Position numbers and translations under genes: made by a program | Shown: positions 1 through 55,259 of the stretch, in pieces | Numbering within the stretch: the stretch's first letter is position 1 | How the letters are laid out: each line of letters starts with the position of its first letter | Virus record (IMG/VR): IMGVR_UViG_3300023184_005048 | Span: 1-55,259 of that record | DNA from: a virus | Length of the DNA: 55,259 nucleotides | Reading direction: 5' to 3' (one strand) | Notes under the pieces: generated by a model | Told to the model about the DNA's origin: nothing | Database searches by the model: none | Seen by the model: only the letters and a program-made list of their open reading frames with translations

Positions 1-2
1 TC

Positions 3-563
3 TTAAAAGATGCTCAAGTTAAAAAAGTAAACTTTGTAGAACCAGGTGAAAAAGTTCATAATGGTTTTTATACAGCTTTTAGTTCTGTTAAAGAAGATTT
101 ATATAGTTCTATTAATTTTATTCTTTCTAAGAAATTAGATAAAATAAAATCAGTTGTTATTTGTGGTCATAGTTTAGGTGCTGCTCTTACAGTTATATCA
201 TCTTATATGATTTGTAAAGATTTCCCACAGATTGCTCACTTAGTTAAAAATGTAACTGTTGGTTGTCCAAGAGTTGGTAACTCAACATTCAAGGATAATT
301 ATAATAAATTAGTTCCTAAGAGTATTAGAATAGTTAATGATAAAGATTTAGTTACAAGAATACCTAAAATTGGATTCACACATATAAATGAAGGTATTAC
401 ACTTAATGAAAAAGGAGAAGTAATAACTTATTCTTCACTTAATCCTTTTAGATACTTTGTTGAAATATTCATATCAGATGTTAGTGGTGAAGCCGCTAAA
501 GATCACTTTGTTGATAACTACTTAAAGGTTATAGACAAATGGGATGGAGTAATAAAGAATTAA
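3..563 (+). CDS. class 3 lipase-like serine hydrolase, 5' truncated by the window edge
   Basis: The open frame enters from the left edge, so the true start lies outside the window; 186 residues are visible. The nucleophile elbow GHSLG is encoded at 165-179. It is followed by CPRVGN, the conserved segment after the elbow in class 3 (fungal-type) lipases, then a DKDLVTRIP stretch that supplies the likely catalytic Asp, and a late DHFVDNY segment that fits the catalytic His. The order Ser, Asp, His is that of the alpha/beta hydrolase family. No signal peptide can be judged because the N-terminus is missing. The substrate is unknown; a role in lysis or membrane lipid hydrolysis is only a guess. 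A strong terminator follows the stop codon, so this is the last gene of its transcript. Confidence 0.75.
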   Translation, partial: LKDAQVKKVNFVEPGEKVHNGFYTAFSSVKEDLYSSINFILSKKLDKIKSVVICGHSLGAALTVISSYMICKDFPQIAHLVKNVTVGCPRVGNSTFKDNYNKLVPKSIRIVNDKDLVTRIPKIGFTHINEGITLNEKGEVITYSSLNPFRYFVEIFISDVSGEAAKDHFVDNYLKVIDKWDGVIKN

Positions 564-568
564 ACAGA

Positions 569-593
569 AGAGACTTTTAAGTCTCTTTTTTTT
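569..593 (+). terminator. intrinsic terminator after the lipase gene
   Basis: AGAGACTT and AAGTCTCT form a tight hairpin followed by a run of eight T. It lies six bases after the lipase stop and isolates that gene from the tagged-gene run that follows. Confidence 0.85.
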
Positions 594-605
594 ATATATA
601 CATTT

Positions 606-1064
606 ATGAAACACCTTAGAAAATTTAACGAGTCTGTTGAAGAACAAATCTATAAACAAGTTCTTGATTCTATAAAAGATTGTTTTCAAGAGTTTGAGGA
701 TAATGGTTGGTATTGGATATCAGATGTATCTTATCCAGGTATATCTGTTTGGCAAAATCCAAACTTTAATTGTAGAATGATGAATAAAGAAGAATCGGAT
801 CCAAGAAACTGGGGTAAAAAAGAAGATAGAAAAGATTTTATTGATTGGACAGGAAAAATAACATCAAATGGTGAAATAGTTTGGGAATCAAAAGATTTAA
901 CAGATAGTAAATTTAATAATATAACAGAAGGTGATTTGATGGAAGAAGCTGAAGATTTCTTAACAGCTGTAAAAAGATTACATGACGAAACTGGACTTGA
1001 TTTTAATTTCTCATATAATAATAGAGGCGGTGAAAGAAGAATAATAATACAAGGTAGAATATGA
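606..1064 (+). CDS. hypothetical protein with N-terminal packaging-like tag
   Basis: This 152-residue protein has no recognised domain. It begins MKHLRKFNES, which belongs to the shared N-terminal tag also found on the genes at 1061, 2374, 2621, 44902, 50565 and 52420. After the tag the protein is acidic and Trp-rich, with no membrane segment or signal peptide. The ATG sits a few bases after a TATATATA stretch, as at many starts here, with no Shine-Dalgarno sequence. Its stop overlaps the start of the next gene in an ATGA junction, so the two are very likely co-translated. If the tag works like the T4 capsid-targeting sequence, the protein would be packaged in the head and clipped after the Glu of the tag; that is inference. 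Confidence 0.7.
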   Translation: MKHLRKFNESVEEQIYKQVLDSIKDCFQEFEDNGWYWISDVSYPGISVWQNPNFNCRMMNKEESDPRNWGKKEDRKDFIDWTGKITSNGEIVWESKDLTDSKFNNITEGDLMEEAEDFLTAVKRLHDETGLDFNFSYNNRGGERRIIIQGRI

Positions 1065-2377
1065 TAATTAAAAACTATATACAATTTATAAAAGAATCAT
1101 CTGGTTATGAATACGGATGTGTGATGGTTGAAGTTCCTGTAAGTAATTGGGATGAGATAACAAGTTACATTAATCCAGAAGATGTTTATACTGGAGGTGA
1201 TGACACTCACGGCATACAAGAGAATCCACATGTTACTATATTATACGGCTTACATGAAGGTGTAACAGAAGAAGATGTTAAATCTGTATTTGAAGGATTT
1301 ACCGAAAGTATTAACATAGAAGTTGATGGTATTGGTGTTTTTGAAAACAAAGACTATGATGTTGTTAAGTTTAATGTTAACCCTGATGGTGCTCTTCAAG
1401 ATTTACACGATAAACTTTCTGAGTTTCCTAATTCAAATAGTTTCCCAGATTACAAACCACATATAACAATCGCTTATGTTAACAAAGGAACTGGTAAGAA
1501 ATATGTTAAACCAGAATATAAATACACCGTTAAGAATGTTGATAAGATAACTTATTCAATGCCAAGTGGTGAGAAAGTAAATTTCAAATATAATCAAGGT
1601 ATAGTTGAATCATTAAATGAAAATAAGATGTGGTATAAAACTATTCCGCAAATATTAGAATGGTTAGAATCTAAATCTAAAATGCCTTGGTTGTGGATAG
1701 ATACAGAAACAACAGGTTTAGGTGGACCTAAACAACAACAATTAACTCAAGTATCTGCTTTATCAACTGATTATAACTTTCAATCAAATACTTTTAATGA
1801 ATTAGGATTGTTTGATGAGAAGATTAAATTAACAGATGAAACTAAATCTAAATTTAGTACACCAGAAGATAAAACTAAATGGGTGTTAGGATTTAATCAT
1901 TATGGTTCAGGTAAATACAAATATAAAAATGAACAAGAGATATTAGATAAATTTTTTGATTGGACTGGCAATTATGAGCCTTGTTTATTTATAGCACAAA
2001 ATGCTGGTTTTGATATGGCGATGTTGGCTGGTAGATATGGTCATAAAATTAATAATGAAGTATTTGATACTAAGATGTTAATTCAATTATATTATTTACC
2101 ACTTTTACAAGCATTAGCTGAAACAGATTCTAAATATAAAGATATAATTGACTTTATTGGAACATCATCAAGGGATGGTGGATTGATTTCATCTTCTATG
2201 TCTAAAGTAGGACCTGCTCTTGGAATTAATATGACTAACTATCACGATGCCTTAACTGATTGTAGAATTACAATTCAAATGTATCAAAAGATGGTTGACT
2301 TCTTAAAGCAACATCAAGAAGTTGATATTATGAAATATCAAACTGAAAGAATAAAAGTTATTAAGGCAAGTAAATGA
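1061..2377 (+). CDS. 2H phosphoesterase / DEDDh 3'-5' exonuclease fusion with N-terminal tag
   Basis: Two enzymatic modules are joined in 438 residues. Residues about 18-180 resemble the 2H phosphoesterase (2'-5' RNA ligase-like) superfamily, with paired HxT motifs HVT at 57-59 and HIT at 134-136; such enzymes act on cyclic phosphates or 2'-5' bonds of RNA. Residues about 205-415 are a DnaQ-like exonuclease: ExoI DTETTG at 214-219, ExoII NAGFD at 314-318, and ExoIII with His395 and Asp400, the DEDDh arrangement. The N-terminus MIIKNYIQFIKES resembles the tag on neighbouring proteins. The gene overlaps both neighbours by four bases. A role in RNA or DNA end processing or in host RNA degradation is likely; the exact substrate is unknown. 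I do not know this domain pairing as a standard phage gene. Confidence 0.8.
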   Translation: MIIKNYIQFIKESSGYEYGCVMVEVPVSNWDEITSYINPEDVYTGGDDTHGIQENPHVTILYGLHEGVTEEDVKSVFEGFTESINIEVDGIGVFENKDYDVVKFNVNPDGALQDLHDKLSEFPNSNSFPDYKPHITIAYVNKGTGKKYVKPEYKYTVKNVDKITYSMPSGEKVNFKYNQGIVESLNENKMWYKTIPQILEWLESKSKMPWLWIDTETTGLGGPKQQQLTQVSALSTDYNFQSNTFNELGLFDEKIKLTDETKSKFSTPEDKTKWVLGFNHYGSGKYKYKNEQEILDKFFDWTGNYEPCLFIAQNAGFDMAMLAGRYGHKINNEVFDTKMLIQLYYLPLLQALAETDSKYKDIIDFIGTSSRDGGLISSSMSKVGPALGINMTNYHDALTDCRITIQMYQKMVDFLKQHQEVDIMKYQTERIKVIKASK

Positions 2378-2643
2378 GATATCTAAAAACATATAAAATA
2401 TTTGAGTGGTCTGAAGTTAGTAATAAACTCCAGAAGGAATTTGAATTTAAAGATTTCTCAGAGGCTCTTAAATTTATAAATCAACTTGCTGAAGTTTGTG
2501 AAGAACAAAATCATCACCCAGAAATAAACTGGGTTTATAATAAAGTGAAACTTACTTTATCAACACACGACGCTGGTGATATTGTTACAGAAAAAGATTT
2601 AAAACTATCAAAGTCAATTGATGAAATACTTAAAAACATATAA
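2374..2643 (+). CDS. pterin-4a-carbinolamine dehydratase-like protein with N-terminal tag
   Basis: At 89 residues this matches the small PCD/DCoH family in length and motifs. His47-His48-Pro-Glu and, after a Tyr-Asn-Val strand, Thr64-His65-Asp66 are the paired active-site elements, and the ending LSKSIDEIL fits the last helix. Cellular members dehydrate 4a-hydroxytetrahydropterin during aromatic amino acid hydroxylation, but no hydroxylase is visible here, so the phage role may differ. The first eleven residues, MRYLKTYKIFE, are the shared tag rather than part of the fold. The start overlaps the previous stop in ATGA, and the 3' end overlaps the next gene by 23 bases in another frame. Confidence 0.75.
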   Translation: MRYLKTYKIFEWSEVSNKLQKEFEFKDFSEALKFINQLAEVCEEQNHHPEINWVYNKVKLTLSTHDAGDIVTEKDLKLSKSIDEILKNI

Positions 2644-3508
2644 AATATTTGAGTCTAATAGCCAATATGGTATTCACGATTGGATTGAAGATCTTAAATC
2701 TTGGGAGTGGAGTAGACCTCAACAACAATCAGTTAATGAAAGTTCAATGAAAAAGTGGTCTGACCATTTTATTGGTGAAGGTTATTATGATAAAGTATCA
2801 AATCATGTTAATAAAATATTTGAAGCTCTAATCAAAGTTGATGAAGAAGAAATCCATATGAGGATGTATGATGTATATGATCAAATACCTTCATCTAAAG
2901 ATAAGTGGACTATGTGTTGTGTTGCTTATGGTGATGTAGAAAACTATGATAAACCAGATAGAAACAAGTATAATGGCTTAGTCACAGTTAGAAGTAAAGA
3001 TGAAAAAGATAGATTAAGAATAACTATTCATATTCTAAAAGCAATCGTTTCTCCAACACTTTATATTGGTTCTTGGCCCAATATGATGTTAAGACAAAGT
3101 GATGAGAGTTATTATGTAACTGATAAAAAATGGCAATGTCAAAACTTTAATATTGATGATTATTCGGATATTAAAGACGGTGCTGAATTTAATACAGATG
3201 ATTACAAAGGTAGAAAAGTTAAAATCTTTCAACACGATATAGATAAGAAGAAACAATATTCTATTGATAAGATAATTAGTATGTATGTACCAGCTGTTGT
3301 TATTGAGATTGGTAATAGAGATAATTCAATTGCCTCTGGTGGTATTAATCTTAAAAAGATAGAATTAATGATAGATGATGCTTTAGAATCTGTTTTACCA
3401 ACACTTGATTATAAAGAAGTAGTATTTGACAAATCTAGATTTGATAGACAGTTTGATGATAATACAGATATCTATGATTATACTATCAAGATTTTATTAA
3501 ACTTTTAA
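2621..3508 (+). CDS. hypothetical protein with N-terminal tag
   Basis: I chose the ATG giving MKYLKTYKIFES because it restores the tag seen on the upstream gene; a TTG one codon earlier is possible but less likely. The 295-residue product has no recognised domain, is soluble-looking and rich in Asp, Lys and Tyr, and ends in DYTIKILLNF. The DNA of the tag is almost identical to that of the upstream gene: 23 bases from the fourth codon match exactly. That points to recent duplication or recombination of the tag itself. This is the last gene of the tagged run; a hairpin-and-T terminator follows. Confidence 0.65.
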   Translation: MKYLKTYKIFESNSQYGIHDWIEDLKSWEWSRPQQQSVNESSMKKWSDHFIGEGYYDKVSNHVNKIFEALIKVDEEEIHMRMYDVYDQIPSSKDKWTMCCVAYGDVENYDKPDRNKYNGLVTVRSKDEKDRLRITIHILKAIVSPTLYIGSWPNMMLRQSDESYYVTDKKWQCQNFNIDDYSDIKDGAEFNTDDYKGRKVKIFQHDIDKKKQYSIDKIISMYVPAVVIEIGNRDNSIASGGINLKKIELMIDDALESVLPTLDYKEVVFDKSRFDRQFDDNTDIYDYTIKILLNF

Positions 3509-3525
3509 TAATTTTTTTTCTATAC

Positions 3526-3561
3526 AAGTGTGGTTTTTATTATAAATTTCACACTTTTTTT
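3526..3561 (+). terminator. probable intrinsic terminator
   Basis: AAGTGTG and CACACTT can pair around an AT-rich loop, followed by a run of T. The loop is long (about 19 bases), so the hairpin is weaker than others here. Confidence 0.55.
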
Positions 3562-3672
3562 ATTCTAATAAAATACTTCAAAACAACTCAACAACTTTTT
3601 CAAATCTTAGAATATAAATACTAATCAGATACACAAAGTATTTGATATAAACAAAAAAAATAAAAAGCAATT

Positions 3673-4641
3673 ATGGCAGATTTAGATGATTTATTTAATG
3701 GCGGTTTAGAAAGTAAAATGGACTTCCTTAATGACACGAAAACAAGCAACAACAACGATGGTATTTACCGCGTTGACCTTTCAAAAGTGAAAGACAAAAA
3801 AAGAGGATGGAGATCTTTAGTAAGAATCCTTCCTAATTTGACCAAAGACGGTAAAGTTGGTCAATCAGCAATTGAGAAAATTACTCACTATGTTGATATT
3901 AAACAACCTAAAGAATTAAGCGGTTGGTTTGATTCACCAAAGAACTTCAACGAGAAGTGTCCTTTGACTGATTTGTATTACACCATGCAAAATTCAAAAA
4001 ATGCGATTTTGATTGAGAAATCAAAACAATTAAAGTACTCTAAGAAATACTACTCTTATGTATTAGTTATCGAAGACGAACAACAACCAGAATTAGTTGG
4101 TAAAATTTTAATCTGGCAATATGGTAAAACTATCAAAGATAAAATCATGGCTGAAAAGAATGGTGAAATCTCTGGTGTAGGTTGTAACGTATTTGACTTA
4201 GCAGCTGGTAAAGATTTCGTATTAGTTGTTAAAGAAATCCAAACAGGTGATGAAACATATCCTGATTACAAAATGAGTATGTTCAAACCAGAAGCTACTT
4301 CACTTCCAATTTACTTCAAAGAAAAAGGTGTTTTCAAAAATGCTCCTGTTACTGATGGTAAAATTGAAGCTGGTGTTCAAAGTAAAATTAAAGATTTCTT
4401 ATTAGACCGTGAACACGATTTAGAAGAATTTGCTCCAAAGAAATTAACTGATGAGCAACAAGCTAAAATCACTGAGATTTCAAACTTCTTAACTGGTAAA
4501 GCTTCTTCTTCTTTCTCTAGTCCTAAACAAGAAGCAAAACCATCATCTGATGATTTTGAATTTGAAGACAACTTCGCAAAAACAGCGGCTACTACTGCTA
4601 GTGCTTCTGAAGATGAAGATGATTTCTTCAATGACTTATAA
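3673..4641 (+). CDS. gp32-like single-stranded DNA-binding protein
   Basis: This 322-residue protein has the layout of T4 gp32. After a short acidic N-terminus comes RSLVRILPN at 47-55, matching the first strand of the gp32 OB core, then a core ending near residue 215 with the VFDLAAGKDFVLVVK strand pattern. A flexible Ser/Ala-rich linker follows and the tail EDEDDFFNDL at 313-322 closely resembles the acidic gp32 C-terminus used to recruit replication proteins. The zinc-binding cysteines of T4 gp32 are only partly visible. It should coat single-stranded DNA in replication and recombination. Its codon use is more C- and G-ended than its neighbours, typical of a highly expressed gene, and it is transcribed alone between terminators. 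Confidence 0.85.
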   Translation: MADLDDLFNGGLESKMDFLNDTKTSNNNDGIYRVDLSKVKDKKRGWRSLVRILPNLTKDGKVGQSAIEKITHYVDIKQPKELSGWFDSPKNFNEKCPLTDLYYTMQNSKNAILIEKSKQLKYSKKYYSYVLVIEDEQQPELVGKILIWQYGKTIKDKIMAEKNGEISGVGCNVFDLAAGKDFVLVVKEIQTGDETYPDYKMSMFKPEATSLPIYFKEKGVFKNAPVTDGKIEAGVQSKIKDFLLDREHDLEEFAPKKLTDEQQAKITEISNFLTGKASSSFSSPKQEAKPSSDDFEFEDNFAKTAATTASASEDEDDFFNDL

Positions 4642-4661
4642 TAGTAACATATTAATATTAG

Positions 4662-4695
4662 AAATAGGAGTTCCATTGGGACTCCTATTTTTTTT
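4662..4695 (+). terminator. intrinsic terminator after the gp32-like gene
   Basis: AATAGGAGT pairs with ACTCCTATT across a nine-base loop, followed by eight T. It closes the single-gene gp32-like transcript. Confidence 0.85.
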
Positions 4696-4770
4696 ATACA
4701 TATCCTAACAACTTATTTGAAGTCTTTTATATAATTAAAAGGATAATAATATAAAAAATTAAAATTAAAT

Positions 4771-5703
4771 ATGAGTCTTAGTAATAAAACATTTAAAAAT
4801 AACGCAACTGGTGAAATTGTAAAAGTTATCGATTCTTTTGAAAATATAGCAATTCTTGAAAATAAAGGCAAGGCTGAAGTATCTAAACTTTTAAACCCAG
4901 ATTTATATACTGAGCAAATTGATGTTTCTAGTTTCTTTAATACACAAGGTGCTTATAACAATTTAGCTGAAAAAATTAAAAATATACCAGCTGATAAAAT
5001 CAGAGATGATGTTGCTGGTGAAGTTATGGTTAATGTAGATGGTAGTAGTCAATTTAGACCACAAACAAATGAAAGTGCTATTATTCAAGTTACTGAAGAA
5101 GATGAAAGAGCTGAATTAGCTAGAAAATACGGTGTTACTAATCCACAAAATGATTTGGCTAAACAAAGTGAGGCATTTAATAAATTATTAAATCCAGAGT
5201 CTGAAGAAGTTCAGCAAGTTCAAGTAAATAGAAATCCTGTTCAACAACCAGTTTCTCAACCTTCTTATCAACAACCGGTTCAAGTTGTTGAAGACCCGAT
5301 TATCACAATGTTTAAGAATGTTAAAAGATCTAAAGATTTTTCAATATCTCTTGAAATTAAAAATAAAATTCCTCGTCTAGACTTTATTGAAATGATGGAA
5401 GATTCTTATAATACAAGTATTATTGATTTCTTAGCAGCAGAGTTTACAGATAACTTACTTAGAAATCCTCAAATCATAGAAGATATGATTAAACAAAAGA
5501 TTAAAGAAGTTGTTTATGGCGCTGAAGTTAAAGATGTTAACCCACAAATTACTGATTCGGTTACTCAACTACATAATGAGAAAGCTGAAAAACATGAACC
5601 TCTTACTTGGGAGAAAGAGCCGGTTTTATCAAAAGACCTTGAAACTCCAAAGAAAACTACTACTACTAGAAAACCTAGAGCTAAAAAAGAAACCGCTAAA
5701 TAA
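4771..5703 (+). CDS. hypothetical protein, probably phage structural or assembly related
   Basis: No family is recognised for this 310-residue protein. It has three visible parts: a beta-rich N-terminal region of about 50 residues; a Pro/Gln-rich linker around residues 148-170 (NRNPVQQPVSQPSYQQPVQ); and a helical region containing IDFLAAEFTDNLL, ending in a very basic tail with TTTTRKPRAKKE. The basic tail could bind nucleic acid. Its stop overlaps the next start (TAATG), and the three genes after it include two probable virion proteins, so a structural or assembly role is likely but unproven. Confidence 0.65.
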   Translation: MSLSNKTFKNNATGEIVKVIDSFENIAILENKGKAEVSKLLNPDLYTEQIDVSSFFNTQGAYNNLAEKIKNIPADKIRDDVAGEVMVNVDGSSQFRPQTNESAIIQVTEEDERAELARKYGVTNPQNDLAKQSEAFNKLLNPESEEVQQVQVNRNPVQQPVSQPSYQQPVQVVEDPIITMFKNVKRSKDFSISLEIKNKIPRLDFIEMMEDSYNTSIIDFLAAEFTDNLLRNPQIIEDMIKQKIKEVVYGAEVKDVNPQITDSVTQLHNEKAEKHEPLTWEKEPVLSKDLETPKKTTTTRKPRAKKETAK

Positions 5704-6116
5704 TGGTTGATGAAAAATATTTACAAAAAGCAATTTCTATTAGAAGAACATATTTGAAGTTAATCAACAATATGGATCTTTATAGAGCCAGAGCTCTTCA
5801 AGTATCTGAGAGATTAGATGGTACTCTTAAAAAGATAGATGACTATCAAAAAGAGTTAAAAGAAAGTTCTAAAAATCAAAAATTTAACATGAGCGAAACT
5901 GAAATCTTTGAAAAATTATTAAAGATAATTGATGAAGTAGAAGATGAAGGTAAAAGATTAGAAAAGCTAATAGAGCCTATCAACTTAGAAATTGAAAAAT
6001 TAGCTAAGGAAGAAATGGAACTATATCGTCAAATTTTAGATGGACATCCAAATCTAACAGAAAATCAGATAGTAGAAAAAGTACAAGATAGATTAATAAA
6101 AGAGGGCCTTTCTTAA
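5703..6116 (+). CDS. hypothetical coiled-coil protein
   Basis: This 137-residue protein is almost entirely charged helix: long runs of Lys/Glu with Leu and Ile at heptad-like spacing from about residue 20 to 105 suggest a coiled coil. It is translationally coupled to the previous gene (TAATG). A terminator hairpin overlaps its stop codon. No enzymatic motif is seen; a scaffold or adaptor role is a guess. Confidence 0.65.
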   Translation: MVDEKYLQKAISIRRTYLKLINNMDLYRARALQVSERLDGTLKKIDDYQKELKESSKNQKFNMSETEIFEKLLKIIDEVEDEGKRLEKLIEPINLEIEKLAKEEMELYRQILDGHPNLTENQIVEKVQDRLIKEGLS

Positions 6117-6136
6117 TAAGAAAGGTTTTCTTTTTT
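6107..6136 (+). terminator. intrinsic terminator overlapping a stop codon
   Basis: CCTTTCTT and AAGAAAGG form a hairpin with a three-base loop that contains the end of the upstream stop codon, followed by a T-rich run. Confidence 0.75.
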
Positions 6137-6165
6137 AATATATAACCAAAAGATAATCTATCTAA

Positions 6166-8082
6166 ATGGCAAAAATTTCTAAGTTTGTAAAACTAGACAA
6201 AGATGTTTTACTTGAATATATTTATGATGATGGTAACTTAATAAGTGAATCTTATGATATATTAGTTGACTCTAGAGATAGAAGACAATCATATATAGCA
6301 GGTTCTTCATCTATTACCGGCAATACAATGGGTAATCAATTATTTAAAGTTGATTCAGTAACTCAAAAGTATGCTAAAGTAAATCCATCTTATTACTCAT
6401 TTTTACAATTAAAAGAGTATGCTTCTGGTACACCTACTAGACATGATACTATTAAAATTCATGTTCCTATAAACTGGACATTTGGTGAACATTTAGGTTT
6501 TTTTATTAAAGTTTATGGATTTGATACTACAAATACTAGAATATTTGATATATCAAACTTTTACTTTGACATGACTGATGTTAGTCAACAATATTTATTA
6601 AACTTTACAAGTCCACCACTTCTTTTTCAAGAAAAACTATGGGGTAAGAATATAACTATTAATATTCCATCTTTAAGTGATTTAGCTAGTCAAAAGACTA
6701 ACAATGTTCCAAAGGAAAATAGTATTAATGCTAATCTTACAAATGGCGCAGGATTAAATATAACATCTCCTGTTTTTATTGATTTTCACTTTATAGATAA
6801 TATACAAACTGTTAATGGATTAACTGGATATATTTTATCTTCTAAAGTAACAACAACTGTTCCTCAAACTCCTGAGTTTGAAAGATTAGGTTTAGTTGTA
6901 GCCCACTCAATTAATGGTGACTTTTTTGAAATATATGGTGTTTATAATGATACTATTGCTGGTTTTAATCAGTTTATGGATGAATCATTTAATATTGGAC
7001 ACAGATATTATGTTCAATACAACATCACAATGTATGAACAAAATATTAGAGGCAAAACCACAACAGTTACTGTACATGATAACTTTAATGAAACTATTGA
7101 ATATAGACCTATTATTAAGTACTCAACTACAACAGCTATAATAGATGTTGAAATGAGATTAATAGACGCTGTAGACGACTCTTATATCATTAGAAGAGCT
7201 TCTTATGGTATGTTACAAGATGAAGTATCTAAATACTCTCTAAACTTAACTAAAATTAATTTAGCAAATGCTCATAAACCTAAAATTTATAATATTAAAT
7301 CTAATATAGATCCATCATTAGTTGGTATGTCTAACTCAATGGGTAGAATAACTAAGCCTATATCTATAAGTAAAGCAGTGACTGGTAGAGTATCTGGATC
7401 TAATAACAATAACAATAATACACCAATTATTCAAATTGAAACTGTAAAAATTCCTTTTCCTGTTTTGGTTGATAAGTTTAATATAGTTGGTAAATCAGAT
7501 AATGCTTCATTTAATAATACTTTATTTTATGGTATTGGAAAAATGATTATCAATATTTATCCTTTTGACAATATTATCACATTTACTATTGCTAATGGTA
7601 GTGATACTAAACCAGATTTTTTGAATATGACTGGATATGGTGATATTAAATTAACATTCAGAAATGATTCTAAAACTTTTGATTTTCCTCTTTACACAGA
7701 TTCTGGTTCAGTTAATTTAGATCTTGGTCAATTGGCATTTAAGATAACTCAAAATAAATTTATCGATATTAAAAAACTATATGAGTCTGGTATTAATTTA
7801 TTTTATATAACTAGTGATATACAATCGGTTAAATCTGTTGTTTATTCTGGATTATTTAAGATATACGATAGTGCTGCTAATGTCGCTGGTCTTAATCAAG
7901 GTGCGGCTTCTAGTGCTAATCCTGCTATTATTAAAGATCCTAAGTTACCACAAGAAACAGCTGTTGTAACAAGAAGACCTGTTAAACAATCGACACCGGT
8001 GGCTAAGCCAGGTATGTCAAAAAATACTCTAAGTGCTGCTATTACTAGTGTGTCAAGTAAAATAAAAAATAAAGGCTTATAA
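6166..8082 (+). CDS. probable virion structural protein (tail or baseplate)
   Basis: This 638-residue protein is dominated by short beta strands with many Asn, Thr, Ser and Asp, and has no membrane segments or catalytic motifs, the usual look of tail, baseplate or fibre subunits. An Asn run (GSNNNNNNTP near residue 412) and a Pro/Thr/Lys-rich stretch before the C-terminus look like flexible linkers. It is coupled to the next gene by TAATG. Which T4 part it corresponds to cannot be told by eye; structure prediction would be the way to place it. Confidence 0.55.
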   Translation: MAKISKFVKLDKDVLLEYIYDDGNLISESYDILVDSRDRRQSYIAGSSSITGNTMGNQLFKVDSVTQKYAKVNPSYYSFLQLKEYASGTPTRHDTIKIHVPINWTFGEHLGFFIKVYGFDTTNTRIFDISNFYFDMTDVSQQYLLNFTSPPLLFQEKLWGKNITINIPSLSDLASQKTNNVPKENSINANLTNGAGLNITSPVFIDFHFIDNIQTVNGLTGYILSSKVTTTVPQTPEFERLGLVVAHSINGDFFEIYGVYNDTIAGFNQFMDESFNIGHRYYVQYNITMYEQNIRGKTTTVTVHDNFNETIEYRPIIKYSTTTAIIDVEMRLIDAVDDSYIIRRASYGMLQDEVSKYSLNLTKINLANAHKPKIYNIKSNIDPSLVGMSNSMGRITKPISISKAVTGRVSGSNNNNNNTPIIQIETVKIPFPVLVDKFNIVGKSDNASFNNTLFYGIGKMIINIYPFDNIITFTIANGSDTKPDFLNMTGYGDIKLTFRNDSKTFDFPLYTDSGSVNLDLGQLAFKITQNKFIDIKKLYESGINLFYITSDIQSVKSVVYSGLFKIYDSAANVAGLNQGAASSANPAIIKDPKLPQETAVVTRRPVKQSTPVAKPGMSKNTLSAAITSVSSKIKNKGL

Positions 8083-8681
8083 TGAGATTAAGTAGTCAAG
8101 GCAGTCAGTTTATATTTAACCTACCTAGTGATTTCATTAAACAAGAAGTTATTAACACTTATACTCCAATTCTTGAAAAGAACTGGGTACAGTATGAGAA
8201 TGTAATTGATTATGTTAACTCAACTATTAAATCCGTAAACTTCCCAGGTGTTGGTATTGATATGCCAAAACAAGTTGGTATGAGAGGTAAAGAAAGACAA
8301 TTTAAACCAGCTAAAAACGTTCAAGATATTACTTCAACTCATGAATTAACAGTTACTTTTAGATCTGTTGACTCTGACTTAAACTATTGGTTAGTATTTG
8401 ATATTCTAACTAAACATTACTTAGATGTTGAAAATGCGTGGGTTAATCCATTTACAATCACTTGTGTTGATATTCACAGAGACGCTATATATGTAATTAG
8501 ATTCTATGAGATTATTCTTAAAGGTCTTTCTGATAATACATTTAATTACTCTCAACAAAAAGTAAATTCTAAAGAATTTACAATGACATTTCACTTTAAC
8601 TTTTACGATATTGAATTCTTATTGGATAAATCTAAAGTACTTGAATTAGGTGCTTTACCTTCTATTATTCAACGTCTTTAA
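8082..8681 (+). CDS. putative tail-tube or baseplate-tube family protein
   Basis: At 199 residues this has the size of T4 tail-tube-fold proteins (gp19, gp54 region). The pattern supports such a fold: a long beta-rich core with ELTVTFRSVDSDLNYWLVFD, then FTITCVDIHRDAIYVIRFYE and a C-terminal EFTMTFHFNFYDIEF strand, resembling the beta-sandwich of tube proteins. This is a resemblance in pattern, not a firm family match. It follows the probable virion protein upstream with a TAATG junction, and its 3' end overlaps a convergent gene by 17 bases. Confidence 0.45.
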   Translation: MRLSSQGSQFIFNLPSDFIKQEVINTYTPILEKNWVQYENVIDYVNSTIKSVNFPGVGIDMPKQVGMRGKERQFKPAKNVQDITSTHELTVTFRSVDSDLNYWLVFDILTKHYLDVENAWVNPFTITCVDIHRDAIYVIRFYEIILKGLSDNTFNYSQQKVNSKEFTMTFHFNFYDIEFLLDKSKVLELGALPSIIQRL

Positions 8682-8892
8682 ATATCTTATTAATAGAGTT
8701 CTTTCTTCTTTTATTTCTATCTGGTTCTAATCCTAAACTTCTTAATATTTCTTTATCTATACTTTTGGCTATTTCATCAGATAACATAGATTGTAATTGA
8801 TCAGCTACATCAAGACCATAATGACTACTTAATTTGTCAGCCTCTGGATTTGAGTATATCTCACCACCGGCTCCAGTTTTAACTTGATTCAT
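8665..8892 (-). CDS. hypothetical small protein at the end of the glycan operon
   Basis: The 75-residue product has a Gly-rich start, a central amphipathic helix (DEIAKSIDKEILRSLGL) and a basic RNKRRKN stretch. The helix recalls a motif in some phage head proteins, but I cannot assign a family. It overlaps the upstream gene by 14 bases and is the last gene of the leftward run. Confidence 0.55.
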   Translation of the reverse strand: MNQVKTGAGGEIYSNPEADKLSSHYGLDVADQLQSMLSDEIAKSIDKEILRSLGLEPDRNKRRKNSINKIFKDVE

Positions 8893-9565
8893 ATAATTCT
8901 TTAGGATAATTTTGTTGGTAGTGATTTATATTTGATTGCCAAGCACAACTGTATTTACCATCCGGTATTTGACAAAGCCACATCTCAGCCATTACTCTCC
9001 ATCTCAAATAGTTACCATCTGGTAACCAATTTGACATATTAGGTAAGTTTTTAATATGAGATGACTTAGACCACCAAAAATTACCACTATAATGTAAAGG
9101 AGCTTTGCCGTAACCCCAAGTTGATGGATGATGATTTATATCATCTGGGTTTCCAAAGAAATTAACACCAGAGCAATCATTATCTTCTAAATCTTTTAAT
9201 CTATCTTGCCATTTATTTATATTAAAATAAGATAGTAAATTAGTCCAGTCAATTATTTGTTGATAGCCTGGTTTGGTAACGCCTTTAGTATGTAAGTATA
9301 AAACATTAAAATCTTCTTCTTTACAATGTTGACTTATCAAATCTAATGTTGGAAACTCACACTTTGATATATCTGGATTAGCGTCTATTATAACATATTT
9401 TTCACTAACTAAATTAAATGATAGTTGTTTTCTATCACCATTAAAAACTAAATATATTTTATTAGCAGAGTCATATAATCCACTTTGTTTAATTCTTGTC
9501 AATAAATCCCAAAGAACTTGATTAACAGAGCCAACCATTGCTATATTAATATAAATGTTTATCAT
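8879..9565 (-). CDS. putative glycosyltransferase of the LHTKG type
   Basis: This 228-residue protein carries YLHTKGV followed downstream by YSGNFWW, a pair of motifs seen in a family of small glycosyltransferase-like proteins of polysaccharide and LPS clusters. It lacks membrane segments and would act in the cytosol. It overlaps the upstream glycosyltransferase by four bases. Acceptor and donor sugars are unknown. Confidence 0.6.
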   Translation of the reverse strand: MINIYINIAMVGSVNQVLWDLLTRIKQSGLYDSANKIYLVFNGDRKQLSFNLVSEKYVIIDANPDISKCEFPTLDLISQHCKEEDFNVLYLHTKGVTKPGYQQIIDWTNLLSYFNINKWQDRLKDLEDNDCSGVNFFGNPDDINHHPSTWGYGKAPLHYSGNFWWSKSSHIKNLPNMSNWLPDGNYLRWRVMAEMWLCQIPDGKYSCAWQSNINHYQQNYPKELYESS

Positions 9566-10362
9566 ATTCCATAAAGTTGCTTTTTGTGATCTTCAGGTAT
9601 TTGTACAACTTCACCTTGAATATCATTAAAATATTGTTCTAATACTCTTCTATCACTTGTTCTATTGTGATTACCACCACCGTCAAACTTTTGTTTCCAT
9701 TTAGATCTAATCTCATGTCTTTGGTACATTAATTCAAAGTCACATCTATGTAAATGAATTAAATTCAAACCGTAATCCAAACCTTCTTTATTTTTATAAA
9801 TCTTCTCAAGAATGTTATTTTCATCCCACATATATTTTTCCTTAATAACTCTAGCATAGTGAAATCCCCAAACCCAGTTTAGTTTTACTTTTGAAAGTAA
9901 TGTTTTACCATAAGTCCAAGACTCAAACCAATAGTTTCTATTTATCATTATCTCATCGTTAACGCTAATAGGTGTTTCTCCATTATGTTGTTTTATTTCA
10001 TAACCCTGAGCTGTTAAATATTTGATATCATCTTTTAAAAAGTCATCAATCATCTCATTCAAAGGTTTATTAATACAGTATAATAACTCATCAACCTCAG
10101 CAAAAAGAACACATTCATATTTTTCTAACAAAACTGATTGATAACTTTCAACAGTATTTAAAAGCCATTGGTGGTCAAATGCTAAATCATTAACAACCTT
10201 AGTAACATTAACATCTAAATTTGAAGTAGAACCATCATCACTCTGATGATCTAAAACATAAATATCTGATTTATCAAAATATTTATTAAAATGTTTAATC
10301 CACTTTGGAAGAAAGTAATCTTCATTTTTAACTATTGTATAAACAGCACATTTCTTTTTCAT
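9562..10362 (-). CDS. glycosyltransferase, GT2/GT92-like
   Basis: The start CAVYTIVKNEDYFLPKW is the signature opening of the GT2 branch that shares the GT92 pattern, followed by IYVLDHQSDDGS, where the acidic residues would bind the nucleotide sugar. AEVDELLY near residue 90 is the probable DxD-like metal site. At 266 residues it is a single catalytic domain without anchors. It overlaps both neighbours by four bases. Confidence 0.7.
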   Translation of the reverse strand: MKKKCAVYTIVKNEDYFLPKWIKHFNKYFDKSDIYVLDHQSDDGSTSNLDVNVTKVVNDLAFDHQWLLNTVESYQSVLLEKYECVLFAEVDELLYCINKPLNEMIDDFLKDDIKYLTAQGYEIKQHNGETPISVNDEIMINRNYWFESWTYGKTLLSKVKLNWVWGFHYARVIKEKYMWDENNILEKIYKNKEGLDYGLNLIHLHRCDFELMYQRHEIRSKWKQKFDGGGNHNRTSDRRVLEQYFNDIQGEVVQIPEDHKKQLYGI

Positions 10363-11462
10363 TTATTTAATTCTTTTTTTACTTTTGTTAGAGCCGATCC
10401 AATTATCTGATGCATGTCGTAATATTTATATTCAGATAATCTTCCGCCAAATATTATATTTGGATATTGATTAGAAAGTTCTTTATATTGACTGAATACT
10501 TTATTATTTTTTTCATCATTAATAGGATAATACGGAATATCACCTCTTTTATATTTCATTGAATACTCTTTTGATATCCAAGTTACTTTAGAATCATTTT
10601 TTTCAAAGTGTTTGTGTTCTGTTATTCTTGTATAAGGAACATTCTCATCACCATAATTAACTTGAGCACAACCTTGATAATCATCAACATCTAATCTCTC
10701 ATTAACAAATGATAAAGTTCTATATTCTAACTCACCAAATTGATAGTTAAAAAACTCATCTATTTTACCAGTGAAGACAATTTTATCAGCAATAGAATTA
10801 TAATACTCTTTATCTAAAAAGTAATTAACTCCTGTCCTAACTTCAATACCTTCTAACATTTTTTCAAACATTTTTGTATAACCACCAATTGGAATACCCT
10901 GATACTTATCAAAGTAATAGTTATCATCAAAACTTGTTCTTATAGGAAGTCTTTTAATAATAAATGTAGGAAGTTGTTTTGGTGATTTACCCCATTGTTT
11001 AGTTGTATAACCTTTAACAAATGTTTTGTAAATATCTTCACCAACTTGAGAGAGAATCCACTCTTCTAAGTTTTCAGGATTATCATTTAGTATTGAAACT
11101 GACTTTAACTTAGCCTTTGCTTGTTCAGGTGTTTTAACGCCCCAGAGTTGATTTAAGGTCATTAAATTGATTGGGAAGGAATACATCTTATCATCATAAG
11201 AAACTCTAACACAGTGTCTGTAATTGTTAAATTCAGTGAATTGATTAACCCATTCCCAAATACTTTTATCATTAGTGTGAAATATATGAGGACCATAAGT
11301 GTGTATGTTTATACCGTCTTTATTTTCAGTATAACAATTACCAGCGATATGCTCTTTACTTTCTATGATAAGACATTTTTTACCAGCCTTTGTCATTTCA
11401 TAGGCGAATGTTGATCCAAATAAACCAGCACCAACTATTAAATAATCATATTTATTATTCAT
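10359..11462 (-). CDS. glf: UDP-galactopyranose mutase
   Basis: The 367-residue length matches bacterial UDP-galactopyranose mutases. The FAD-binding GAGLFGS is at residues 11-17 with the acidic end of the second strand at Glu34. The family signature GYTTKQWGKS is at 151-160 and FGGRLSEYKYYDM lies near the C-terminus. The enzyme converts UDP-galactopyranose to UDP-galactofuranose, the donor for galactofuranose in surface glycans. Its presence implies that at least one transferase here uses UDP-Galf, though which one is not visible. It overlaps both neighbours. Confidence 0.93.
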   Translation of the reverse strand: MNNKYDYLIVGAGLFGSTFAYEMTKAGKKCLIIESKEHIAGNCYTENKDGINIHTYGPHIFHTNDKSIWEWVNQFTEFNNYRHCVRVSYDDKMYSFPINLMTLNQLWGVKTPEQAKAKLKSVSILNDNPENLEEWILSQVGEDIYKTFVKGYTTKQWGKSPKQLPTFIIKRLPIRTSFDDNYYFDKYQGIPIGGYTKMFEKMLEGIEVRTGVNYFLDKEYYNSIADKIVFTGKIDEFFNYQFGELEYRTLSFVNERLDVDDYQGCAQVNYGDENVPYTRITEHKHFEKNDSKVTWISKEYSMKYKRGDIPYYPINDEKNNKVFSQYKELSNQYPNIIFGGRLSEYKYYDMHQIIGSALTKVKKELNK

Positions 11463-11901
11463 TTCTTTTATACTTTTCTATGTAATCACTACAAATACCT
11501 AAACATTGAAAAACATCATCATTGTGTATTTCTGGCATAACAGCAATACTATTTCTAATAGGTTGTTTTCCAGGATAAACCCAAAGATAATTATGACTTG
11601 TTAGTGTTAGTGTATCTTCTTCGTGCCAGAAATAATTAACATCATAGCCACATTCTTTGAAGTAAACAACGGCTTCTACATTTTTACAATGTACCCACAA
11701 TTTACCAATTCTATCTCTGAACCATCTGAAGTCAATACCATAGTCTGGTTTATCATGACCCAACCACAACATTTTATCTTTATACCAAACATCTACTTCA
11801 ACATCATATCCTTCTGATATGGCTTTATCTATGTATGTTGGTTCATTTTCATAAGATTCAAACTTACCATTAATGTTTCCTCTGTGTGAAATAAGTATCA
11901 T
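11455..11901 (-). CDS. glycerophosphodiester phosphodiesterase-like protein, short form
   Basis: ISHRGN at the N-terminus, then EVDVWYKDKMLWLGHD, gives the His, Glu/Asp, His order of the GDPD TIM barrel. The protein is only 148 residues, much shorter than full GDPD enzymes (about 250), so it belongs to a compact subfamily or is a reduced version. It lies between glf and a HAD-nucleotidyltransferase fusion. A role in removing or transferring a phosphodiester substituent of the glycan is inference. Confidence 0.65.
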   Translation of the reverse strand: MILISHRGNINGKFESYENEPTYIDKAISEGYDVEVDVWYKDKMLWLGHDKPDYGIDFRWFRDRIGKLWVHCKNVEAVVYFKECGYDVNYFWHEEDTLTLTSHNYLWVYPGKQPIRNSIAVMPEIHNDDVFQCLGICSDYIEKYKRNE

Positions 11902-13269
11902 TTAGTTTCTATGATTTTCTAAATAAAAATTCAAATCTTCCGGTGTTCCTAATCCCCACATTTTACCAGATTCAAAAATTCTAATCTTCTTACAATCTTC
12001 TATAGCTTGATTATAAACAGGACAAACATAAAACTCATTATTAACTCTAATATCCTTTTCTATCATTTGCTCAGCATACTTAACAAAATCAGATCCATGT
12101 TTCCAGTAATAAAAACCAACTGTGGCATTATCAGATATTGGATTCTTTTCAGCCACTTCAGTAACAAAACCATTATCATCAATTTTAGCAAAAGACCATT
12201 TAGGATGAGTTGCTTTGAATGTTACAATACCACCATCACAGTTAGATTCTTGCATTTTATACATAAACTCATTTGAATCCCAATCTACAAATTGGTCAGA
12301 GTTTGCGAAAAATAAAGGACTATCACTATTGATATATTCTTTTGCTAATAGAGCTGTACAAGCAGCACCTTCAGTTAAAACATCTACCTCAACTATTTTA
12401 CAACCAGGTGTTACTAAATTTAACATAGTATCAAGGTTATATTTTTCTCGGTGAGACTTCTGAACAACATAAATATAATTAGCATCTATATTTAGATTTT
12501 CAACAACTACTTGAATCATTGGTTTATTATTAACTTCAATTAAAGGTTTTGGAAAAGTATAACCGGCTTGCTGAAATCTACTACCAGCACCAGCCATTGG
12601 TATTAGTATATTTAATTTTTCATTTTTCCACTTTGGAGTTGCTGTAGTATTTCCCATTTTTATTTCATTTATTTTTTTTATTATATTAGAATAACTGACT
12701 TCGGTTGGAGATTTTACTCTTAAAACATGAGATTTACTTCTTGATGCGGCTAAAAGTCCATAAGGTGAATCTTCTACTATTAATGTTTGCTCTGGTAAAA
12801 AACTCATCACTGATATTGCTTTCCAGTACATTTCAGGATGAGGTTTAGAATTTTTAACATCTTCATTTGATATAATCAAATCAACATACTCTATAATTCC
12901 TAATTTAGAAAGAACTGTTAAAACGGTTTTACGAATACTGTTAGAACAAACAGCTATTTTATAACCGTCATTAGTTAGTGAACTCATACATTCAATTAAT
13001 TGTTCAGATTGAGATAAACTTCTCAATTTCTCTATAGTTAGTTTTTGTTTATTCACCCAAACTTTATCATATAGTTCAACTGGTAGTCCTTTATCCTTTG
13101 TTAACATTTCAAGTTTCTGACTGGTTTTAAGACCATCATATCTACTTAAATGTTCATCCCAAGTAATCATATACTTTTCACCTAAAGCCTCATTAAGAGC
13201 CTCGTAATGTATTTCTTTGGCTTCTACAAGAACACCATCTAAATCAAATATTACAAACTTTATATTCAT
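11902..13269 (-). CDS. HAD phosphatase / sugar nucleotidyltransferase fusion
   Basis: Residues 1-205 are a HAD hydrolase of the beta-phosphoglucomutase type: nucleophile motif DLDGV at 9-13, CSNS at 108-111, Lys142 and VEDSP at 165-169. Residues about 219-455 are a nucleotidyltransferase with the glycine-rich MAGAGSRF at 225-232, FPKPL at 239-243 and NSDQF at 323-327. One chain could thus dephosphorylate a sugar phosphate and activate a related sugar-1-phosphate with a nucleotide. The stop of this gene directly abuts the start of the next gene. The sugar is unknown. Confidence 0.85.
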   Translation of the reverse strand: MNIKFVIFDLDGVLVEAKEIHYEALNEALGEKYMITWDEHLSRYDGLKTSQKLEMLTKDKGLPVELYDKVWVNKQKLTIEKLRSLSQSEQLIECMSSLTNDGYKIAVCSNSIRKTVLTVLSKLGIIEYVDLIISNEDVKNSKPHPEMYWKAISVMSFLPEQTLIVEDSPYGLLAASRSKSHVLRVKSPTEVSYSNIIKKINEIKMGNTTATPKWKNEKLNILIPMAGAGSRFQQAGYTFPKPLIEVNNKPMIQVVVENLNIDANYIYVVQKSHREKYNLDTMLNLVTPGCKIVEVDVLTEGAACTALLAKEYINSDSPLFFANSDQFVDWDSNEFMYKMQESNCDGGIVTFKATHPKWSFAKIDDNGFVTEVAEKNPISDNATVGFYYWKHGSDFVKYAEQMIEKDIRVNNEFYVCPVYNQAIEDCKKIRIFESGKMWGLGTPEDLNFYLENHRN

Positions 13270-13277
13270 TTTAATTA

Positions 13278-13595
13278 TTATATTTTATATTTGTCACCTT
13301 TAACACTTTTTGTTTTGACAACAACAGTTACTGTATCTTCTATACACTCAAAATCGGTATCTTCGTTTTCAAGAATTTCTATAATATCACCTTTGATATA
13401 CTCTATATTATTCATCTTAACTTTACCTGATACTATAACAGTATATTCTTTTGATAATTTATGAAAATGTCTTTCTTCTTTATCACCAGATTTATATTCT
13501 TTTATACCTACTTCAAAGTCGCCATTAAATAGTGTTGGTTCAAAATTACCAACAAACCAACCTTTTGTAAAATCTTCTAATTTATAAGAGTTCAT
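13278..13595 (-). CDS. cupin-fold protein
   Basis: At 105 residues with ERHFHKLSKEYTVIVSGKV it matches a small cupin: His residues of motif 1, then the Gly-x-Val turn, then GDIIEI. Cupins in glycan clusters are often sugar isomerases or epimerases, but small ones may be binding proteins. It is followed leftward after eight bases by the HAD-nucleotidyltransferase gene, suggesting the same sugar branch. Confidence 0.65.
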   Translation of the reverse strand: MNSYKLEDFTKGWFVGNFEPTLFNGDFEVGIKEYKSGDKEERHFHKLSKEYTVIVSGKVKMNNIEYIKGDIIEILENEDTDFECIEDTVTVVVKTKSVKGDKYKI

Positions 13596-13624
13596 ATTAT
13601 ATTATATAATTTTTATTGAAATAG

Positions 13625-14284
13625 TTATAGTTCAAGTCTGATAATTTCAGATATATTGTTAGGTCTATTTTGAATTTGAAATCTATCTAGCATAGATTGT
13701 AAAAGACCGTGCGGTGGATTTAAGTGACTATTTGAGTCTATCTGATTATAAAATTCAAGCATCATATTATTAATAATATTAAAAAAGTCATCTCTTTTTG
13801 AAATTAGTATTGTATCATTTGGATCACCATTACCAGTTGATGTATAAATTAAATTATCAACATTCAGATACTGACTTAATCTACCATAATACTTTAAATC
13901 TAATCTAGTTTTAACAATTAAATCATATTTTTCATCCACTTCATATTTTTCAACATAACTTAGAATTTTTTTAATTCTATTAAACTGATGATAACAACTA
14001 TTAATATTTCTCATATTTATAGAGAAGTCATTATCATTTATAACATCATCATCGCTTATAATTAGTTCTTTATAATTTATATTGAACATATCTTTTATTT
14101 CATCATTAGATATTATTAAGTCATTGATTTCATTATAACCAAACTTATTTGAAATAAAAGGATGATAGTTATATTTTTTATTTGTTGTAGATATAAAATA
14201 ATCAACATCAACATCAACAAAATCCAGTAGATTACTTTCAGACCATGTTCTTATATTACCGGTTAATAAAACAGCTATTTTCAT
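13625..14284 (-). CDS. putative glycosyltransferase of the SGxxR family
   Basis: The opening MKIAVLLTGNIRTW is the signature start of a family of polysaccharide-cluster proteins thought to be glycosyltransferases; the next gene upstream opens in the same way, so the two are probably paralogues. DLIVKTRLDLKY near residue 125 supplies a DxD-like site. The 219-residue protein has no membrane segment. Confidence 0.55.
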   Translation of the reverse strand: MKIAVLLTGNIRTWSESNLLDFVDVDVDYFISTTNKKYNYHPFISNKFGYNEINDLIISNDEIKDMFNINYKELIISDDDVINDNDFSINMRNINSCYHQFNRIKKILSYVEKYEVDEKYDLIVKTRLDLKYYGRLSQYLNVDNLIYTSTGNGDPNDTILISKRDDFFNIINNMMLEFYNQIDSNSHLNPPHGLLQSMLDRFQIQNRPNNISEIIRLEL

Positions 14285-14285
14285 A

Positions 14286-15032
14286 TTATTTATTTAATGG
14301 GTAATATTTTATTTTATTATCATAGGGCAATTGATAGTAAATAGACCCATTATCTTTTAATTCTTGTATTTTTTTATCAATATCAATATTATTACCAAAC
14401 TCATCTACTTCTGGATAATTAAATTGAAAATTAATCTGATATGTTTTAACATTTATATTATTAACAAAAAGATTATAACCAATTATTGATTCTGGATGAA
14501 ATATAACATCATTTTTATATTTATCTAAATTATCAAATACTGATGAATATTTATCCATTACTTCTGAATTACCTATTGCGAAAATGTCAGTTTCGGCATA
14601 CTCATAGACACACTTAAAATCCCAACCCCAAGGAACTAAAATCTCATTATTATTTAGTTCGAGTTCTTCTTTTTTGAATTTTCTTATAAAGAAAGAATCA
14701 AATCTACATCTAATAACTAAATCATACTTAAATTTGTTTTCATCTTCATATTTACATTTTAATTTATTACACTCTGTAATTTTATAAAATTGATTTAAAA
14801 GACTAATATCATTTGTAAATGAATGTCTATTTTTATAACCTAAATCACTATTTATAATAGTACTGTTAAATTCAAAGTATTTTGGTTTATATAAACTTTC
14901 TACATCAGACTCATACTTATCTGTATAAATGAATATATCAGGTGATAAATCATTAATTATAAAATTTCTAAAATATGGAAATGTTTCTTTATAATTTCTC
15001 AATTGACCTGATAGACAAATAGCTACTTTCAT
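14286..15032 (-). CDS. putative glycosyltransferase of the SGxxR family
   Basis: The start MKVAICLSGQLRNYKETFPYF is the typical opening of this family, and DLVIRCRFDSFF near residue 110 is the DxD-like site equivalent to that of the downstream paralogue. The length is 248 residues. It overlaps the upstream glycosyltransferase by four bases. Donor and acceptor are unknown. Confidence 0.6.
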   Translation of the reverse strand: MKVAICLSGQLRNYKETFPYFRNFIINDLSPDIFIYTDKYESDVESLYKPKYFEFNSTIINSDLGYKNRHSFTNDISLLNQFYKITECNKLKCKYEDENKFKYDLVIRCRFDSFFIRKFKKEELELNNNEILVPWGWDFKCVYEYAETDIFAIGNSEVMDKYSSVFDNLDKYKNDVIFHPESIIGYNLFVNNINVKTYQINFQFNYPEVDEFGNNIDIDKKIQELKDNGSIYYQLPYDNKIKYYPLNK

Positions 15033-15673
15033 AATGATTCAAAGTATGATTTTTCTTCATTGAAACCTCTATATTTCTTTAAATGTTTCATGGTTGAAAA
15101 TTTATTAAATTTATTATTTAAGTTTCTAACTCTTAAACTCCAATCAATATCTTCACTTTGACCCCAACTCAAATCTTCGTTCAAAGGATGTTTTATCATA
15201 ACATCTCTTTTAGCAACAAAGTAACAACCTGGAAAATAACAGTTTTTAATATAACTTTGGTCATTATAATCAAATGGTCTATATCTTTCAACAGTTGGGT
15301 GATCCCAAGAAACATAATCAGAATATCTTCTATCATATAAATCAACAACCTTTGATACAGAAACATCAAAATCATTACCCATTTCTAAATAACCATCATA
15401 CCAGTCAGATAATGGATAATAATAGTCGTGTAAAAAAACTATATTTTCTTTACTTGAATTTTCAGTTATTATATTTTTTTTTCTAGTTATCCAAGCAGGT
15501 TTTATAGTTTCATCAAATTCTAGGTGAATAACATCACTACTATTATAGTTATTATTACCTCCAACAATTATTATTTCATAACTAGGTATATTAAGATTTT
15601 TAATTGACTCTATTATTTTATTAATATAAACATCACTATTATTTGATGTTATAATACCAAATGTAAATTCCAT
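15029..15673 (-). CDS. glycosyltransferase family 2-like
   Basis: A GT-A fold is suggested by FGIITSNNSDVYINKIIESI and YEIIIVGGNN at the N-terminus, a WITRKKN segment, and NIVFLHDYYYPL as the acidic metal site. SWGQSEDIDWSLR is the typical C-terminal ED motif of GT2 enzymes. The 214-residue chain is a lone catalytic domain. Confidence 0.65.
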   Translation of the reverse strand: MEFTFGIITSNNSDVYINKIIESIKNLNIPSYEIIIVGGNNNYNSSDVIHLEFDETIKPAWITRKKNIITENSSKENIVFLHDYYYPLSDWYDGYLEMGNDFDVSVSKVVDLYDRRYSDYVSWDHPTVERYRPFDYNDQSYIKNCYFPGCYFVAKRDVMIKHPLNEDLSWGQSEDIDWSLRVRNLNNKFNKFSTMKHLKKYRGFNEEKSYFESL

Positions 15674-15677
15674 AAAT

Positions 15678-16400
15678 TTATTTTTTATTTGCTACCCAAA
15701 ATCTTCTTTTATATCCATCAAAAATATCTGAGTTTTCTTCTAACCAAGAATAAATGTGAGGATTATACCGTTGGATCTTCAGCGTCCCACTCTTTACCCA
15801 TAAATCCTTTTGATGCTCTTTGAAAAGCGGTGGTTTATCAGCAGGTGGAGAAGCACCAACTCCATCTAATTCAACATAATCAAATCTCTGATATTTAAAA
15901 TTAGAATCTATAAATATATTCTCCACATATTTTGCGGAAGGAGTTCCACCAACTTCACTTAACGATTGGTCTATTCCAGATTCTTCCCTGAAATATATTT
16001 TAGAATCATTAGAATCTAAGATAACAGATTCAAAAAATAATAAGTCACAATTATTTAAGCAGTTTTTCAAATGTTCTTCGTGGTGATTTTCCAAATGATA
16101 AAATAGTCCAAAATTTATTATAATATCAAATTTTCCTAAACTCCATTGGTCTGTATCTAAGTTTAAATTTAGACTCTTTATATGTGGATATTTTTCACAT
16201 ATAACTTTATAATTACCATAGAGACCTTCAACACAAGTAACATCAGCTCCAAGTTTTGAAAAGTAATTGCCAATATCACCATGAAAAGCGCCTAGTTCTA
16301 ATATTTTTTTACCTTTAAAAAAAGATTCATCATATAAAGATAATATAAACTTTATACGATTTTCTTGCCACTCTTTATTGTAATTAGAATTTTCAATCAT
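15678..16400 (-). CDS. class I SAM-dependent methyltransferase
   Basis: KKILELGAFHGDIGNYFSKL followed by ADVTCVEG gives motif I and the acidic residue that binds the SAM ribose. FDIINFGLFYHLE supplies the later strand. The length is 240 residues. In this setting it probably methylates a glycan or nucleotide sugar, but a small-molecule substrate elsewhere cannot be excluded. Confidence 0.75.
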   Translation of the reverse strand: MIENSNYNKEWQENRIKFILSLYDESFFKGKKILELGAFHGDIGNYFSKLGADVTCVEGLYGNYKVICEKYPHIKSLNLNLDTDQWSLGKFDIIINFGLFYHLENHHEEHLKNCLNNCDLLFFESVILDSNDSKIYFREESGIDQSLSEVGGTPSAKYVENIFIDSNFKYQRFDYVELDGVGASPPADKPPLFKEHQKDLWVKSGTLKIQRYNPHIYSWLEENSDIFDGYKRRFWVANKK

Positions 16401-16417
16401 TTATTTTATTTTATTTT

Positions 16418-17221
16418 TTATAGATAATAATCAAAGTGATAATACCAATCGTCATTATATATCAATTCAAACATATCTTTATTCCTAAGATAACAAACTG
16501 TATGAAGTGATTGCTCACTATCAATTAGATTATTAGAGAGTGCTTCCTCTAACACATCATTCATTTTTATGTTGAATTCTTTTATTTTATTCTTTTCACC
16601 AACTATAACACCAGCACCAAATCTATTTTTATGAGATTTGTAAAAAGACTTTATATCTAAATCTGATTCTTCTGGTTGATTTCTACATAGAATTCTTATA
16701 CCACTAACATCATTAATTTTTAATGGATTAGGATATAGTTTGAATTTATCTTCAGGTCTAAAATGGTTATGTCTTATACCAGCATCCAACCACATATAAT
16801 AATCAGTATTATAAAAATTCTTATCAATGGCATCTTCAACTAAAAACATTTTAGAAAGTATTAAAACTACATAATTGCTATTATTATATTCAGGTGGATT
16901 TGGATCAACTAATCCATTTCTATAATCACTTGAAGACATTATATCATCTATCCTTTCTTTCAAATAAAATTTAGGCAATTGATTAAATTCTTTATGAATT
17001 ATTTTTGTATAATTCATATCAGGGTCTATTTTTTTCCTTTCATTTATTACAAAATCGTATGTGGATGAATCCGCATAAATTACAAACTTACATTTAAGAG
17101 ATAATGTATTCTTAAAGTAATCTAAATATTCTTTCCAATTTCTTTTATAATCGGGCCAATCTTCTCGACCTATATTATATAAGGCAGTTACAACTGTACA
17201 GTTCAAAATCTCTTCCATCAT
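16418..17221 (-). CDS. HtrL/YibB-like putative glycosyltransferase
   Basis: CTVVTALYNIGREDWP at the N-terminus and YYMWLDAGIRHNHF in the middle match the HtrL/YibB family found in LPS core and capsule loci. The 267-residue length fits. I use the first ATG, which overlaps the upstream stop (ATGA). Its biochemical role in other organisms is poorly known. Confidence 0.7.
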   Translation of the reverse strand: MMEEILNCTVVTALYNIGREDWPDYKRNWKEYLDYFKNTLSLKCKFVIYADSSTYDFVINERKKIDPDMNYTKIIHKEFNQLPKFYLKERIDDIMSSSDYRNGLVDPNPPEYNNSNYVVLILSKMFLVEDAIDKNFYNTDYYMWLDAGIRHNHFRPEDKFKLYPNPLKINDVSGIRILCRNQPEESDLDIKSFYKSHKNRFGAGVIVGEKNKIKEFNIKMNDVLEEALSNNLIDSEQSLHTVCYLRNKDMFELIYNDDWYYHFDYYL

Positions 17222-18159
17222 ATCTCATATAATTTTATAAATTTATCCATAACAGGCTCAGGTAAATAATCTCTGTAACAATTCCAATCAGTAAATTTAC
17301 TTTTATCAAATGTTAAAAGTAAACTCATTAAGTCTTCATAGTTATTATACAATAAAGCTTTCTCACCTAAAATATCTATGTGATTTCTTTCAAATGATCC
17401 ATTCCAGGTTATAACCGGTTTATTCTTAATAGAAAATTCACCACAAGTTAATCCAAACGATTCTCCTATTTCTCTGGCATGTAAATGAGCATCACAAGTA
17501 TTAATAAACTTAACTTTAAAATTCATATCAGGAGTGGGATCAAGAAATAAAACTCTTGAGTGATTTATAAATCTTTCTGTATTTTGAAATAAAAAGTAGT
17601 AGTCACTTCTAATATTTAGAATATCTCTAATAACATCTTTTACAAATTGTAAATCAAATGTTTCATAACCACCATTTCGACCAAAAACTATAGCATCTTT
17701 TGGTATATTTAATTCATTTCTAAGATCACCATCTACTTCTGGAAGATTTATCATATGTGGTACAAAATCAATTCCAACAACTTTGCTTAAAAAAGGAGAG
17801 CAAACAAAGTACTTATCACCATGTGTATCACTTTTTGATATGTTAGATGATACAGCCATAACTAAGTTCTTACATACGTTTGATATAATACCATCGTATT
17901 TACCACCTTTAATGGTAAAAAAGTAATCACATTTTTCTTCTATCAAAATTTTATCTATCTCTGATCTATCAGAGTAACCATATATTTTAAATTCTTTTGA
18001 AAATTTATTAAAAACATTAATATCATTTTGAGGATAATTATTATCATATAAAATAATACATTCTGTATTATAGAAATATTTTAAATAATAAGCATAATCA
18101 TAAATTGCGACAGTAGTTCCTCTAACAGAGATTGAATTGTCGTGAATTGCTATTTTCAT
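17218..18159 (-). CDS. glycosyltransferase, GT4-like (GT-B fold)
   Basis: The 313-residue protein has a GT-B layout: MKIAIHDNSISVRGTTVAIY with the Gly-rich acceptor-side loop at the start, then IVFGRNGGYETFDL beginning the second domain, and a late HAREIGESFGLTCGEF segment equivalent to the conserved E-x7-E region of GT4 enzymes. It overlaps both neighbours by four bases. Confidence 0.65.
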   Translation of the reverse strand: MKIAIHDNSISVRGTTVAIYDYAYYLKYFYNTECIILYDNNYPQNDINVFNKFSKEFKIYGYSDRSEIDKILIEEKCDYFFTIKGGKYDGIISNVCKNLVMAVSSNISKSDTHGDKYFVCSPFLSKVVGIDFVPHMINLPEVDGDLRNELNIPKDAIVFGRNGGYETFDLQFVKDVIRDILNIRSDYYFLFQNTERFINHSRVLFLDPTPDMNFKVKFINTCDAHLHAREIGESFGLTCGEFSIKNKPVITWNGSFERNHIDILGEKALLYNNYEDLMSLLLTFDKSKFTDWNCYRDYLPEPVMDKFIKLYEI

Positions 18160-18704
18160 ATATTTGCTACTAGTATATCATTTTCTATCTCACCATCAAT
18201 AAATGAAATTTTATAATTTGGATTTATTTCTTTTATTTTTTCGATTAATTCCGATACAATAAGATCATGTCCCCATCCATTATTTTTGGTAAATGCTCTG
18301 ATGTCATCTACAAGTATCGTATGATCATTTCTTTTTAACAATTTAATACTTTCTAATTCTTCATATAGTGGACACTTTCTAATCTCTGGAGTTTCACCAT
18401 GAATATAGTTACCTGGATCTATATGCGCATCTAGCCAAAAAGTAATGGTTTCTTTTTCATCTAAATTAGATAGTGTTTTATCTATTATAGATGGTGAATC
18501 ACCTAGATAAAATTCTATATTTTTGTAGTTATTTGATAATAATTTTGCTTCATCATATAAATATTTTTGTAGTTCGACGGTTATTACTTTTTTAAAGCCT
18601 ATATCAGATGCCATTCTGGCAGTTGCTCCTTTATAAGTACCGGTTTCGAAAAAAATATCAGATTTGTATTCAATTAGTTGTAATTTTGGATTTTTAAAAG
18701 ACAT
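18156..18704 (-). CDS. SAM-dependent methyltransferase-like protein
   Basis: FFETGTYKGATARMAS is a motif I-like glycine-rich turn, KVITVELQ follows as the ribose-binding strand, and TFWLDAHIDPGN with ILVDDIRAF resembles the TylF/cephalosporin-hydroxylase-like methyltransferase group. The length is 182 residues. The substrate is unknown; its place between glycosyltransferases suggests glycan O-methylation. Confidence 0.6.
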   Translation of the reverse strand: MSFKNPKLQLIEYKSDIFFETGTYKGATARMASDIGFKKVITVELQKYLYDEAKLLSNNYKNIEFYLGDSPSIIDKTLSNLDEKETITFWLDAHIDPGNYIHGETPEIRKCPLYEELESIKLLKRNDHTILVDDIRAFTKNNGWGHDLIVSELIEKIKEINPNYKISFIDGEIENDILVANI

Positions 18705-18754
18705 TATTTTTATTTATTTTTAATTTGAGTAATTCTTGTGAATACTCAATAATT

Positions 18755-19597
18755 TTAATTTAAGTATAGTATTAATTTATTTTTTATCATATCTAAACTA
18801 GGAGTTATTTTAAATAGTGGTTCTGATATTATTTTATTATATAGATAAGTATCGTTATCGATTAATTTAATATATTCGATTAATTCGTATTCATTTTCAA
18901 AATCTATTAGATTAATACAACATTTCTTATTAAAATCTTCAGAATATGATTTATCAGAATAATAAATTGGAATACAACCGGCTATTTTAGCATGTAGTAA
19001 TTTCTCAGTAAAGTATCCAGGATATATCGAATTTTCAAAACAGATATTAAATTTATAATTAGAGATTACATCCATTTTATATTTTTCACCATCTGGTAGT
19101 TTATTATTATGAATTTTACCATAACAATCAACTTGCTTGTAGTTGTTTAATAAATTAACCATATTGAATCTATTATCATATGGTGAGCTAAATACAGTAG
19201 AACAAAATTGATTTTTATCCTTTTTTGTGAATTCATTATCACCTGATAAATATTCAACAGGTATTAGCCATTCGGGATTATTATAAGACTTAACATTAAA
19301 CCAATCTATATAAAGATACCAAAGAGGAAGCCTTATGTTTTTATTGTTGTAATCATCAAAGTCAAATGATAATGATAAGTCACAATCATTAAAATTAGGT
19401 CTTAAATTTTCACCAGTAAAGAATATTTTTTTAGTATTAAAATTTTTATGAGAATCTCCAAAGCAAGAATAAAATATAATATCAGCATTCTCTGGCGATG
19501 TTATATTAACACTTTCTTTAATTAATCTAAGAAGATGTATAAAGAAATTATTTTCAGGTTGAAAACCATGCCAAAAGTCTAAAAAGGAAACATTCAT
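18755..19597 (-). CDS. alpha-1,3-fucosyltransferase-like (GT10)
   Basis: The C-terminal half carries the GT10 signature: FNICFENSIYPGYFTEKLLH, with Glu and Lys residues that bind GDP-fucose, followed by AGCIPIYYS. KKIFFTGENLRPNF in the N-terminal half also fits. At 280 residues it is a compact soluble form. GDP-mannose dehydratase and GDP-fucose synthase at the upstream end of the same operon would supply its donor. Confidence 0.85.
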   Translation of the reverse strand: MNVSFLDFWHGFQPENNFFIHLLRLIKESVNITSPENADIIFYSCFGDSHKNFNTKKIFFTGENLRPNFNDCDLSLSFDFDDYNNKNIRLPLWYLYIDWFNVKSYNNPEWLIPVEYLSGDNEFTKKDKNQFCSTVFSSPYDNRFNMVNLLNNYKQVDCYGKIHNNKLPDGEKYKMDVISNYKFNICFENSIYPGYFTEKLLHAKIAGCIPIYYSDKSYSEDFNKKCCINLIDFENEYELIEYIKLIDNDTYLYNKIISEPLFKITPSLDMIKNKLILYLN

Positions 19598-20244
19598 TAA
19601 TTATAAATGTTATTTTGTATTGTAGTTTCATACATAATATTTTGAGAGGCAAGTGAAGGCTCAAACCAGTAATTATTTAAGTTAAGCTTTTCAATAAGAT
19701 TATTATAATACCAATCAGCTCCATCATTAACAAATTTAATAGATTCTATTATTTTATTAACACAAGACTTGCTTATCATATAAGCATGTGTACATCTTGA
19801 ACTGTTCTCTTTATAAACATTAACACCTGGTATTGTTCTAGAGTGTAAATTACAACAAGAACCAATCCAACAGATATCCCAATCAGATGGTAGTTGATTT
19901 TTATAATCATTAAACTTTGATATAAAATCATTTTCTAATATAACATCATCCTCTAATATTAGAACTGAATCATATCCATTATTAAATGAATCTTTTATAA
20001 TCCAACAATGTTTTAACACTAGCGATATCTCAGAGTACTTTAAGTTTCTACCTTTTGGATTTAAGTCAAATACAAAAGGATAGTCCAATTTAATATCTTC
20101 TATATTCCAATTATCTTTATCATAATTTTCAACCCAAGTATAATTATCAATATTATTTTGAGATAAATGATTAACTAACCACTCTTTTCTATTTGTCAAT
20201 TTAGACCAATGAGTTATATAAACTTTATCAACATTTAATACCAT
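19597..20244 (-). CDS. glycosyltransferase family 25-like
   Basis: DKVYITHWSKLTNRKEWL opens like GT25 enzymes, and SLVLKHCWIIKD then VLILEDDVI is the characteristic acidic metal site of LPS-type GT25 galactosyl- or glucosyltransferases. The length is 215 residues. It overlaps the downstream fucosyltransferase gene by one base. Confidence 0.75.
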   Translation of the reverse strand: MVLNVDKVYITHWSKLTNRKEWLVNHLSQNNIDNYTWVENYDKDNWNIEDIKLDYPFVFDLNPKGRNLKYSEISLVLKHCWIIKDSFNNGYDSVLILEDDVILENDFISKFNDYKNQLPSDWDICWIGSCCNLHSRTIPGVNVYKENSSRCTHAYMISKSCVNKIIESIKFVNDGADWYYNNLIEKLNLNNYWFEPSLASQNIMYETTIQNNIYN

Positions 20245-20843
20245 TCTGTATATTTTATATTTTTTTCATTGATTATATTGACATAATAACTTCTATCTCT
20301 ATTATCTATATTATGCCATTCTACATAAATAGAATCAATATAATCAATTGTGCCATCTGATATTAATTTATCCATAACTTCATATTCGGCACCTTCAATA
20401 TCTAATTTTACAACAATATAATCTTCTTTATTAAAATTGTCTTTTATAAAAGAACTAAAGTCAAAACATTTGATCTTGAAAGAATTGATAATTTTTTTAT
20501 CATCTTCTATCCAATGACCCCAATTATATTTATCACCCATTATATTTGTAGAACCACCTACTTTAGGATTCATAAATTTTTCACCAACTAATTTACCATT
20601 ACCATCTTCATTTGTAATGAAATTTAAAATTTCTTGGTTTAGAAATCTATCACAAGACTCAAACCAAACACCTTCATTAACAAAATGAACATTAGGGTAT
20701 TTACTTTTGTCTATATAATTAAAAACATCTGGGTTAGCATCAAATGAGTAAACAATCCAAGTGTCATCTACTTTATTTTCATTTGATATTTGATTTAAAC
20801 CTTGACAAAGATTTGTTCCACAATCTAAAAAAACTTTTTTCAT
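20235..20843 (-). CDS. FkbM-family methyltransferase
   Basis: VFLDCGTNLCQGLNQI is motif I, VYSFDANPDVF the ribose-binding strand, and VVKLDIEGAEYEVMDKL the signature FkbM motif with the catalytic-region DIEGAE. The length is 202 residues. FkbM proteins O-methylate sugars and polyketides; here a glycan methyl group is most likely. It overlaps the GT25 gene by ten bases. Confidence 0.85.
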   Translation of the reverse strand: MKKVFLDCGTNLCQGLNQISNENKVDDTWIVYSFDANPDVFNYIDKSKYPNVHFVNEGVWFESCDRFLNQEILNFITNEDGNGKLVGEKFMNPKVGGSTNIMGDKYNWGHWIEDDKKIINSFKIKCFDFSSFIKDNFNKEDYIVVKLDIEGAEYEVMDKLISDGTIDYIDSIYVEWHNIDNRDRSYYVNIINEKNIKYTEWY

Positions 20844-20852
20844 TTAAATTTA

Positions 20853-21602
20853 TTATTTTTTTAATGGTATTTGAAAATACTTTTCATTCCACATTTGACC
20901 ACCGGCCCAATGTCTTATTATAACATTTTCATAGTCATTTTTATTTATATAATATTGTTCAATCATCGAATTTATCGGATCTATATCACTAAAAACATAA
21001 GTAACATTATAATCGGAACTTCTTATTTCAATATTTGCGAGTAATTCTTCTGGTGTATAAACGGTCTCTGGTCTTATTTCTAAACCATAACCACAATTAG
21101 GTAATTCAAAAAATGGTATATCACTATGTTGCTGTATACCTGTTATATAATAGAAGGATGATTGTTCGGCCCACAATTTCCAAAAATGAGTATCACTATT
21201 TTTTAAATAGTTCTCTTCGTTTAATAGTTCATTTACAAATCTAATACTCCAGTCGCATATTTTTATAGAATAATAACCCATACAGTGAGTATTACAAGAA
21301 TCTATAGCATAGGTAAATGGTTTTTCAGATGTTAGAGTATATCTAGAATCAACTAAACACATATCAGCATCTATTACCGTAATATGATCACCTTCTTTAA
21401 GAAAGTTAGAGTCTATAAGTTTTTTAACATTATAAAGTTTTAACCAAGTACCACTATTTCTAAATGATTGTTTTTCTTTTATTTCAATATATTCATAACC
21501 TTGCTCTATCGCAAATTCTTTATTTCTAATAGAAATAAAATTCTCAAAGAATGTTTTTTTATACCCCTCAAAACTTGCTACACATAATAAGTATTTCATC
21601 AT
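20853..21602 (-). CDS. putative glycosyltransferase, GT34-like
   Basis: LCVASFEGYKKTFFENF followed by a TWLKLYNVKKLI helix and ITVIDADMCLVD (DxD) resembles the galactosyl/mannosyltransferase GT34 pattern. HTHFW-like and GGQMWNEKYF segments complete the domain. The length is 249 residues. It overlaps the upstream methyltransferase by four bases. Family assignment is by motif only. Confidence 0.55.
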   Translation of the reverse strand: MMKYLLCVASFEGYKKTFFENFISIRNKEFAIEQGYEYIEIKEKQSFRNSGTWLKLYNVKKLIDSNFLKEGDHITVIDADMCLVDSRYTLTSEKPFTYAIDSCNTHCMGYYSIKICDWSIRFVNELLNEENYLKNSDTHFWKLWAEQSSFYYITGIQQHSDIPFFELPNCGYGLEIRPETVYTPEELLANIEIRSSDYNVTYVFSDIDPINSMIEQYYINKNDYENVIIRHWAGGQMWNEKYFQIPLKK

Positions 21603-22297
21603 TTATGAATTATTTTTTTAACTAATATCCAACACTGAGCGTTTTTATCTCTTTCATTTGTTATAATACCATTTGTCATTAGTTCTCTATAATCGGGCCA
21701 GTTTCCTGTTTCAAAAATATATTTAATATAATCCACATTTCCCCAGAAACCTAGTTCAACGATTTCAAATCCAACAGATTCCATTAGCATACAAAGACCC
21801 ATAGGTGTCAAACCATTAAAATGAAAAGGAGTCATATGTGGTATATTAATAGTTGGAACGCTAGTAAATAAATATCCACCATCTTTCATGTGATTATATA
21901 AATTAGACATTGATAAAAAAGGATTATAAAGATGTTCCAATGTTTGATTAAACATTACTAAATCAAAATCTTTTTCATTTAAGTTAAGTGTGTGTAAGTC
22001 GTTATGACCAGAATAATAGGTAGCATAATGTATATTATTATATGTTATGTATTCAAGTTCTGGATCAGTATCACAAGTTGATAAAACTTTATCAAAGTGT
22101 CCAAGATTATGTTTTTTTAACCAATCTTGAAAATCTAATATACACCAAATTCTAGGGAAGTCTTTTCCTTCCCATTTCCAATTTTTATTATTAAGTTCAA
22201 ATGGTAATACCTCAAACTTTCTATAATAGGAATCATCCTTATTAACATGTTTATGATAGATATCTACTATCTCTTCTTCTTTAAAAAACTTATTCAT
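21599..22297 (-). CDS. class I SAM-dependent methyltransferase (type 11-like)
   Basis: HFDKVLSTCDTDPELEY replaces the usual motif I, then FDLVMFNQTLEHLYNPF is the clear methyltransferase type 11 segment and DGGYLFTSVP its following strand. The motif I glycine triplet is not obvious, so activity is uncertain. The length is 232 residues. It overlaps both neighbours by four bases. Confidence 0.65.
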   Translation of the reverse strand: MNKFFKEEEIVDIYHKHVNKDDSYYRKFEVLPFELNNKNWKWEGKDFPRIWCILDFQDWLKKHNLGHFDKVLSTCDTDPELEYITYNNIHYATYYSGHNDLHTLNLNEKDFDLVMFNQTLEHLYNPFLSMSNLYNHMKDGGYLFTSVPTINIPHMTPFHFNGLTPMGLCMLMESVGFEIVELGFWGNVDYIKYIFETGNWPDYRELMTNGIITNERDKNAQCWILVKKIIHK

Positions 22298-23757
22298 ATT
22301 CTTTTAGTTATTTTTTGACAAATAGATTCCATTGTGAAATTATCTACCCAGTAATTATACAAATTATCTTGTATTTGTTTGATTCTATCTGGTGTATAAC
22401 TTGATAGAATAGTGTCTATATTTTGAATATCATTAAAATTAATTAAAACACAAAACTCATTCCAATCTATTTCATCTTCAAATGGACACCACTTATGGTC
22501 ATAAATGAATACCGGTATTGAACCCAATTGAATTGCTTCATATAATCTAAAAGAACTTCTACCATAACCTCTTGGTGCTAAACAAAAAATACTTCTAGAT
22601 GTTATGTTAATAAAATTATTAAAGTCATTTTCTGAAACAGATGATGTCCAGTTTCTAGCTGATATTACATACTTTGGATTATTAACTAAAGAATGATACA
22701 TCATATTTCTAATTGGATGTGTTATCGAACCAACAAATGAACAAAATATATCTTTTTCTAACTTAGGCTTTATTTCATCTTTTATTGGCGAACAAACTAA
22801 TGGAATAGGAATACCACCACCATTACCACCAGCATTAAATGAAATTGTATCCTTTGGTAATCTTTCTCTAATAGCATCATCGTGTTGAGCTACTGTAAAG
22901 TATTTAAGATTAGGATCTAATGTATTAATTAATTCTTGTAATCCATTAAAACAGTTGTCCACATAACAAGTTGTCCAAAAAACTGGAATATAATATCTAT
23001 CAGTTTTTATATTATTTTTTGTAAAATAATCAAAGAAGTAGTCTTCTAGATATAAACCATCATGGTACGGTGGATATGTTGGGTATTTAGGATTAGGTCT
23101 AAAATTAGAGAATATATCTATTAAATGATTTTGGTAGTTATTTTTATTATCTACTTTTTTTCTAACTATATCCATTAGTTTAATTTTATTTTCAATACCC
23201 TCTACCCAATTTGAGTGATGAACTAATATAGGATAAGGAATATTAAACTCTTGACCTTTCCAAGCAGTGTATATTAAATGACCTATTGTGAAAAATTTAT
23301 TAGAAAGAAACTTTGACTTAACCATATGAATATGCCTATTAAGTGTAGTTTGGTCTTCTCCTTCATAATTTTTTTTCATTTCGGAAAACATATTAAGCGT
23401 TGATTCATTACCTCTACAAATAAAAAATCCAGAACAATAATACTGAGCAGTATCATTTTGACAAGCAATATCATAGTCACCTAACTCTTCTATCATAGTT
23501 TCTTTGATGTTTCCAAAGAATTGAATATCAACATCTGAAAAAGCAAATAATTCGCCTTGATTTTCCTCACAAGCCTTTTCATAAAGCTCTACTTTTCTAT
23601 AACATGTTTTATCCCAGCCTTCCTTATAAAACTCACCGGTTGGACATTCTTGTGGAATCTCCAATGGAATAATTTCAAACTCATTAGGAATTGTTTTTAA
23701 AAAATAATCTTCATATAACTTTCTATGTGAAGGTGTAAATATTACATATAATTTCAT
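22294..23757 (-). CDS. two-domain glycosyltransferase: GT77-like plus exostosin-like (GT47)
   Basis: The 487-residue chain joins two different folds. Residues 1-190 are a GT-A module like GT77 enzymes, with ELFAFSDVDIQFFGN (DxD) and DQTTLNRHI. Residues about 225-487 resemble exostosin GT47 enzymes: YYIPVFWTTCY, then CSFVGSITHPIRN, IFCLAPRGYGRSSFRLYEA and LGSIPVFIYD in the family order. Such a fusion could add two successive sugars. It overlaps both neighbours by four bases. Confidence 0.75.
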   Translation of the reverse strand: MKLYVIFTPSHRKLYEDYFLKTIPNEFEIIPLEIPQECPTGEFYKEGWDKTCYRKVELYEKACEENQGELFAFSDVDIQFFGNIKETMIEELGDYDIACQNDTAQYYCSGFFICRGNESTLNMFSEMKKNYEGEDQTTLNRHIHMVKSKFLSNKFFTIGHLIYTAWKGQEFNIPYPILVHHSNWVEGIENKIKLMDIVRKKVDNKNNYQNHLIDIFSNFRPNPKYPTYPPYHDGLYLEDYFFDYFTKNNIKTDRYYIPVFWTTCYVDNCFNGLQELINTLDPNLKYFTVAQHDDAIRERLPKDTISFNAGGNGGGIPIPLVCSPIKDEIKPKLEKDIFCSFVGSITHPIRNMMYHSLVNNPKYVISARNWTSSVSENDFNNFINITSRSIFCLAPRGYGRSSFRLYEAIQLGSIPVFIYDHKWCPFEDEIDWNEFCVLINFNDIQNIDTILSSYTPDRIKQIQDNLYNYWVDNFTMESICQKITKRI

Positions 23758-24602
23758 TTAAAAATTATTGATTTTTTAGATTGTATTAAATAATAAAGTA
23801 ATATTGAAAATGAACTACCTTCCCATCCTATAAAGTTATTAACATTTAAATTTTTAGCTATTAAGAAATCAAGATGTGCGAAAATTTCACTACCATCTAT
23901 ACTACTATCTATATCCAACACATCTGATTTTTCAAATGTATAAACATCATAATCTTTTTTTAATTCATTTACAAAAGGATGGTCTGTTTCTTCCAAAGAC
24001 AATACAAGAGGTATTGATTTATCACAATTTAAATATATTTCTCTTCTATAATTTTCAATAAGATTAAGATAAGATGATAAACCACTGTTATGTACCATAT
24101 GATTTTTCATGTTAGTGTCTATTCTTAAATGAACTATATTAACCAACTTATCAGATAATCCTTTAGTAAATATAATACTATTGGATATATTTTCATATTT
24201 ATCATTAAATACTAGACTTCTAACTATTTTTATAAAATCTAATCTATTATGTAGATATGACATATATACATATGGATAAGTTTTAATAGTGTAACTATTA
24301 TTATAATCTAGGTCAATTATATCGTATAATTTATATCCATACTCACTTCTCATTTTTTTAAAATTAAATATTTCAGAAGATAACATAGAATCTCCTCTTT
24401 CAGTATCTTTAGCTAATAAATCTACATAAATATCATCAGTGTTATTATAAATAATTGTATTTATAAGCTTAAATATTTGATTACAAAGACCACAACCATT
24501 ACCGGGCCAATTAGTATCTTCTATGTTAATTGGGAAATTAATTTTTGATCTATCCCAAGGTGTATTTTGATCGGAATAAATTTGGACTGAAACTACATTC
24601 AT
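23754..24602 (-). CDS. putative fucosyltransferase-like protein (GT11 / O-FucT-like)
   Basis: NGCGLCNQIFKLINTI at residues about 35-50 resembles the first motif of GT11 and O-fucosyltransferase enzymes, and VHLRIDTN corresponds to their donor-binding HxRxD-like motif. NFIGWEGSSFSILLYYL is the usual final motif. The length is 282 residues. The match is patterned rather than certain; GDP-fucose made in the same operon makes it plausible. Confidence 0.5.
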   Translation of the reverse strand: MNVVSVQIYSDQNTPWDRSKINFPINIEDTNWPGNGCGLCNQIFKLINTIIYNNTDDIYVDLLAKDTERGDSMLSSEIFNFKKMRSEYGYKLYDIIDLDYNNSYTIKTYPYVYMSYLHNRLDFIKIVRSLVFNDKYENISNSIIFTKGLSDKLVNIVHLRIDTNMKNHMVHNSGLSSYLNLIENYRREIYLNCDKSIPLVLSLEETDHPFVNELKKDYDVYTFEKSDVLDIDSSIDGSEIFAHLDFLIAKNLNVNNFIGWEGSSFSILLYYLIQSKKSIIFK

Positions 24603-26104
24603 ATTGTTTTTTTAATTTTTTTAATCATACCATCAAATCTTTGTTTGTTGGTCATTTTATGTACAGGTGATACAACTCTATCAACCCATCTTTCTCTTTG
24701 ATGCCACATATGATATATTGTATTATTTAATAAGTTAGTTGTTTGAAATTCATCATCAAAAATTGGTTCTAAATAATGAAATTTAATACCGGCTTCTTTT
24801 AGAACCCACATAAAATCATAATACGGTTCAGTACAAGGTTTCCATATTAAACCAAGCGGTTTACCAGAAGTACCAAACTCCATATTATACTCATAATTAA
24901 CACCTCCTTTTTTTTCATAAGGATACTCTTCTATCCATTCTTGTTTAAATTGAGGTATAGACGTTCTATTAAACCAAGTATCAATACACTTTCTATTCAT
25001 TATCATAAAAAATGAATTAAAAGCCATATTGTTACCACCTCTATATTCAAAATATCCATCAGGTGGACCGGCAATATCTAGATTATTTTTAATCATATAT
25101 TGAATTAAATTTTCTATCTCATCTCTTGAGGTGATAAAGCAATCTTCATCAATATGAACATACCAATCAGCCACATATTTATATGACCTATTTAACCACT
25201 CATACCAAATAGTAAACCAACCAGTTCTACCATCAATTTTAATATGATCACTTTCGGGAAATAATTTTTTAATACATTCAGATTGTGTTTCTTGAATATC
25301 AGAAAATGTTGATGTGGTGAAAAATACTATCTTCATGTTTAGTTTTTCTTTTTTTTCAGATAGGTTTATATTTATCTGTTCTTTTTCTATAAATTTTTTA
25401 ATACTTGTACAAAATGAGTATATATCAGCGTAATTTTTTATATCACTAACTACTTTACCATCAGCTGTTGACCAAAATCCTTTTTTTGATACTATGTCTT
25501 TATATAAACTTTGACCAAACTCATTCCAAATATCACCATCATAATTAGTTTGATGTGTTTTGTGGTAAATTAATTTACTATTTATATGATAGATAGTAAA
25601 TGAATTTTTATTTGAAATAATTGGAATCCAATAATCCCACCAAGGCATTCCAATAACATAGTTTTTATTTGAAAATAGATTTACATTTTTTTTATTAAAT
25701 ATAAATATATCATAACCAGCGGTAAATGGATATGGCTCTTTCTCACCATCTAATTCATATCTAGTTGCTATTATTAAACCTTTATCTAAATATTTGTTTT
25801 TTAATAAATCACTTATATCTATACTAGAATTTAATATAATATCAGAGTTTACTATACAAGCATATTCTTTATCAGAACTCTTAATAGCTTCAAGTAACGC
25901 ATTTAACTTTATTAATTCTTTTCCTTTATAAGTATAAGTATCTTCTGTTTCTATAAAATTAACATATGGATATAAACTACCAATCTTATCAATATCATTT
26001 TTTGTATTAACAGAGTAAATAGAAAATTTTGAAGCCCAAGAAGACATAGCTTCATTCTGAGCTTCAAAATTTCCATTTGGATTTATAGTTGTAAAAATAT
26101 TCAT
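24599..26104 (-). CDS. tandem-domain glycosyltransferase
   Basis: Two GT-A-like modules lie in 501 residues. The first (1-240) has a KEYACIVNSDIIL metal site and GMPWWDYWIPII. The second starts at an internal MKIVFFTTSTFSD near residue 254 and has WYVHIDEDCFITS (DED) and GGNNMAFNSFFMIM. The second module begins like an independent gene, so the protein probably arose by fusion of two transferases. It overlaps the downstream gene by four bases and the upstream gene by one base. Confidence 0.65.
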   Translation of the reverse strand: MNIFTTINPNGNFEAQNEAMSSWASKFSIYSVNTKNDIDKIGSLYPYVNFIETEDTYTYKGKELIKLNALLEAIKSSDKEYACIVNSDIILNSSIDISDLLKNKYLDKGLIIATRYELDGEKEPYPFTAGYDIFIFNKKNVNLFSNKNYVIGMPWWDYWIPIISNKNSFTIYHINSKLIYHKTHQTNYDGDIWNEFGQSLYKDIVSKKGFWSTADGKVVSDIKNYADIYSFCTSIKKFIEKEQININLSEKKEKLNMKIVFFTTSTFSDIQETQSECIKKLFPESDHIKIDGRTGWFTIWYEWLNRSYKYVADWYVHIDEDCFITSRDEIENLIQYMIKNNLDIAGPPDGYFEYRGGNNMAFNSFFMIMNRKCIDTWFNRTSIPQFKQEWIEEYPYEKKGGVNYEYNMEFGTSGKPLGLIWKPCTEPYYDFMWVLKEAGIKFHYLEPIFDDEFQTTNLLNNTIYHMWHQRERWVDRVVSPVHKMTNKQRFDGMIKKIKKTI

Positions 26105-26877
26105 TACTTGTTTAATAATTCTTCTCTAAATTTAATTTCATCTTCTTTTAATCCACCCCAAGACCAAGATTGTCTAATCGGAACACCATATTGACTAATA
26201 TGAACAAATTGATATTCTTCTGGATAGAAAAATTCTATAAAATTACCATACATATGGTATTCACAAGAACCCCAACCTTTGTGAGTGTCGATATGATTAG
26301 ATTGGAAATCTAAATCCATAGTCCATAATTGTCTAGCATGTGAATTTAAATAGTTCCAAATACCACCCCAATTTTCATTAACCCAGTTTTGAAATAATTC
26401 TGTAGTTTTTCTAGAAAAAAACCAAGTTGGAGCAGGCATATGATCTCTTGTAGATTCTCTTTTAATAAAGAAATCAGTAGGAACTCTATGAATCTCACCT
26501 TCACCTGATTCTGACCATTCTCTGTAAAACCATTTAATTTTTCCATCAATATAATAATAAGACATATCTATGTTATTAGTAAACATAGTATCACTATCAA
26601 TTTGAAGAATATAGTCAGCATCTGTGTACTTTGTCCAATTTAACTTCACACTTTGAGCCCAAGCATATCCAATACCAACTGGGCAAGGATGTGTTTCATT
26701 TGGTAAATCTTCATAAAAGATTTTAATCGGAAGATTAGAATCAATTTTTAATTCAGTTCCGCTATCTGTAACAATAACAATGTCTCTAAAGCCTGTTACA
26801 AATTTTTCAATACTTTTGATACAATACTCCAACCAAATAAAATCACCTGGGTATGTTTTGATAAAAATGTCTGTCAT
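26104..26877 (-). CDS. putative glycosyltransferase, DSDT type
   Basis: MTDIFIKTYPGDFIWLEYC opens like a family of viral and bacterial GT-A proteins, and YILQIDSDTMFTNN is the DxD metal site. PAPTWFFSRKTTELF lies downstream. The length is 257 residues and there is no membrane segment. The donor is unknown. Confidence 0.6.
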   Translation of the reverse strand: MTDIFIKTYPGDFIWLEYCIKSIEKFVTGFRDIVIVTDSGTELKIDSNLPIKIFYEDLPNETHPCPVGIGYAWAQSVKLNWTKYTDADYILQIDSDTMFTNNIDMSYYYIDGKIKWFYREWSESGEGEIHRVPTDFFIKRESTRDHMPAPTWFFSRKTTELFQNWVNENWGGIWNYLNSHARQLWTMDLDFQSNHIDTHKGWGSCEYHMYGNFIEFFYPEEYQFVHISQYGVPIRQSWSWGGLKEDEIKFREELLNK

Positions 26878-26878
26878 T

Positions 26879-27580
26879 TTATATTTCTATTCTTTTTTCT
26901 ACTGGTAATAATTTTCTTTTATTCCAAGTTACTTCATCTTCCGACCACTTAGCATTATAAGCTTGGTCCGCCTGATCGGCATTTCTTTTACCAGCAGCAT
27001 AATGTAAATGTTCAAATACTGTAGTATCATTTATTCTATCATCATATAATAAACCTAAATCTTTTAAGTTATTATATAACTCACAATCAGAAAACATATG
27101 ATTATAAGCAGGATGATAAATGGTCATATTTAACTTTTTCAAGCAACCATAAGTCATAATTGGAATTGTAATAGCCGCATGTAACATATTAGATGAATCA
27201 GGTAATTGATAACCATCTCTAACCATTAAACCAACATCTCCTTTACTATTCAACTTATTAATTAAATAAGTGTCCCAACCTTGAGGTGCCATAAAATCAT
27301 CAGAAGCAAAAATAACAATATCACCATCATTTGCTACACCCATTTTAATCCCTAAGTTAGAAGATAACTGATAAGAAGGATAACAAACACCAATCTTATT
27401 AGTATTAACTGTTATTAGATAATTTTTCTTTAAGTAATCTCTTAATTGGTCAGCGTGTTCTTTCCAATTAACAGCAACATAAGTTTGTATGTTTTCTGGA
27501 TTATCGGCTCTTTTAATCCACTCAGTATGTGCGTGTTGAAACTGAGCAGGTCTTAGTGTACACCATAAAATATGTATCAT
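26879..27580 (-). CDS. glycosyltransferase family 2-like
   Basis: The GT-A core is indicated by IHILWCTLRPAQF, SSNLGIKMGVANDGDIVIF followed by the acidic SDDFMAP metal site, and a YDDRINDTTVFEHLHY C-terminal segment. The length is 233 residues. It overlaps the GDP-mannose dehydratase gene by four bases, being the first transferase after the fucose-donor genes. Confidence 0.65.
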   Translation of the reverse strand: MIHILWCTLRPAQFQHAHTEWIKRADNPENIQTYVAVNWKEHADQLRDYLKKNYLITVNTNKIGVCYPSYQLSSNLGIKMGVANDGDIVIFASDDFMAPQGWDTYLINKLNSKGDVGLMVRDGYQLPDSSNMLHAAITIPIMTYGCLKKLNMTIYHPAYNHMFSDCELYNNLKDLGLLYDDRINDTTVFEHLHYAAGKRNADQADQAYNAKWSEDEVTWNKRKLLPVEKRIEI

Positions 27581-28605
27581 ATACTATTTATATTTTTAAT
27601 ATCATGCTCCATCATGATTTTAACTAACTCTTCAAATTTAACTTTAGGTTCCCATCCTAAAACAGTTTTAGCTTTTGTATAATCACCAATAAGTAAATCA
27701 ACCTCAGACGGTCTCAAATACTTTTTATCTAATTCTACTATAACTAATCCATCTACTAAGCCTTTCTCATTTTCTCCTTCACCTTCCCAAGTTAAATTCC
27801 AACCACATTCTTTACAAGCCAATTCAACAAACTCTTTAATTGTATGTGTTTCATTAGTTGAAAGAACATAATCATCTGGAGTATCTTGTTGTATCATTAA
27901 CCACATACCATAAACAAAGTCTTTAGCATAACCCCAATCTCTTTTAGAGTAAAGATTACCTAATCTTAATTTAGGAAATTCTTGACCGTTATCTAAACAT
28001 CTTTTAATCTCTCCTAATGCTAAAGTGATTTTACGAGTAACAAATGTTTCACCTCTTCTTTCACCTTCGTGATTAAAAAGAATACCGTTACTAATATGTA
28101 AACCATAAGCTTCTCTGTAGTTTTTACATATCCAGAATGAATATAATTTAGCAACACCATAAGGACTTCTTGGATGAAAAGGTGTTACTTCTGTTTGAGG
28201 CACTTCTTTAACCAAACCATACATTTCTGATGTACAAGCATTATAGAATCTAGCATTAGGACAATGCTTTCTATAAGCCTCAATAAATCTAAGTGTACCC
28301 ATAGCATCAACTTGACCAGTATATTCTGGTAATTCAAATGATACTTTTACATGTGACTGTGCCGCTAGATGATAAATCTCATCTGGTTTAATTTCACTCA
28401 TAAGTCTATCAAGACAAAGTGAATCAGTCATATCACCATAGTGTAATTTAATTTTGTTATAGATATGATTAATTCTACCAGTATTGATAGTAGATGATCT
28501 TCTAACAATACCGTGTACTTCATATCCTTTCTCAAGTAATAACTCGGCTAAATAAGAACCATCTTGTCCCGTTATACCCGTTATAAAAGCTTTCTTATTT
28601 GACAT
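27577..28605 (-). CDS. gmd: GDP-mannose 4,6-dehydratase
   Basis: The 342-residue length and sequence fit GMD closely: NADP-binding GITGQDGSYLAE from residue 10, HGIVRRSST at 31-39, catalytic TSEMYG at 125-130 and the Tyr149-x3-Lys153 pair. It converts GDP-D-mannose to GDP-4-keto-6-deoxymannose, the substrate of the adjacent GDP-fucose synthase. It overlaps that gene by 11 bases. Whether GDP-mannose comes from the host is not visible. Confidence 0.95.
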   Translation of the reverse strand: MSNKKAFITGITGQDGSYLAELLLEKGYEVHGIVRRSSTINTGRINHIYNKIKLHYGDMTDSLCLDRLMSEIKPDEIYHLAAQSHVKVSFELPEYTGQVDAMGTLRFIEAYRKHCPNARFYNACTSEMYGLVKEVPQTEVTPFHPRSPYGVAKLYSFWICKNYREAYGLHISNGILFNHEGERRGETFVTRKITLALGEIKRCLDNGQEFPKLRLGNLYSKRDWGYAKDFVYGMWLMIQQDTPDDYVLSTNETHTIKEFVELACKECGWNLTWEGEGENEKGLVDGLVIVELDKKYLRPSEVDLLIGDYTKAKTVLGWEPKVKFEELVKIMMEHDIKNINSI

Positions 28606-29515
28606 AATCTTTATATGTTTTTTCTATCCCCTCTCTCAAAGTGGTTTTGTATTCCCAACCTAAATCTTTTAACTTAGAAACATCTAATAATTTTCTTGGT
28701 GTACCATCTGGCATATCTGTATTAAAATAAATATCACCTCTAAAACCAACAACTTCTTTTATTGTTAGAGCTAAATCTTTTATTGTTATATCTACTCCAG
28801 TGCCAATGTTTACTACTTCACTGCTATTATAATTTTTCATAAGATAAACACAAGCATCTGCTAAATCATCTACATAAAGAAATTCTCTCATTGGTTTTCC
28901 TGTTCCCCAGATTTCAACTTTCTCTTTACCTTCTAATTTAGCTTCGTGAAATTTACGAATCATAGCTGGTAAAACATGTGAGTTATTCAAGTCATAGTTA
29001 TCATTTGGACCATAAAGATTTGTAGGCATAACAGAAATATAGTTTGTACCATATTGTTGGTTAAAGCTTTGACACATTTTAACACCAGCAATCTTAGCAA
29101 TAGCATAAGCATCATTTGTTGGTTCTAACGGACCAGTTAGAAGATACTCTTCTTTAATTGGTTGAGGTGACATCTTAGGATAAATACAAGATGAGCCTAA
29201 GAATATTAATTTCTTAACCTTAAAATCTTTTGAGCTTTTAATAATATTTGATTGAATCATAAGATTCTCATAAATAAAATCACCTTTCATTTCGTTGTTT
29301 GCTTTTATACCACCTACTTTGGCAGCGCAAACAAAAACATATTCTGGGCAATTTATATTAAAGAATGATTGTACATCTACTTGATTAAGCAAATTCAATC
29401 TATCTCTATCGAGGGTAATAATATTTGTATAACCAAGTTCTTTTAGTTTTCTAACTATTGCTGATCCAACCATTCCATTATGACCAGCAACAAAAATTCT
29501 AGCATTAAGTTCCAT
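28595..29515 (-). CDS. fcl: GDP-L-fucose synthase
   Basis: The 306-residue SDR protein has the nucleotide-binding GHNGMVG at 11-17, Ser108-Ser109, and the Tyr137-x3-Lys141 pair, in the arrangement of the GDP-4-keto-6-deoxymannose epimerase/reductase. It makes GDP-L-fucose for the GT10 and possible GT11-like transferases downstream. It is the first gene of the long glycan run; a bidirectional-looking terminator separates it from the ClpC-like gene. Confidence 0.95.
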   Translation of the reverse strand: MELNARIFVAGHNGMVGSAIVRKLKELGYTNIITLDRDRLNLLNQVDVQSFFNINCPEYVFVCAAKVGGIKANNEMKGDFIYENLMIQSNIIKSSKDFKVKKLIFLGSSCIYPKMSPQPIKEEYLLTGPLEPTNDAYAIAKIAGVKMCQSFNQQYGTNYISVMPTNLYGPNDNYDLNNSHVLPAMIRKFHEAKLEGKEKVEIWGTGKPMREFLYVDDLADACVYLMKNYNSSEVVNIGTGVDITIKDLALTIKEVVGFRGDIYFNTDMPDGTPRKLLDVSKLKDLGWEYKTTLREGIEKTYKDYVK

Positions 29516-29552
29516 TTGGTTTATATTGATTAATATAGTAATTGTTTAAAAT

Positions 29553-29582
29553 AAAAAAGAGAGTTTTTCAACTCTCTTTTTC
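29553..29582 (-). terminator. intrinsic terminator between the ClpC-like gene and the glycan operon
   Basis: AAAAGAGAGTT and AACTCTCTTTT form a near-perfect hairpin flanked by A and T runs on both sides. On the minus strand it follows the ClpC-like stop by a few bases. Because it separates the gene from fcl, the glycan operon should have its own promoter in the ~40 bases between, which I could not identify. Confidence 0.8.
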
Positions 29583-29588
29583 AAATAC

Positions 29589-31727
29589 TTACTCAGTGTC
29601 AGTATCTTTTTTTCTTCTAGTAACTTTCTTCTTTGGTGGAGAAGTAATTACTACAACCATCTTGTCGTCTTCTTTATTGTAATCTAACAATAACTTAGAC
29701 ATCTTTTCAGGGTTTTGTTGTATGATTTCTTCTGTTAGAACATCTTCAACATACTTCTGAATAGCTCTTTTCAAAGGTCTAGCACCATATTCTGGGTCAA
29801 ATCCTTGAGAAGCGATATAATCAGTAGCACCTTCAGTAATTTCTAATTCAAAATCCATCTTTTGAACACGACTAACTAACTTCTCTAATTCAATACTAAT
29901 AATTTTATTAATATCTTCTTTTACAAGTGAGTTAAACATTACAACATCATCAATACGGTTTAAGAACTCAGGAGCGAATTTCTTCTTCAACTCTTTATCA
30001 ATAACTGAATTTGACTCTTGTTGACCTTTAGACTCTCTAGTTTTGGTATTGAAACCAACTCCAGTTCCAAATTCTTTCAACTGACGTGAACCAGTGTTAG
30101 AAGTCATAATGATAATGGTATTCTTAAAGTTAACTTTTCTACCAAGAGAATCTGTTAACTGACCATCGTCAAGAACTTGAAGTAACAAGTTGAACACTTC
30201 TGGGTGAGCTTTCTCAATCTCATCAAGAAGAACTACTGAGTAAGGCTTACGTCTAACTTTCTCAGTTAATTGTCCACCTTCATCGTGACCAACGTATCCT
30301 GGAGGCGCACCAATCAAACGAGATACAGCAAACTTCTCCATGTATTCTGACATATCAATTCTAATTAAAGAATCTTCTGAGTCAAATAGATACTTAGCCA
30401 GAACTTTAGCCAATTGTGTTTTACCAACACCTGTAGGCCCTAAGAACATAAATGAACCAATTGGTTTGTTTGGGTCTTTCAAACCAACACGACCTCTTTG
30501 AATTGCTTTAACAATTTTCTTAACAGCTTCATCTTGACCAACAACTTTACCAATAATAGAATCTGGCATTTTTGCTAGTTTATTAGTTTCATTTTCAGAT
30601 ACTTTTTGAAGAGGAATACCAGTCATCATCGAAACAACTTCTGCTACGTTGTCTTCGGTTACTGTTTGTTTGTTGTTAGAACATTCATCTTCCCATTTCT
30701 TTCTTTCTAACTCTAAAGATTCATTAAGTTGACGTTCAATGTCTCTTAACTTAGCGGCTTCTTCGTATTTTTGAGAACGAATAACTTGATTCTTTTTCTC
30801 TTTAATTTCTCCAATCTTATTCTCAATGTCAGTAATGACTTTAGGAACGACAATGTTTGAAATGTGAACACGAGACCCAGCCTCATCTAAAGCATCAATA
30901 GCTTTGTCTGGTAAGAAACGATCAGTAACATAACGATCAGTTAAATCAACACAAGCTTTGATTGCTTCTTCAGTGTAAACTACATTGTGATGTGATTCAT
31001 ACTTATCCTTAATGTTAGCAATGATTTGAATTGTTTCTTCAGCAGAAGCTGGCTCAACAATTACTTTTTGGAAACGTCTTTCCAAAGCACCATCTTTCTC
31101 AATATGCTTACGATATTCGTCCAATGTAGTAGCTCCGATGATTTGGATTTCACCACGAGCTAAAGCTGGTTTGAACATATTAGAAGCATCTAATGAACCA
31201 GAAGCACCACCAGCACCGATAATAGTGTGGATTTCATCAATGAAAAGGATTACATCTGGTTCTTTCTCCATTTCAGCCATTAGCGCTTTGATACGTTCTT
31301 CAAACTGACCACGATACTTTGTACCAGCCACCATAGAAGCTAAGTCAAGCATTACGATTCTTTTGTTAAAAAGAATACGGCTTACTTTTCTTTGAATAAT
31401 TCTTAGTGCTAATCCTTCAGCAATTGAAGATTTACCAACACCTGGTTCACCAATTAAGATTGGATTGTTTTTCTTTCTACGAGAAAGAATTTGAGAAACT
31501 CTCTCAATCTCTTTTTCACGACCGATGATAGCATCAAGTTTTCCTTCTTCAGCCATTTTAGTTAGGTCACGGCTATAAGTGTCTAGTACAGGAGTTTTAG
31601 ACTTAGAGTCTGGTTTTCTTGAACTAGAATTAAAGGAAGGACTATCATCATCATCATCGTCAATAGCGGCTTTAATGTCAGGTGACACATAATCTCTGCC
31701 TTCGATGTTGTTCTTAGTATTCTTCAT
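29589..31727 (-). CDS. ClpC-like AAA+ unfoldase lacking the N-terminal domain
   Basis: Two AAA+ modules are complete: Walker [10 protein letters not shown] at 93-101 with Walker B ILFIDE at 160-165, and Walker A GPTGVGKT at 430-437. Between them a UVR-like coil ([13 protein letters not shown] at 319-331) marks the ClpC type rather than ClpA or ClpB. A GVGFN loop at 556-560 is the likely ClpP-docking tripeptide. The 712-residue chain lacks the usual ~150-residue Clp N domain; instead it has an acidic, Ser-rich lead with a run of six Asp at 23-28. It could redirect host ClpP to new targets. Its codon use is less AT-biased than its neighbours, suggesting strong expression or recent acquisition. 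Confidence 0.9.
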
Positions 31728-31745
31728 ATTTTCTAATTTACTTGT

Positions 31746-32093
31746 TTATTTTATATTATTATTTTGTTCGTTGTTTAGTACAACATCAATAATTTCTTCT
31801 CTTCGTTCTGAAATGTCTTTATGATTTAATAAATCACATCTTAAAGAAGTATTCATTGTATTCTTATCTGTATCAATTGTTTTAATTATTGTTCCTTTTG
31901 CCTCGAACTCTTTACCAACTATATTAAATTTCTCTTTATTTTCATACTTATTAAAAAAGATATCTGAGTATTTTGGATATTTTTTAATATCGAATGATAA
32001 TTGTAAAGAAGCATGTGATCCAATACTTAGTTGAATCATCATTTCTTTTATAAAGAATGTTTCGTTATTAATCTTAATCCAAGATTCTTTCAT
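31746..32093 (-). CDS. hypothetical protein
   Basis: The 115-residue product has a beta-rich opening (ESWIKINNETFFIKEMMIQLSIG) and an Asn-rich end. No family is recognised. Its start overlaps the upstream stop by one base, so it belongs to the same transcript as the ClpC-like gene and the protein upstream. Confidence 0.6.
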   Translation of the reverse strand: MKESWIKINNETFFIKEMMIQLSIGSHASLQLSFDIKKYPKYSDIFFNKYENKEKFNIVGKEFEAKGTIIKTIDTDKNTMNTSLRCDLLNHKDISERREEIIDVVLNNEQNNNIK

Positions 32094-32659
32094 TATGCCA
32101 ATCTAAAGTTTTTTAAGAAGTCTCTCAAAAAAGCGTTCTTTTCACCACCTATAAGTTTAATCCATTCTTGATAAACCTTTTGATCTTCTTTTGATTTTGA
32201 CTCTTTAATTCTTCTAGCAATTTGATAAGCACTACCATCACCTAAAATTAAATCACCATAATTATCAATAACCCAATCTTCAAAGTCAGGGTATTTCTTT
32301 TTATTAAAAACTCTTTCATCAACAATAAAAACAACAGCTGTAAGTTGGTCACCTAAGTCTGGTTCACTAAATTGAGCAAAACTAACTCCATTATCCAATA
32401 AAGTAAGCAAGTGATTGTTAAGACTACCCAATGGTAATCCATCTTCTAAAGAAGTTTTATGATTTGTTGTACCACCATTTAAGATAATAAATGTTTTCCA
32501 ATTATCAGCCCAATCATTGTATATGATTTCTTGTTGTGTTCTATCCTTTGATTTTTGACCATATTCAACAACAGCGTGTCCAAATTGAATTGCTTGTTGA
32601 ATAGGTGAGATATTATAAGGTACAAGACCGTACATTCTCAATTCTAATTTATTACTCAT
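32093..32659 (-). CDS. possible peptidyl-tRNA hydrolase 2-like protein
   Basis: The 188-residue protein begins with LRMYGLVPYNISPIQQAIQFGHAVVEYG, where the Gln, His and Ala spacing recalls the AAQ-x-xHA helix of PTH2. FAQFSEPDLGDQLTAVVFIV resembles the later EPD and T-A strand of PTH2-like phage proteins. The catalytic Lys of true PTH2 is not obvious, so activity is uncertain. With many tRNAs and two synthetases in the window, a role in recycling peptidyl-tRNA would fit. Confidence 0.45.
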   Translation of the reverse strand: MSNKLELRMYGLVPYNISPIQQAIQFGHAVVEYGQKSKDRTQQEIIYNDWADNWKTFIILNGGTTNHKTSLEDGLPLGSLNNHLLTLLDNGVSFAQFSEPDLGDQLTAVVFIVDERVFNKKKYPDFEDWVIDNYGDLILGDGSAYQIARRIKESKSKEDQKVYQEWIKLIGGEKNAFLRDFLKNFRLA

Positions 32660-32669
32660 ATTTTTTATA

Positions 32670-33158
32670 TTAAATTTTATTAGAAAGGTTTCTATTACTG
32701 AATTGTTTTAATCCAGTTACTTCGAGTAAAAGTTTATCTTCTATAAACTTAGGAATGTTTACTTTATGATTTTTTGTAGGAATTTCAATTTCAGCCACAA
32801 TAAGGTGGTGACCACTATTAAACATATCTACTTCCCAATATAAATCACCATCAGGATAAATCCATCTTTCTTTAGTTATGAATCTTGATTCAGTTGTAGA
32901 TAATAAACAATGTGATTTAAAATCTTGAAATTCTTTTTCGGTTAGAAACTTTTCATCTTCAAGGTTAACACCCTTTGAAACGCTTTTCTTTACAGTATGA
33001 ATATACGATTTACCATTAGTATTAGAATACCAAGACCTGGCTCTTTCCCAGACACCATTTGAATTTTTAAAGTAATACTGATCAATTTTAATAACCTCTG
33101 TAGGTTTAATATCAGGCATTGCTTTTAACAAAAATTTGCGTTCGATTTCTAATTTCAT
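32670..33158 (-). CDS. CYTH-domain protein (triphosphate tunnel family)
   Basis: The N-terminal EIERKFL at residues 4-10 is the defining CYTH motif. Further acidic and basic strands follow (VWERARSWY, TVKKSVSKG, LYWEVDMF, LIVAEIEI) as in the tunnel fold that binds triphosphates with a metal. Members include class IV adenylate cyclases, thiamine triphosphatases and RNA triphosphatases; the substrate here is unknown. The length of 162 residues is typical. A Bacteroidota-type promoter lies 38 bases upstream. Confidence 0.85.
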   Translation of the reverse strand: MKLEIERKFLLKAMPDIKPTEVIKIDQYYFKNSNGVWERARSWYSNTNGKSYIHTVKKSVSKGVNLEDEKFLTEKEFQDFKSHCLLSTTESRFITKERWIYPDGDLYWEVDMFNSGHHLIVAEIEIPTKNHKVNIPKFIEDKLLLEVTGLKQFSNRNLSNKI

Positions 33159-33195
33159 TAATATAAATTGTTTTAGATTATATTTTTTATAACAG

Positions 33196-33225
33196 CAAAG
33201 ATATGATTTTTTTATTAAATATCAA
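33196..33225 (-). promoter_or_regulatory. Bacteroidota-type promoter for the CYTH/ClpC operon
   Basis: On the minus strand TTG is followed after 19 bases by TATCTTTG, matching the -33/-7 consensus TTG and TAnnTTTG. Its -33 box overlaps the T run of the upstream terminator. Confidence 0.75.
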
Positions 33226-33250
33226 AAAAAAATCCTATCATTTGATAGGA
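33224..33250 (-). terminator. intrinsic terminator of the small RNA/peptide locus
   Basis: TCCTATCA and TGATAGGA pair across a two-base loop, followed on the minus strand by nine T. It ends the transcript containing the tRNA-Tyr, the repeats and the membrane peptide. Confidence 0.85.
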
Positions 33251-33261
33251 TCGAATTTTCT

Positions 33262-33360
33262 CTATTTTTTCATTTTTTTCTTCTCCTTGTACATTACTAT
33301 TGCTAGAGTAGACAATAGAACTACAGGTGTGGCAATAGCCGCGTAGATTTCTGAATTCAT
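33262..33360 (-). CDS. 32-residue single-span membrane peptide
   Basis: The frame encodes a short N-terminus (MNSEIYAAIATP), a hydrophobic span of about 16 residues (VVLLSTLAIVMY) and a basic tail EKKKMKK that should stay in the cytosol. It has the form of a small phage membrane peptide, such as a superinfection or lysis modulator or a toxin-like peptide, but no family is recognised. It lies between the three structured repeats and a terminator on the same transcript. A GAG-rich stretch is not seen before the start, as usual for Bacteroidota. Confidence 0.55.
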   Translation of the reverse strand: MNSEIYAAIATPVVLLSTLAIVMYKEKKKMKK

Positions 33361-33372
33361 TAATAAGTTGGG

Positions 33373-33620
33373 TTAGTGTGGGGTTCAGTACCCACCCTAC
33401 TTCAAGGTAGACCCCTCCGTTAAGAGGAATTAAGAGTTAACCACTACGAAAACTCTTTTTAAGTAGAGTGGGTTTTGGTACCCACACTGTCTGAGACAGA
33501 CCCCCTAATTAAAGGGTAGTTAACCACTACGAAAACTTTGTGTGGAGTTGGGTATCCACCCTGTTAAAACAGACCCCTCCGTTAAGAGGATTAAGAGTTA
33601 ACCACTACGAAAACTCTTTA
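33373..33620 (-). repeat. three tandem ~80-bp structured repeats, likely noncoding RNA
   Basis: Three imperfect copies are spaced 82 and 78 bp apart. Each carries the conserved GTTAACCACTACGAAAACT (plus-strand positions 33437, 33519 and 33597). On the transcribed strand each unit can form several small hairpins: AGAGTT/AACTCT (two units), CCTC/GAGG, a short CTGT/ACAG-type stem whose sequence differs between units but keeps pairing (CTACC..GGTAG-like, CTGTC..GACAG, CTGTT..AACAG), and GTGGGTA..CCCAC. The changes preserve pairing, which points to a functional RNA. No reading frame runs through them. Confidence 0.7.
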
Positions 33621-33669
33621 GTTTATACTTTACGATTTTTAAAAGTTGTAAAAAAATCGCAAATTTTGT

Positions 33670-33755
33670 GAGGAAGGGTAGGATTCGAACCTCCGAAGAC
33701 TTAAAAGCCAGCTGTGTTACGACACAACCACATTTGACCACTTTGTTACTTCCTC
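33670..33755 (-). tRNA. tRNA-Tyr(GTA)-like, long variable arm, odd anticodon loop
   Basis: A 7-bp acceptor GAGGAAG/CTTCCTC, a class II variable arm and the TCTTCGGAGGTTCGAATCC stretch typical of bacterial tRNA-Tyr are present. The anticodon arm pairs TTGTG with CACAG, leaving only a six-base loop TCGTAA, so position 33 would be C rather than T and one base is missing. The anticodon GTA fits the body. The T stem has one mismatch. It may be a variant or a decayed tRNA. Confidence 0.65.
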
Positions 33756-33764
33756 ATTTTTCGG

Positions 33765-33825
33765 ACGGTGACCGCCTCCTATTTGGGCTCAAGCTTCGTG
33801 CTTTACTTTTAATTTCCCTCACCGT
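33765..33825 (-). ncRNA. unidentified structured RNA ahead of tRNA-Tyr
   Basis: The 61-nt element is closed by a perfect 7-bp stem ACGGTGA/TCACCGT. Inside, AAGC/GCTT closes a small loop and GGG can pair with CCC. It lies between a promoter and the tRNA-Tyr. I do not recognise a known riboswitch class. Confidence 0.45.
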
Positions 33826-33862
33826 TTAGGTATCTTAATCTTTAATTATCTCTTTTGTTATA

Positions 33863-33892
33863 CAAAGATACAACAATTTTTTAATTCTCCAA
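33863..33892 (-). promoter_or_regulatory. Bacteroidota-type promoter for the tRNA-Tyr/repeat/peptide transcript
   Basis: TTG, 19 bases, TATCTTTG on the minus strand. It lies inside the 3' end of the upstream HAD-like gene, whose stop is nearby. Confidence 0.75.
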
Positions 33893-34294
33893 ACTTTTTT
33901 TCAAAATATTTTGACAAGTTTCTTTCCATTCAAAATGTTCTACATTAACAGGAAAACAATTATCACCTGTATATCTATTATTATCAAGAATATCCATTAG
34001 TTCAATATCATCATCATCTATATGAAAAATAAATTCCTTACCTGATAAAAAGTAAGACTTAGACTCCATACAAGTAAATTGGATATTTTCTTTTTTGATA
34101 CCACATTCTTTAGCAACATCAAATAGTTTTTGATTTTGTCCTTCTATCCAATGCCATTTTTTTTCTTTAGCGGCTTCATCACTAAAACGAGAGGTAACAA
34201 TCCAAACTTCGTATCCTTCATTCACCAAATATTTGGCAAACTTTTGAACATCCTTTCTAGATAAGGTACCATCAAAATCAAAACTTACTTTCAT
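33881..34294 (-). CDS. HAD-family phosphatase-like protein
   Basis: SFDFDGTLS at residues 4-12 is the HAD nucleophile motif and IVTSRFSDE the second motif. FHIDDDDIELMD is the acidic motif IV. At 137 residues it lacks a large cap domain, like the small phage HAD proteins that dephosphorylate nucleotides or polynucleotide ends. The start lies only about five bases after a promoter -7 box, so the mRNA is probably almost leaderless. Confidence 0.7.
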   Translation of the reverse strand: MKVSFDFDGTLSRKDVQKFAKYLVNEGYEVWIVTSRFSDEAAKEKKWHWIEGQNQKLFDVAKECGIKKENIQFTCMESKSYFLSGKEFIFHIDDDDIELMDILDNNRYTGDNCFPVNVEHFEWKETCQNILKKSLEN

Positions 34295-34298
34295 AGTA

Positions 34299-34328
34299 CA
34301 AAGATAATTAAAATAATCAATTAAACAA
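34299..34328 (-). promoter_or_regulatory. Bacteroidota-type promoter giving a near-leaderless mRNA
   Basis: TTG, 19 bases, TATCTTTG, then only four bases before the ATG of the HAD-like gene. Confidence 0.75.
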
Positions 34329-34641
34329 TAGGTTCTCCAGTAAAAAATAAATTAGTTTCTCTTAGAAGCTTTTCTAATCTCATAGAGTCTTCAGAAACAA
34401 CATCCCAACCATTACTATTTTTAGTAAATAGAAAATAGTATTTCTCTTTATCTATTTCTACATCATAGACTCTATCAATTTTTTCACTTATGTCAGATTC
34501 ATCATAATTTCTGGACCAAGATAAAATGTGATTTGATTCTTCATTTGTTTCAAAATTAACGGCTTTGAAACTGTAGTAATCTTCTAAATTTTCAACTACC
34601 CACATACCGTACTTTTCTTTGTCAAAGTAAACTTTTGCCAT
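34321..34641 (-). CDS. hypothetical protein
   Basis: A 106-residue acidic protein with no recognised domain (VYFDKEKYGMWVVENLEDYY opening). It follows the upstream gene after one base, as in an operon of two. The next promoter's -33 box overlaps its 3' end. Confidence 0.6.
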   Translation of the reverse strand: MAKVYFDKEKYGMWVVENLEDYYSFKAVNFETNEESNHILSWSRNYDESDISEKIDRVYDVEIDKEKYYFLFTKNSNGWDVVSEDSMRLEKLLRETNLFFTGEPIV

Positions 34642-34642
34642 A

Positions 34643-35005
34643 TTATAAATTTTTTTTAATCACTTCTGAAAATAACGATTTGAGTTCTTTTGTCAACTCA
34701 ATGTTATAATCATCCAATGTAACTTCAGTTACATCAATATCTTCGTAAGTGATTTCACAATCTGAATATGGTGGAGTGTAATAATCACCAGGATCGTATT
34801 CTATTCTACCGGATACTGATAAATCGTAGGTTATTACTAAATCTAAACCATCCACTTCAAATATCATAAACTCACATTCTCTGCTAAAGTGACCTTCATT
34901 TTCACATATTAATTCTTCCCATTCATCGGATTTTTTACAGTCAAAATCAACAGGTTTGTTGATTTTACTTGGGTCTAATGAATATGTAGAAATAAAGTTT
35001 GTCAT
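34643..35005 (-). CDS. hypothetical acidic protein
   Basis: A 120-residue, strongly acidic protein with a Tyr-Pro-rich segment (YDPGDYYTPPYSDCEITYED). No family is recognised. It has its own Bacteroidota-type promoter, and ends two bases before the next gene. Confidence 0.6.
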   Translation of the reverse strand: MTNFISTYSLDPSKINKPVDFDCKKSDEWEELICENEGHFSRECEFMIFEVDGLDLVITYDLSVSGRIEYDPGDYYTPPYSDCEITYEDIDVTEVTLDDYNIELTKELKSLFSEVIKKNL

Positions 35006-35024
35006 ATATATTTCATTTATATCT

Positions 35025-35054
35025 CAAAGATATGAAAAACTATTGTAAATTCAA
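35025..35054 (-). promoter_or_regulatory. Bacteroidota-type promoter
   Basis: TTG, 19 bases, TATCTTTG on the minus strand, upstream of two hypothetical genes. The -33 element lies inside the 3' end of the epimerase gene. Confidence 0.75.
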
Positions 35055-35915
35055 AATTTTACAAAATTTTATATAATCTGAAAGGTCTTTTTCAGCTCTC
35101 CATTTAATTAAAGAGTATGTTTTCATCCATTCAGACTCTGTGTGCTGACCTTCATTTTTTCTTAAAGGTACAAATGTTATTTTTGATAAGTCATTATCAG
35201 TCCACATTTTAGCAACATCTAAAATAGAAATTGGATTACCACGACCTAGGTCAAAATTTTGACCTCTCCAATTACCTTCACTTATCTTAATTAAACCATT
35301 ACAAATATCTTCAACGTGAGTGAAGTCACGAGATTGTAAACCATCACCAACAACTGTTAATTGATCACCTTCTTCAAACTGTCTACCAAATTTAGCAACA
35401 ACTGTAGCCCACTCACCAATTCTTGGTTCTCTTGGACCATAAACATTATAAAATGTAGCCATTGCGCAATTCATATCAAAACAATTAGCATATGTTTTTA
35501 AGATACCTTCACCAACAACTTTATAGTAAGTATAAGGACTAATATAATCACCATGATTTTTAGAAGAAGTGGTGGCATAAACAACTATACCAGAGTTAGA
35601 TAATCTGGTAAACTCCATAACCTCAGAAGTGCCTAAAGAATTTGAACTAAAGTATTCTCTTGGATTATCAAAAGATGGTTGTATTCTTGCTTTTGCGGCT
35701 AAGTGAAATATTCTATCAAATTTATAACCAACAAAATACTTATTGATATCTTCAACTTTACCAATAATCAAATTTGCTTTTTCATTTTGGTTTTCAATAA
35801 ATGAAGACTCAGATGATAAGTCGTCTAATATAAAAACTTCATCACCTGAGTTAATTAATATATCTACCAAATTAGATCCAACAAATCCTAAACCACCAGT
35901 AACTAAAGACCTCAT
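35040..35915 (-). CDS. NAD-dependent sugar epimerase/dehydratase (extended SDR)
   Basis: VTGGLGFVGSNLVD at residues 5-18 is the NAD-binding motif. ATTSSKNHG and YTYYKVVGEG give the Ser/Thr and Tyr-x3-Lys catalytic residues, and FYNVYGPRE with FTHVEDICNGL are typical of UDP-glucose 4-epimerase-like enzymes. It is 291 residues, slightly short. It lies apart from the main glycan operon but probably supplies it with a sugar nucleotide. It abuts the downstream end of a nucleotide-enzyme operon. Confidence 0.85.
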   Translation of the reverse strand: MRSLVTGGLGFVGSNLVDILINSGDEVFILDDLSSESSFIENQNEKANLIIGKVEDINKYFVGYKFDRIFHLAAKARIQPSFDNPREYFSSNSLGTSEVMEFTRLSNSGIVVYATTSSKNHGDYISPYTYYKVVGEGILKTYANCFDMNCAMATFYNVYGPREPRIGEWATVVAKFGRQFEEGDQLTVVGDGLQSRDFTHVEDICNGLIKISEGNWRGQNFDLGRGNPISILDVAKMWTDNDLSKITFVPLRKNEGQHTESEWMKTYSLIKWRAEKDLSDYIKFCKILNLQ

Positions 35916-36232
35916 TAACCCGCCACTTTTTTTATCTCCGAGAAAATTGATTTTCTTGGTTGTCTTACTTTTACATCATTATGCGAGTTGTCGGTATAAT
36001 CAACAACAGCTGATTTATGTGATCTATCCTCTTTTAATGAGCTTCCACCAAAACCAGATGAACTTTTCTTATTAGGATTAAACATATCACCTAATTTTTG
36101 ATAAGTTGATTCCCAAGTATTTCTTGGCTCACCTTGTCTTTCAAGAAAAGCAAGAATAGAATCTTTGCTAATCTCAGTAAATTTTTTTCCAGACGCTTGA
36201 ACAGCTTCTACTAAATCGTTAAATGTATTCAT
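35915..36232 (-). CDS. hypothetical protein
   Basis: A 105-residue protein with a helical N-terminus (MNTFNDLVEAVQASGKKF) and a Ser/Gly-rich, basic second half. No family is recognised. It overlaps the epimerase start by one base and follows the kinase gene after five bases, so it is part of the same operon. Confidence 0.6.
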   Translation of the reverse strand: MNTFNDLVEAVQASGKKFTEISKDSILAFLERQGEPRNTWESTYQKLGDMFNPNKKSSSGFGGSSLKEDRSHKSAVVDYTDNSHNDVKVRQPRKSIFSEIKKVAG

Positions 36233-36237
36233 ATATT

Positions 36238-36726
36238 TTATTTTAATGTGATTACTTTGTTAAAACCTTCATCAGGTGTTATTGGTTGGTAAGAAGAAAT
36301 CATAGACTTTACAATTCTCATAGGAAGGTCTTTATTTTCTTCTTCAATTCTTTTTTGGTTACGTCTTACATATTCATCATCTGATAAAATAGGAAAAATA
36401 ACACCTAACTTATAGTAGTCGTTAGAGAAATAGTTTAGGTTTTGCTTTCTACGTTTAGAAGCCATGTGTGTCATATCAACAATCACATTCTTTTTAGCCG
36501 CATTAGCATCTAAAAACTTTTGAGTTAAAACTCTATCAACTTCTTTTTGATCTACACTGTTAAATGCTTCAGTATAGTTTCTTGAGCCATAAACTTCCAT
36601 AACAGTTTCATCACGACTAATTACTTCAGTCGTTGGAAAGTTTTCTCTAATCCAAGTTGTTTTACCAGATAAAGGTGGTCCGATAAGGATAATAACAAAT
36701 GGTTCTTTTAAGTATTTAAGATTCAT
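36238..36726 (-). CDS. polynucleotide kinase-like P-loop kinase
   Basis: GPPLSGKTT at residues 16-24 is the P-loop. SRDETVMEVYG and VDMTHMASKRR match the substrate-side motifs of the T4 PseT 5' kinase domain and related AAA_33 kinases. At 162 residues it has only the kinase, without the 3' phosphatase of PseT; a HAD-like protein elsewhere in the window could fill that part. It probably phosphorylates 5' ends of RNA or DNA in repair. It overlaps the NUDIX gene by four bases. Confidence 0.8.
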   Translation of the reverse strand: MNLKYLKEPFVIILIGPPLSGKTTWIRENFPTTEVISRDETVMEVYGSRNYTEAFNSVDQKEVDRVLTQKFLDANAAKKNVIVDMTHMASKRRKQNLNYFSNDYYKLGVIFPILSDDEYVRRNQKRIEEENKDLPMRIVKSMISSYQPITPDEGFNKVITLK

Positions 36727-37328
36727 ATTAATTGAATTGATTTTTTAATTATTTCTGAGTGGTCAAATGCCATATCAACGGTTACATTACCGTCATAACT
36801 TACATCATTCCAAGTACATTCTGTAGCATCATCACCGGCTTTAACAACTGGCATTTCATCTAAAACAATAGCGAAAGCATGACTAACACAATTTTTATTT
36901 CGTGGATCACGATAAGGTTTATCAAAAGCACCTACATAGTAAAAATGACCTGGGTCAATTACTAAATTAGTTTCTTCTTCTAATTCACGAACAGCAGCAT
37001 CTAAAGGTTTTTCACCTTCATCAATGTTTCCACCTGGATTAGCCCACATACCAACAAATGGAGGTCGACCTCTTTTAATAGAAAGAACTTTATAGTTTGA
37101 ATCAGTATCAACAAGAACAACTAAGTCAACACAAGACATTCCTGTATCAACAATATCATTACCAATAACTCTTAGAATATAAGAATATCCTACTGTTAGT
37201 TTATTTTCTGATTTATTGAAGAAGTTACCAAAATTGGTATAAACTGTATTTTCTTTAATATCAAGAACTTTCAAAGGTCCTATCCACTCAGATGTATTGA
37301 ATTGATTAAACTTTTTTATAGTCGCCAT
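36723..37328 (-). CDS. NUDIX hydrolase
   Basis: The full NUDIX box occupies residues 99-122, with GGNIDEGE at its start and RELEEET at its end. The 201-residue length with an N-terminal extension resembles ADP-ribose or nucleoside-diphosphate-linked hydrolases. The first residues MATIKKFNQFNTSE faintly recall the N-terminal tag of other proteins here. It is the first gene of a leftward operon behind a promoter. Confidence 0.9.
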   Translation of the reverse strand: MATIKKFNQFNTSEWIGPLKVLDIKENTVYTNFGNFFNKSENKLTVGYSYILRVIGNDIVDTGMSCVDLVVLVDTDSNYKVLSIKRGRPPFVGMWANPGGNIDEGEKPLDAAVRELEEETNLVIDPGHFYYVGAFDKPYRDPRNKNCVSHAFAIVLDEMPVVKAGDDATECTWNDVSYDGNVTVDMAFDHSEIIKKSIQLI

Positions 37329-37353
37329 TAATTGTGTATAATTTTTCGTCTTA

Positions 37354-37384
37354 CAAAGATATGATTTATTTATTAATTTACCAA
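37354..37384 (-). promoter_or_regulatory. Bacteroidota-type promoter for the NUDIX/kinase operon
   Basis: TTG, 20 bases, TATCTTTG on the minus strand. The region is divergent, with the rightward 626-residue gene starting 18 bases beyond the -33 box. Confidence 0.75.
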
Positions 37385-37401
37385 TATAAAATTAATATAT
37401 A

Positions 37402-39282
37402 GTGTATATGATTTCAAAGTATAATAGTTTCGCATTAGATTTATTATTAGAAAAGGCTATCAACGAGTCTTTCTTATACTATTCGCCTAATGTTAGAAAA
37501 GCTTTAAGTAGAATAAAGTCTAATGATATTGCTTCTGAGTTATTAGGTTCAGAAGGAACTGATGTGAAACCAGATATGACTTTTATTGATTTAGGTAAAG
37601 AAGGTTATTTTTCTTTTATAACAATGAGAAATGCTAAACCTTTAATTGCTGCTAGATATCCTAATTTAGAGTGGGCTGATAATATTGAAACCGAATCAAT
37701 GCCTGACTTTGTAGATTATTCAAATGAGTTACATGAATTAGATATTGAAACTCAATCAAGAGGTACAGGTGTATTTACTAAATCAAGAAATGAAGTTGGT
37801 TTAGGTAGATTTGTTAATAAACTATTTCCCGGTAAATATAGTTCTAAAGAAGTTGAAGAATTTGTTAACTCATTCAAAGCTTCATTAGAAAAAGCTGGAG
37901 AACATTTTGATTTAGTTGAAGGTGATGATATTGAGTTTTGGTATAAATCTGAAAACTATAAAGAAAACTCTGGAACACTTGGTAATTCTTGTATGGCTCA
38001 AAAAAGAAATCTATTTGGAATCTATACTCAGAACCAAGATGTTTGTAAAATGTTAATTCTTAAAGAAGATGATAAGATTATAGGTAGAGCACTTGTTTGG
38101 AAATTAAATAGTATTAAAACTGGAAGAACAGATATTGAAGGTGCTCCAGAATACTTTATGGATAGACAATATACTATTAAAGAATCTGATGTTCAGAAAT
38201 TTAGAAACTATGCTATTGGTAAAGGTTGGACTTATAAATCATATAATAATCATCACAGTTTTGGAACTGTTAACATTAACGGTGAAGATAAAAATGTTCA
38301 AATGACTGTTAAAGTAAAAGATAAAGATTACAACAGATATCCTTATATGGATACTTTTAGAAGGTATGATGTTAGTAATGGTATTCTTTATAATGATGAT
38401 AATCAAGATCAAGAATATGAAGGTCAATATATTTTAGAAGATACTGGTGGTGGATATGCCGAAGTTGAAGGTGGTGTTTATTCTGAATGGTATGATAGAA
38501 GAATTGATGATGATGATGCTGTTTGGTCTGAGCCACTTAGTGATTATTTAATTAGAGATAGAGCTGTTGAAGTTCGTAGAGGTTATAGTAGAAGAAGAGG
38601 TTGGTATCCAGAAGATTATGATGATGTATTCTTTGATGAGGACCACGATGAATACTTCCACATAGATGATGGTGTTTATTCTGAAATTGAAAATAGAACT
38701 TTATGGAGCGAAACTGCTGTAAAAGTAGTTGATGAAATTTTTGGAGATGGTGATGTTCCAAGTTCAGATGATCAATATATGTATGAAGGTGATAGAGATA
38801 TTACTGAAATAGACACTGATTGGTTCTGGTTTGATAAAATTTCTGATAAATTTAAAGACTGGAGAGAATACAGTTACATTAGCCAAAAATTATTAGTTGT
38901 TGATTATAAAGGTAATTATATTCCTAAACAGTTTTCTATTACTACTTACAAAATTGAACCAAGAGATAATGCTGTTGATATAACAGGAGTTGAATATTTA
39001 AGTAAAGTAGATTCTTTAGGATTAGGATATAATATTATTGAATCCGAAATTAGAATAATTGATTGGTTTACTTACACAGAAACTATTTCTGAATATACAG
39101 ATATTCTTTTAGAAAGATTACCTAAGTTAATTAACAGATATGATGATGTTCTAAATAATAAAGGTCAGTTACAACTTCAATTCAAAGGTGATGAAGAACA
39201 AGAGTATAGAGATAAAGTTTCTATGAATAGAGCTCTTTGTCAGGATAGAGTAGAAAATTTAGAAGAAGAAACTTGGAACTAA
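37402..39282 (+). CDS. large acidic protein with tyrosine/SE repeats, function unknown
   Basis: The start is probably this ATG or the one two codons later (MISKYNSF). The N-terminal ~25 residues ending AINES recall an extended version of the shared tag. Residues about 190-250 carry TLGNSCMAQ and KMLILKEDDKIIGRALVWKL, a module I have seen in large-phage proteins of unknown role. From about residue 340 to 460 short repeats appear with the form VYSE, VWSE, YSEI and LWSE, separated by acidic D/Y-rich stretches. There is no membrane segment. The 3' end overlaps a convergent gene at the stop codons. Confidence 0.7.
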   Translation: MYMISKYNSFALDLLLEKAINESFLYYSPNVRKALSRIKSNDIASELLGSEGTDVKPDMTFIDLGKEGYFSFITMRNAKPLIAARYPNLEWADNIETESMPDFVDYSNELHELDIETQSRGTGVFTKSRNEVGLGRFVNKLFPGKYSSKEVEEFVNSFKASLEKAGEHFDLVEGDDIEFWYKSENYKENSGTLGNSCMAQKRNLFGIYTQNQDVCKMLILKEDDKIIGRALVWKLNSIKTGRTDIEGAPEYFMDRQYTIKESDVQKFRNYAIGKGWTYKSYNNHHSFGTVNINGEDKNVQMTVKVKDKDYNRYPYMDTFRRYDVSNGILYNDDNQDQEYEGQYILEDTGGGYAEVEGGVYSEWYDRRIDDDDAVWSEPLSDYLIRDRAVEVRRGYSRRRGWYPEDYDDVFFDEDHDEYFHIDDGVYSEIENRTLWSETAVKVVDEIFGDGDVPSSDDQYMYEGDRDITEIDTDWFWFDKISDKFKDWREYSYISQKLLVVDYKGNYIPKQFSITTYKIEPRDNAVDITGVEYLSKVDSLGLGYNIIESEIRIIDWFTYTETISEYTDILLERLPKLINRYDDVLNNKGQLQLQFKGDEEQEYRDKVSMNRALCQDRVENLEEETWN

Positions 39283-39707
39283 ATTCCAATTTGTTCTAAA
39301 GCTTTATCACGATTATATTGTTTAACTTTATCCGAAAAATTATTATCATAAGATTTCATTTTATAGAAGAGTTCTGTTTTAATAATAGCACCCCATTTAT
39401 TAACTTCAATATAATCATTAGTCCATAAATCTGTATATTTAGAATTTACTTTAACATAACACTCATAAAGATTATGTGACTTTCTATTTATAGTAATTAA
39501 ATTAATTTTACTAATGTGCCAATGTTTAGGCATTTTATTTTTTAATTGTGTAAAAACTCTTAAAGTAATAAATATCTTATGTATAAGAAATGATTTTGAA
39601 ATAGTAATGAAAGAAAACTCAATGAGTATATAAAGAAGAAGAAAAACACCGGACCATCCATTTATGGAAAATCCGATGTTACTTCCTTCTTGAAAAAAGT
39701 TAATCAT
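39279..39707 (-). CDS. hypothetical membrane protein
   Basis: A 142-residue protein with one hydrophobic segment near the N-terminus (WSGVFLLLYILIEFSFI) and a basic, Lys/Asn-rich remainder. No family is recognised. It overlaps the upstream gene by one base. Confidence 0.6.
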   Translation of the reverse strand: MINFFQEGSNIGFSINGWSGVFLLLYILIEFSFITISKSFLIHKIFITLRVFTQLKNKMPKHWHISKINLITINRKSHNLYECYVKVNSKYTDLWTNDYIEVNKWGAIIKTELFYKMKSYDNNFSDKVKQYNRDKALEQIGI

Positions 39708-40417
39708 TATCTTGCGATTAAAAGTTGAATCTTTATATTCTCTGATGTTGATGAACGGTGATAACCATCAATCAATCTAAACTTACCATCTTTAACTAAA
39801 GCAATACCTCTAATACCATCATAATTCTTATCAGAATAATGGTCAAGATTTTTTGTATTCACTTTTCTATAATGCTCATCTGATCCAAAAATAATACTAT
39901 CTCTTTCAACAGTTTCTAATGAATATTGACGACCTTGTAAAGCAGGTAAAATGTTACCATACTCCAACATTAAAAGATATTCAATTCTTGATGTTAAATC
40001 AATTATTGAAAGAGCTTCATTAATTTGGTCTTCAATTTTTTGAGCAACAGAGTTTTCTAATAAAACATCATCAATTTCTTGACCATAGTATCCACCACAG
40101 ACTTGAACTTCCCAGTTTGATGGTTCGTATGCCTTATTGATTCTTAAAATTCTATCAATGGTATAAATATCAATTTCTTTTGAAACACCACCTAATATAG
40201 AATTAATAGCAGAGTTTCTTTTTGAAGATAAAGAGTTATCAAAAATAGAGTTATATATTTCGTTACCTATTGAAGGTATGTCAACTGTTACAACATGAGC
40301 ATTTTCTAAGGTCTCACAACGGCAAATACCTTCCTCATTACAACCGTGAGCTCCACAATCTCTGTGAGCGTCATAATCGTAATTAGTGTGATACTTAAAA
40401 CTTACTCCAACTATCAT
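39707..40417 (-). CDS. ParB/Srx-like domain protein, Cys-rich N-terminus
   Basis: The C-terminal region GIALVKDGKFRLIDGYHRSS matches the DGYHR core of the ParB/sulfiredoxin-like fold, often found in phage proteins that act on nucleotides or DNA. The N-terminal part has clustered Cys and His (CGAHGCNEEGICRCE), which could bind a metal. The length is 236 residues. It overlaps neighbours by one and four bases. Confidence 0.6.
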   Translation of the reverse strand: MIVGVSFKYHTNYDYDAHRDCGAHGCNEEGICRCETLENAHVVTVDIPSIGNEIYNSIFDNSLSSKRNSAINSILGGVSKEIDIYTIDRILRINKAYEPSNWEVQVCGGYYGQEIDDVLLENSVAQKIEDQINEALSIIDLTSRIEYLLMLEYGNILPALQGRQYSLETVERDSIIFGSDEHYRKVNTKNLDHYSDKNYDGIRGIALVKDGKFRLIDGYHRSSTSENIKIQLLIAR

Positions 40418-40728
40418 TTGTTTTTAATTCTTGTTTTGTAGCTTTTACCATCATCTAATTTCTTATAGATGTAAAACTGGTTATATTTTAATTTCATATA
40501 AAGTTCTCTTAAAGAAGAACCCTCTAAGGCATACCAAGTTGTTGGTAGAATCTCATCTTTAACAAAAGGATTCCATCTATTAACTCTATCAATAGTCTTT
40601 TTCTTATCCTTTATTGGTTCATCAAAGTAATAAAAATGTTCGTGTTTAAGAGTAGCTTGTTTCTTTTTAAGTTCTTCTCCAATCTTTTCAATTAAATGTC
40701 TTGTAATGAAATTCATTTTAAATACCAT
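40414..40728 (-). CDS. hypothetical basic protein
   Basis: A 104-residue, Lys-rich protein with MNFITRHLIEKIGEELKKKQ and WYALEGSSLRELY. No family is recognised. It is directly adjacent to the upstream receiver-like gene. Confidence 0.55.
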   Translation of the reverse strand: MVFKMNFITRHLIEKIGEELKKKQATLKHEHFYYFDEPIKDKKKTIDRVNRWNPFVKDEILPTTWYALEGSSLRELYMKLKYNQFYIYKKLDDGKSYKTRIKNK

Positions 40729-41145
40729 TTATACAAATTTACCGTTAACAATTCCGTTGTGATAATATCTAAAGTCTGAAAGGTCTTTTCCTTCAATAAC
40801 TTTCAAATATCCATTAATAGCACCAATTATATTTTGACGACCAGAAGTATTATCAGTATGAGCATACCAATCTGGAAAGTGTTTTACATGGTCTAAACAA
40901 TAGTTGATTAAATAATCAGCCGCATCTTTGCCAGTCCACTCTTTACCATCTTTATCTACACAAGCCAAATCGTGGTCAAATGAAACTAATTCAATTTCAT
41001 TGAAATGTTTATTAACAATTTCAACAAATTCAAAATAGTCACGAGCAATCACCCACTTATCAGTTGGTAAATAATCCAAGCCTAAGCCCTTAACTGCGTT
41101 ATGAGCCATTCCTGGAATTCTGATATCGTCTAAAAAAAGATTCAT
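40729..41145 (-). CDS. cyclic-phosphate-processing receiver-like protein
   Basis: LFLDDIR at residues 3-9 and LVSFDHDLA near residue 54 are the acidic motifs of the receiver-derived cREC domain associated with cyclic-phosphate or RNA-repair enzymes. GKDAADYLINYCLDH is the following helix. The length is 138 residues. An RNA-end role would fit the kinase and 2H phosphoesterase elsewhere in the window. Confidence 0.7.
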   Translation of the reverse strand: MNLFLDDIRIPGMAHNAVKGLGLDYLPTDKWVIARDYFEFVEIVNKHFNEIELVSFDHDLACVDKDGKEWTGKDAADYLINYCLDHVKHFPDWYAHTDNTSGRQNIIGAINGYLKVIEGKDLSDFRYYHNGIVNGKFV

Positions 41146-41148
41146 TTT

Positions 41149-41325
41149 TTAATTTAAGTACACTCCTTTGTTTGTACAATAAAGGTCTAAATAGAGTGCC
41201 ATATTAAACCAGGTTTCAAATTCTTGATTGTCTGCTGATGTTTCTAATCTTTGGATTAAGAAGTCAGCCATTGGTTGAGCCCAACTCATAATAAATTTAG
41301 CTCTTAATTCTTTTAATTTTTTCAT
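41149..41325 (-). CDS. small hypothetical protein
   Basis: The 58-residue frame (MKKLKELRAKFIMSWAQPMA opening) overlaps the upstream stop in an ATGA junction, which supports translation. It is helical with two Trp and contains no known motif. It ends four bases before the receiver-like gene. Confidence 0.6.
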   Translation of the reverse strand: MKKLKELRAKFIMSWAQPMADFLIQRLETSADNQEFETWFNMALYLDLYCTNKGVYLN

Positions 41326-41777
41326 ACGTTATAATTATTGTTAAGAAATTCTTTTTCTACTTTAGTAAGTGAGTCTAAACCCACTTGACTTATTCTATCT
41401 AATATAGTGTCAATATCTAAATTGTTGTATATCCAATCATCTAAATCATCAATAAAAAATGAAAATTTCATTGAATCAATTGGATTCACTTTAGGACCTA
41501 ATTCTAAGTTTAAATCAAAATTTGACTTTAATATATCTTTAGATAAATCAGTTAGTTCAAATTTAACTAAATTTTCTGAAAGTACACCTAAATATCTTTT
41601 AACTTCTATTGGTTCAGCTATAGTAAAAAATGTATAAACTCCATCTTCTTCATAATCAAAAAAAGAATCCGCATTCATATCAGCAATCTTCTCCTTATCT
41701 ATGTCAGAAAGTCTGTCATAGTCCTCATTTAAGTCAAATGGCGACTTAGTAAATTTAATTTTGTAAACGCAGTACAT
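41322..41777 (-). CDS. hypothetical protein with SLT-EKEFL C-terminal motif
   Basis: The 151-residue protein ends ILDRISQVGLDSLTKVEKE, a motif found at the C-terminus of some Bacteroidota rhomboid-type and other proteins, here without any membrane region. The N-terminal part is acidic. A weaker Bacteroidota-type promoter and the AATATATAATCT-ATG start element lie upstream. Confidence 0.6.
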   Translation of the reverse strand: MYCVYKIKFTKSPFDLNEDYDRLSDIDKEKIADMNADSFFDYEEDGVYTFFTIAEPIEVKRYLGVLSENLVKFELTDLSKDILKSNFDLNLELGPKVNPIDSMKFSFFIDDLDDWIYNNLDIDTILDRISQVGLDSLTKVEKEFLNNNYNV

Positions 41778-41791
41778 AGATTATATATTCA

Positions 41792-41822
41792 CAAATATAA
41801 TAAAATTTTTTTGATTTAGGAA
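41792..41822 (-). promoter_or_regulatory. probable Bacteroidota-type promoter, weak -33
   Basis: TATATTTG fits the -7 box, but the -33 position reads TTC rather than TTG. The site precedes the 151-residue gene by about 15 bases. Confidence 0.5.
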
Positions 41823-41886
41823 ATTTAAATTCATGAAACATCATGATATCCTTTATAAACATTATTAATATTATAAATATAATTGT

Positions 41887-42270
41887 ATGGAAAAAAAGAA
41901 AAGACCTGATAGTTTTGTAGAAAATCGAATGAGTAAGACTTATCCAACGGAAATTGGCGCACCAAAATTTGAGCCAGATAATATTAGTCTATTTAAAATT
42001 GAAAAAACTTCTAAGATAAAAAAATACTATTCGTCAAAATTTGAAGAAATGACGAAAGAGTATGAAAAGCTAATGTCAGAAATTAAAATGAATGAAAGAC
42101 TTTATATGGCTACGCATAACTTTACACCAATCTCTGGTGAAATTTATCACTTATATAAAAAGGAATCCAATGAAGAATTCCTTTCTTTAATATCTCCGGA
42201 ACAATGGAAAAAATTTGAGTTTATCGGCTCTTTCAAATTTTTATCTGATGGAAGATGGGAGGTAGCTTAA
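41887..42270 (+). CDS. DUF2452-like protein
   Basis: The 127-residue protein fits this small family: TEIGAPKFEPD near the start, NERLYMATHNFTPISGEIYH in the middle, and LSLISPEQWKKFEFIGSF before the end. The family has no known activity. The sequence TATAAATA lies seven bases before the ATG. Its stop codon overlaps that of the convergent GlnRS gene. Confidence 0.7.
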   Translation: MEKKKRPDSFVENRMSKTYPTEIGAPKFEPDNISLFKIEKTSKIKKYYSSKFEEMTKEYEKLMSEIKMNERLYMATHNFTPISGEIYHLYKKESNEEFLSLISPEQWKKFEFIGSFKFLSDGRWEVA

Positions 42271-43871
42271 CCTACCCACCCTTCTTTCAAACTTACCGTT
42301 TTATTGAAACTTTTACCATCAGTATCTAAAATATAATACCCTTTTCTCATCATTTGAACTGGCTCCTTGACGTTTAAAACGTGAGGCTCAAAGATTGCCT
42401 TATCATTAATTATAAGTGAACCTGGGTTAATATAATTGATAAAATCATCTTCATTTTTATCTGGTGATTCATCATTAAATAATCTTTCATATTCATTTAC
42501 TCTAACTCTAACTCCGTGTTCAGCAGATACCCAGTGAATAGTTCCTTTAATTTTTCTTTCAAAAGTCATACCCGATCTTGTTAAAGGATCATAAGTACAC
42601 CTAATCTCAATAATTTCTCCTAATTCATTCTTTATAACTTCATTAGCCTTAATAACATAAGCACCTTTTAATCTTACTTCACCACCTAATTTTAATCTGT
42701 GGAATTTGTTATTGGCTTCTTCTCTGAAATCTTCCGCCTCAATAAATAATTCACCACTAAAAGGAATCATTCTCACTCCAGCACTTTCATCACCAGGATT
42801 GTTTTCAACCTCAACCATTTCAGTTCCCATATCCCAATTTGTAATAACTAACTTAACTGGCTCCATGACTCCCATTAATCTATTAGCAACTACATTCAAA
42901 TCAGTTCTTAAACATTCTTCTAAAAGTAAGTAAGAAACAACAGACTCTTTTCTAGTAACAGAAATTCTATCACAAAAATCTTTAATAGCATTTGGTGTAA
43001 AACCTCTTCTTCTTAATCCAGAAATAGTTGGCATTCTTGGATCATCCCAACCCGTAACATAAGATTCTTCTACAAGTCTTTTTAACTTTCTCTTTGACAT
43101 AACTGTATAGTCAATGTTCAAACGAGCAAACTCAGTTTCTTCTGGTAATGAATTTTCTAAATCACAATTTTCTAACACCCACATATATAAAGGTCTATGA
43201 ACTTCAAATTCTAAAGTACAAAGTGAATCAGTGATACCTTCTTTATAATCAGATAAAGGATGAGCAAAGTCATACATTGGATAAATCTTCCAAGTATCAC
43301 CAGTTCTGTGATGTGACTTAGAGATTATTCTATAAATAACTGGATCTCTTAAAATCATATTTGGTGAAGTCATATCAATATTAGCTCTCAATATTTTAGA
43401 ACCTTCAGAGAATTCACCTAATCTCATTCTATTAAATAAGTCTAAGTTTTCTTCTACTGATCTAGACTTGTAAGGTGAGTCTTTACCAACTGAAGTTGGA
43501 GTTCCTTTCATTAAAGCAATTTCTTCAGATGTTGAATCATCAACATAAGCTAAGCCTTTTTTAATTAAAGTAACGGCACAATTATAAAGAAATTCAAAGT
43601 AATCAGATGTATAGAAAATATTAGCTGGTTTGTAGCCAAGCCATTCTATATCTTTTATAATTGACTCTACATAGTGAGTATCTTCAGTAGTTGGATTTGT
43701 ATCATCAAATCTTAGATTACAAGGTCTATTATACTTTTCAGCTAATCCGAAATTTAGTATAATGGATTTAGCGTGACCAATATGGAGATAACCATTTGGC
43801 TCTGGTGGAAATCTTAATGTTAGTTTATCAAGATTGTTTTTGTCTAATATTTTATCTTCAATGAAATTCAT
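42267..43871 (-). CDS. glnS: glutaminyl-tRNA synthetase
   Basis: The 534-residue enzyme is near full length (about 550 in E. coli). FPPEPNGYLHIGH at 21-33 is the class I HIGH motif with the GlnRS-specific lead, and VMSKRKL at 257-263 is the KMSKS loop. The C-terminal beta-barrel domains are present. It charges tRNA-Gln. Three tRNA-Gln(TTG) genes lie directly upstream on the same strand, 19 bases before the start, behind a poly-Gln leader and attenuator, so synthetase and substrate tRNAs are probably expressed together. Confidence 0.95.
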   Translation of the reverse strand: MNFIEDKILDKNNLDKLTLRFPPEPNGYLHIGHAKSIILNFGLAEKYNRPCNLRFDDTNPTTEDTHYVESIIKDIEWLGYKPANIFYTSDYFEFLYNCAVTLIKKGLAYVDDSTSEEIALMKGTPTSVGKDSPYKSRSVEENLDLFNRMRLGEFSEGSKILRANIDMTSPNMILRDPVIYRIISKSHHRTGDTWKIYPMYDFAHPLSDYKEGITDSLCTLEFEVHRPLYMWVLENCDLENSLPEETEFARLNIDYTVMSKRKLKRLVEESYVTGWDDPRMPTISGLRRRGFTPNAIKDFCDRISVTRKESVVSYLLLEECLRTDLNVVANRLMGVMEPVKLVITNWDMGTEMVEVENNPGDESAGVRMIPFSGELFIEAEDFREEANNKFHRLKLGGEVRLKGAYVIKANEVIKNELGEIIEIRCTYDPLTRSGMTFERKIKGTIHWVSAEHGVRVRVNEYERLFNDESPDKNEDDFINYINPGSLIINDKAIFEPHVLNVKEPVQMMRKGYYILDTDGKSFNKTVSLKEGWVG

Positions 43872-43889
43872 AATTTTTATATTTTTTAG

Positions 43890-43960
43890 TTGTCTCGCTA
43901 GGATTCGAACCTAGACTAGAAGAGTCAAAATCTTCTGTGCTGCCGTTACACTACGAGACA
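43890..43960 (-). tRNA. tRNA-Gln(TTG), copy nearest glnS
   Basis: Acceptor TGTCTCG/CGAGACA, anticodon arm GAAGA/TCTTC with loop TTTTGAC, and T loop TTCGAAT. It is similar to the third copy, with paired compensating changes in the acceptor stem, so both are likely functional. Confidence 0.9.
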
Positions 43961-43967
43961 TTTTTGT

Positions 43968-44038
43968 TGCTCCACTTGGACTCGAACCAAGCTCATCTGT
44001 TTCAAAGACAGATATGATCACCCATATACTATGGAGCA
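43968..44038 (-). tRNA. tRNA-Gln(TTG), middle copy
   Basis: Acceptor TGCTCCA/TGGAGCA, anticodon arm TCTGT/ACAGA with loop CTTTGAA, T loop TTCGAGT. It is clearly diverged from the two flanking Gln tRNAs. Confidence 0.9.
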
Positions 44039-44046
44039 AAATGTTG

Positions 44047-44117
44047 TTGTCTTACTAGGACTCGAACCTAGAATAGAAGAGTCAAAATCTTCTGTGTTGC
44101 CATTACACTATAAGACA
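44047..44117 (-). tRNA. tRNA-Gln(TTG), promoter-proximal copy
   Basis: Acceptor TGTCTTA/TAAGACA, loop TTTTGAC with anticodon TTG, T loop TTCGAGT. It lies directly behind the attenuator terminator. Confidence 0.9.
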
Positions 44118-44119
44118 AT

Positions 44120-44156
44120 AAAAAAACCCTACTCAATCAGATTGAATAGGGTTTGT
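44120..44156 (-). terminator. attenuator terminator before the tRNA-Gln/glnS module
   Basis: AAACCCTATTCAAT pairs with ATTGAGTAGGGTTT (14 bp with one G-T wobble) across the loop CTG, followed by a run of T on the minus strand. It lies between the poly-Gln leader and three tRNA-Gln genes. Confidence 0.9.
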
Positions 44157-44182
44157 AAAGTTTTAACAATACGATACCGTTA

Positions 44183-44236
44183 TCAATCTGTTCGATTAAT
44201 TTGTTGTTGTTGTTGGTATTGTGATGTTGTTGTCAT
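44183..44236 (-). CDS. 17-residue poly-glutamine leader peptide
   Basis: The frame reads MTTTSQYQQQQQINRTD, with one CAA, a Tyr codon and then five CAA codons in a row. CAA is the codon read by the three tRNA-Gln(TTG) encoded just downstream. The stop codon lies about 27 nt before the base of the terminator stem. The last two codons plus stop contain CAGATTGA, complementary to TCAATCTG in the terminator. The layout is that of an amino-acid attenuation leader; translation has not been shown. Confidence 0.75.
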   Translation of the reverse strand: MTTTSQYQQQQQINRTD

Positions 44237-44267
44237 AATTCTATTTATTAATATTTTGTTTCTTTGT

Positions 44268-44343
44268 CGAGATGGCAGGATTCGAACCTGCGAGTTCTCC
44301 TGCTCCCAAAGCAGGCGGGGTAACCGGACTCCCCAACATCTCG
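44268..44343 (-). tRNA. tRNA-Pro(TGG)
   Basis: Acceptor CGAGATG/CATCTCG, anticodon arm CCTGC/GCAGG with loop TTTGGGA, T loop TTCGAAT. Confidence 0.92.
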
Positions 44344-44350
44344 TATTTTA

Positions 44351-44426
44351 GCGGTCCCGACGGGATTCGAACCCGCACCTCGCACCGTGACAGGGTGGTA
44401 TTGTAAACCATTCAACCACGGGACCG
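44351..44426 (-). tRNA. tRNA-Asp(GTC), first of two
   Basis: Acceptor CGGTCCC/GGGACCG, anticodon loop CTGTCAC closed by CCACC/GGTGC-type pairing, T loop TTCGAAT. A 63-nt spacer with small hairpins separates it from the next tRNA upstream. Confidence 0.88.
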
Positions 44427-44488
44427 TTTTTGAGAATTCTTTTACTCTATTCTCTAAAGAGTATCTTTTGCCTCAAAGGCTACTTGTT

Positions 44489-44562
44489 GCGGTCTAGAAG
44501 GGTTTCGATCCCTCTACTTCTGCGTGACAGGCAGATATGATAGCCACTTCACCACTAGACCA
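44489..44562 (-). tRNA. tRNA-Asp(GTC), second, with altered T loop
   Basis: Acceptor TGGTCTA/TAGACCG, anticodon arm TCTGC/GCAGA with loop CTGTCAC. The T loop reads ATCGAAA, with A in place of the near-universal T54. Confidence 0.8.
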
Positions 44563-44569
44563 TTTTTGT

Positions 44570-44641
44570 CGGGAAGGTCGGAATCGAACCGACTAACTGA
44601 AGCCTCCAGAGCCCCCGTGCTTAAACCTTAGTCACTTCCCG
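44570..44641 (-). tRNA. tRNA, anticodon uncertain (TGG Pro or CTG Gln)
   Basis: Perfect acceptor CGGGAAG/CTTCCCG and T arm with loop TTCGATT are present. The best anticodon arm, GGGGC/GCTTC, leaves loop TCTGGAG, giving TGG with a C at position 33; shifting by one gives CTG with poor stem pairing. Either identity belongs to the Pro/Gln/Asp set of this block. Confidence 0.65.
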
Positions 44642-44654
44642 TTTTTTATATAAA

Positions 44655-44689
44655 ACAAAAAACCCAGTTAATCTTTCGACTAACTGGGT
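44655..44689 (-). terminator. attenuator terminator before the Asp/Pro tRNA block
   Basis: ACCCAGTTA and TAACTGGGT pair perfectly around a ten-base loop, followed by a T run on the minus strand. It lies between a leader frame and the first tRNA. Confidence 0.9.
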
Positions 44690-44712
44690 AATGTTTCATA
44701 GGTAATATATTC

Positions 44713-44811
44713 TTAACCTAAAACTACATAGTTAGCCTCTTTCGAACCAGGATCCTGATCGATTACAACTTGCGGTTGCGGGTTAACGATATTTAAGTTT
44801 AAGTTTTTCAT
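44713..44811 (-). CDS. 32-residue Pro/Gln/Asp-rich leader peptide
   Basis: The peptide starts MKNLNLNIV and its middle reads NPQPQVVIDQDP at residues 10-21, in which eight of twelve residues are Pro, Gln or Asp. These are the amino acids of the assigned tRNAs downstream (Asp x2, Pro, then Gln x3). Codons 26-28 contain CTAACT, complementary to AGTTAG in the terminator 5' arm. The stop precedes the terminator by 23 nt. The start lies after a CTTTTTAATATATAC element shared with the leader at the right end of the window. Confidence 0.7.
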   Translation of the reverse strand: MKNLNLNIVNPQPQVVIDQDPGSKEANYVVLG

Positions 44812-44858
44812 TTCAGTATATATTAAAAAGGATTTCTTCCTTTTGTTCTTATTTTATA

Positions 44859-44888
44859 CAAATATACAACAAAGTTTTAATTTGTCAA
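44859..44888 (-). promoter_or_regulatory. Bacteroidota-type promoter of the tRNA/glnS operon
   Basis: TTG, 19 bases, TATATTTG on the minus strand, about 48 bases before the Pro/Gln/Asp leader start. No further promoter is seen before glnS, so two attenuators in series appear to follow one promoter. Confidence 0.8.
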
Positions 44889-44901
44889 ATATTTTTTATT
44901 T

Positions 44902-45270
44902 TTATTTGAAATTTTCTTTTGATTTGAAATCTAATATTTCAATATTAAAAGGTGTTAATTTTCTACCTAGTTCTTCAACTATAGTAAGTATTTCTCTTTC
45001 ATTATAAACAGTAATGTTAAAATGAGCAACAGCATCTATTTCAACAGCACCATCTTCTAATTCAGCAACAGTTCCTTCATCAAGAATATTAACTTCAACA
45101 GACTCTTGATCGTAAAACAACTCGCTAACTTTAGATAAACCTAAGATTATTTTATCTTCAGTGATATCTTCACCTCTTAATAATATGTCAATATTATAAG
45201 ATTCTTTTGGTTCAGAATATCTGAATCCTACGGTTCTTTGATATTCATTTATTGATTGTAAATATTTCAT
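44902..45270 (-). CDS. hypothetical protein with N-terminal tag
   Basis: The 122-residue protein starts MKYLQSINEYQ, a variant of the shared tag. The rest has alternating strands and acidic helices with no recognised family. The start element TTAATATATAATCT precedes the ATG directly. It lies between the cold-shock gene's terminator and the tRNA operon promoter. Confidence 0.65.
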   Translation of the reverse strand: MKYLQSINEYQRTVGFRYSEPKESYNIDILLRGEDITEDKIILGLSKVSELFYDQESVEVNILDEGTVAELEDGAVEIDAVAHFNITVYNEREILTIVEELGRKLTPFNIEILDFKSKENFK

Positions 45271-45293
45271 AGATTATATATTAATTTTTAAAA

Positions 45294-45322
45294 CAAAAAA
45301 CCCTCAGATAAAAATCTAAGGG
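45294..45322 (-). terminator. intrinsic terminator of the cold-shock gene
   Basis: CCCTTAGAT pairs with ATCTGAGGG (one mismatch) across a short AT loop, followed by a T run on the minus strand. Confidence 0.8.
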
Positions 45323-45349
45323 CTTTAATTCTTTAGTACTAAAAATATA

Positions 45350-45541
45350 TTAAGCGTTAACTGATACGTTAACTGCGTTTAATCCTTTTTTACCTTCTGT
45401 TACTTCAAAGCTAACTGAATCTTTTTCTTTAATTTCATCAATTAATCCTGTAGCGTGTACAAACACATCTGTTCCGTTCTCGTCTGTGATGAAACCAAAT
45501 CCTTTAGCTTCATTGTAGAACTTTACTGTTCCTGTTTTCAT
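45350..45541 (-). CDS. cold-shock protein
   Basis: The 63-residue OB-fold protein has both RNA-binding motifs, KGFGFI at 13-18 and DVFVHA at 25-30, and the usual opening TGTVKFYN. It would bind single-stranded RNA or DNA as an RNA chaperone or antiterminator-type factor. It is a single gene ended by a terminator. Its codon use is less AT-biased than its neighbours, consistent with high expression. Confidence 0.93.
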   Translation of the reverse strand: MKTGTVKFYNEAKGFGFITDENGTDVFVHATGLIDEIKEKDSVSFEVTEGKKGLNAVNVSVNA

Positions 45542-45606
45542 TCTTTTATTCTTGTTTATTTTTATTTTTTGGTATTATTACCACTTGTTATATATTGAAT
45601 ATGAAA

Positions 45607-46017
45607 TTAGTTTATACCTAAATCATTTAATATTTTATCTCTTAATTTAGGAACATCATGAATAGCATAAACTGAATTTCTTGTAATTAGAATATTATCA
45701 TCTATTATTTTATTAACAGTTGATGTGTACCAATTTACTACACCATAAGACTCACCTATCTTTGGTTCTTTATTTTGTATTCCTTTTAATGTGTTTGATG
45801 GTTTATCAAATCTAGAAAATCTATCAGGACGATCACTTGGTGTTCCAACAATAGATTGTTGAGTTTTTAGATATTTATATTCATCACCACATTTTTCTTT
45901 TAGAATTGTGACATAGTGGTCAAAAATAGGACCAGCATTATAAACAACCATAATAGTATCTCTACCTTCAGTTGGTATAATAGATCCTATCTTTAATATT
46001 TCAACTTCTTTATTCAA
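45607..46017 (-). CDS. hypothetical protein
   Basis: A 136-residue protein with TIMVVYNAGPIFDHYVTILK and a Pro/Asp/Arg-rich middle (TPSDRPDRFSRFDKPS). No family is recognised. It overlaps the upstream small gene by eight bases and is co-transcribed with it and coaD. Confidence 0.6.
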   Translation of the reverse strand: MNKEVEILKIGSIIPTEGRDTIMVVYNAGPIFDHYVTILKEKCGDEYKYLKTQQSIVGTPSDRPDRFSRFDKPSNTLKGIQNKEPKIGESYGVVNWYTSTVNKIIDDNILITRNSVYAIHDVPKLRDKILNDLGIN

Positions 46018-46255
46018 TTATCTTATTTATTTTTTTATTTCTTATAAATGATTTTACCCAATAATCTGGTATCTCAATATATCCAATATCTTCTTTATTC
46101 GGTTCAGAAAATTCTGTTTTATAGAATCCTTCAGTTAAATGTATATTAGTTATATTAGGAATGCCATCAACAGTTTTACATCCCTTTTCTAAAAGAAAAG
46201 AATTTACAGCTTCAACTACATCAGATGATAAAAATCTTCCTTCAATATCTCTCAT
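46010..46255 (-). CDS. hypothetical protein
   Basis: An 81-residue acidic protein (MRDIEGRFLSSDVVEAVNSF opening) without a recognised motif. It overlaps coaD by four bases at its start and the next gene by eight. Confidence 0.6.
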   Translation of the reverse strand: MRDIEGRFLSSDVVEAVNSFLLEKGCKTVDGIPNITNIHLTEGFYKTEFSEPNKEDIGYIEIPDYWVKSFIRNKKINKIIE

Positions 46256-46704
46256 ATTAAATATTTATCACCAGAGCCTGGTCTGAATGATTGTAGATTT
46301 CTAATAGCAGAAGAACTGATATGTTGAAATTCTTCATCACAACGAAAGAAAACAACATCAATATCTTTTTTGAAATCATTAATGAATTTTAATTGGTTAT
46401 CTTCATAAGCCAAGTCGTCACCGTTTCTTAGACCACGGACTAAAACAACTTTATAACCTTCTGATTCTTTTTTCTCAATAAGTTCGTGTAAGAAAGTAGT
46501 GTAAACTTCTACACTTCTTCCAATCTTATCTGATATTTCTAATGATCTTGATAAGGCATCACCACCATTTGCTTTCTCTGGATTAACTCCAATAGCAATT
46601 AAAACATTTCCTTCGCCAAATATCCTTTCAGCTTTCTCAACTATGTTAAGATGTCCGATGTGAAAGGGATTAAAAGAACCGGCATAAATGGCTAAAGTTT
46701 TCAT
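46252..46704 (-). CDS. coaD: phosphopantetheine adenylyltransferase
   Basis: GSFNPFHIGH at residues 9-18 is the nucleotidyltransferase motif, followed by VVLVRGLRNGDDLAYE and ISSSAIR in the usual CoaD order. The length of 150 residues is slightly short of the usual ~160. It transfers AMP from ATP to 4'-phosphopantetheine in coenzyme A synthesis. No other CoA gene is visible. It follows a 41-residue basic frame and is coupled to the next gene by ATGA. Confidence 0.85.
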   Translation of the reverse strand: MKTLAIYAGSFNPFHIGHLNIVEKAERIFGEGNVLIAIGVNPEKANGGDALSRSLEISDKIGRSVEVYTTFLHELIEKKESEGYKVVLVRGLRNGDDLAYEDNQLKFINDFKKDIDVVFFRCDEEFQHISSSAIRNLQSFRPGSGDKYLI

Positions 46705-46705
46705 A

Positions 46706-46831
46706 TTATTTTAATTTTAAATATCTTTTACCTAAGATATTAATCATTTCATAATTCTTTTCTTTTTGAGCTTTTTCAAACTCATTAAATATTCTTCTTT
46801 TTAATCTTCTTCTTTTAAGAAATGTAAACAT
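46706..46831 (-). CDS. 41-residue basic peptide
   Basis: The frame opens MFTFLKRRRLKRRIFNEFEK and is very basic and helical. It ends one base before the coaD start and follows a terminator, so it is well placed as the first gene of that operon. It could bind nucleic acid; no family is recognised. Confidence 0.55.
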   Translation of the reverse strand: MFTFLKRRRLKRRIFNEFEKAQKEKNYEMINILGKRYLKLK

Positions 46832-46843
46832 ACTCTCTATATT

Positions 46844-46865
46844 AAAAGAGCCGGTTTCCCGGCTC
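46844..46865 (-). terminator. intrinsic terminator of the peptidase gene
   Basis: GAGCCGG pairs with CCGGCTC across a GAAA tetraloop, followed by four T on the minus strand. It lies directly after the peptidase stop. Confidence 0.85.
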
Positions 46866-46868
46866 ATA

Positions 46869-48128
46869 TTAGTCAAACTCTAAATCAGAAGCGTATCCAT
46901 CGTATAAGTTTTCACTTCTTTTATCTTTTTGTTCTTGTTGATAAGCAACTGTGTTGTAATAGTTATCTAAACTATCAGAACCTAAGTCGTCACCTTTTGA
47001 GTAATCCAATTCTGGTAAGTACTCTAACAAGTCATTACGATTACACTCTGTTGTGTGGTTACCCGCATCTTGTTTATAATCAACTTTCAATTTGAAACCA
47101 TCCCACTCACAAGAGTCGTATTGTAAATCTAAAGATTTTAATAAGTTATTAATAATCATTGATTCATAATCAACACGTTCTTTACATAAGTCAACTGATA
47201 CAACTTTCTTAGTTAAAGAATCAATCTCTACATTAGAAACGTAGTTGTATTTTTTATCGTGGAACCAAACTTTATCAGTTCTAGGCTCATATTTTTTAGT
47301 GATGTTATTATTCCATCTTGATGCGCCTACACCACCTGAGTAGTAATCATCCCATTCATCCCATCCGTATCCATAACCACTATATGATTTGTATTCAGTT
47401 TTAGAAGGATCTCTATCAACAGGTAAGCCATTCCAATCAACTAATAAACAAGCCTCAGCCAATTTAGTTAAGTGTTCAATGTCTTGTTGTTCTGAAAATG
47501 TGTGTTCTGAACGGTAACCTACAGAGATATTAGTACACTCAGAGTAGATTTTAATAAATTGAACAGAGTCAGTTAAGATACCAGTTGGGTCATTTTTGTA
47601 TGAGAAAGAATCATCAGCCAAGTTTAATTGTTTTGATAAAGCCTCACCAAAAGTATCTGAACAACATCTTTGAGAAGATTGGAAAGTAATAACCGAATCA
47701 TTACCTCTACGGTCAAATGAAATTACTTTGTTGATACCTTCAATCTTTTGGTCTTTTTGAACATTGGCAACCTTTCTTGAACCAACACAACCAACTTCTT
47801 CACCTAAGAAAAAGTAGTAAAGTCCTGGTATTTTGTTTTCAATCATATAAAGCATAATTGTTACACCAGCTTTATCATCTGCTCCTAAAATTGATTTACC
47901 ATCAGTCTTAATAATGTTACCGTCAAAAACGTGATTAACTTGAGTAAGTGCTGAAGTGGCTGTATCTAAGTGAGAAGTAAACATTACATCACTCTCACCA
48001 ATCTTGATAAATAAGTTACCAAACTCGTCTTTTTGTAATTCTGAATTTAACAAAGGGAAAACATCTTCCTCAGTTCCGTGAGGGTATGTTCTACTTGTTA
48101 GTTCTAGAAATTTATCTTTAATGTTCAT
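46869..48128 (-). CDS. zinc metallopeptidase, M20/M28/M42-like
   Basis: The metal and catalytic residues appear in family order: His53 and Asp55 in TSHLDTA, LGADDKAG at 81-88 with the bridging Asp84, GEEVG at 109-113 with catalytic and ligand Glu, and a later HTFSEQ. Cellular relatives are di-zinc aminopeptidases or tripeptidases. The last ~150 residues, Tyr/Asp-rich with a YSGYGYGWDEWDDYYSGG stretch, are an extra domain I do not recognise. The codon pattern suggests good expression. It has its own promoter. Confidence 0.8.
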   Translation of the reverse strand: MNIKDKFLELTSRTYPHGTEEDVFPLLNSELQKDEFGNLFIKIGESDVMFTSHLDTATSALTQVNHVFDGNIIKTDGKSILGADDKAGVTIMLYMIENKIPGLYYFFLGEEVGCVGSRKVANVQKDQKIEGINKVISFDRRGNDSVITFQSSQRCCSDTFGEALSKQLNLADDSFSYKNDPTGILTDSVQFIKIYSECTNISVGYRSEHTFSEQQDIEHLTKLAEACLLVDWNGLPVDRDPSKTEYKSYSGYGYGWDEWDDYYSGGVGASRWNNNITKKYEPRTDKVWFHDKKYNYVSNVEIDSLTKKVVSVDLCKERVDYESMIINNLLKSLDLQYDSCEWDGFKLKVDYKQDAGNHTTECNRNDLLEYLPELDYSKGDDLGSDSLDNYYNTVAYQQEQKDKRSENLYDGYASDLEFD

Positions 48129-48157
48129 CTTGTCTATAGTTTTTTTCTACTTATATA

Positions 48158-48188
48158 CAAATATACGGAGGTTATCCACAATATCCAA
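48158..48188 (-). promoter_or_regulatory. Bacteroidota-type promoter of the peptidase gene
   Basis: TTG, 20 bases, TATATTTG on the minus strand, about 30 bases before the ATG. The region is divergent with the large virion protein gene. Confidence 0.75.
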
Positions 48189-48244
48189 ATTTATTAAGAA
48201 TTAATTTAAATAATATCTGAAATTACTTTTTTAATATATAAGTT

Positions 48245-50530
48245 ATGTCTCAACAAATAGTTTCAAATTTAGAAAATGGTACTCTTCTTATATCGGATAA
48301 GTTTGATATAAACGCATCAGCAAACGCTGTTGATGCTACTCCATATTTTAATACAGTTGGATCTGAATACATAATTAGTTTTGTAAATTTACAAAATATT
48401 AGTCAGTTAACCAATTTTAAATATGATACTTTAGGTTTAACAGATACAAGATTCTTAAAAAATTATTATCGTATTTCTAGAGACGGTAATGCTTGGACTG
48501 ACTGGTTAGACCTTAAAAGAAACATTGATAACTTTCCTACAGTTGATCCAAGAGATCCTTTATACTTAGATATTAAATGGGTTAGAGGTGGTTCTTCTCA
48601 AGTTGGTGCTATTAGAATATTAGAATATTCAATTAATGGTACTTTAGAAAGAACAATGTTTGAAAGTGCGGGCGACGGTATTAGTACTGTTAATTTAGCA
48701 CCAGGTGAAAATACAATTTGGTCAGCACCTTTTATTTATAAAGTATTTGGTATAACTGATGTAGAAGTAATAGCACCGACAAGTCTTACAGGTGTTGATA
48801 TTAAATATAGATTCTCTCAAGATAATTCAAGAACCTGGTCTAATTGGGAACCATTCACAAAAGAAAATATAACTACAACTAGAATTAACCCAATTAGATT
48901 TTTTCAAATTGAATACTCTATTACTAATAATACATCATCTACTGTAGGAATACAAGATATTAATATTATTGGTGACTTTCAAAATGTTAGTAAAGATTAC
49001 TTCAAAACTAATTTATATGGTATTAGAGAATGTTGTCAGTCTAATCTAACCGGATATACTGATGCTAGTGGTAATTTTGTACCAGCTAATAATACAAATG
49101 GTTCAGGAACTGGAGTTGGTGGTGGTATATCAAATTCAGGAGGTGCTTGTGATACAACAGGTGCTGGTTCAACTTTACCTCAAATGAATGATCAAGATAA
49201 AGCAAATTTATTTAACCCATACAAACAAAATACAGCTATGGATTTATTGAATAAATTAAGTGCTGATGCTGAACAAGTATTTGGACATAAAGTTATTTAC
49301 TTTGTTACTGATCCTGATAAAAGAGGTCAAGACCACACCATGCATGAATATCAATTATATAATGTTGTTTGTGAAGGTAATATTAAAGTATCGGTTGATG
49401 GTAATAACTTCCCAGATTCTCAAATTGTAATGAATCAATTTGATTTAAGTCTTTTTGAATCTATGAATGTTCATATAACAAAAAAACAATTTAAGGAAAT
49501 ATTTGGTCCACAAAGAAGACCAAGTAAAGAAGACTTTTTATATTTCTGTGATGTTAATAGAATGTTCCAAGTTGACCACGCTCAACAGTTTAGAAATTTT
49601 AATAACTCAGCAATTTACTACAAACTAGTTCTGAAAAAATACACTCAAAAAGCCAATGTCAAAGCTGGTACTCAAGAGATTCAAAACAAGTTACAACAAC
49701 TTACTAAGAATTCTACTATCAACGAATTATTTGGAATTGAAAATGCTCAAGATAAAGCTTCAATTGCTAACAAAGAACAATTTGCTCCTTTAACAAAGGA
49801 AACTATTAGATTAGAATATAAAGCCACAATTGATAAAGAATTAATTGAAAACTCCTCAACTATTATTAGTAAAGCTCATTATGATCTTTCATCTGTTGAT
49901 TATGGACAAGTCGCTGTTAAATATAAAAACTTTGATCCTTTATTAAGAGTATCTGATAACATTGGATATCAAATTTGGTTTAAAATTAATAACTATATTA
50001 CTAATGAGGTTTATAACTTCATGGATTACTATGATGCTACTAACTCATTAGGTTGGAAAGTTGATTTATCAAATGATGCTATTCAAGTTAAATTAAATTC
50101 AGATACTTATACTTATGATTTAATGGGTTATTCATCAGATCAAAATATGGCATTTGAAGAAGATGTTTGGTATTGCTATGTTCTTAATATAAATCAAAGA
50201 AATAGAAAATTAGAACATTATGTTTATAAGAGAAATGTTGATGATGAATCAGATGCTGCTAATTTGTCTAATACGATACTTAGAAAAGTTTATCAATATA
50301 CACAAGATATTACACCTATCACTTATCAAATTGAAAGTAATGTTACTTGTCAAATTCTTGCTTCTGATATGTCAGTTACCAACATTAGATTATTTATGGA
50401 AGATATTCCAGCTGAGCAACATAATAAAATATGTAATCAATATATTATTAGAGACGATTCTAAATATCTTGTTTTTGCTGATAACGCCACTACAAGATTA
50501 TATCTACCGAAATTTCCACTATATGAATAA
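48245..50530 (+). CDS. large virion structural protein (tail or baseplate)
   Basis: This 761-residue protein is rich in Asn, Thr, Ser and short beta strands. A repeated pattern such as YYRISRDGNAWTDWLDL and YRFSQDNSRTWSNWEPF suggests two related beta domains in the N-terminal third. A Gly/Asn/Ser linker with paired Cys follows (residues ~270-305), then a mixed region and a C-terminal beta domain. This is typical of large-phage baseplate or tail-fibre components. The start directly follows TTAATATATAAGTT. The gene is followed by a bidirectional terminator. Confidence 0.6.
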   Translation: MSQQIVSNLENGTLLISDKFDINASANAVDATPYFNTVGSEYIISFVNLQNISQLTNFKYDTLGLTDTRFLKNYYRISRDGNAWTDWLDLKRNIDNFPTVDPRDPLYLDIKWVRGGSSQVGAIRILEYSINGTLERTMFESAGDGISTVNLAPGENTIWSAPFIYKVFGITDVEVIAPTSLTGVDIKYRFSQDNSRTWSNWEPFTKENITTTRINPIRFFQIEYSITNNTSSTVGIQDINIIGDFQNVSKDYFKTNLYGIRECCQSNLTGYTDASGNFVPANNTNGSGTGVGGGISNSGGACDTTGAGSTLPQMNDQDKANLFNPYKQNTAMDLLNKLSADAEQVFGHKVIYFVTDPDKRGQDHTMHEYQLYNVVCEGNIKVSVDGNNFPDSQIVMNQFDLSLFESMNVHITKKQFKEIFGPQRRPSKEDFLYFCDVNRMFQVDHAQQFRNFNNSAIYYKLVLKKYTQKANVKAGTQEIQNKLQQLTKNSTINELFGIENAQDKASIANKEQFAPLTKETIRLEYKATIDKELIENSSTIISKAHYDLSSVDYGQVAVKYKNFDPLLRVSDNIGYQIWFKINNYITNEVYNFMDYYDATNSLGWKVDLSNDAIQVKLNSDTYTYDLMGYSSDQNMAFEEDVWYCYVLNINQRNRKLEHYVYKRNVDDESDAANLSNTILRKVYQYTQDITPITYQIESNVTCQILASDMSVTNIRLFMEDIPAEQHNKICNQYIIRDDSKYLVFADNATTRLYLPKFPLYE

Positions 50531-50535
50531 TAAAA

Positions 50536-50565
50536 AAGCCTCTGATTTTTCAGAGGCTTTCTTTT
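50536..50565. terminator. bidirectional intrinsic terminator
   Basis: AAGCCTCTGA and TCAGAGGCTT pair closely with A and T runs on either side, ending both the virion gene (plus) and the GluRS gene (minus). Confidence 0.85.
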
Positions 50566-52190
50566 TATAAAGTATTTTGAATTCTTATTAATGACTCATC
50601 CCTACCAAGGATTTCCATTGTTGATACCAAGTCTGGACCCGGCATACCACCTGTGATAGCAACTCTTAAAGCTGGCATTATCTTACCCATCTTAACACCC
50701 ATTTCTTGACAAAGATCGTGAATATTTTGTTTAATAGTCTCAGCATTCCAATCAATTGACTTTGTTATAAAAGCACTAAATACTTTCTTATAATCATCAG
50801 TCAATAACTTAACATCTGTTTCTTTAATCACAATTGGCTTAAAGAAGATATCAGCAACCACTTGTAAATCTTTTGTGAAGACCGCTCTCTTTTTACAGAT
50901 ATCCACAATCTTAGAAAGATTTTCTGGTGAATATTGATATTGGTCACCCATATCAATATTAGAAAGAAGTTCATCATCACTTCTATAAGTGTTCAAATGT
51001 TGAGCATTAAAGTGTTTAGCTTTTTCAACATCAAAACGAGCACCGGCTTTATGAACGTGAGATAAATCAAACTTAGAAATCATATCAGCCATTGTCATTA
51101 CTTCAGTAGTATCAGTTGGAGACCAACCTAATAGTACTAAGAAGTTTAACATAGCTTGTGGTTCATAACCTTCATCTTTGAAACCAAGATATTTAACCAT
51201 ATTACCTTTATCATCTTCTCCTTCACCACCCATCGGGAAAGCAGGAATACCCATAGAAAGAGCTTTACGTTTAGACAACTTGCCTTTACCATCTGGATTT
51301 AAAATCAATGGTAAATGAGCAAAAGTAGGAGCAGTCCAACCAAATGCTTCATATAACATTAAATGAAGCGGAGTTGAAGGTAGCCATTCTTCACCACGAA
51401 TAACGTGAGTTGTTCCCATATCATGGTCGTCACAAACATTAGCCATATGATATGTTGGAATACCATTTGATTTAACTAAAACTTTATCATCAGTTTGATT
51501 TGTATTCAAACTAACTTCACCACGAATAACATCAGTAACAGTAATTGTTCTGTTTTCTGGTGTTTTGAAACGAATTACAAATGGAGTTTTATTAGCAAGT
51601 AAAGCATCAACTTCTTCTTTTGGTAAAGAAAGTGAATTTCTCATTGACATACGAGTTTTAGCATCGTAAGCAAAGTGAGCATTTTCAGCTCTAACTTTAG
51701 CAATATCTTCTTCAGTATCAAAAGCATAATAAGCCATACCCTTATCTAAAAGAGTTTGAATATGTTCAGAGTAATCTCTTTCCGATTGACGGTAAGGACC
51801 ATTAGGACCACCTTTCCAAGGCGCATAGTCTGGTTCAATACCACACCACTCTAAAGAATCTTGGATATACTTTTCAGCATCACCAACAAATCTTTTTTGG
51901 TCAGTATCTTCAATACGAACATAAAATATACCACCGTGTTTTTTAGCAAACAGATAGTTATAAAGGGCAGTACGAACTCCACCGATGTGTAGAAATCCTG
52001 TTGGTGAAGGAGCAAAACGAGTTACTACTTTACCGGAAGGTGTAATAGTATCTAAAGCATCCAAACTTTTTTGAACATCAGGGGATTGTCCATCATCATG
52101 AGTCGCAAGTGTATGAAGAGCATCGTCACTCATTTCACTTTTTGATTCAGCGAGAAATTTATCTCTATTTTTAATGTATTTCATGTCCAT
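50565..52190 (-). CDS. gltX: glutamyl-tRNA synthetase with tagged N-terminal extension
   Basis: The catalytic enzyme begins near residue 54: RFAPSPTGFLHIGG at 58-71 (HIGH motif) and KLSKRKA at 304-310 (KMSKS loop), with the GluRS-type HVIRGEEWL between. The chain is 541 residues, about 70 longer than E. coli GltX. Roughly 53 extra residues lie at the N-terminus, starting MDMKYIKNRDKFLAES. This resembles the shared tag with a cleavage-like LAE-S site. The extension is otherwise hydrophilic and contains no known domain. The gene sits alone, without an attenuator, apart from the tRNA arrays. Confidence 0.93.
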   Translation of the reverse strand: MDMKYIKNRDKFLAESKSEMSDDALHTLATHDDGQSPDVQKSLDALDTITPSGKVVTRFAPSPTGFLHIGGVRTALYNYLFAKKHGGIFYVRIEDTDQKRFVGDAEKYIQDSLEWCGIEPDYAPWKGGPNGPYRQSERDYSEHIQTLLDKGMAYYAFDTEEDIAKVRAENAHFAYDAKTRMSMRNSLSLPKEEVDALLANKTPFVIRFKTPENRTITVTDVIRGEVSLNTNQTDDKVLVKSNGIPTYHMANVCDDHDMGTTHVIRGEEWLPSTPLHLMLYEAFGWTAPTFAHLPLILNPDGKGKLSKRKALSMGIPAFPMGGEGEDDKGNMVKYLGFKDEGYEPQAMLNFLVLLGWSPTDTTEVMTMADMISKFDLSHVHKAGARFDVEKAKHFNAQHLNTYRSDDELLSNIDMGDQYQYSPENLSKIVDICKKRAVFTKDLQVVADIFFKPIVIKETDVKLLTDDYKKVFSAFITKSIDWNAETIKQNIHDLCQEMGVKMGKIMPALRVAITGGMPGPDLVSTMEILGRDESLIRIQNTL

Positions 52191-52217
52191 ATATATTATT
52201 TTTTAATCTAAAAATTA

Positions 52218-52355
52218 TTAATCTTCAATTAAGAATCCAATTATTATATACCAAAGTAAAGCCCATCCACTATGAAAGAACCAGATTACAAAAAATAATC
52301 TAAACCAAAAACGGTCAATACCGGTTTTATTTTGTAGCCGTGTACAAGTACTCAT
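52218..52355 (-). CDS. 45-residue small membrane protein
   Basis: The frame (MSTCTRLQNKTGIDRFWFRL opening) encodes a hydrophobic stretch from about residue 17 to 42 rich in Trp, Phe, Leu and Ile, sufficient for one long or two tight spans, followed by a short acidic end. It lies upstream of the GluRS gene on the same strand. There is no known match; lysis- or superinfection-type roles are guesses. Confidence 0.5.
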   Translation of the reverse strand: MSTCTRLQNKTGIDRFWFRLFFVIWFFHSGWALLWYIIIGFLIED

Positions 52356-52419
52356 ATATTTATATTAAATTAGATTACAAATTTAGTAAAAAGAATTCTA
52401 ATAAACAAATATATACATT

Positions 52420-52998
52420 ATGAAATACTTAAAAAGATTTAACGAAGATATTGAAGCCACTATTAAACCAAATGGTAATATTAGTGCTAATATAGATGTT
52501 AAAACTGACGATGATAATACTATCTATGATAAAAGATGGGAAAATGAACTATCTGAGTTTATTACGATAAACTATCATGGTAAATTATATAAATTCAAAA
52601 AAGATAATATAATGTTACATTCTGATATGGTTCAGATAACTTATGCCTCTACACCACTTAATAGTGATGAACAAGGTGAAATTTGGGGCACGCCAGATAC
52701 TTTAGAATTTGATATTTATTTTGTTAAAGATAATGAAACAGATAAAGTAAGATTAACAGTTGATATTACTTATGGTGATTTAATGGCTTGTGAATTTACA
52801 GCTGAAGCTCCTAATAAAATAAAAGTGGTAGAATATACATCCTACCACTCTAAATTTGATCCAAGCAATACTGTATTTGCCTTAGTAGATGAATCTCTAC
52901 AATCCTTCATAAACTTCCTAAATAGATTTGAAGGAATGAAACTTAAAAAAGAAGATTTTAAGTTTTTGGATCAATATGACAATTACTTGCCAAATTAA
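52420..52998 (+). CDS. hypothetical protein with N-terminal tag
   Basis: The 192-residue protein starts MKYLKRFNED, almost the same as the tag at 606. The rest is acidic with alternating strands; no family is recognised. The start follows AAATATATACATT. Its stop codon overlaps that of the convergent downstream gene. Confidence 0.7.
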   Translation: MKYLKRFNEDIEATIKPNGNISANIDVKTDDDNTIYDKRWENELSEFITINYHGKLYKFKKDNIMLHSDMVQITYASTPLNSDEQGEIWGTPDTLEFDIYFVKDNETDKVRLTVDITYGDLMACEFTAEAPNKIKVVEYTSYHSKFDPSNTVFALVDESLQSFINFLNRFEGMKLKKEDFKFLDQYDNYLPN

Positions 52999-53207
52999 GA
53001 TATCCATCTGATTAAATACTTTGAATCCATTAAGTATTCAAAATCAGCATCTCCCATATCTGAAACAGGAACCTCAAATTTAATTTCAACCGGTTCACCT
53101 TCAGATTCGATAATTGCTAAGTAATAAGATACACCTTTTCTGATAAACTTAAACTCGGCTTTTGGATTTTGCTTATACAAAGCTTTTTTAATTTCATTCT
53201 TTTCCAT
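52995..53207 (-). CDS. hypothetical small protein
   Basis: A 70-residue protein (MEKNEIKKALYKQNPKAEFK opening) with a beta-rich middle and an acidic end. It lies just downstream of the large tRNA array on the same strand and may be read from its transcript. No family is recognised. Confidence 0.6.
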   Translation of the reverse strand: MEKNEIKKALYKQNPKAEFKFIRKGVSYYLAIIESEGEPVEIKFEVPVSDMGDADFEYLMDSKYLIRWIS

Positions 53208-53229
53208 TTTTATTGGTTTTTTTATCGAG

Positions 53230-53310
53230 TATCAGAAGAGAGACTTGAACTCTCATACCGTTAGGCGCTGGCTTTTGAAACCAGTGTGTATACCATTCCA
53301 CCATTCTGAC
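53230..53310 (-). tRNA. tRNA-Leu(CAA)
   Basis: Acceptor GTCAGAA/TTCTGAT, anticodon arm CTGGT/GCCAG with loop TTCAAAA, class II variable arm, T loop TTCAAGT. Confidence 0.88.
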
Positions 53311-53315
53311 ATTTG

Positions 53316-53385
53316 TAGCGTGTGTGGGGTTCGAACCCACTTATCAGTCCTTATGAGAGACAGCTCTTTTCCACTAAGCCACGCC
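53316..53385 (-). tRNA. tRNA-Met(CAT), elongator type
   Basis: Anticodon loop CTCATAA and T arm GTGGG/CCCAC with loop TTCGAAC. Position 1 pairs in the acceptor and the stem under the loop lacks the three G-C pairs of initiators, so it should be an elongator (or an Ile tRNA if C34 is modified). Confidence 0.8.
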
Positions 53386-53395
53386 ATATTATTAG

Positions 53396-53478
53396 TGCCC
53401 AAAGAGAGACTCGAACTCTCACGTCCTTTCGGACACCGGCTTCTTAGACCGGCGTGTCTACCATTCCACCATCTGGGC
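53396..53478 (-). tRNA. tRNA-Leu(AAG)
   Basis: Acceptor GCCCAGA/TTTGGGC, anticodon arm CCGGT/GCCGG with loop CTAAGAA, a class II variable arm with GTCC/GGAC and T loop TTCGAGT. A at position 34 is unusual for a bacterial Leu tRNA. Confidence 0.85.
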
Positions 53479-53482
53479 ATTT

Positions 53483-53557
53483 GAGCAGATACCCAGAGTC
53501 GAACTGGAATCTCGTCCGTACCAAGGACGTGTAATCACCGATTATACGATAACTGCT
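53483..53557 (-). tRNA. tRNA-Thr(GGT)
   Basis: Anticodon arm CGTCC/GGACG with loop TTGGTAC; T loop TTCGACT. The acceptor pairs AGCAG with CTGCT, with mismatches next to the T stem. Confidence 0.85.
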
Positions 53558-53562
53558 TGTTG

Positions 53563-53649
53563 TAGCGGGGGCAGGATTCGAACCTGACGTGTCACTTGCG
53601 CAACCCTGGGTTATGAGCCCAGTGAGTTTGACCTCTACTCTACCCCGCG
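53563..53649 (-). tRNA. initiator tRNA-fMet(CAT) with extended variable region
   Basis: The body starts CGCGGGGT and ends CCCCCGCTA, so position 1 C faces T instead of pairing, the initiator hallmark (C-A in E. coli). The anticodon arm CTGGG/CCCAG around CTCATAA has the three G-C pairs needed for initiation. The variable region is about 18 nt rather than about 5. Confidence 0.8.
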
Positions 53650-53654
53650 ATATG

Positions 53655-53739
53655 TACCTGGAGCGGGACTCGAACCCGCACGGGCATTTCTGCCCACTGG
53701 ATTTTAAGTCCAGCGTGTCTACCATTCCACCACCCAGGC
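53655..53739 (-). tRNA. tRNA-Leu(TAA)
   Basis: Acceptor GCCTGGG/TCCAGGT, anticodon arm CTGGA/TCCAG with loop CTTAAAA, class II variable arm GGGCA/TGCCC, T loop TTCGAGT. Confidence 0.92.
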
Positions 53740-53755
53740 AGGTGATTTTATTTTG

Positions 53756-53839
53756 AGCCGATGGAGGGACTCGAACCCCCGTTGGACTATTCGTCTCTGG
53801 TTTACAAAACCAGTGCTGTCGCCACTGAGCCACATCGGC
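53756..53839 (-). tRNA. tRNA-Thr(TGT) with long variable arm
   Basis: Acceptor GCCGATG/CATCGGC, anticodon arm CTGGT/ACCAG with loop TTTGTAA. The variable region is about 16 nt with a GAC/GTC mini-stem, unlike normal class I Thr tRNAs. Confidence 0.82.
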
Positions 53840-53866
53840 ATATAATGGAGGAAAGTCTAAAGAGTG

Positions 53867-53939
53867 ATTTTACTGAAGGACTTGAACCTTCAAAAGTTTG
53901 TTTTTAAGACAAATGTGTATACCATTTCACGAAGTAACA
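53867..53939 (-). tRNA. class I tRNA with TAA anticodon, flanked by complementary arms
   Basis: The acceptor TGTTACT/AGTAAAA (six of seven pairs), a short 3-bp D stem, the anticodon arm TTTGT/ACAAA with loop CTTAAAA, and the T arm GAAGG/CCTTC are present. The variable region is only five bases, so the body is not that of a Leu tRNA although the anticodon is. Outer sequences (AAGAGTG/CACTCTT and AATGGA/TCCATT) continue the helix beyond the acceptor with bulges. Confidence 0.7.
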
Positions 53940-53964
53940 CTCTTAATCACCATCCATTATTTTG

Positions 53965-54037
53965 TTGCCTTGGTGGGTAACGATCCCACTACCTCTTCCA
54001 TGTCAAGGAAGTGCTCTCCCATTGAGCTACAAGGCAA
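53965..54037 (-). tRNA. tRNA-Val(GAC) with swapped T loop
   Basis: Acceptor TTGCCTT/AAGGCAA, anticodon arm CTTCC/GGAAG with loop TTGACAT. The T arm GTGGG/CCCAC closes loop ATCGTTA instead of TTCGANN. Confidence 0.85.
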
Positions 54038-54044
54038 TTTTTGA

Positions 54045-54189
54045 CAGTAGGGTGGGAATCGAACCCACCTTCCCAATCCGAACTAAATGACATTTTCTAG
54101 AATATCAAATAATCAAGTTTGGTTTTTAACCCGGACCAGTTCTTTATGTGGCTTCTCTAGGAGTTACCACCTAATATAGGGTCCTACTG
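54045..54189 (-). ncRNA. 145-nt tRNA-like RNA with giant variable region
   Basis: A perfect acceptor CAGTAGG/CCTACTG and a perfect T arm GTGGG/CCCAC with loop TTCGATT enclose a 5' D-arm-like stretch with GGTGG and then more than 60 extra nucleotides. TCCGGGTT and AGTTCGGA can pair inside the extra region as an 8-bp arm, with further hairpins within. A four-pair GCCA/TGGT stem with a ten-base loop could be a modified anticodon arm, but no anticodon is clear. Confidence 0.6.
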
Positions 54190-54194
54190 ATTTG

Positions 54195-54266
54195 AGCTTC
54201 TTACCGGTAACGATCCGATTTCTCTAGTTTACAAGACTAGCGCATCACCATTAATGCTTAAGAAGC
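54195..54266 (-). tRNA. tRNA-Thr(TGT), second, with swapped T loop
   Basis: Acceptor GCTTCTT/AAGAAGC, anticodon arm CTAGT/ACTAG with loop CTTGTAA. T loop ATCGTTA. Confidence 0.85.
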
Positions 54267-54271
54267 GTTTG

Positions 54272-54354
54272 AGGTACTGACTGGGTTCGAACCAGTGTGA
54301 CAGATTTTGCAGATCTGTGCCTCTCGTCTTTCGACACCACTCGGCCACAGTACC
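54272..54354 (-). tRNA. tRNA-Cys(GCA) with hairpin in the D loop
   Basis: Acceptor GGTACTG/CAGTACC, anticodon arm CAGAT/ATCTG with loop CTGCAAA, T loop TTCGAAC. The D loop is enlarged by a GTCGAAAGAC mini-hairpin. Confidence 0.85.
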
Positions 54355-54360
54355 ATTTGT

Positions 54361-54432
54361 TGGAATAGTAGGACTCGAACCTACAACCTTTCGCGTATCA
54401 GGCGAATGCTCTAACCAGTTGAGCTATATTCC
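54361..54432 (-). tRNA. tRNA-Ile(GAT)
   Basis: Acceptor GGAATAT/TATTCC-type, anticodon arm TTCGC/GCGAA with loop CTGATAC, T loop TTCGAGT; a normal class I body. Confidence 0.92.
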
Positions 54433-54439
54433 AATTTTG

Positions 54440-54512
54440 TAGTCCCGGTCGGTTACGATCCGACTCCCTCCACTATGTAACAGTGGCGCTCCCCCGATTG
54501 AGCTACAGGACT
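54440..54512 (-). tRNA. tRNA-Val(TAC) with swapped T loop
   Basis: Acceptor AGTCCTG/CGGGACT, anticodon arm CCACT/AGTGG with loop GTTACAT. T arm GTCGG/CCGAC closes loop ATCGTAA. Confidence 0.85.
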
Positions 54513-54517
54513 ATTTG

Positions 54518-54603
54518 CTGATGAGGTGGGACTCGAACCCACGGTGGACTTTAATGTCGTCTGGTTAACAGCCAGGCCCTTTCGCCGCTCAGGACACCCA
54601 TCA
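54518..54603 (-). tRNA. tRNA with Asn anticodon (GTT) on a class II body
   Basis: Acceptor TGATGGG/CTCATCA with one mismatch, anticodon loop CTGTTAA closed by CTGG/CCAG, and a 17-nt variable arm with GAC/GTC. The D region (CCTGAGCGGCGAAAGGG) is also of class II type. Confidence 0.75.
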
Positions 54604-54609
54604 ATTTTG

Positions 54610-54692
54610 TACCGAAGGTGGGACTCGAACCCACACACCCTTTCGGGTACTAGCTCCTAAGGCTAGCGTGTCTACCATTCCACCACTTCGGC
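54610..54692 (-). tRNA. tRNA-Leu(TAG)
   Basis: Acceptor GCCGAAG/CTTCGGT, anticodon arm CTAGC/GCTAG with loop CTTAGGA, class II variable arm ACCC/GGGT, T loop TTCGAGT. Confidence 0.92.
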
Positions 54693-54696
54693 ATCT

Positions 54697-54801
54697 GAGT
54701 GTGATAGGGTATTCTCCTACAGTTGTGGTGGTTGACTAGTCCCATTGTCCACTCCAGTACTTCGTCTGGTGCTGTTTTAGTTTATCAGCGTTTACACACT
54801 C
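54697..54801 (-). ncRNA. 105-nt RNA with tRNA-like ends but no canonical T loop
   Basis: A perfect 7-bp end stem GAGTGTG/CACACTC is in register with the tRNA array. Near the 3' end TAGG/CCTA encloses AGAATAC where a T arm would lie. Inside, CCAG/CTGG and GTGG/CCAC stems can form. No anticodon can be assigned. Confidence 0.45.
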
Positions 54802-54806
54802 TTTGT

Positions 54807-54878
54807 AGTCTCCACGGGATTCGAACCCGTATTCTCAGTTTAGAAGACTGATGTCCTATCCAGTTGGACGAGGAAACT
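54807..54878 (-). tRNA. tRNA-Arg(TCT)
   Basis: Acceptor AGTTTCC/GGAGACT, anticodon arm with CAGT/ACTG and loop CTTCTAA, T loop TTCGAAT. Confidence 0.9.
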
Positions 54879-54883
54879 ATTTG

Positions 54884-54955
54884 CTCACTGGGGGAATTAC
54901 GATATCCCGACCTGACGCTTAACAGGCGCCTGCTCTACCTCTGAGCTACCAGTGA
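54884..54955 (-). tRNA. tRNA-Asn(GTT) with swapped T loop
   Basis: Acceptor TCACTGG/CCAGTGA, anticodon arm GGCGC/GCGTC with loop CTGTTAA. T loop ATCGTAA; the pair closing that loop is T-T. Confidence 0.82.
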
Positions 54956-54961
54956 ATGTTG

Positions 54962-55046
54962 TCGGTAGGGTGGGATTTGAACCCACGTTGTGATTTCTCA
55001 CCTAGTGTATCAGACTAGTCCCTGAAGACCGCTCGGGTACCTACCG
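54962..55046 (-). tRNA. tRNA with Ile anticodon (GAT) on a class II body
   Basis: Acceptor CGGTAGG/CCTACCG, anticodon arm CTAGT/ACTAG with loop CTGATAC, and a variable hairpin GTGA-GAAA-TCAC. The D region ACCCGAGCGGTCTTCAGGG resembles class II tRNAs. It is the promoter-proximal tRNA of the array. Confidence 0.75.
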
Positions 55047-55061
55047 TTGTTTTAAGAGCAT

Positions 55062-55091
55062 AAAAAAACCCTCAGATTTTGTGTCTGAGGG
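55062..55091 (-). terminator. attenuator terminator before the large tRNA array
   Basis: CCCTCAGA pairs with TCTGAGGG around an eight-base loop, followed by seven T on the minus strand. It stands between a leader frame and the first tRNA. Confidence 0.9.
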
Positions 55092-55122
55092 TTTCGAGTA
55101 TTCTTTATTAAAATTTGTTATA

Positions 55123-55233
55123 TTAACTAACAAATCGTTTAGATATGACGAAGCCCTCAGAGCGTCTAATACATAACGTATTATTCACCACTGTCAGTGT
55201 ATTCATGTTCATATTTAAATTCATTGTTTTCAT
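55123..55233 (-). CDS. 36-residue leader peptide matched to the tRNA array
   Basis: The peptide begins MKTMNLNMNMNTLTVVNNTL and continues CIRR. Of its first 24 residues 23 are Met, Asn, Leu, Thr, Val, Cys, Ile or Arg, exactly the amino acids of the assigned tRNAs behind it. Codons 25-29 contain TCTGAGGGCTTCG, which can pair with CGAAACCCTCAGA at the terminator, 12 of 13 positions. The stop lies 31 nt before the terminator. The upstream element CTTTTTAATATATAC matches the other leader. The promoter is beyond the window. Confidence 0.7.
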   Translation of the reverse strand: MKTMNLNMNMNTLTVVNNTLCIRRSEGFVISKRFVS

Positions 55234-55259
55234 TGTTGTATATATTAAAAAGTTTTTGT

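Follow-up and report, generated by a model that had tools for sequence, protein, structure and literature searches.

The tRNA clusters of a number of huge phages are, judging from the layout of their leader sequences, very probably under the control of ribosome-mediated transcription attenuators that respond to a lack of charged tRNA. We analysed a 55,259-nucleotide stretch of viral DNA (IMG/VR record IMGVR_UViG_3300023184_005048, positions 1 to 55,259; the window) together with related contigs. The window holds three units consisting of a leader ORF and a terminator: a Gln leader before three tRNA-Gln genes and glnS, a Pro/Asp/Gln leader before tRNA-Asp and tRNA-Pro genes, and an Asn/Thr/Leu/Val/Met/Cys/Ile/Arg leader before a cluster of at least 16 tRNAs. 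The earlier note described the Gln unit and missed the other two (44811-44662 and 55233-55066). The features of the three units are as follows.

44183-44236, minus strand: Gln leader ORF MTTTSQYQQQQQINRTD, six Gln codons, five of them consecutive CAA; kept in eight contigs
44183-44190, minus strand: putative antiterminator segment CAGATTGA of the Gln unit, complementary to 44145-44138
44124-44154, minus strand: predicted intrinsic terminator of the Gln unit, 14-bp arm followed by a T-run
43889-44117, minus strand: three tRNA-Gln (ttg), from tRNA detection
42267-43871, minus strand: glnS, glutaminyl-tRNA synthetase, 534 aa, 53% identity to the annotated GlnRS of Escherichia phage D6
44859-44889, minus strand: Bacteroidota-type promoter TTTG-N19-TATATTTG 5′ of the Pro/Asp/Gln leader, from a motif match
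44713-44811, minus strand: Pro/Asp/Gln leader ORF MKNLNLNIVNPQPQVVIDQDPGSKEANYVVLG; GGCTAACT (44737-44730) is complementary to AGTTAGTC (44685-44678)
44662-44689, minus strand: predicted terminator of the Pro/Asp/Gln unit, from a terminator scan of the sequence
44266-44561, minus strand: tRNA-Asp, tRNA-Asp and tRNA-Pro behind the Pro/Asp/Gln leader, from tRNA detection
55123-55233, minus strand: multi-amino-acid leader ORF MKTMNLNMNMNTLTVVNNTLCIRRSEGFVISKRFVS; TCTGAGGG (55161-55154) is complementary to CCCTCAGA (55091-55084)
55066-55094, minus strand: predicted terminator of the multi-amino-acid unit, from a terminator scan of the sequence
53229-55046, minus strand: tRNA cluster Ile, Asn, Arg, Leu, Asn, Val, Ile, (Cys-like), Thr, Val, Leu, Thr, Leu, Met, Thr, Leu, Leu, from tRNA detection

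For the Gln unit (minus strand, 44236-42267), the earlier note had claimed a 17-codon frame with five consecutive CAA codons, followed by a 14-bp terminator, three tRNA-Gln genes and glnS, and a complementarity between the leader stop region and the terminator. All of these elements were confirmed. The frame runs from ATG (44236-44234) to TGA (44185-44183), with one CAA codon at 44221-44219 and five consecutive ones at 44215-44201; the latter form the sole run of four or more CAR codons on either strand of the whole window. The 14-bp arm and T-run lie at 44154-44124, the tRNA-Gln(ttg) genes at 44117-44046, 44038-43966 and 43960-43889, and glnS at 43871-42267. CAGATTGA (44190-44183) overlaps the leader stop codon and shows perfect reverse complementarity to TCAATCTG (44145-44138), which lies within the terminator 5′ arm. 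Folding, which the note had suggested as a check for mutually exclusive structures, gave −27 kcal/mol for the 123-nt leader (z = −5.07), and none of 200 dinucleotide shuffles folded as well. In this fold, AUUAAUC, located directly after the CAA run, holds CAGAUUGA; in the alternative fold, CAGAUUGA is paired with the terminator arm. With a ribosome positioned on the CAA codons, AUUAAUC would be covered and CAGAUUGA thereby freed for the terminator arm. The predicted folds have the classical layout of mutually exclusive hairpins.

In both further units of the window, the leader residues are those of the tRNAs behind, and a segment after the control codons is complementary to the terminator 5′ arm. 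TTTAATATATA was seen 5′ of many leader starts (window positions 44830-44811 and 55249-55233, and relatives), often after a small AAAGG..CCTTT hairpin; its role may be that of an additional promoter or of an element that stabilises the 5′ end. No matching leader was seen in front of the second synthetase gene of the window, which is gltX-like (541 aa, 50565-52190), and single tRNAs, for example several tRNA-Met, are without such a leader. Genes of glycosyltransferase-, methyltransferase- and nucleotide-sugar-like type form an extended series at 8879-28605 on the minus strand.

A search with glnS revealed seven IMG/VR loci plus LR745206 and LR756502 (635 and 642 kb), and a search with the leader pattern revealed ten more contigs. 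The resulting dataset comprised 78 leaders in 17 huge-phage contigs including the window; five more leaders came from G018, which was added after the tests had been set up. The leader set was curated by hand as to the choice of ORF in L059/L064, the start of L026, and the inclusion of L065 despite a weak terminator. Seven leader families recur and jointly cover all 20 amino acids.

Phe/His/Trp/Lys, for example HKHFSKSNKWF
Arg/Ser, for example SSSSRSS
Glu/Tyr, for example YYYEGE
Ile/Gly/Ala, for example IAIIGGGAGA
Asn/Thr/Leu/Val/Met/Ile/Arg/Cys, window member MKTMNLNMNMNTLTVVNNTLCIRRSEGFVISKRFVS
Asp/Pro/Gln, for example NPQPQ..DQD
Gln, window member MTTTSQYQQQQQINRTD

The poly-Gln leader, its terminator and the pairing are kept in all eight contigs that have tRNA-Gln, a closely related glnS and complete upstream sequence (the window, G001-G005, W01 and W02; L002 was left out since its contig ends too soon). 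The frame is preserved in these contigs with synonymous CAA/CAG changes, and G004 and G005 keep the unit even though it is separated there from the Asp/Pro tRNA cluster. A relative that retained tRNA-Gln and glnS and had lost the leader, which the earlier note had named as a refuting case, was looked for among these relatives and none was found. The pN/pS of whole leaders was 0.57-0.84, which is weak evidence. Searching viral contigs with a strict DNA pattern of the Gln leader gave no match, because the spacing varies. None of the ten contigs found by leader pattern has a comparable glnS, and G009 alone gave a match, weak and partial; where these contigs have tRNA-Gln, the gene sits in clusters whose leader has Gln among other residues. 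G006 (L007) has a glnS 74% identical to that of the window, with neither tRNA-Gln nor leader adjoining and one tRNA match in the 344-kb contig. The one cellular match of a genome-wide search with the His/Lys/Phe/Trp leader pattern (L073) was rejected as a chance match; it falls within an unrelated reading frame of the opposite strand. Two huge phages have single tRNAs with anticodon CTA, named Pyl by ARAGORN (L018:1631 and L024:1633), which are candidate amber-suppressor tRNAs. Endonuclease-like ORFs, HNH-type by eye, lie between leader/terminator and tRNA genes in L060 and L065 (5′ of tRNA-Gln and tRNA-Pro).

Leader composition follows tRNA content. When the assignment of clusters to leaders was shuffled within each contig, the matched fraction was 0.383 for the true assignment vs 0.197 for permuted ones (sd 0.016; 0 of 200,000 permutations; 67 leaders, 15 contigs); p-values, here and below, were computed without regard to phylogeny. 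The true assignment was the best one in 14 of 15 contigs: it ranked first of 5040 in G001, W01 and W02, and second of 5040 in G003. In the subsequently added contig G018 it was the best of 120. Rearranged clusters have correspondingly composed leaders. Fused Glu/Tyr and Ile/Gly/Ala clusters carry fused leaders (IGYIAEGGYEAG, IEAIGYAYEAG and ISIEARGYEAYEAG), of which IEAIGYAYEAG stands in front of a Glu/Tyr/Ile/Gly/Ala cluster. In G013 (L065), tRNA genes reshuffled into the order Gln, Pro, Thr, Arg(acg), Val, Ile, Cys, Thr, Leu lie behind the leader TILNIIQTVCRQTPNGQ (ILNIIQTVCRQTP).

The match extends to synonymous codons. ATA vs ATT/C was used as Ile control codon in a ratio of 15:4 before clusters whose Ile tRNAs are all Ile(tat) and 0:12 before those with Ile(gat) alone (p = 1.6e-5). 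Among Arg control codons, AGA predominates with Arg(tct) and CGN with Arg(acg). A number of control codons are seldom used in the genes of the window: GTG accounts for 23 of 61 Val codons in control blocks, CCG for 14 of 27 Pro codons, and GGC/GGG for 24 of 33 Gly codons, vs 4%, 5% and 6%, respectively, in window ORFs. In sum, the control codons match the role of the genes behind them.

A leader ORF was present at 59 of 60 terminators preceding tRNAs vs 13 of 68 other terminators. Some of these 13 are telling, because HFHFHF precedes hisS-pheS and NNRN precedes asnS. All three aspS genes examined likewise have DD-containing leaders. The leaders and terminators with cognate codons before hisS-pheS, asnS and the three aspS genes (L021:9653, L031:4454, L089:3112, L090:2704 and L091:2806) all show the same switch in the masked folding described below; the synthetase gene names rest on PF00152, PF13393 and our reading of the proteins. 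Two related short leaders (LHTYK..) with terminators were seen before other genes (L029:4155 and L034:12731); each has one His codon, and one lies ~1.1 kb upstream of hisS. The motif TTTG/TTAGG-N17-22-TANNTTTG, the promoter motif of Bacteroidota, was found upstream of 42 of 68 leaders (0.06 expected), mostly 45-59 nt before the leader ATG. Leaders without it are mostly those of internal units of longer operons.

Duplexes between leader and terminator arm were stronger than those formed by shuffled leaders (mean z −2.78, n = 68). Within families, leaders paired with their own arms gave −691 kcal/mol vs −591 kcal/mol for swapped pairs (0 of 20,000 swaps for the families combined, and 0 of 20,000 for the Phe/His/Trp/Lys family alone). 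The swap test was not significant for the Gln (2781 of 20,000), Asp/Pro/Gln, Glu/Tyr or fused family taken alone. Masked folding was then calculated with a ribosome of 30 nt (assumed footprint) at every codon and the transcript folded before the terminator 3′ arm exists, as an equilibrium rather than a kinetic model. With the A site on control codons, the antiterminator had ~8-13 expected pairs, and it collapsed ~1-3 codons past the last control codon. Control-codon density was 66% before vs 19% after the collapse, and 67 of 68 leaders agreed in direction, these counts being non-independent across related phages. The final codons of the Asn/Thr/Leu family, Ile and Arg, fall at the margin of the switch. 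The predicted antiterminator would exclude the terminator, and in the folding model the position of the ribosome on the control codons would decide between the two structures. A hairpin of the 1:2 type that sequesters the antiterminator segment is predicted for the Gln leader of the window, and many leaders form the antiterminator in the partial transcript without any ribosome. Read-through is therefore predicted without translation in these leaders, unlike in the trp operon.

Such leaders are also present in independent, cultured phages of Cellulophaga and Maribacter (phi38:1, Calle_1, phi4:1, phi17:2, phi10:1 and Panino). phi38:1, which had been fetched as a negative control, proved positive, with three leaders.

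TIMNIATDIRTKGVK, before Lys, Ile, Gly, Met, Asp, Thr, Val, Arg(tct)
YNNFSWYSNCSFSSYN, before Ser, Ser, Asn, Phe; Trp is annotated in the close relative Calle_1, and Tyr and Cys were assigned by eye
LLHQEPLEQLRLP, before Pro, Glu, Gln, His, Leu, Arg(acg)

The amino acids of each phi38:1 cluster are all present in its own leader. phi4:1 has three leaders with the same sets in changed order, one of them with a GTG start. The leaders of Maribacter phage Panino are QRLHQELEQP and AATGIAIIGRTKDK, and in phi10:1 WSYSCFSYSF precedes Tyr and Phe. No such leaders were found in the genomes of crAss001 and T4, and phi14:2 has no tRNAs.

At the sequence level, the attenuator reading is supported by the ORFs, their codon content, the terminators, complementarity, geometry, promoters and conservation; from these we infer leader translation, stalling, read-through, and charged-tRNA shortage as the signal. 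RNA polymerase would make a leader with a short ORF and an intrinsic terminator, followed by a tRNA cluster or aminoacyl-tRNA synthetase genes, and the ORF would be rich in codons for the amino acids of the tRNAs behind. When any one charged tRNA of the set is scarce, the ribosome would stall at its codon, the segment behind the control codons would remain free to pair with the terminator 5′ arm, and the tRNA genes would be transcribed. When all charged tRNAs are ample, the ribosome would pass the last control codon and cover the segment, so that the terminator forms and no tRNAs are made. In the Gln unit such control would act on tRNA-Gln and glnS; in the other families it would act on sets of amino acids that jointly make up all 20. 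The proposal of the earlier note that the phage senses shortage of Gln-tRNA was supported by the conservation in eight contigs and by the masked-folding switch; it proved too narrow, as the same logic was found before other tRNA clusters and aminoacyl-tRNA synthetase genes and the Gln unit is one of seven families. The signal might be loss or cleavage of host tRNA, rare isoacceptors, or amino-acid limitation. Because the product is tRNA, the loop could mend tRNA loss (host-defence cleavage, rare isoacceptors) better than lack of an amino acid. Given the agreement between leader amino acids and the tRNAs behind, extra tRNA is probably made by the phage only under a shortage of that kind at the ribosomes.

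A less specific control, in which the leaders sense general translation capacity and RNA polymerase passes whenever the ribosome is slow or missing, would agree with the antiterminator formed in many partial transcripts without a ribosome, since general translation failure would then open the units too. It leaves unexplained why leader residues match the tRNAs of their own cluster and not those of other clusters, why Ile codon choice is anticodon-specific, and why rearranged clusters have rearranged leaders, and we regard it as improbable. Even less credit is due to the view that the short ORFs are there for their peptides, which would be functional or cause nascent-chain arrest in the manner of the TnaC or Erm leaders, with the amino-acid match being secondary. 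One family does have a well-kept core, HKHFSKSSKWFS; however, other families keep composition and not order (NLNMNMNTLTVV vs NTNMMNLTLNVV; QRLHLQELEQP vs LLHQEPLEQLRLP), and we rejected arrest because it requires a fixed residue order.

Direct binding of uncharged tRNA by a T-box-like RNA would suit the same genes, which are T-box targets in Firmicutes, and the terminator/antiterminator layout is common to both. However, an Rfam search at gathering score returned tRNAs only, both for the window and for the phi38:1 cluster; a single leader would need to bind up to eight tRNA species, and the conserved reading frames would have no explanation. We give this mechanism hardly any weight. Low-complexity CAA repeats next to ordinary terminators of upstream genes were also considered, the finding having started from a simple repeat. 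Chance of this kind is excluded by the permutation, codon, swap and promoter tests and is at odds with a leader conserved with CAA/CAG changes in eight contigs; its probability is close to nil. Attenuation by charged-tRNA shortage remains the preferred reading.

Attenuators of this class control pheST, trpS and leuS, those of Streptomyces trpS/leuS being predicted (PMC1262725). The phage units share with E. coli pheST (leader peptide pheM) and Streptomyces trpS/leuS the leader ORF with cognate codons, the terminator, the antiterminator and the synthetase target. Those systems are bacterial, respond to one amino acid and include no tRNA genes, whereas the present units are phage-borne, have tRNA clusters as their first genes and mostly have several amino acids per leader. 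The multivalent attenuators of ilvGMEDA and ilvB, which control biosynthesis, have Leu, Val and Ile codons in one leader. The phage leaders resemble them in combining codons for several amino acids; however, the ilv leaders hold three amino acids of one pathway, whereas the phage leaders hold up to eight unrelated ones, following tRNA content. In the theory of trp and his attenuators, the stall position decides between antiterminator and terminator, the fraction of regulatory codons is high, and synonymous choice matters (PMC1183508). The phage units would share these three properties; unlike trp and his, their folding suggests read-through without translation, not superattenuation. T-box riboswitches would have the tRNA-charging input, the terminator output and aminoacyl-tRNA synthetase targets in common with the phage units, which have no T-box family match and would depend on an ORF.

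Al-Shayeb 2020 (PMC7162821) described the tRNA arrays and synthetases that huge phages carry, and LR745206 and LR756502 fit the >634-kb genomes of its Mahaphage clade, with Bacteroidetes hosts. The main text of that paper contains neither "attenuat" nor "leader", and regulation of the arrays is not described there. Our search of the open-access journal literature found no description of such attenuators on phage tRNA clusters. The mechanism is of a kind known from trp and pheST. What appears to be new is its application to phage tRNA clusters through leaders that fit several amino acids at once.

It has long been asked why phages express tRNAs of their own, and when. In the phages studied here, each tRNA cluster appears to be opened by slow reading of its own codons. 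We consider it likely that this amounts to phage-wide control of codon supply: during infection, several multivalent attenuators would jointly gauge the availability of all 20 aminoacyl-tRNAs and activate solely the cluster (and synthetase) for the slow codon, for example after host tRNA has been cleaved by a defence system, and evolution would have re-composed the leaders upon reshuffling of tRNA genes in several unrelated lineages of Bacteroidota phages. The system is present in cultured phages of Cellulophaga baltica (phi38:1, phi4:1, phi17:2 and phi10:1) and is thus directly testable. The rule that leader composition equals tRNA content offers a simple way to find such units elsewhere. If the proposal is true, phage tRNA arrays would be a feedback-controlled supply and not a constant supplement; ribosome-mediated attenuation, and hence close coupling of transcription and translation, would operate in Bacteroidota hosts; and attenuation would extend to tRNA genes and to as many as eight amino acids per leader.

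Follow-up and report, generated by a model that had tools for sequence, protein, structure and literature searches.

Giant bacterial viruses seem, judging from their sequences, to keep clusters of tRNA genes behind a ribosome-stall switch written in the amino acids of those same tRNAs. The window analysed here, the whole 55,259-nucleotide stretch of IMG/VR virus record IMGVR_UViG_3300023184_005048, includes a region that is very probably a ribosome-mediated transcription attenuator controlling a phage tRNA array, in which stalling on a shortage of charged tRNA would lead to antitermination. The anatomy of this region, the match between codon set and tRNA set, the conservation of the reading frame and an alternative pairing with compensatory change were all found in the window and related genomes.

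The leader ORF on the minus strand (coordinates 55123..55233; ATG at 55233, stop at 55123) has 36 codons and encodes MKTMNLNMNMNTLTVVNNTLCIRRSEGFVISKRFVS. An intrinsic terminator (GAAACCCTCAGA-CACAAAA-TCTGAGGGTTTTTTT; 55062..55095, minus strand) lies between the leader and the tRNA array, with a gap of ~16 nt to the first tRNA. The sensor part of the leader is made up of codons 1–23, and an antiterminator segment, TCTGAGGGCTTCG (55149..55161, minus strand), which falls in codons 25–29, pairs with the 5' arm of the terminator. An earlier sequence-only reading had reported that 23 of the first 24 residues are Met, Asn, Leu, Thr, Val, Cys, Ile or Arg, and this was found to be correct, the sole outsider being K2. 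When the frequencies in the phage proteome were used to assess chance composition, as that reading had suggested, 21 of 22 residues belonged to the set against 42% expected (binomial p = 1.4e-7, a naive value, the codons of a leader not being drawn independently). The pairing it described between TCTGAGGGCTTCG (55161–55149) and CGAAACCCTCAGA of the terminator was also recovered, with 12 of 13 positions paired, and the duplex has a computed energy of -19.3 kcal/mol (z = -4.0 against dinucleotide shuffles).

The array behind the leader (53229..55046, minus strand) was delineated using ARAGORN and Rfam, and its order is Ile, Asn, Arg(tct), Leu, Asn, Val, Ile, Cys, Thr, Val, Leu, Thr, Leu, Met, Thr, Leu, (Met), Leu. 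ARAGORN called tRNAs for Ile, Asn, Arg(tct), Leu (five genes), Val (two), Thr (three) and Met. The tRNA-Cys at 54272–54354 was matched by Rfam and missed by ARAGORN, and its anticodon GCA was read by eye, as was the CAT anticodon of a weak tRNA at 53316–53385 that scored 28.6 bits, slightly below threshold. The claim that the array encodes tRNAs for just the amino acids of the leader thus holds for every identifiable tRNA, but is not assignable for two elements at 54037–54192 and 54693–54806 (minus strand), which have tRNA-like closing stems, no tRNA call and no clear anticodon.

The closest relatives of the window phage in the phage collection are LR756502.1 (642 kb) and LR745206.1 (634 kb). 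Genomes of >634 kb were placed by Al-Shayeb et al. in the Mahaphage clade, with Bacteroidetes as predicted hosts (PMC7162821); neither 'attenuat' nor 'leader' occurs in the text of that huge-phage paper (PMC7162821). Orthologues of the window leader are present in LR756502.1 (MKTMNLNMNLNTLTVVNNTLCIRPCEGFDLFNDL), LR745206.1 (MTTMNLNMTMNLTLNVVNITLCNIRPTEGSDLFREIVM), IMGVR 3300032236_002285 (MTTMNLNMNMNLTVVLNTLCIRRSEGFVISKRFVD) and IMGVR 3300049793_000366 (MKTLTVNMNLNNTMTTVVNITLCNIRPESGLVPICLKEKDIMR), the last a 508-kb relative in which the leader of the big array sits after the first tRNA-Met. A DNA search retrieved relatives, but a tblastn search with the 36-aa leader peptide gave no match; an exact-pattern search of IMG/VR with the terminator gave none either. 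The promoter of the window leader would lie beyond the contig end, but in the relatives a Bacteroidota-type promoter (TAnnTTTG) is visible ahead of the leader. In LR756502.1 and its relatives the TAnnTTTG box is located 55–65 nt upstream of leaders, often with TTGGTA or TTAGGTAGA farther up, and these shared boxes can be used to find further units.

The relatives were also examined for frame-breaking changes, and the sensor frame was found to be intact, all indels there being multiples of 3 nt. Conservation of the frame of the first part across five phages is also what a functional small phage protein would show. However, the tail beyond the antiterminator is not conserved (VISKRFVS vs DLFNDL vs DLFREIVM) and is out of frame in one relative, yet the DNA pairing is kept, and the composition of the peptide follows the tRNA set, so that such a protein is a most improbable explanation.

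Two further leader units are located in the window. The second leader ORF (44713..44811, minus strand), rich in Pro, Gln and Asp, encodes MKNLNLNIVNPQPQVVIDQDPGSKEANYVVLG and is followed by a terminator (ACCCAGTTAGTC-GAAA-GATTAACTGGGTTTTTT; 44657..44689, minus strand) and by tRNAs for Pro, Asp, Asp and Pro (44266..44640, minus strand), the first tRNA-Pro (44569–44640, minus strand) having the anticodon TGG, read by eye. The Gln-rich third leader ORF (44183..44236, minus strand), encoding MTTTSQYQQQQQINRTD, is followed by a terminator (44120..44156, minus strand), three tRNA-Gln genes (43889..44117, minus strand) and, as the last gene of the unit, glnS (42267..43871, minus strand), encoding a glutamine--tRNA ligase (TIGR00440, 655 bits; cut-off 426). 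A host origin of the glnS leader was considered and rejected, as no such leader was found at 80 cellular Bacteroidota glnS loci. No leader-terminator unit was seen upstream of gltX (50565–52190 in the window), and therefore not every synthetase is under attenuator control.

Whole records were scanned, blind to composition, for a promoter, a short ORF and a terminator, and GlnRS-bearing loci were added. In the window phage and its relatives ~50 leader-terminator units precede tRNA arrays or aminoacyl-tRNA synthetase genes, the identities of the synthetases having been verified with NCBIfam. Leader runs include QQQQQ ahead of tRNA-Gln and glnS, PQPQ..DQDP ahead of tRNA-Pro/Asp/Gln and SSRSRSS ahead of tRNA-Ser/Arg, and the Pro/Asp/Gln leader of the window (MKNLNLNIVNPQPQVVIDQDP...) and a Ser/Arg leader (MKTTIKNTSSRSRSSKSG...) are among these units. 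Other leaders are specific for Phe/His/Lys/Trp (MRTINKHKHFSKLNKWFS...) and Glu/Tyr/Ile/Gly/Ala (MNTLIYIGYIAEGGYEAG...). Among single synthetases, ileS is preceded by MNFNSIIIIRK... (IIII), asnS by an Asn leader, valS by a Val leader, leuS by a Leu leader and aspS by an Asp leader; the leader of a hisS-like gene has one His codon only.

The sequence-only reading had proposed that relatives with different tRNA sets should be compared, and there the leaders differ and match their own sets. In the distant relative G005 (contig 3300017700_000931) the tRNAs are grouped differently and the leaders are regrouped likewise. Its leader MMTMHIHMISISNWRRNSS (MHIHMISISNWRRNS) precedes tRNAs for Trp, Ser, His, Asn, Arg, Ile and Met; MNNFVNIVLLNSVLCLLVLE, which has no internal Met, precedes Cys, Val, Leu and Met; MKTVNNIFDFAFEAAEADC precedes Phe, Glu, Gln, Asp and Ala; and MNLTFVTYQPKQYTQGGKP precedes Pro, Gln, Tyr, Thr, Gly and Lys. 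Pooled over leaders, the cognate residues cover all 20 amino acids in LR756502.1, LR745206.1 and G005. The suggestion that the leader is one sensor for many tRNAs at once therefore appears right for the window array and understated for the phages, each of which has several such sensors. The match extends to isoacceptors. All Arg codons in the Ser/Arg leaders are CGN, and the tRNAs of these operons read CGN; AGA comes first for Arg in leaders of arrays with tRNA-Arg(tct); and a G005 leader uses both CGN and AGA in an operon with both kinds of tRNA-Arg. A less strict tendency was seen for Ile, with ATA accompanying tRNA-Ile(tat) and ATT tRNA-Ile(gat). Candidate suppressor tRNAs were also observed in relatives, one with anticodon TTA (UAA) in a Phe/Glu/Asp/Ala operon (G004 188250–188330) and two with anticodon CTA (UAG) (G002 121630–121702 and L312:2459–2532).

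Using one leader for each of 16 groups, the own-set score was 57.0, a value equalled by none of 200,000 permutations (mean 1.5, sd 6.4, maximum 32.5). At some single-synthetase sites one of two candidate ORFs had been picked, but the nine multi-amino-acid groups, unaffected by this except for two G4 leaders, gave the same result alone, with 0 of 200,000 permutations reaching the own-set score. The true assignment was also the best within LR756502.1 (1 of 50,000), LR745206.1 (0 of 50,000), G1 and G2 (81 of 50,000; 720 possible orders) and G5 (24 possible orders). An initial terminator scan for upstream copies had shown little overall excess over the downstream control, and the case therefore rests on composition, promoter and swap tests. 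As the genome is AT-rich, short ORFs are common in it, and the feature was picked by a reader among many, so the ORF could be accidental or unrelated, its composition due to chance and the terminator part of an upstream unit. This is very nearly excluded by the permutation tests, the frame-preserving indels, the repetition of the architecture in 46–50 units and the lack of room for a promoter after the terminator. On this last point, in 26 of the 46 units the T-run of the terminator is followed by a tRNA within 25 nt, too short a distance to fit another promoter, and RNA polymerase must thus cross the terminator to transcribe the array.

Stalls were modelled by folding the transcript as far as the terminator loop while a ribosome occupied one codon after another, its 3' edge being placed 13 nt past the start of the A-site codon (an assumed footprint). 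In 45 of 46 leaders, stalling in the sensor let the leader capture the 5' arm, which was mostly freed with the ribosome at the stop codon. For the window leader, 5'-arm sequestration was 0.9 with the ribosome stalled anywhere up to codon 20, and it was 0.82 at codon 21, 0.55 at 22, 0.24 at 23 and 0.07 at the stop. The boundary predicted by folding falls where the cognate codons end; the share of cognate residues is 64% before it and 19% after it (67% and 23%, p = 1e-14, with one leader per group). Compared with dinucleotide shuffles, leader-arm duplexes were also the stronger ones (mean z -2.6; 16 groups, p = 1e-10), and pairing with the own arm was much stronger than with arms taken from other operons (0 of 100,000), also when the comparison stayed within one genome. 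The pairing is conserved via compensatory change, as judged from 3300049793_000366 (G2), where the terminator stem is CCCAGATTC rather than CCCTCAGA and the leader segment GAATCTGGG rather than TCTGAGGG, and where the own duplex has -18.5 kcal/mol against -7.7 to -10.3 kcal/mol for swapped ones. At equilibrium the terminator is still favoured with the antiterminator segment free (0.74–0.97), and the switch must therefore act kinetically, during transcription, as is also assumed for known attenuators.

The units thus have a short ORF of conserved frame between promoter and genes, cognate regulatory codons, an intrinsic terminator before the first structural gene and a mutually exclusive antiterminator, the last as computed, and computed to be weak for the leuS leaders. 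If hairpin and leader acted not in termination but in stabilizing the polycistronic tRNA transcript or processing its 5' end, this would fit the position of the hairpin immediately before the first tRNA in many units. However, the U-run of an intrinsic terminator is present in all units, the hairpin is also found before synthetase ORFs, and the mutually exclusive second pairing partner would be without a role, making this reading very unlikely.

With the window leader almost entirely free (ribosome at codon 2) the antiterminator still forms (0.89). The layout therefore has three segments and reads 'on' without a ribosome, with no 1:2 protector hairpin as in the four-segment trp/his type. Failed translation would also turn the array on, which is consistent with a leader that senses slow translation generally (few ribosomes, antibiotics or host shut-off), its codon bias setting only the pause site. 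However, a general sensor needs no operon-specific codon sets, whereas the leaders follow the amino acids of the genes behind them, for Arg even in the choice between CGN and AGA, and a purely general sensor is considered improbable.

For a ribosome-mediated attenuator, we infer that the leader is translated, that ribosomes stall in it, that polymerase reads through and that a shortage of charged tRNA is the signal. RNA polymerase would start upstream, transcribe the short leader ORF and reach the terminator 16 nt ahead of the first tRNA. A ribosome that has moved past the first ~23 codons would mask TCTGAGGGCTTCG, allowing the terminator hairpin to form and transcription to end. If any one of the charged tRNAs for Met, Asn, Leu, Thr, Val, Cys, Ile or Arg (AGA) were scarce, the ribosome would stall in the sensor codons and leave TCTGAGGGCTTCG free to capture the terminator 5' arm, and polymerase would read through into the tRNA array. 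Across the phage family, further tRNA arrays and several synthetase genes would be controlled in the same way through codon sets of their own, and each tRNA group would therefore be switched on by a shortage of its own members.

Ribosome-mediated attenuators are classical in the trp, his, leu, thr and ilvGMEDA operons of E. coli. The phage units resemble them in having a leader ORF with regulatory codons, an intrinsic terminator and an alternative antiterminator, and the E. coli ilv and thr leaders also sense more than one amino acid. However, the E. coli attenuators control cellular biosynthetic enzymes and use four segments, whereas the phage units control tRNA arrays and synthetase genes, sense up to eight amino acids per leader and use three. 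Attenuated synthetase genes are known, namely pheST in gamma-proteobacteria and trpS and leuS in Streptomyces (PMC1262725), where a cognate-codon leader peptide likewise precedes the synthetase gene; unlike the phage units, these are cellular, respond to a single amino acid each and include no tRNA genes. Leader-peptide attenuation before amino-acid biosynthesis operons in Flavobacterium psychrophilum (PMC9723704) and leader-like candidate sORFs in Bacteroides thetaiotaomicron (PMC7366714) make the mechanism plausible in the phylum of the likely phage hosts, but such leaders were not reported before tRNA genes. T-box riboswitches perform the same job, making synthetase expression answer tRNA charging, but bind tRNA directly. 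As they control synthetase genes in Firmicutes, a T-box or another known leader RNA was considered; this is hardly credible, as a search of the window and relatives with Rfam at the gathering threshold gave tRNAs and one SRP RNA only, with no T-box, and the window leader gave only sub-threshold matches. The SRP RNA match, to the bacterial small SRP RNA, is borderline (40.9 bits, threshold 40) and lies on a phage contig (G005; L136:4795–4890). The open literature was searched (subscription papers and preprints being outside its scope), and no tRNA operon or phage gene under leader-peptide attenuation was found. The type of mechanism is thus known, but no earlier report was found of its use on tRNA arrays, in phages or with multi-amino-acid sensors.

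Leaders are absent from some tRNA and synthetase genes. Two of four tRNA operons in contig 3300000976_000009 (G004; 154340–154440 and 205730–205860) have a terminator, an antiterminator copy and near-identical promoters but no ATG leader, the start and first sensor codons being missing; in one, the codons for QYTQG.KP persist without a start. These are possibly locked-on alleles, assembly errors or a counter-example. Stretches of Lak-A1 and crAss-like cr127_1 have a single tRNA-Leu and no leader. Among out-of-sample loci, a Gln leader precedes four tRNA-Gln in contig L302, and a scan of IleRS loci added L304 and L319 to the contigs with IIII leaders, most other distant loci having none; the SerRS scan gave no new contig, and AsnRS relatives outside the group had no Asn leader. 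In L319 (IMGVR_UViG_3300031088_000737; 2760–3030), MKTLNTFVNSIIIIPKLPMS and a terminator precede ileS behind a sigma-70-like promoter (TTGACT/TATGAT), and the host therefore probably belongs to another phylum. The leader design may thus have arisen or spread outside phages of Bacteroidota. A Phe-rich leader-like ORF, MKTFFCITFFTNFTK, with a terminator was also observed in LR745206.1 (~587260–587420) before an unrelated-looking ORF; neither tRNA-Phe nor a Phe synthetase was seen to follow.

Attenuation is known from amino acid operons; with these findings it would also cover tRNA arrays, viruses and sensors for as many as eight amino acids, and the leader-terminator layout provides a sequence signature by which further cases can be found. 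Phage tRNAs that evade anticodon nucleases (PMC10264068) also tie phage tRNAs to host tRNA depletion, but that work concerns tRNA sequence rather than expression control and describes no attenuator. Here, the control region itself would tell when the tRNAs are wanted, namely when the cognate charged tRNAs are short, which speaks for replacing depleted tRNAs on demand rather than for constantly supplementing codon usage. A few attenuators would hold nearly the whole tRNA complement and jointly watch all 20 amino acids, and depletion of any charged tRNA, for instance through starvation, shut-off of the host or one of its anticodon nucleases, would induce only the replacing tRNA group and synthetase. 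The chances that these phages carry such an inducible tRNA-replacement system, which may serve in counter-defence, are judged to be about even.
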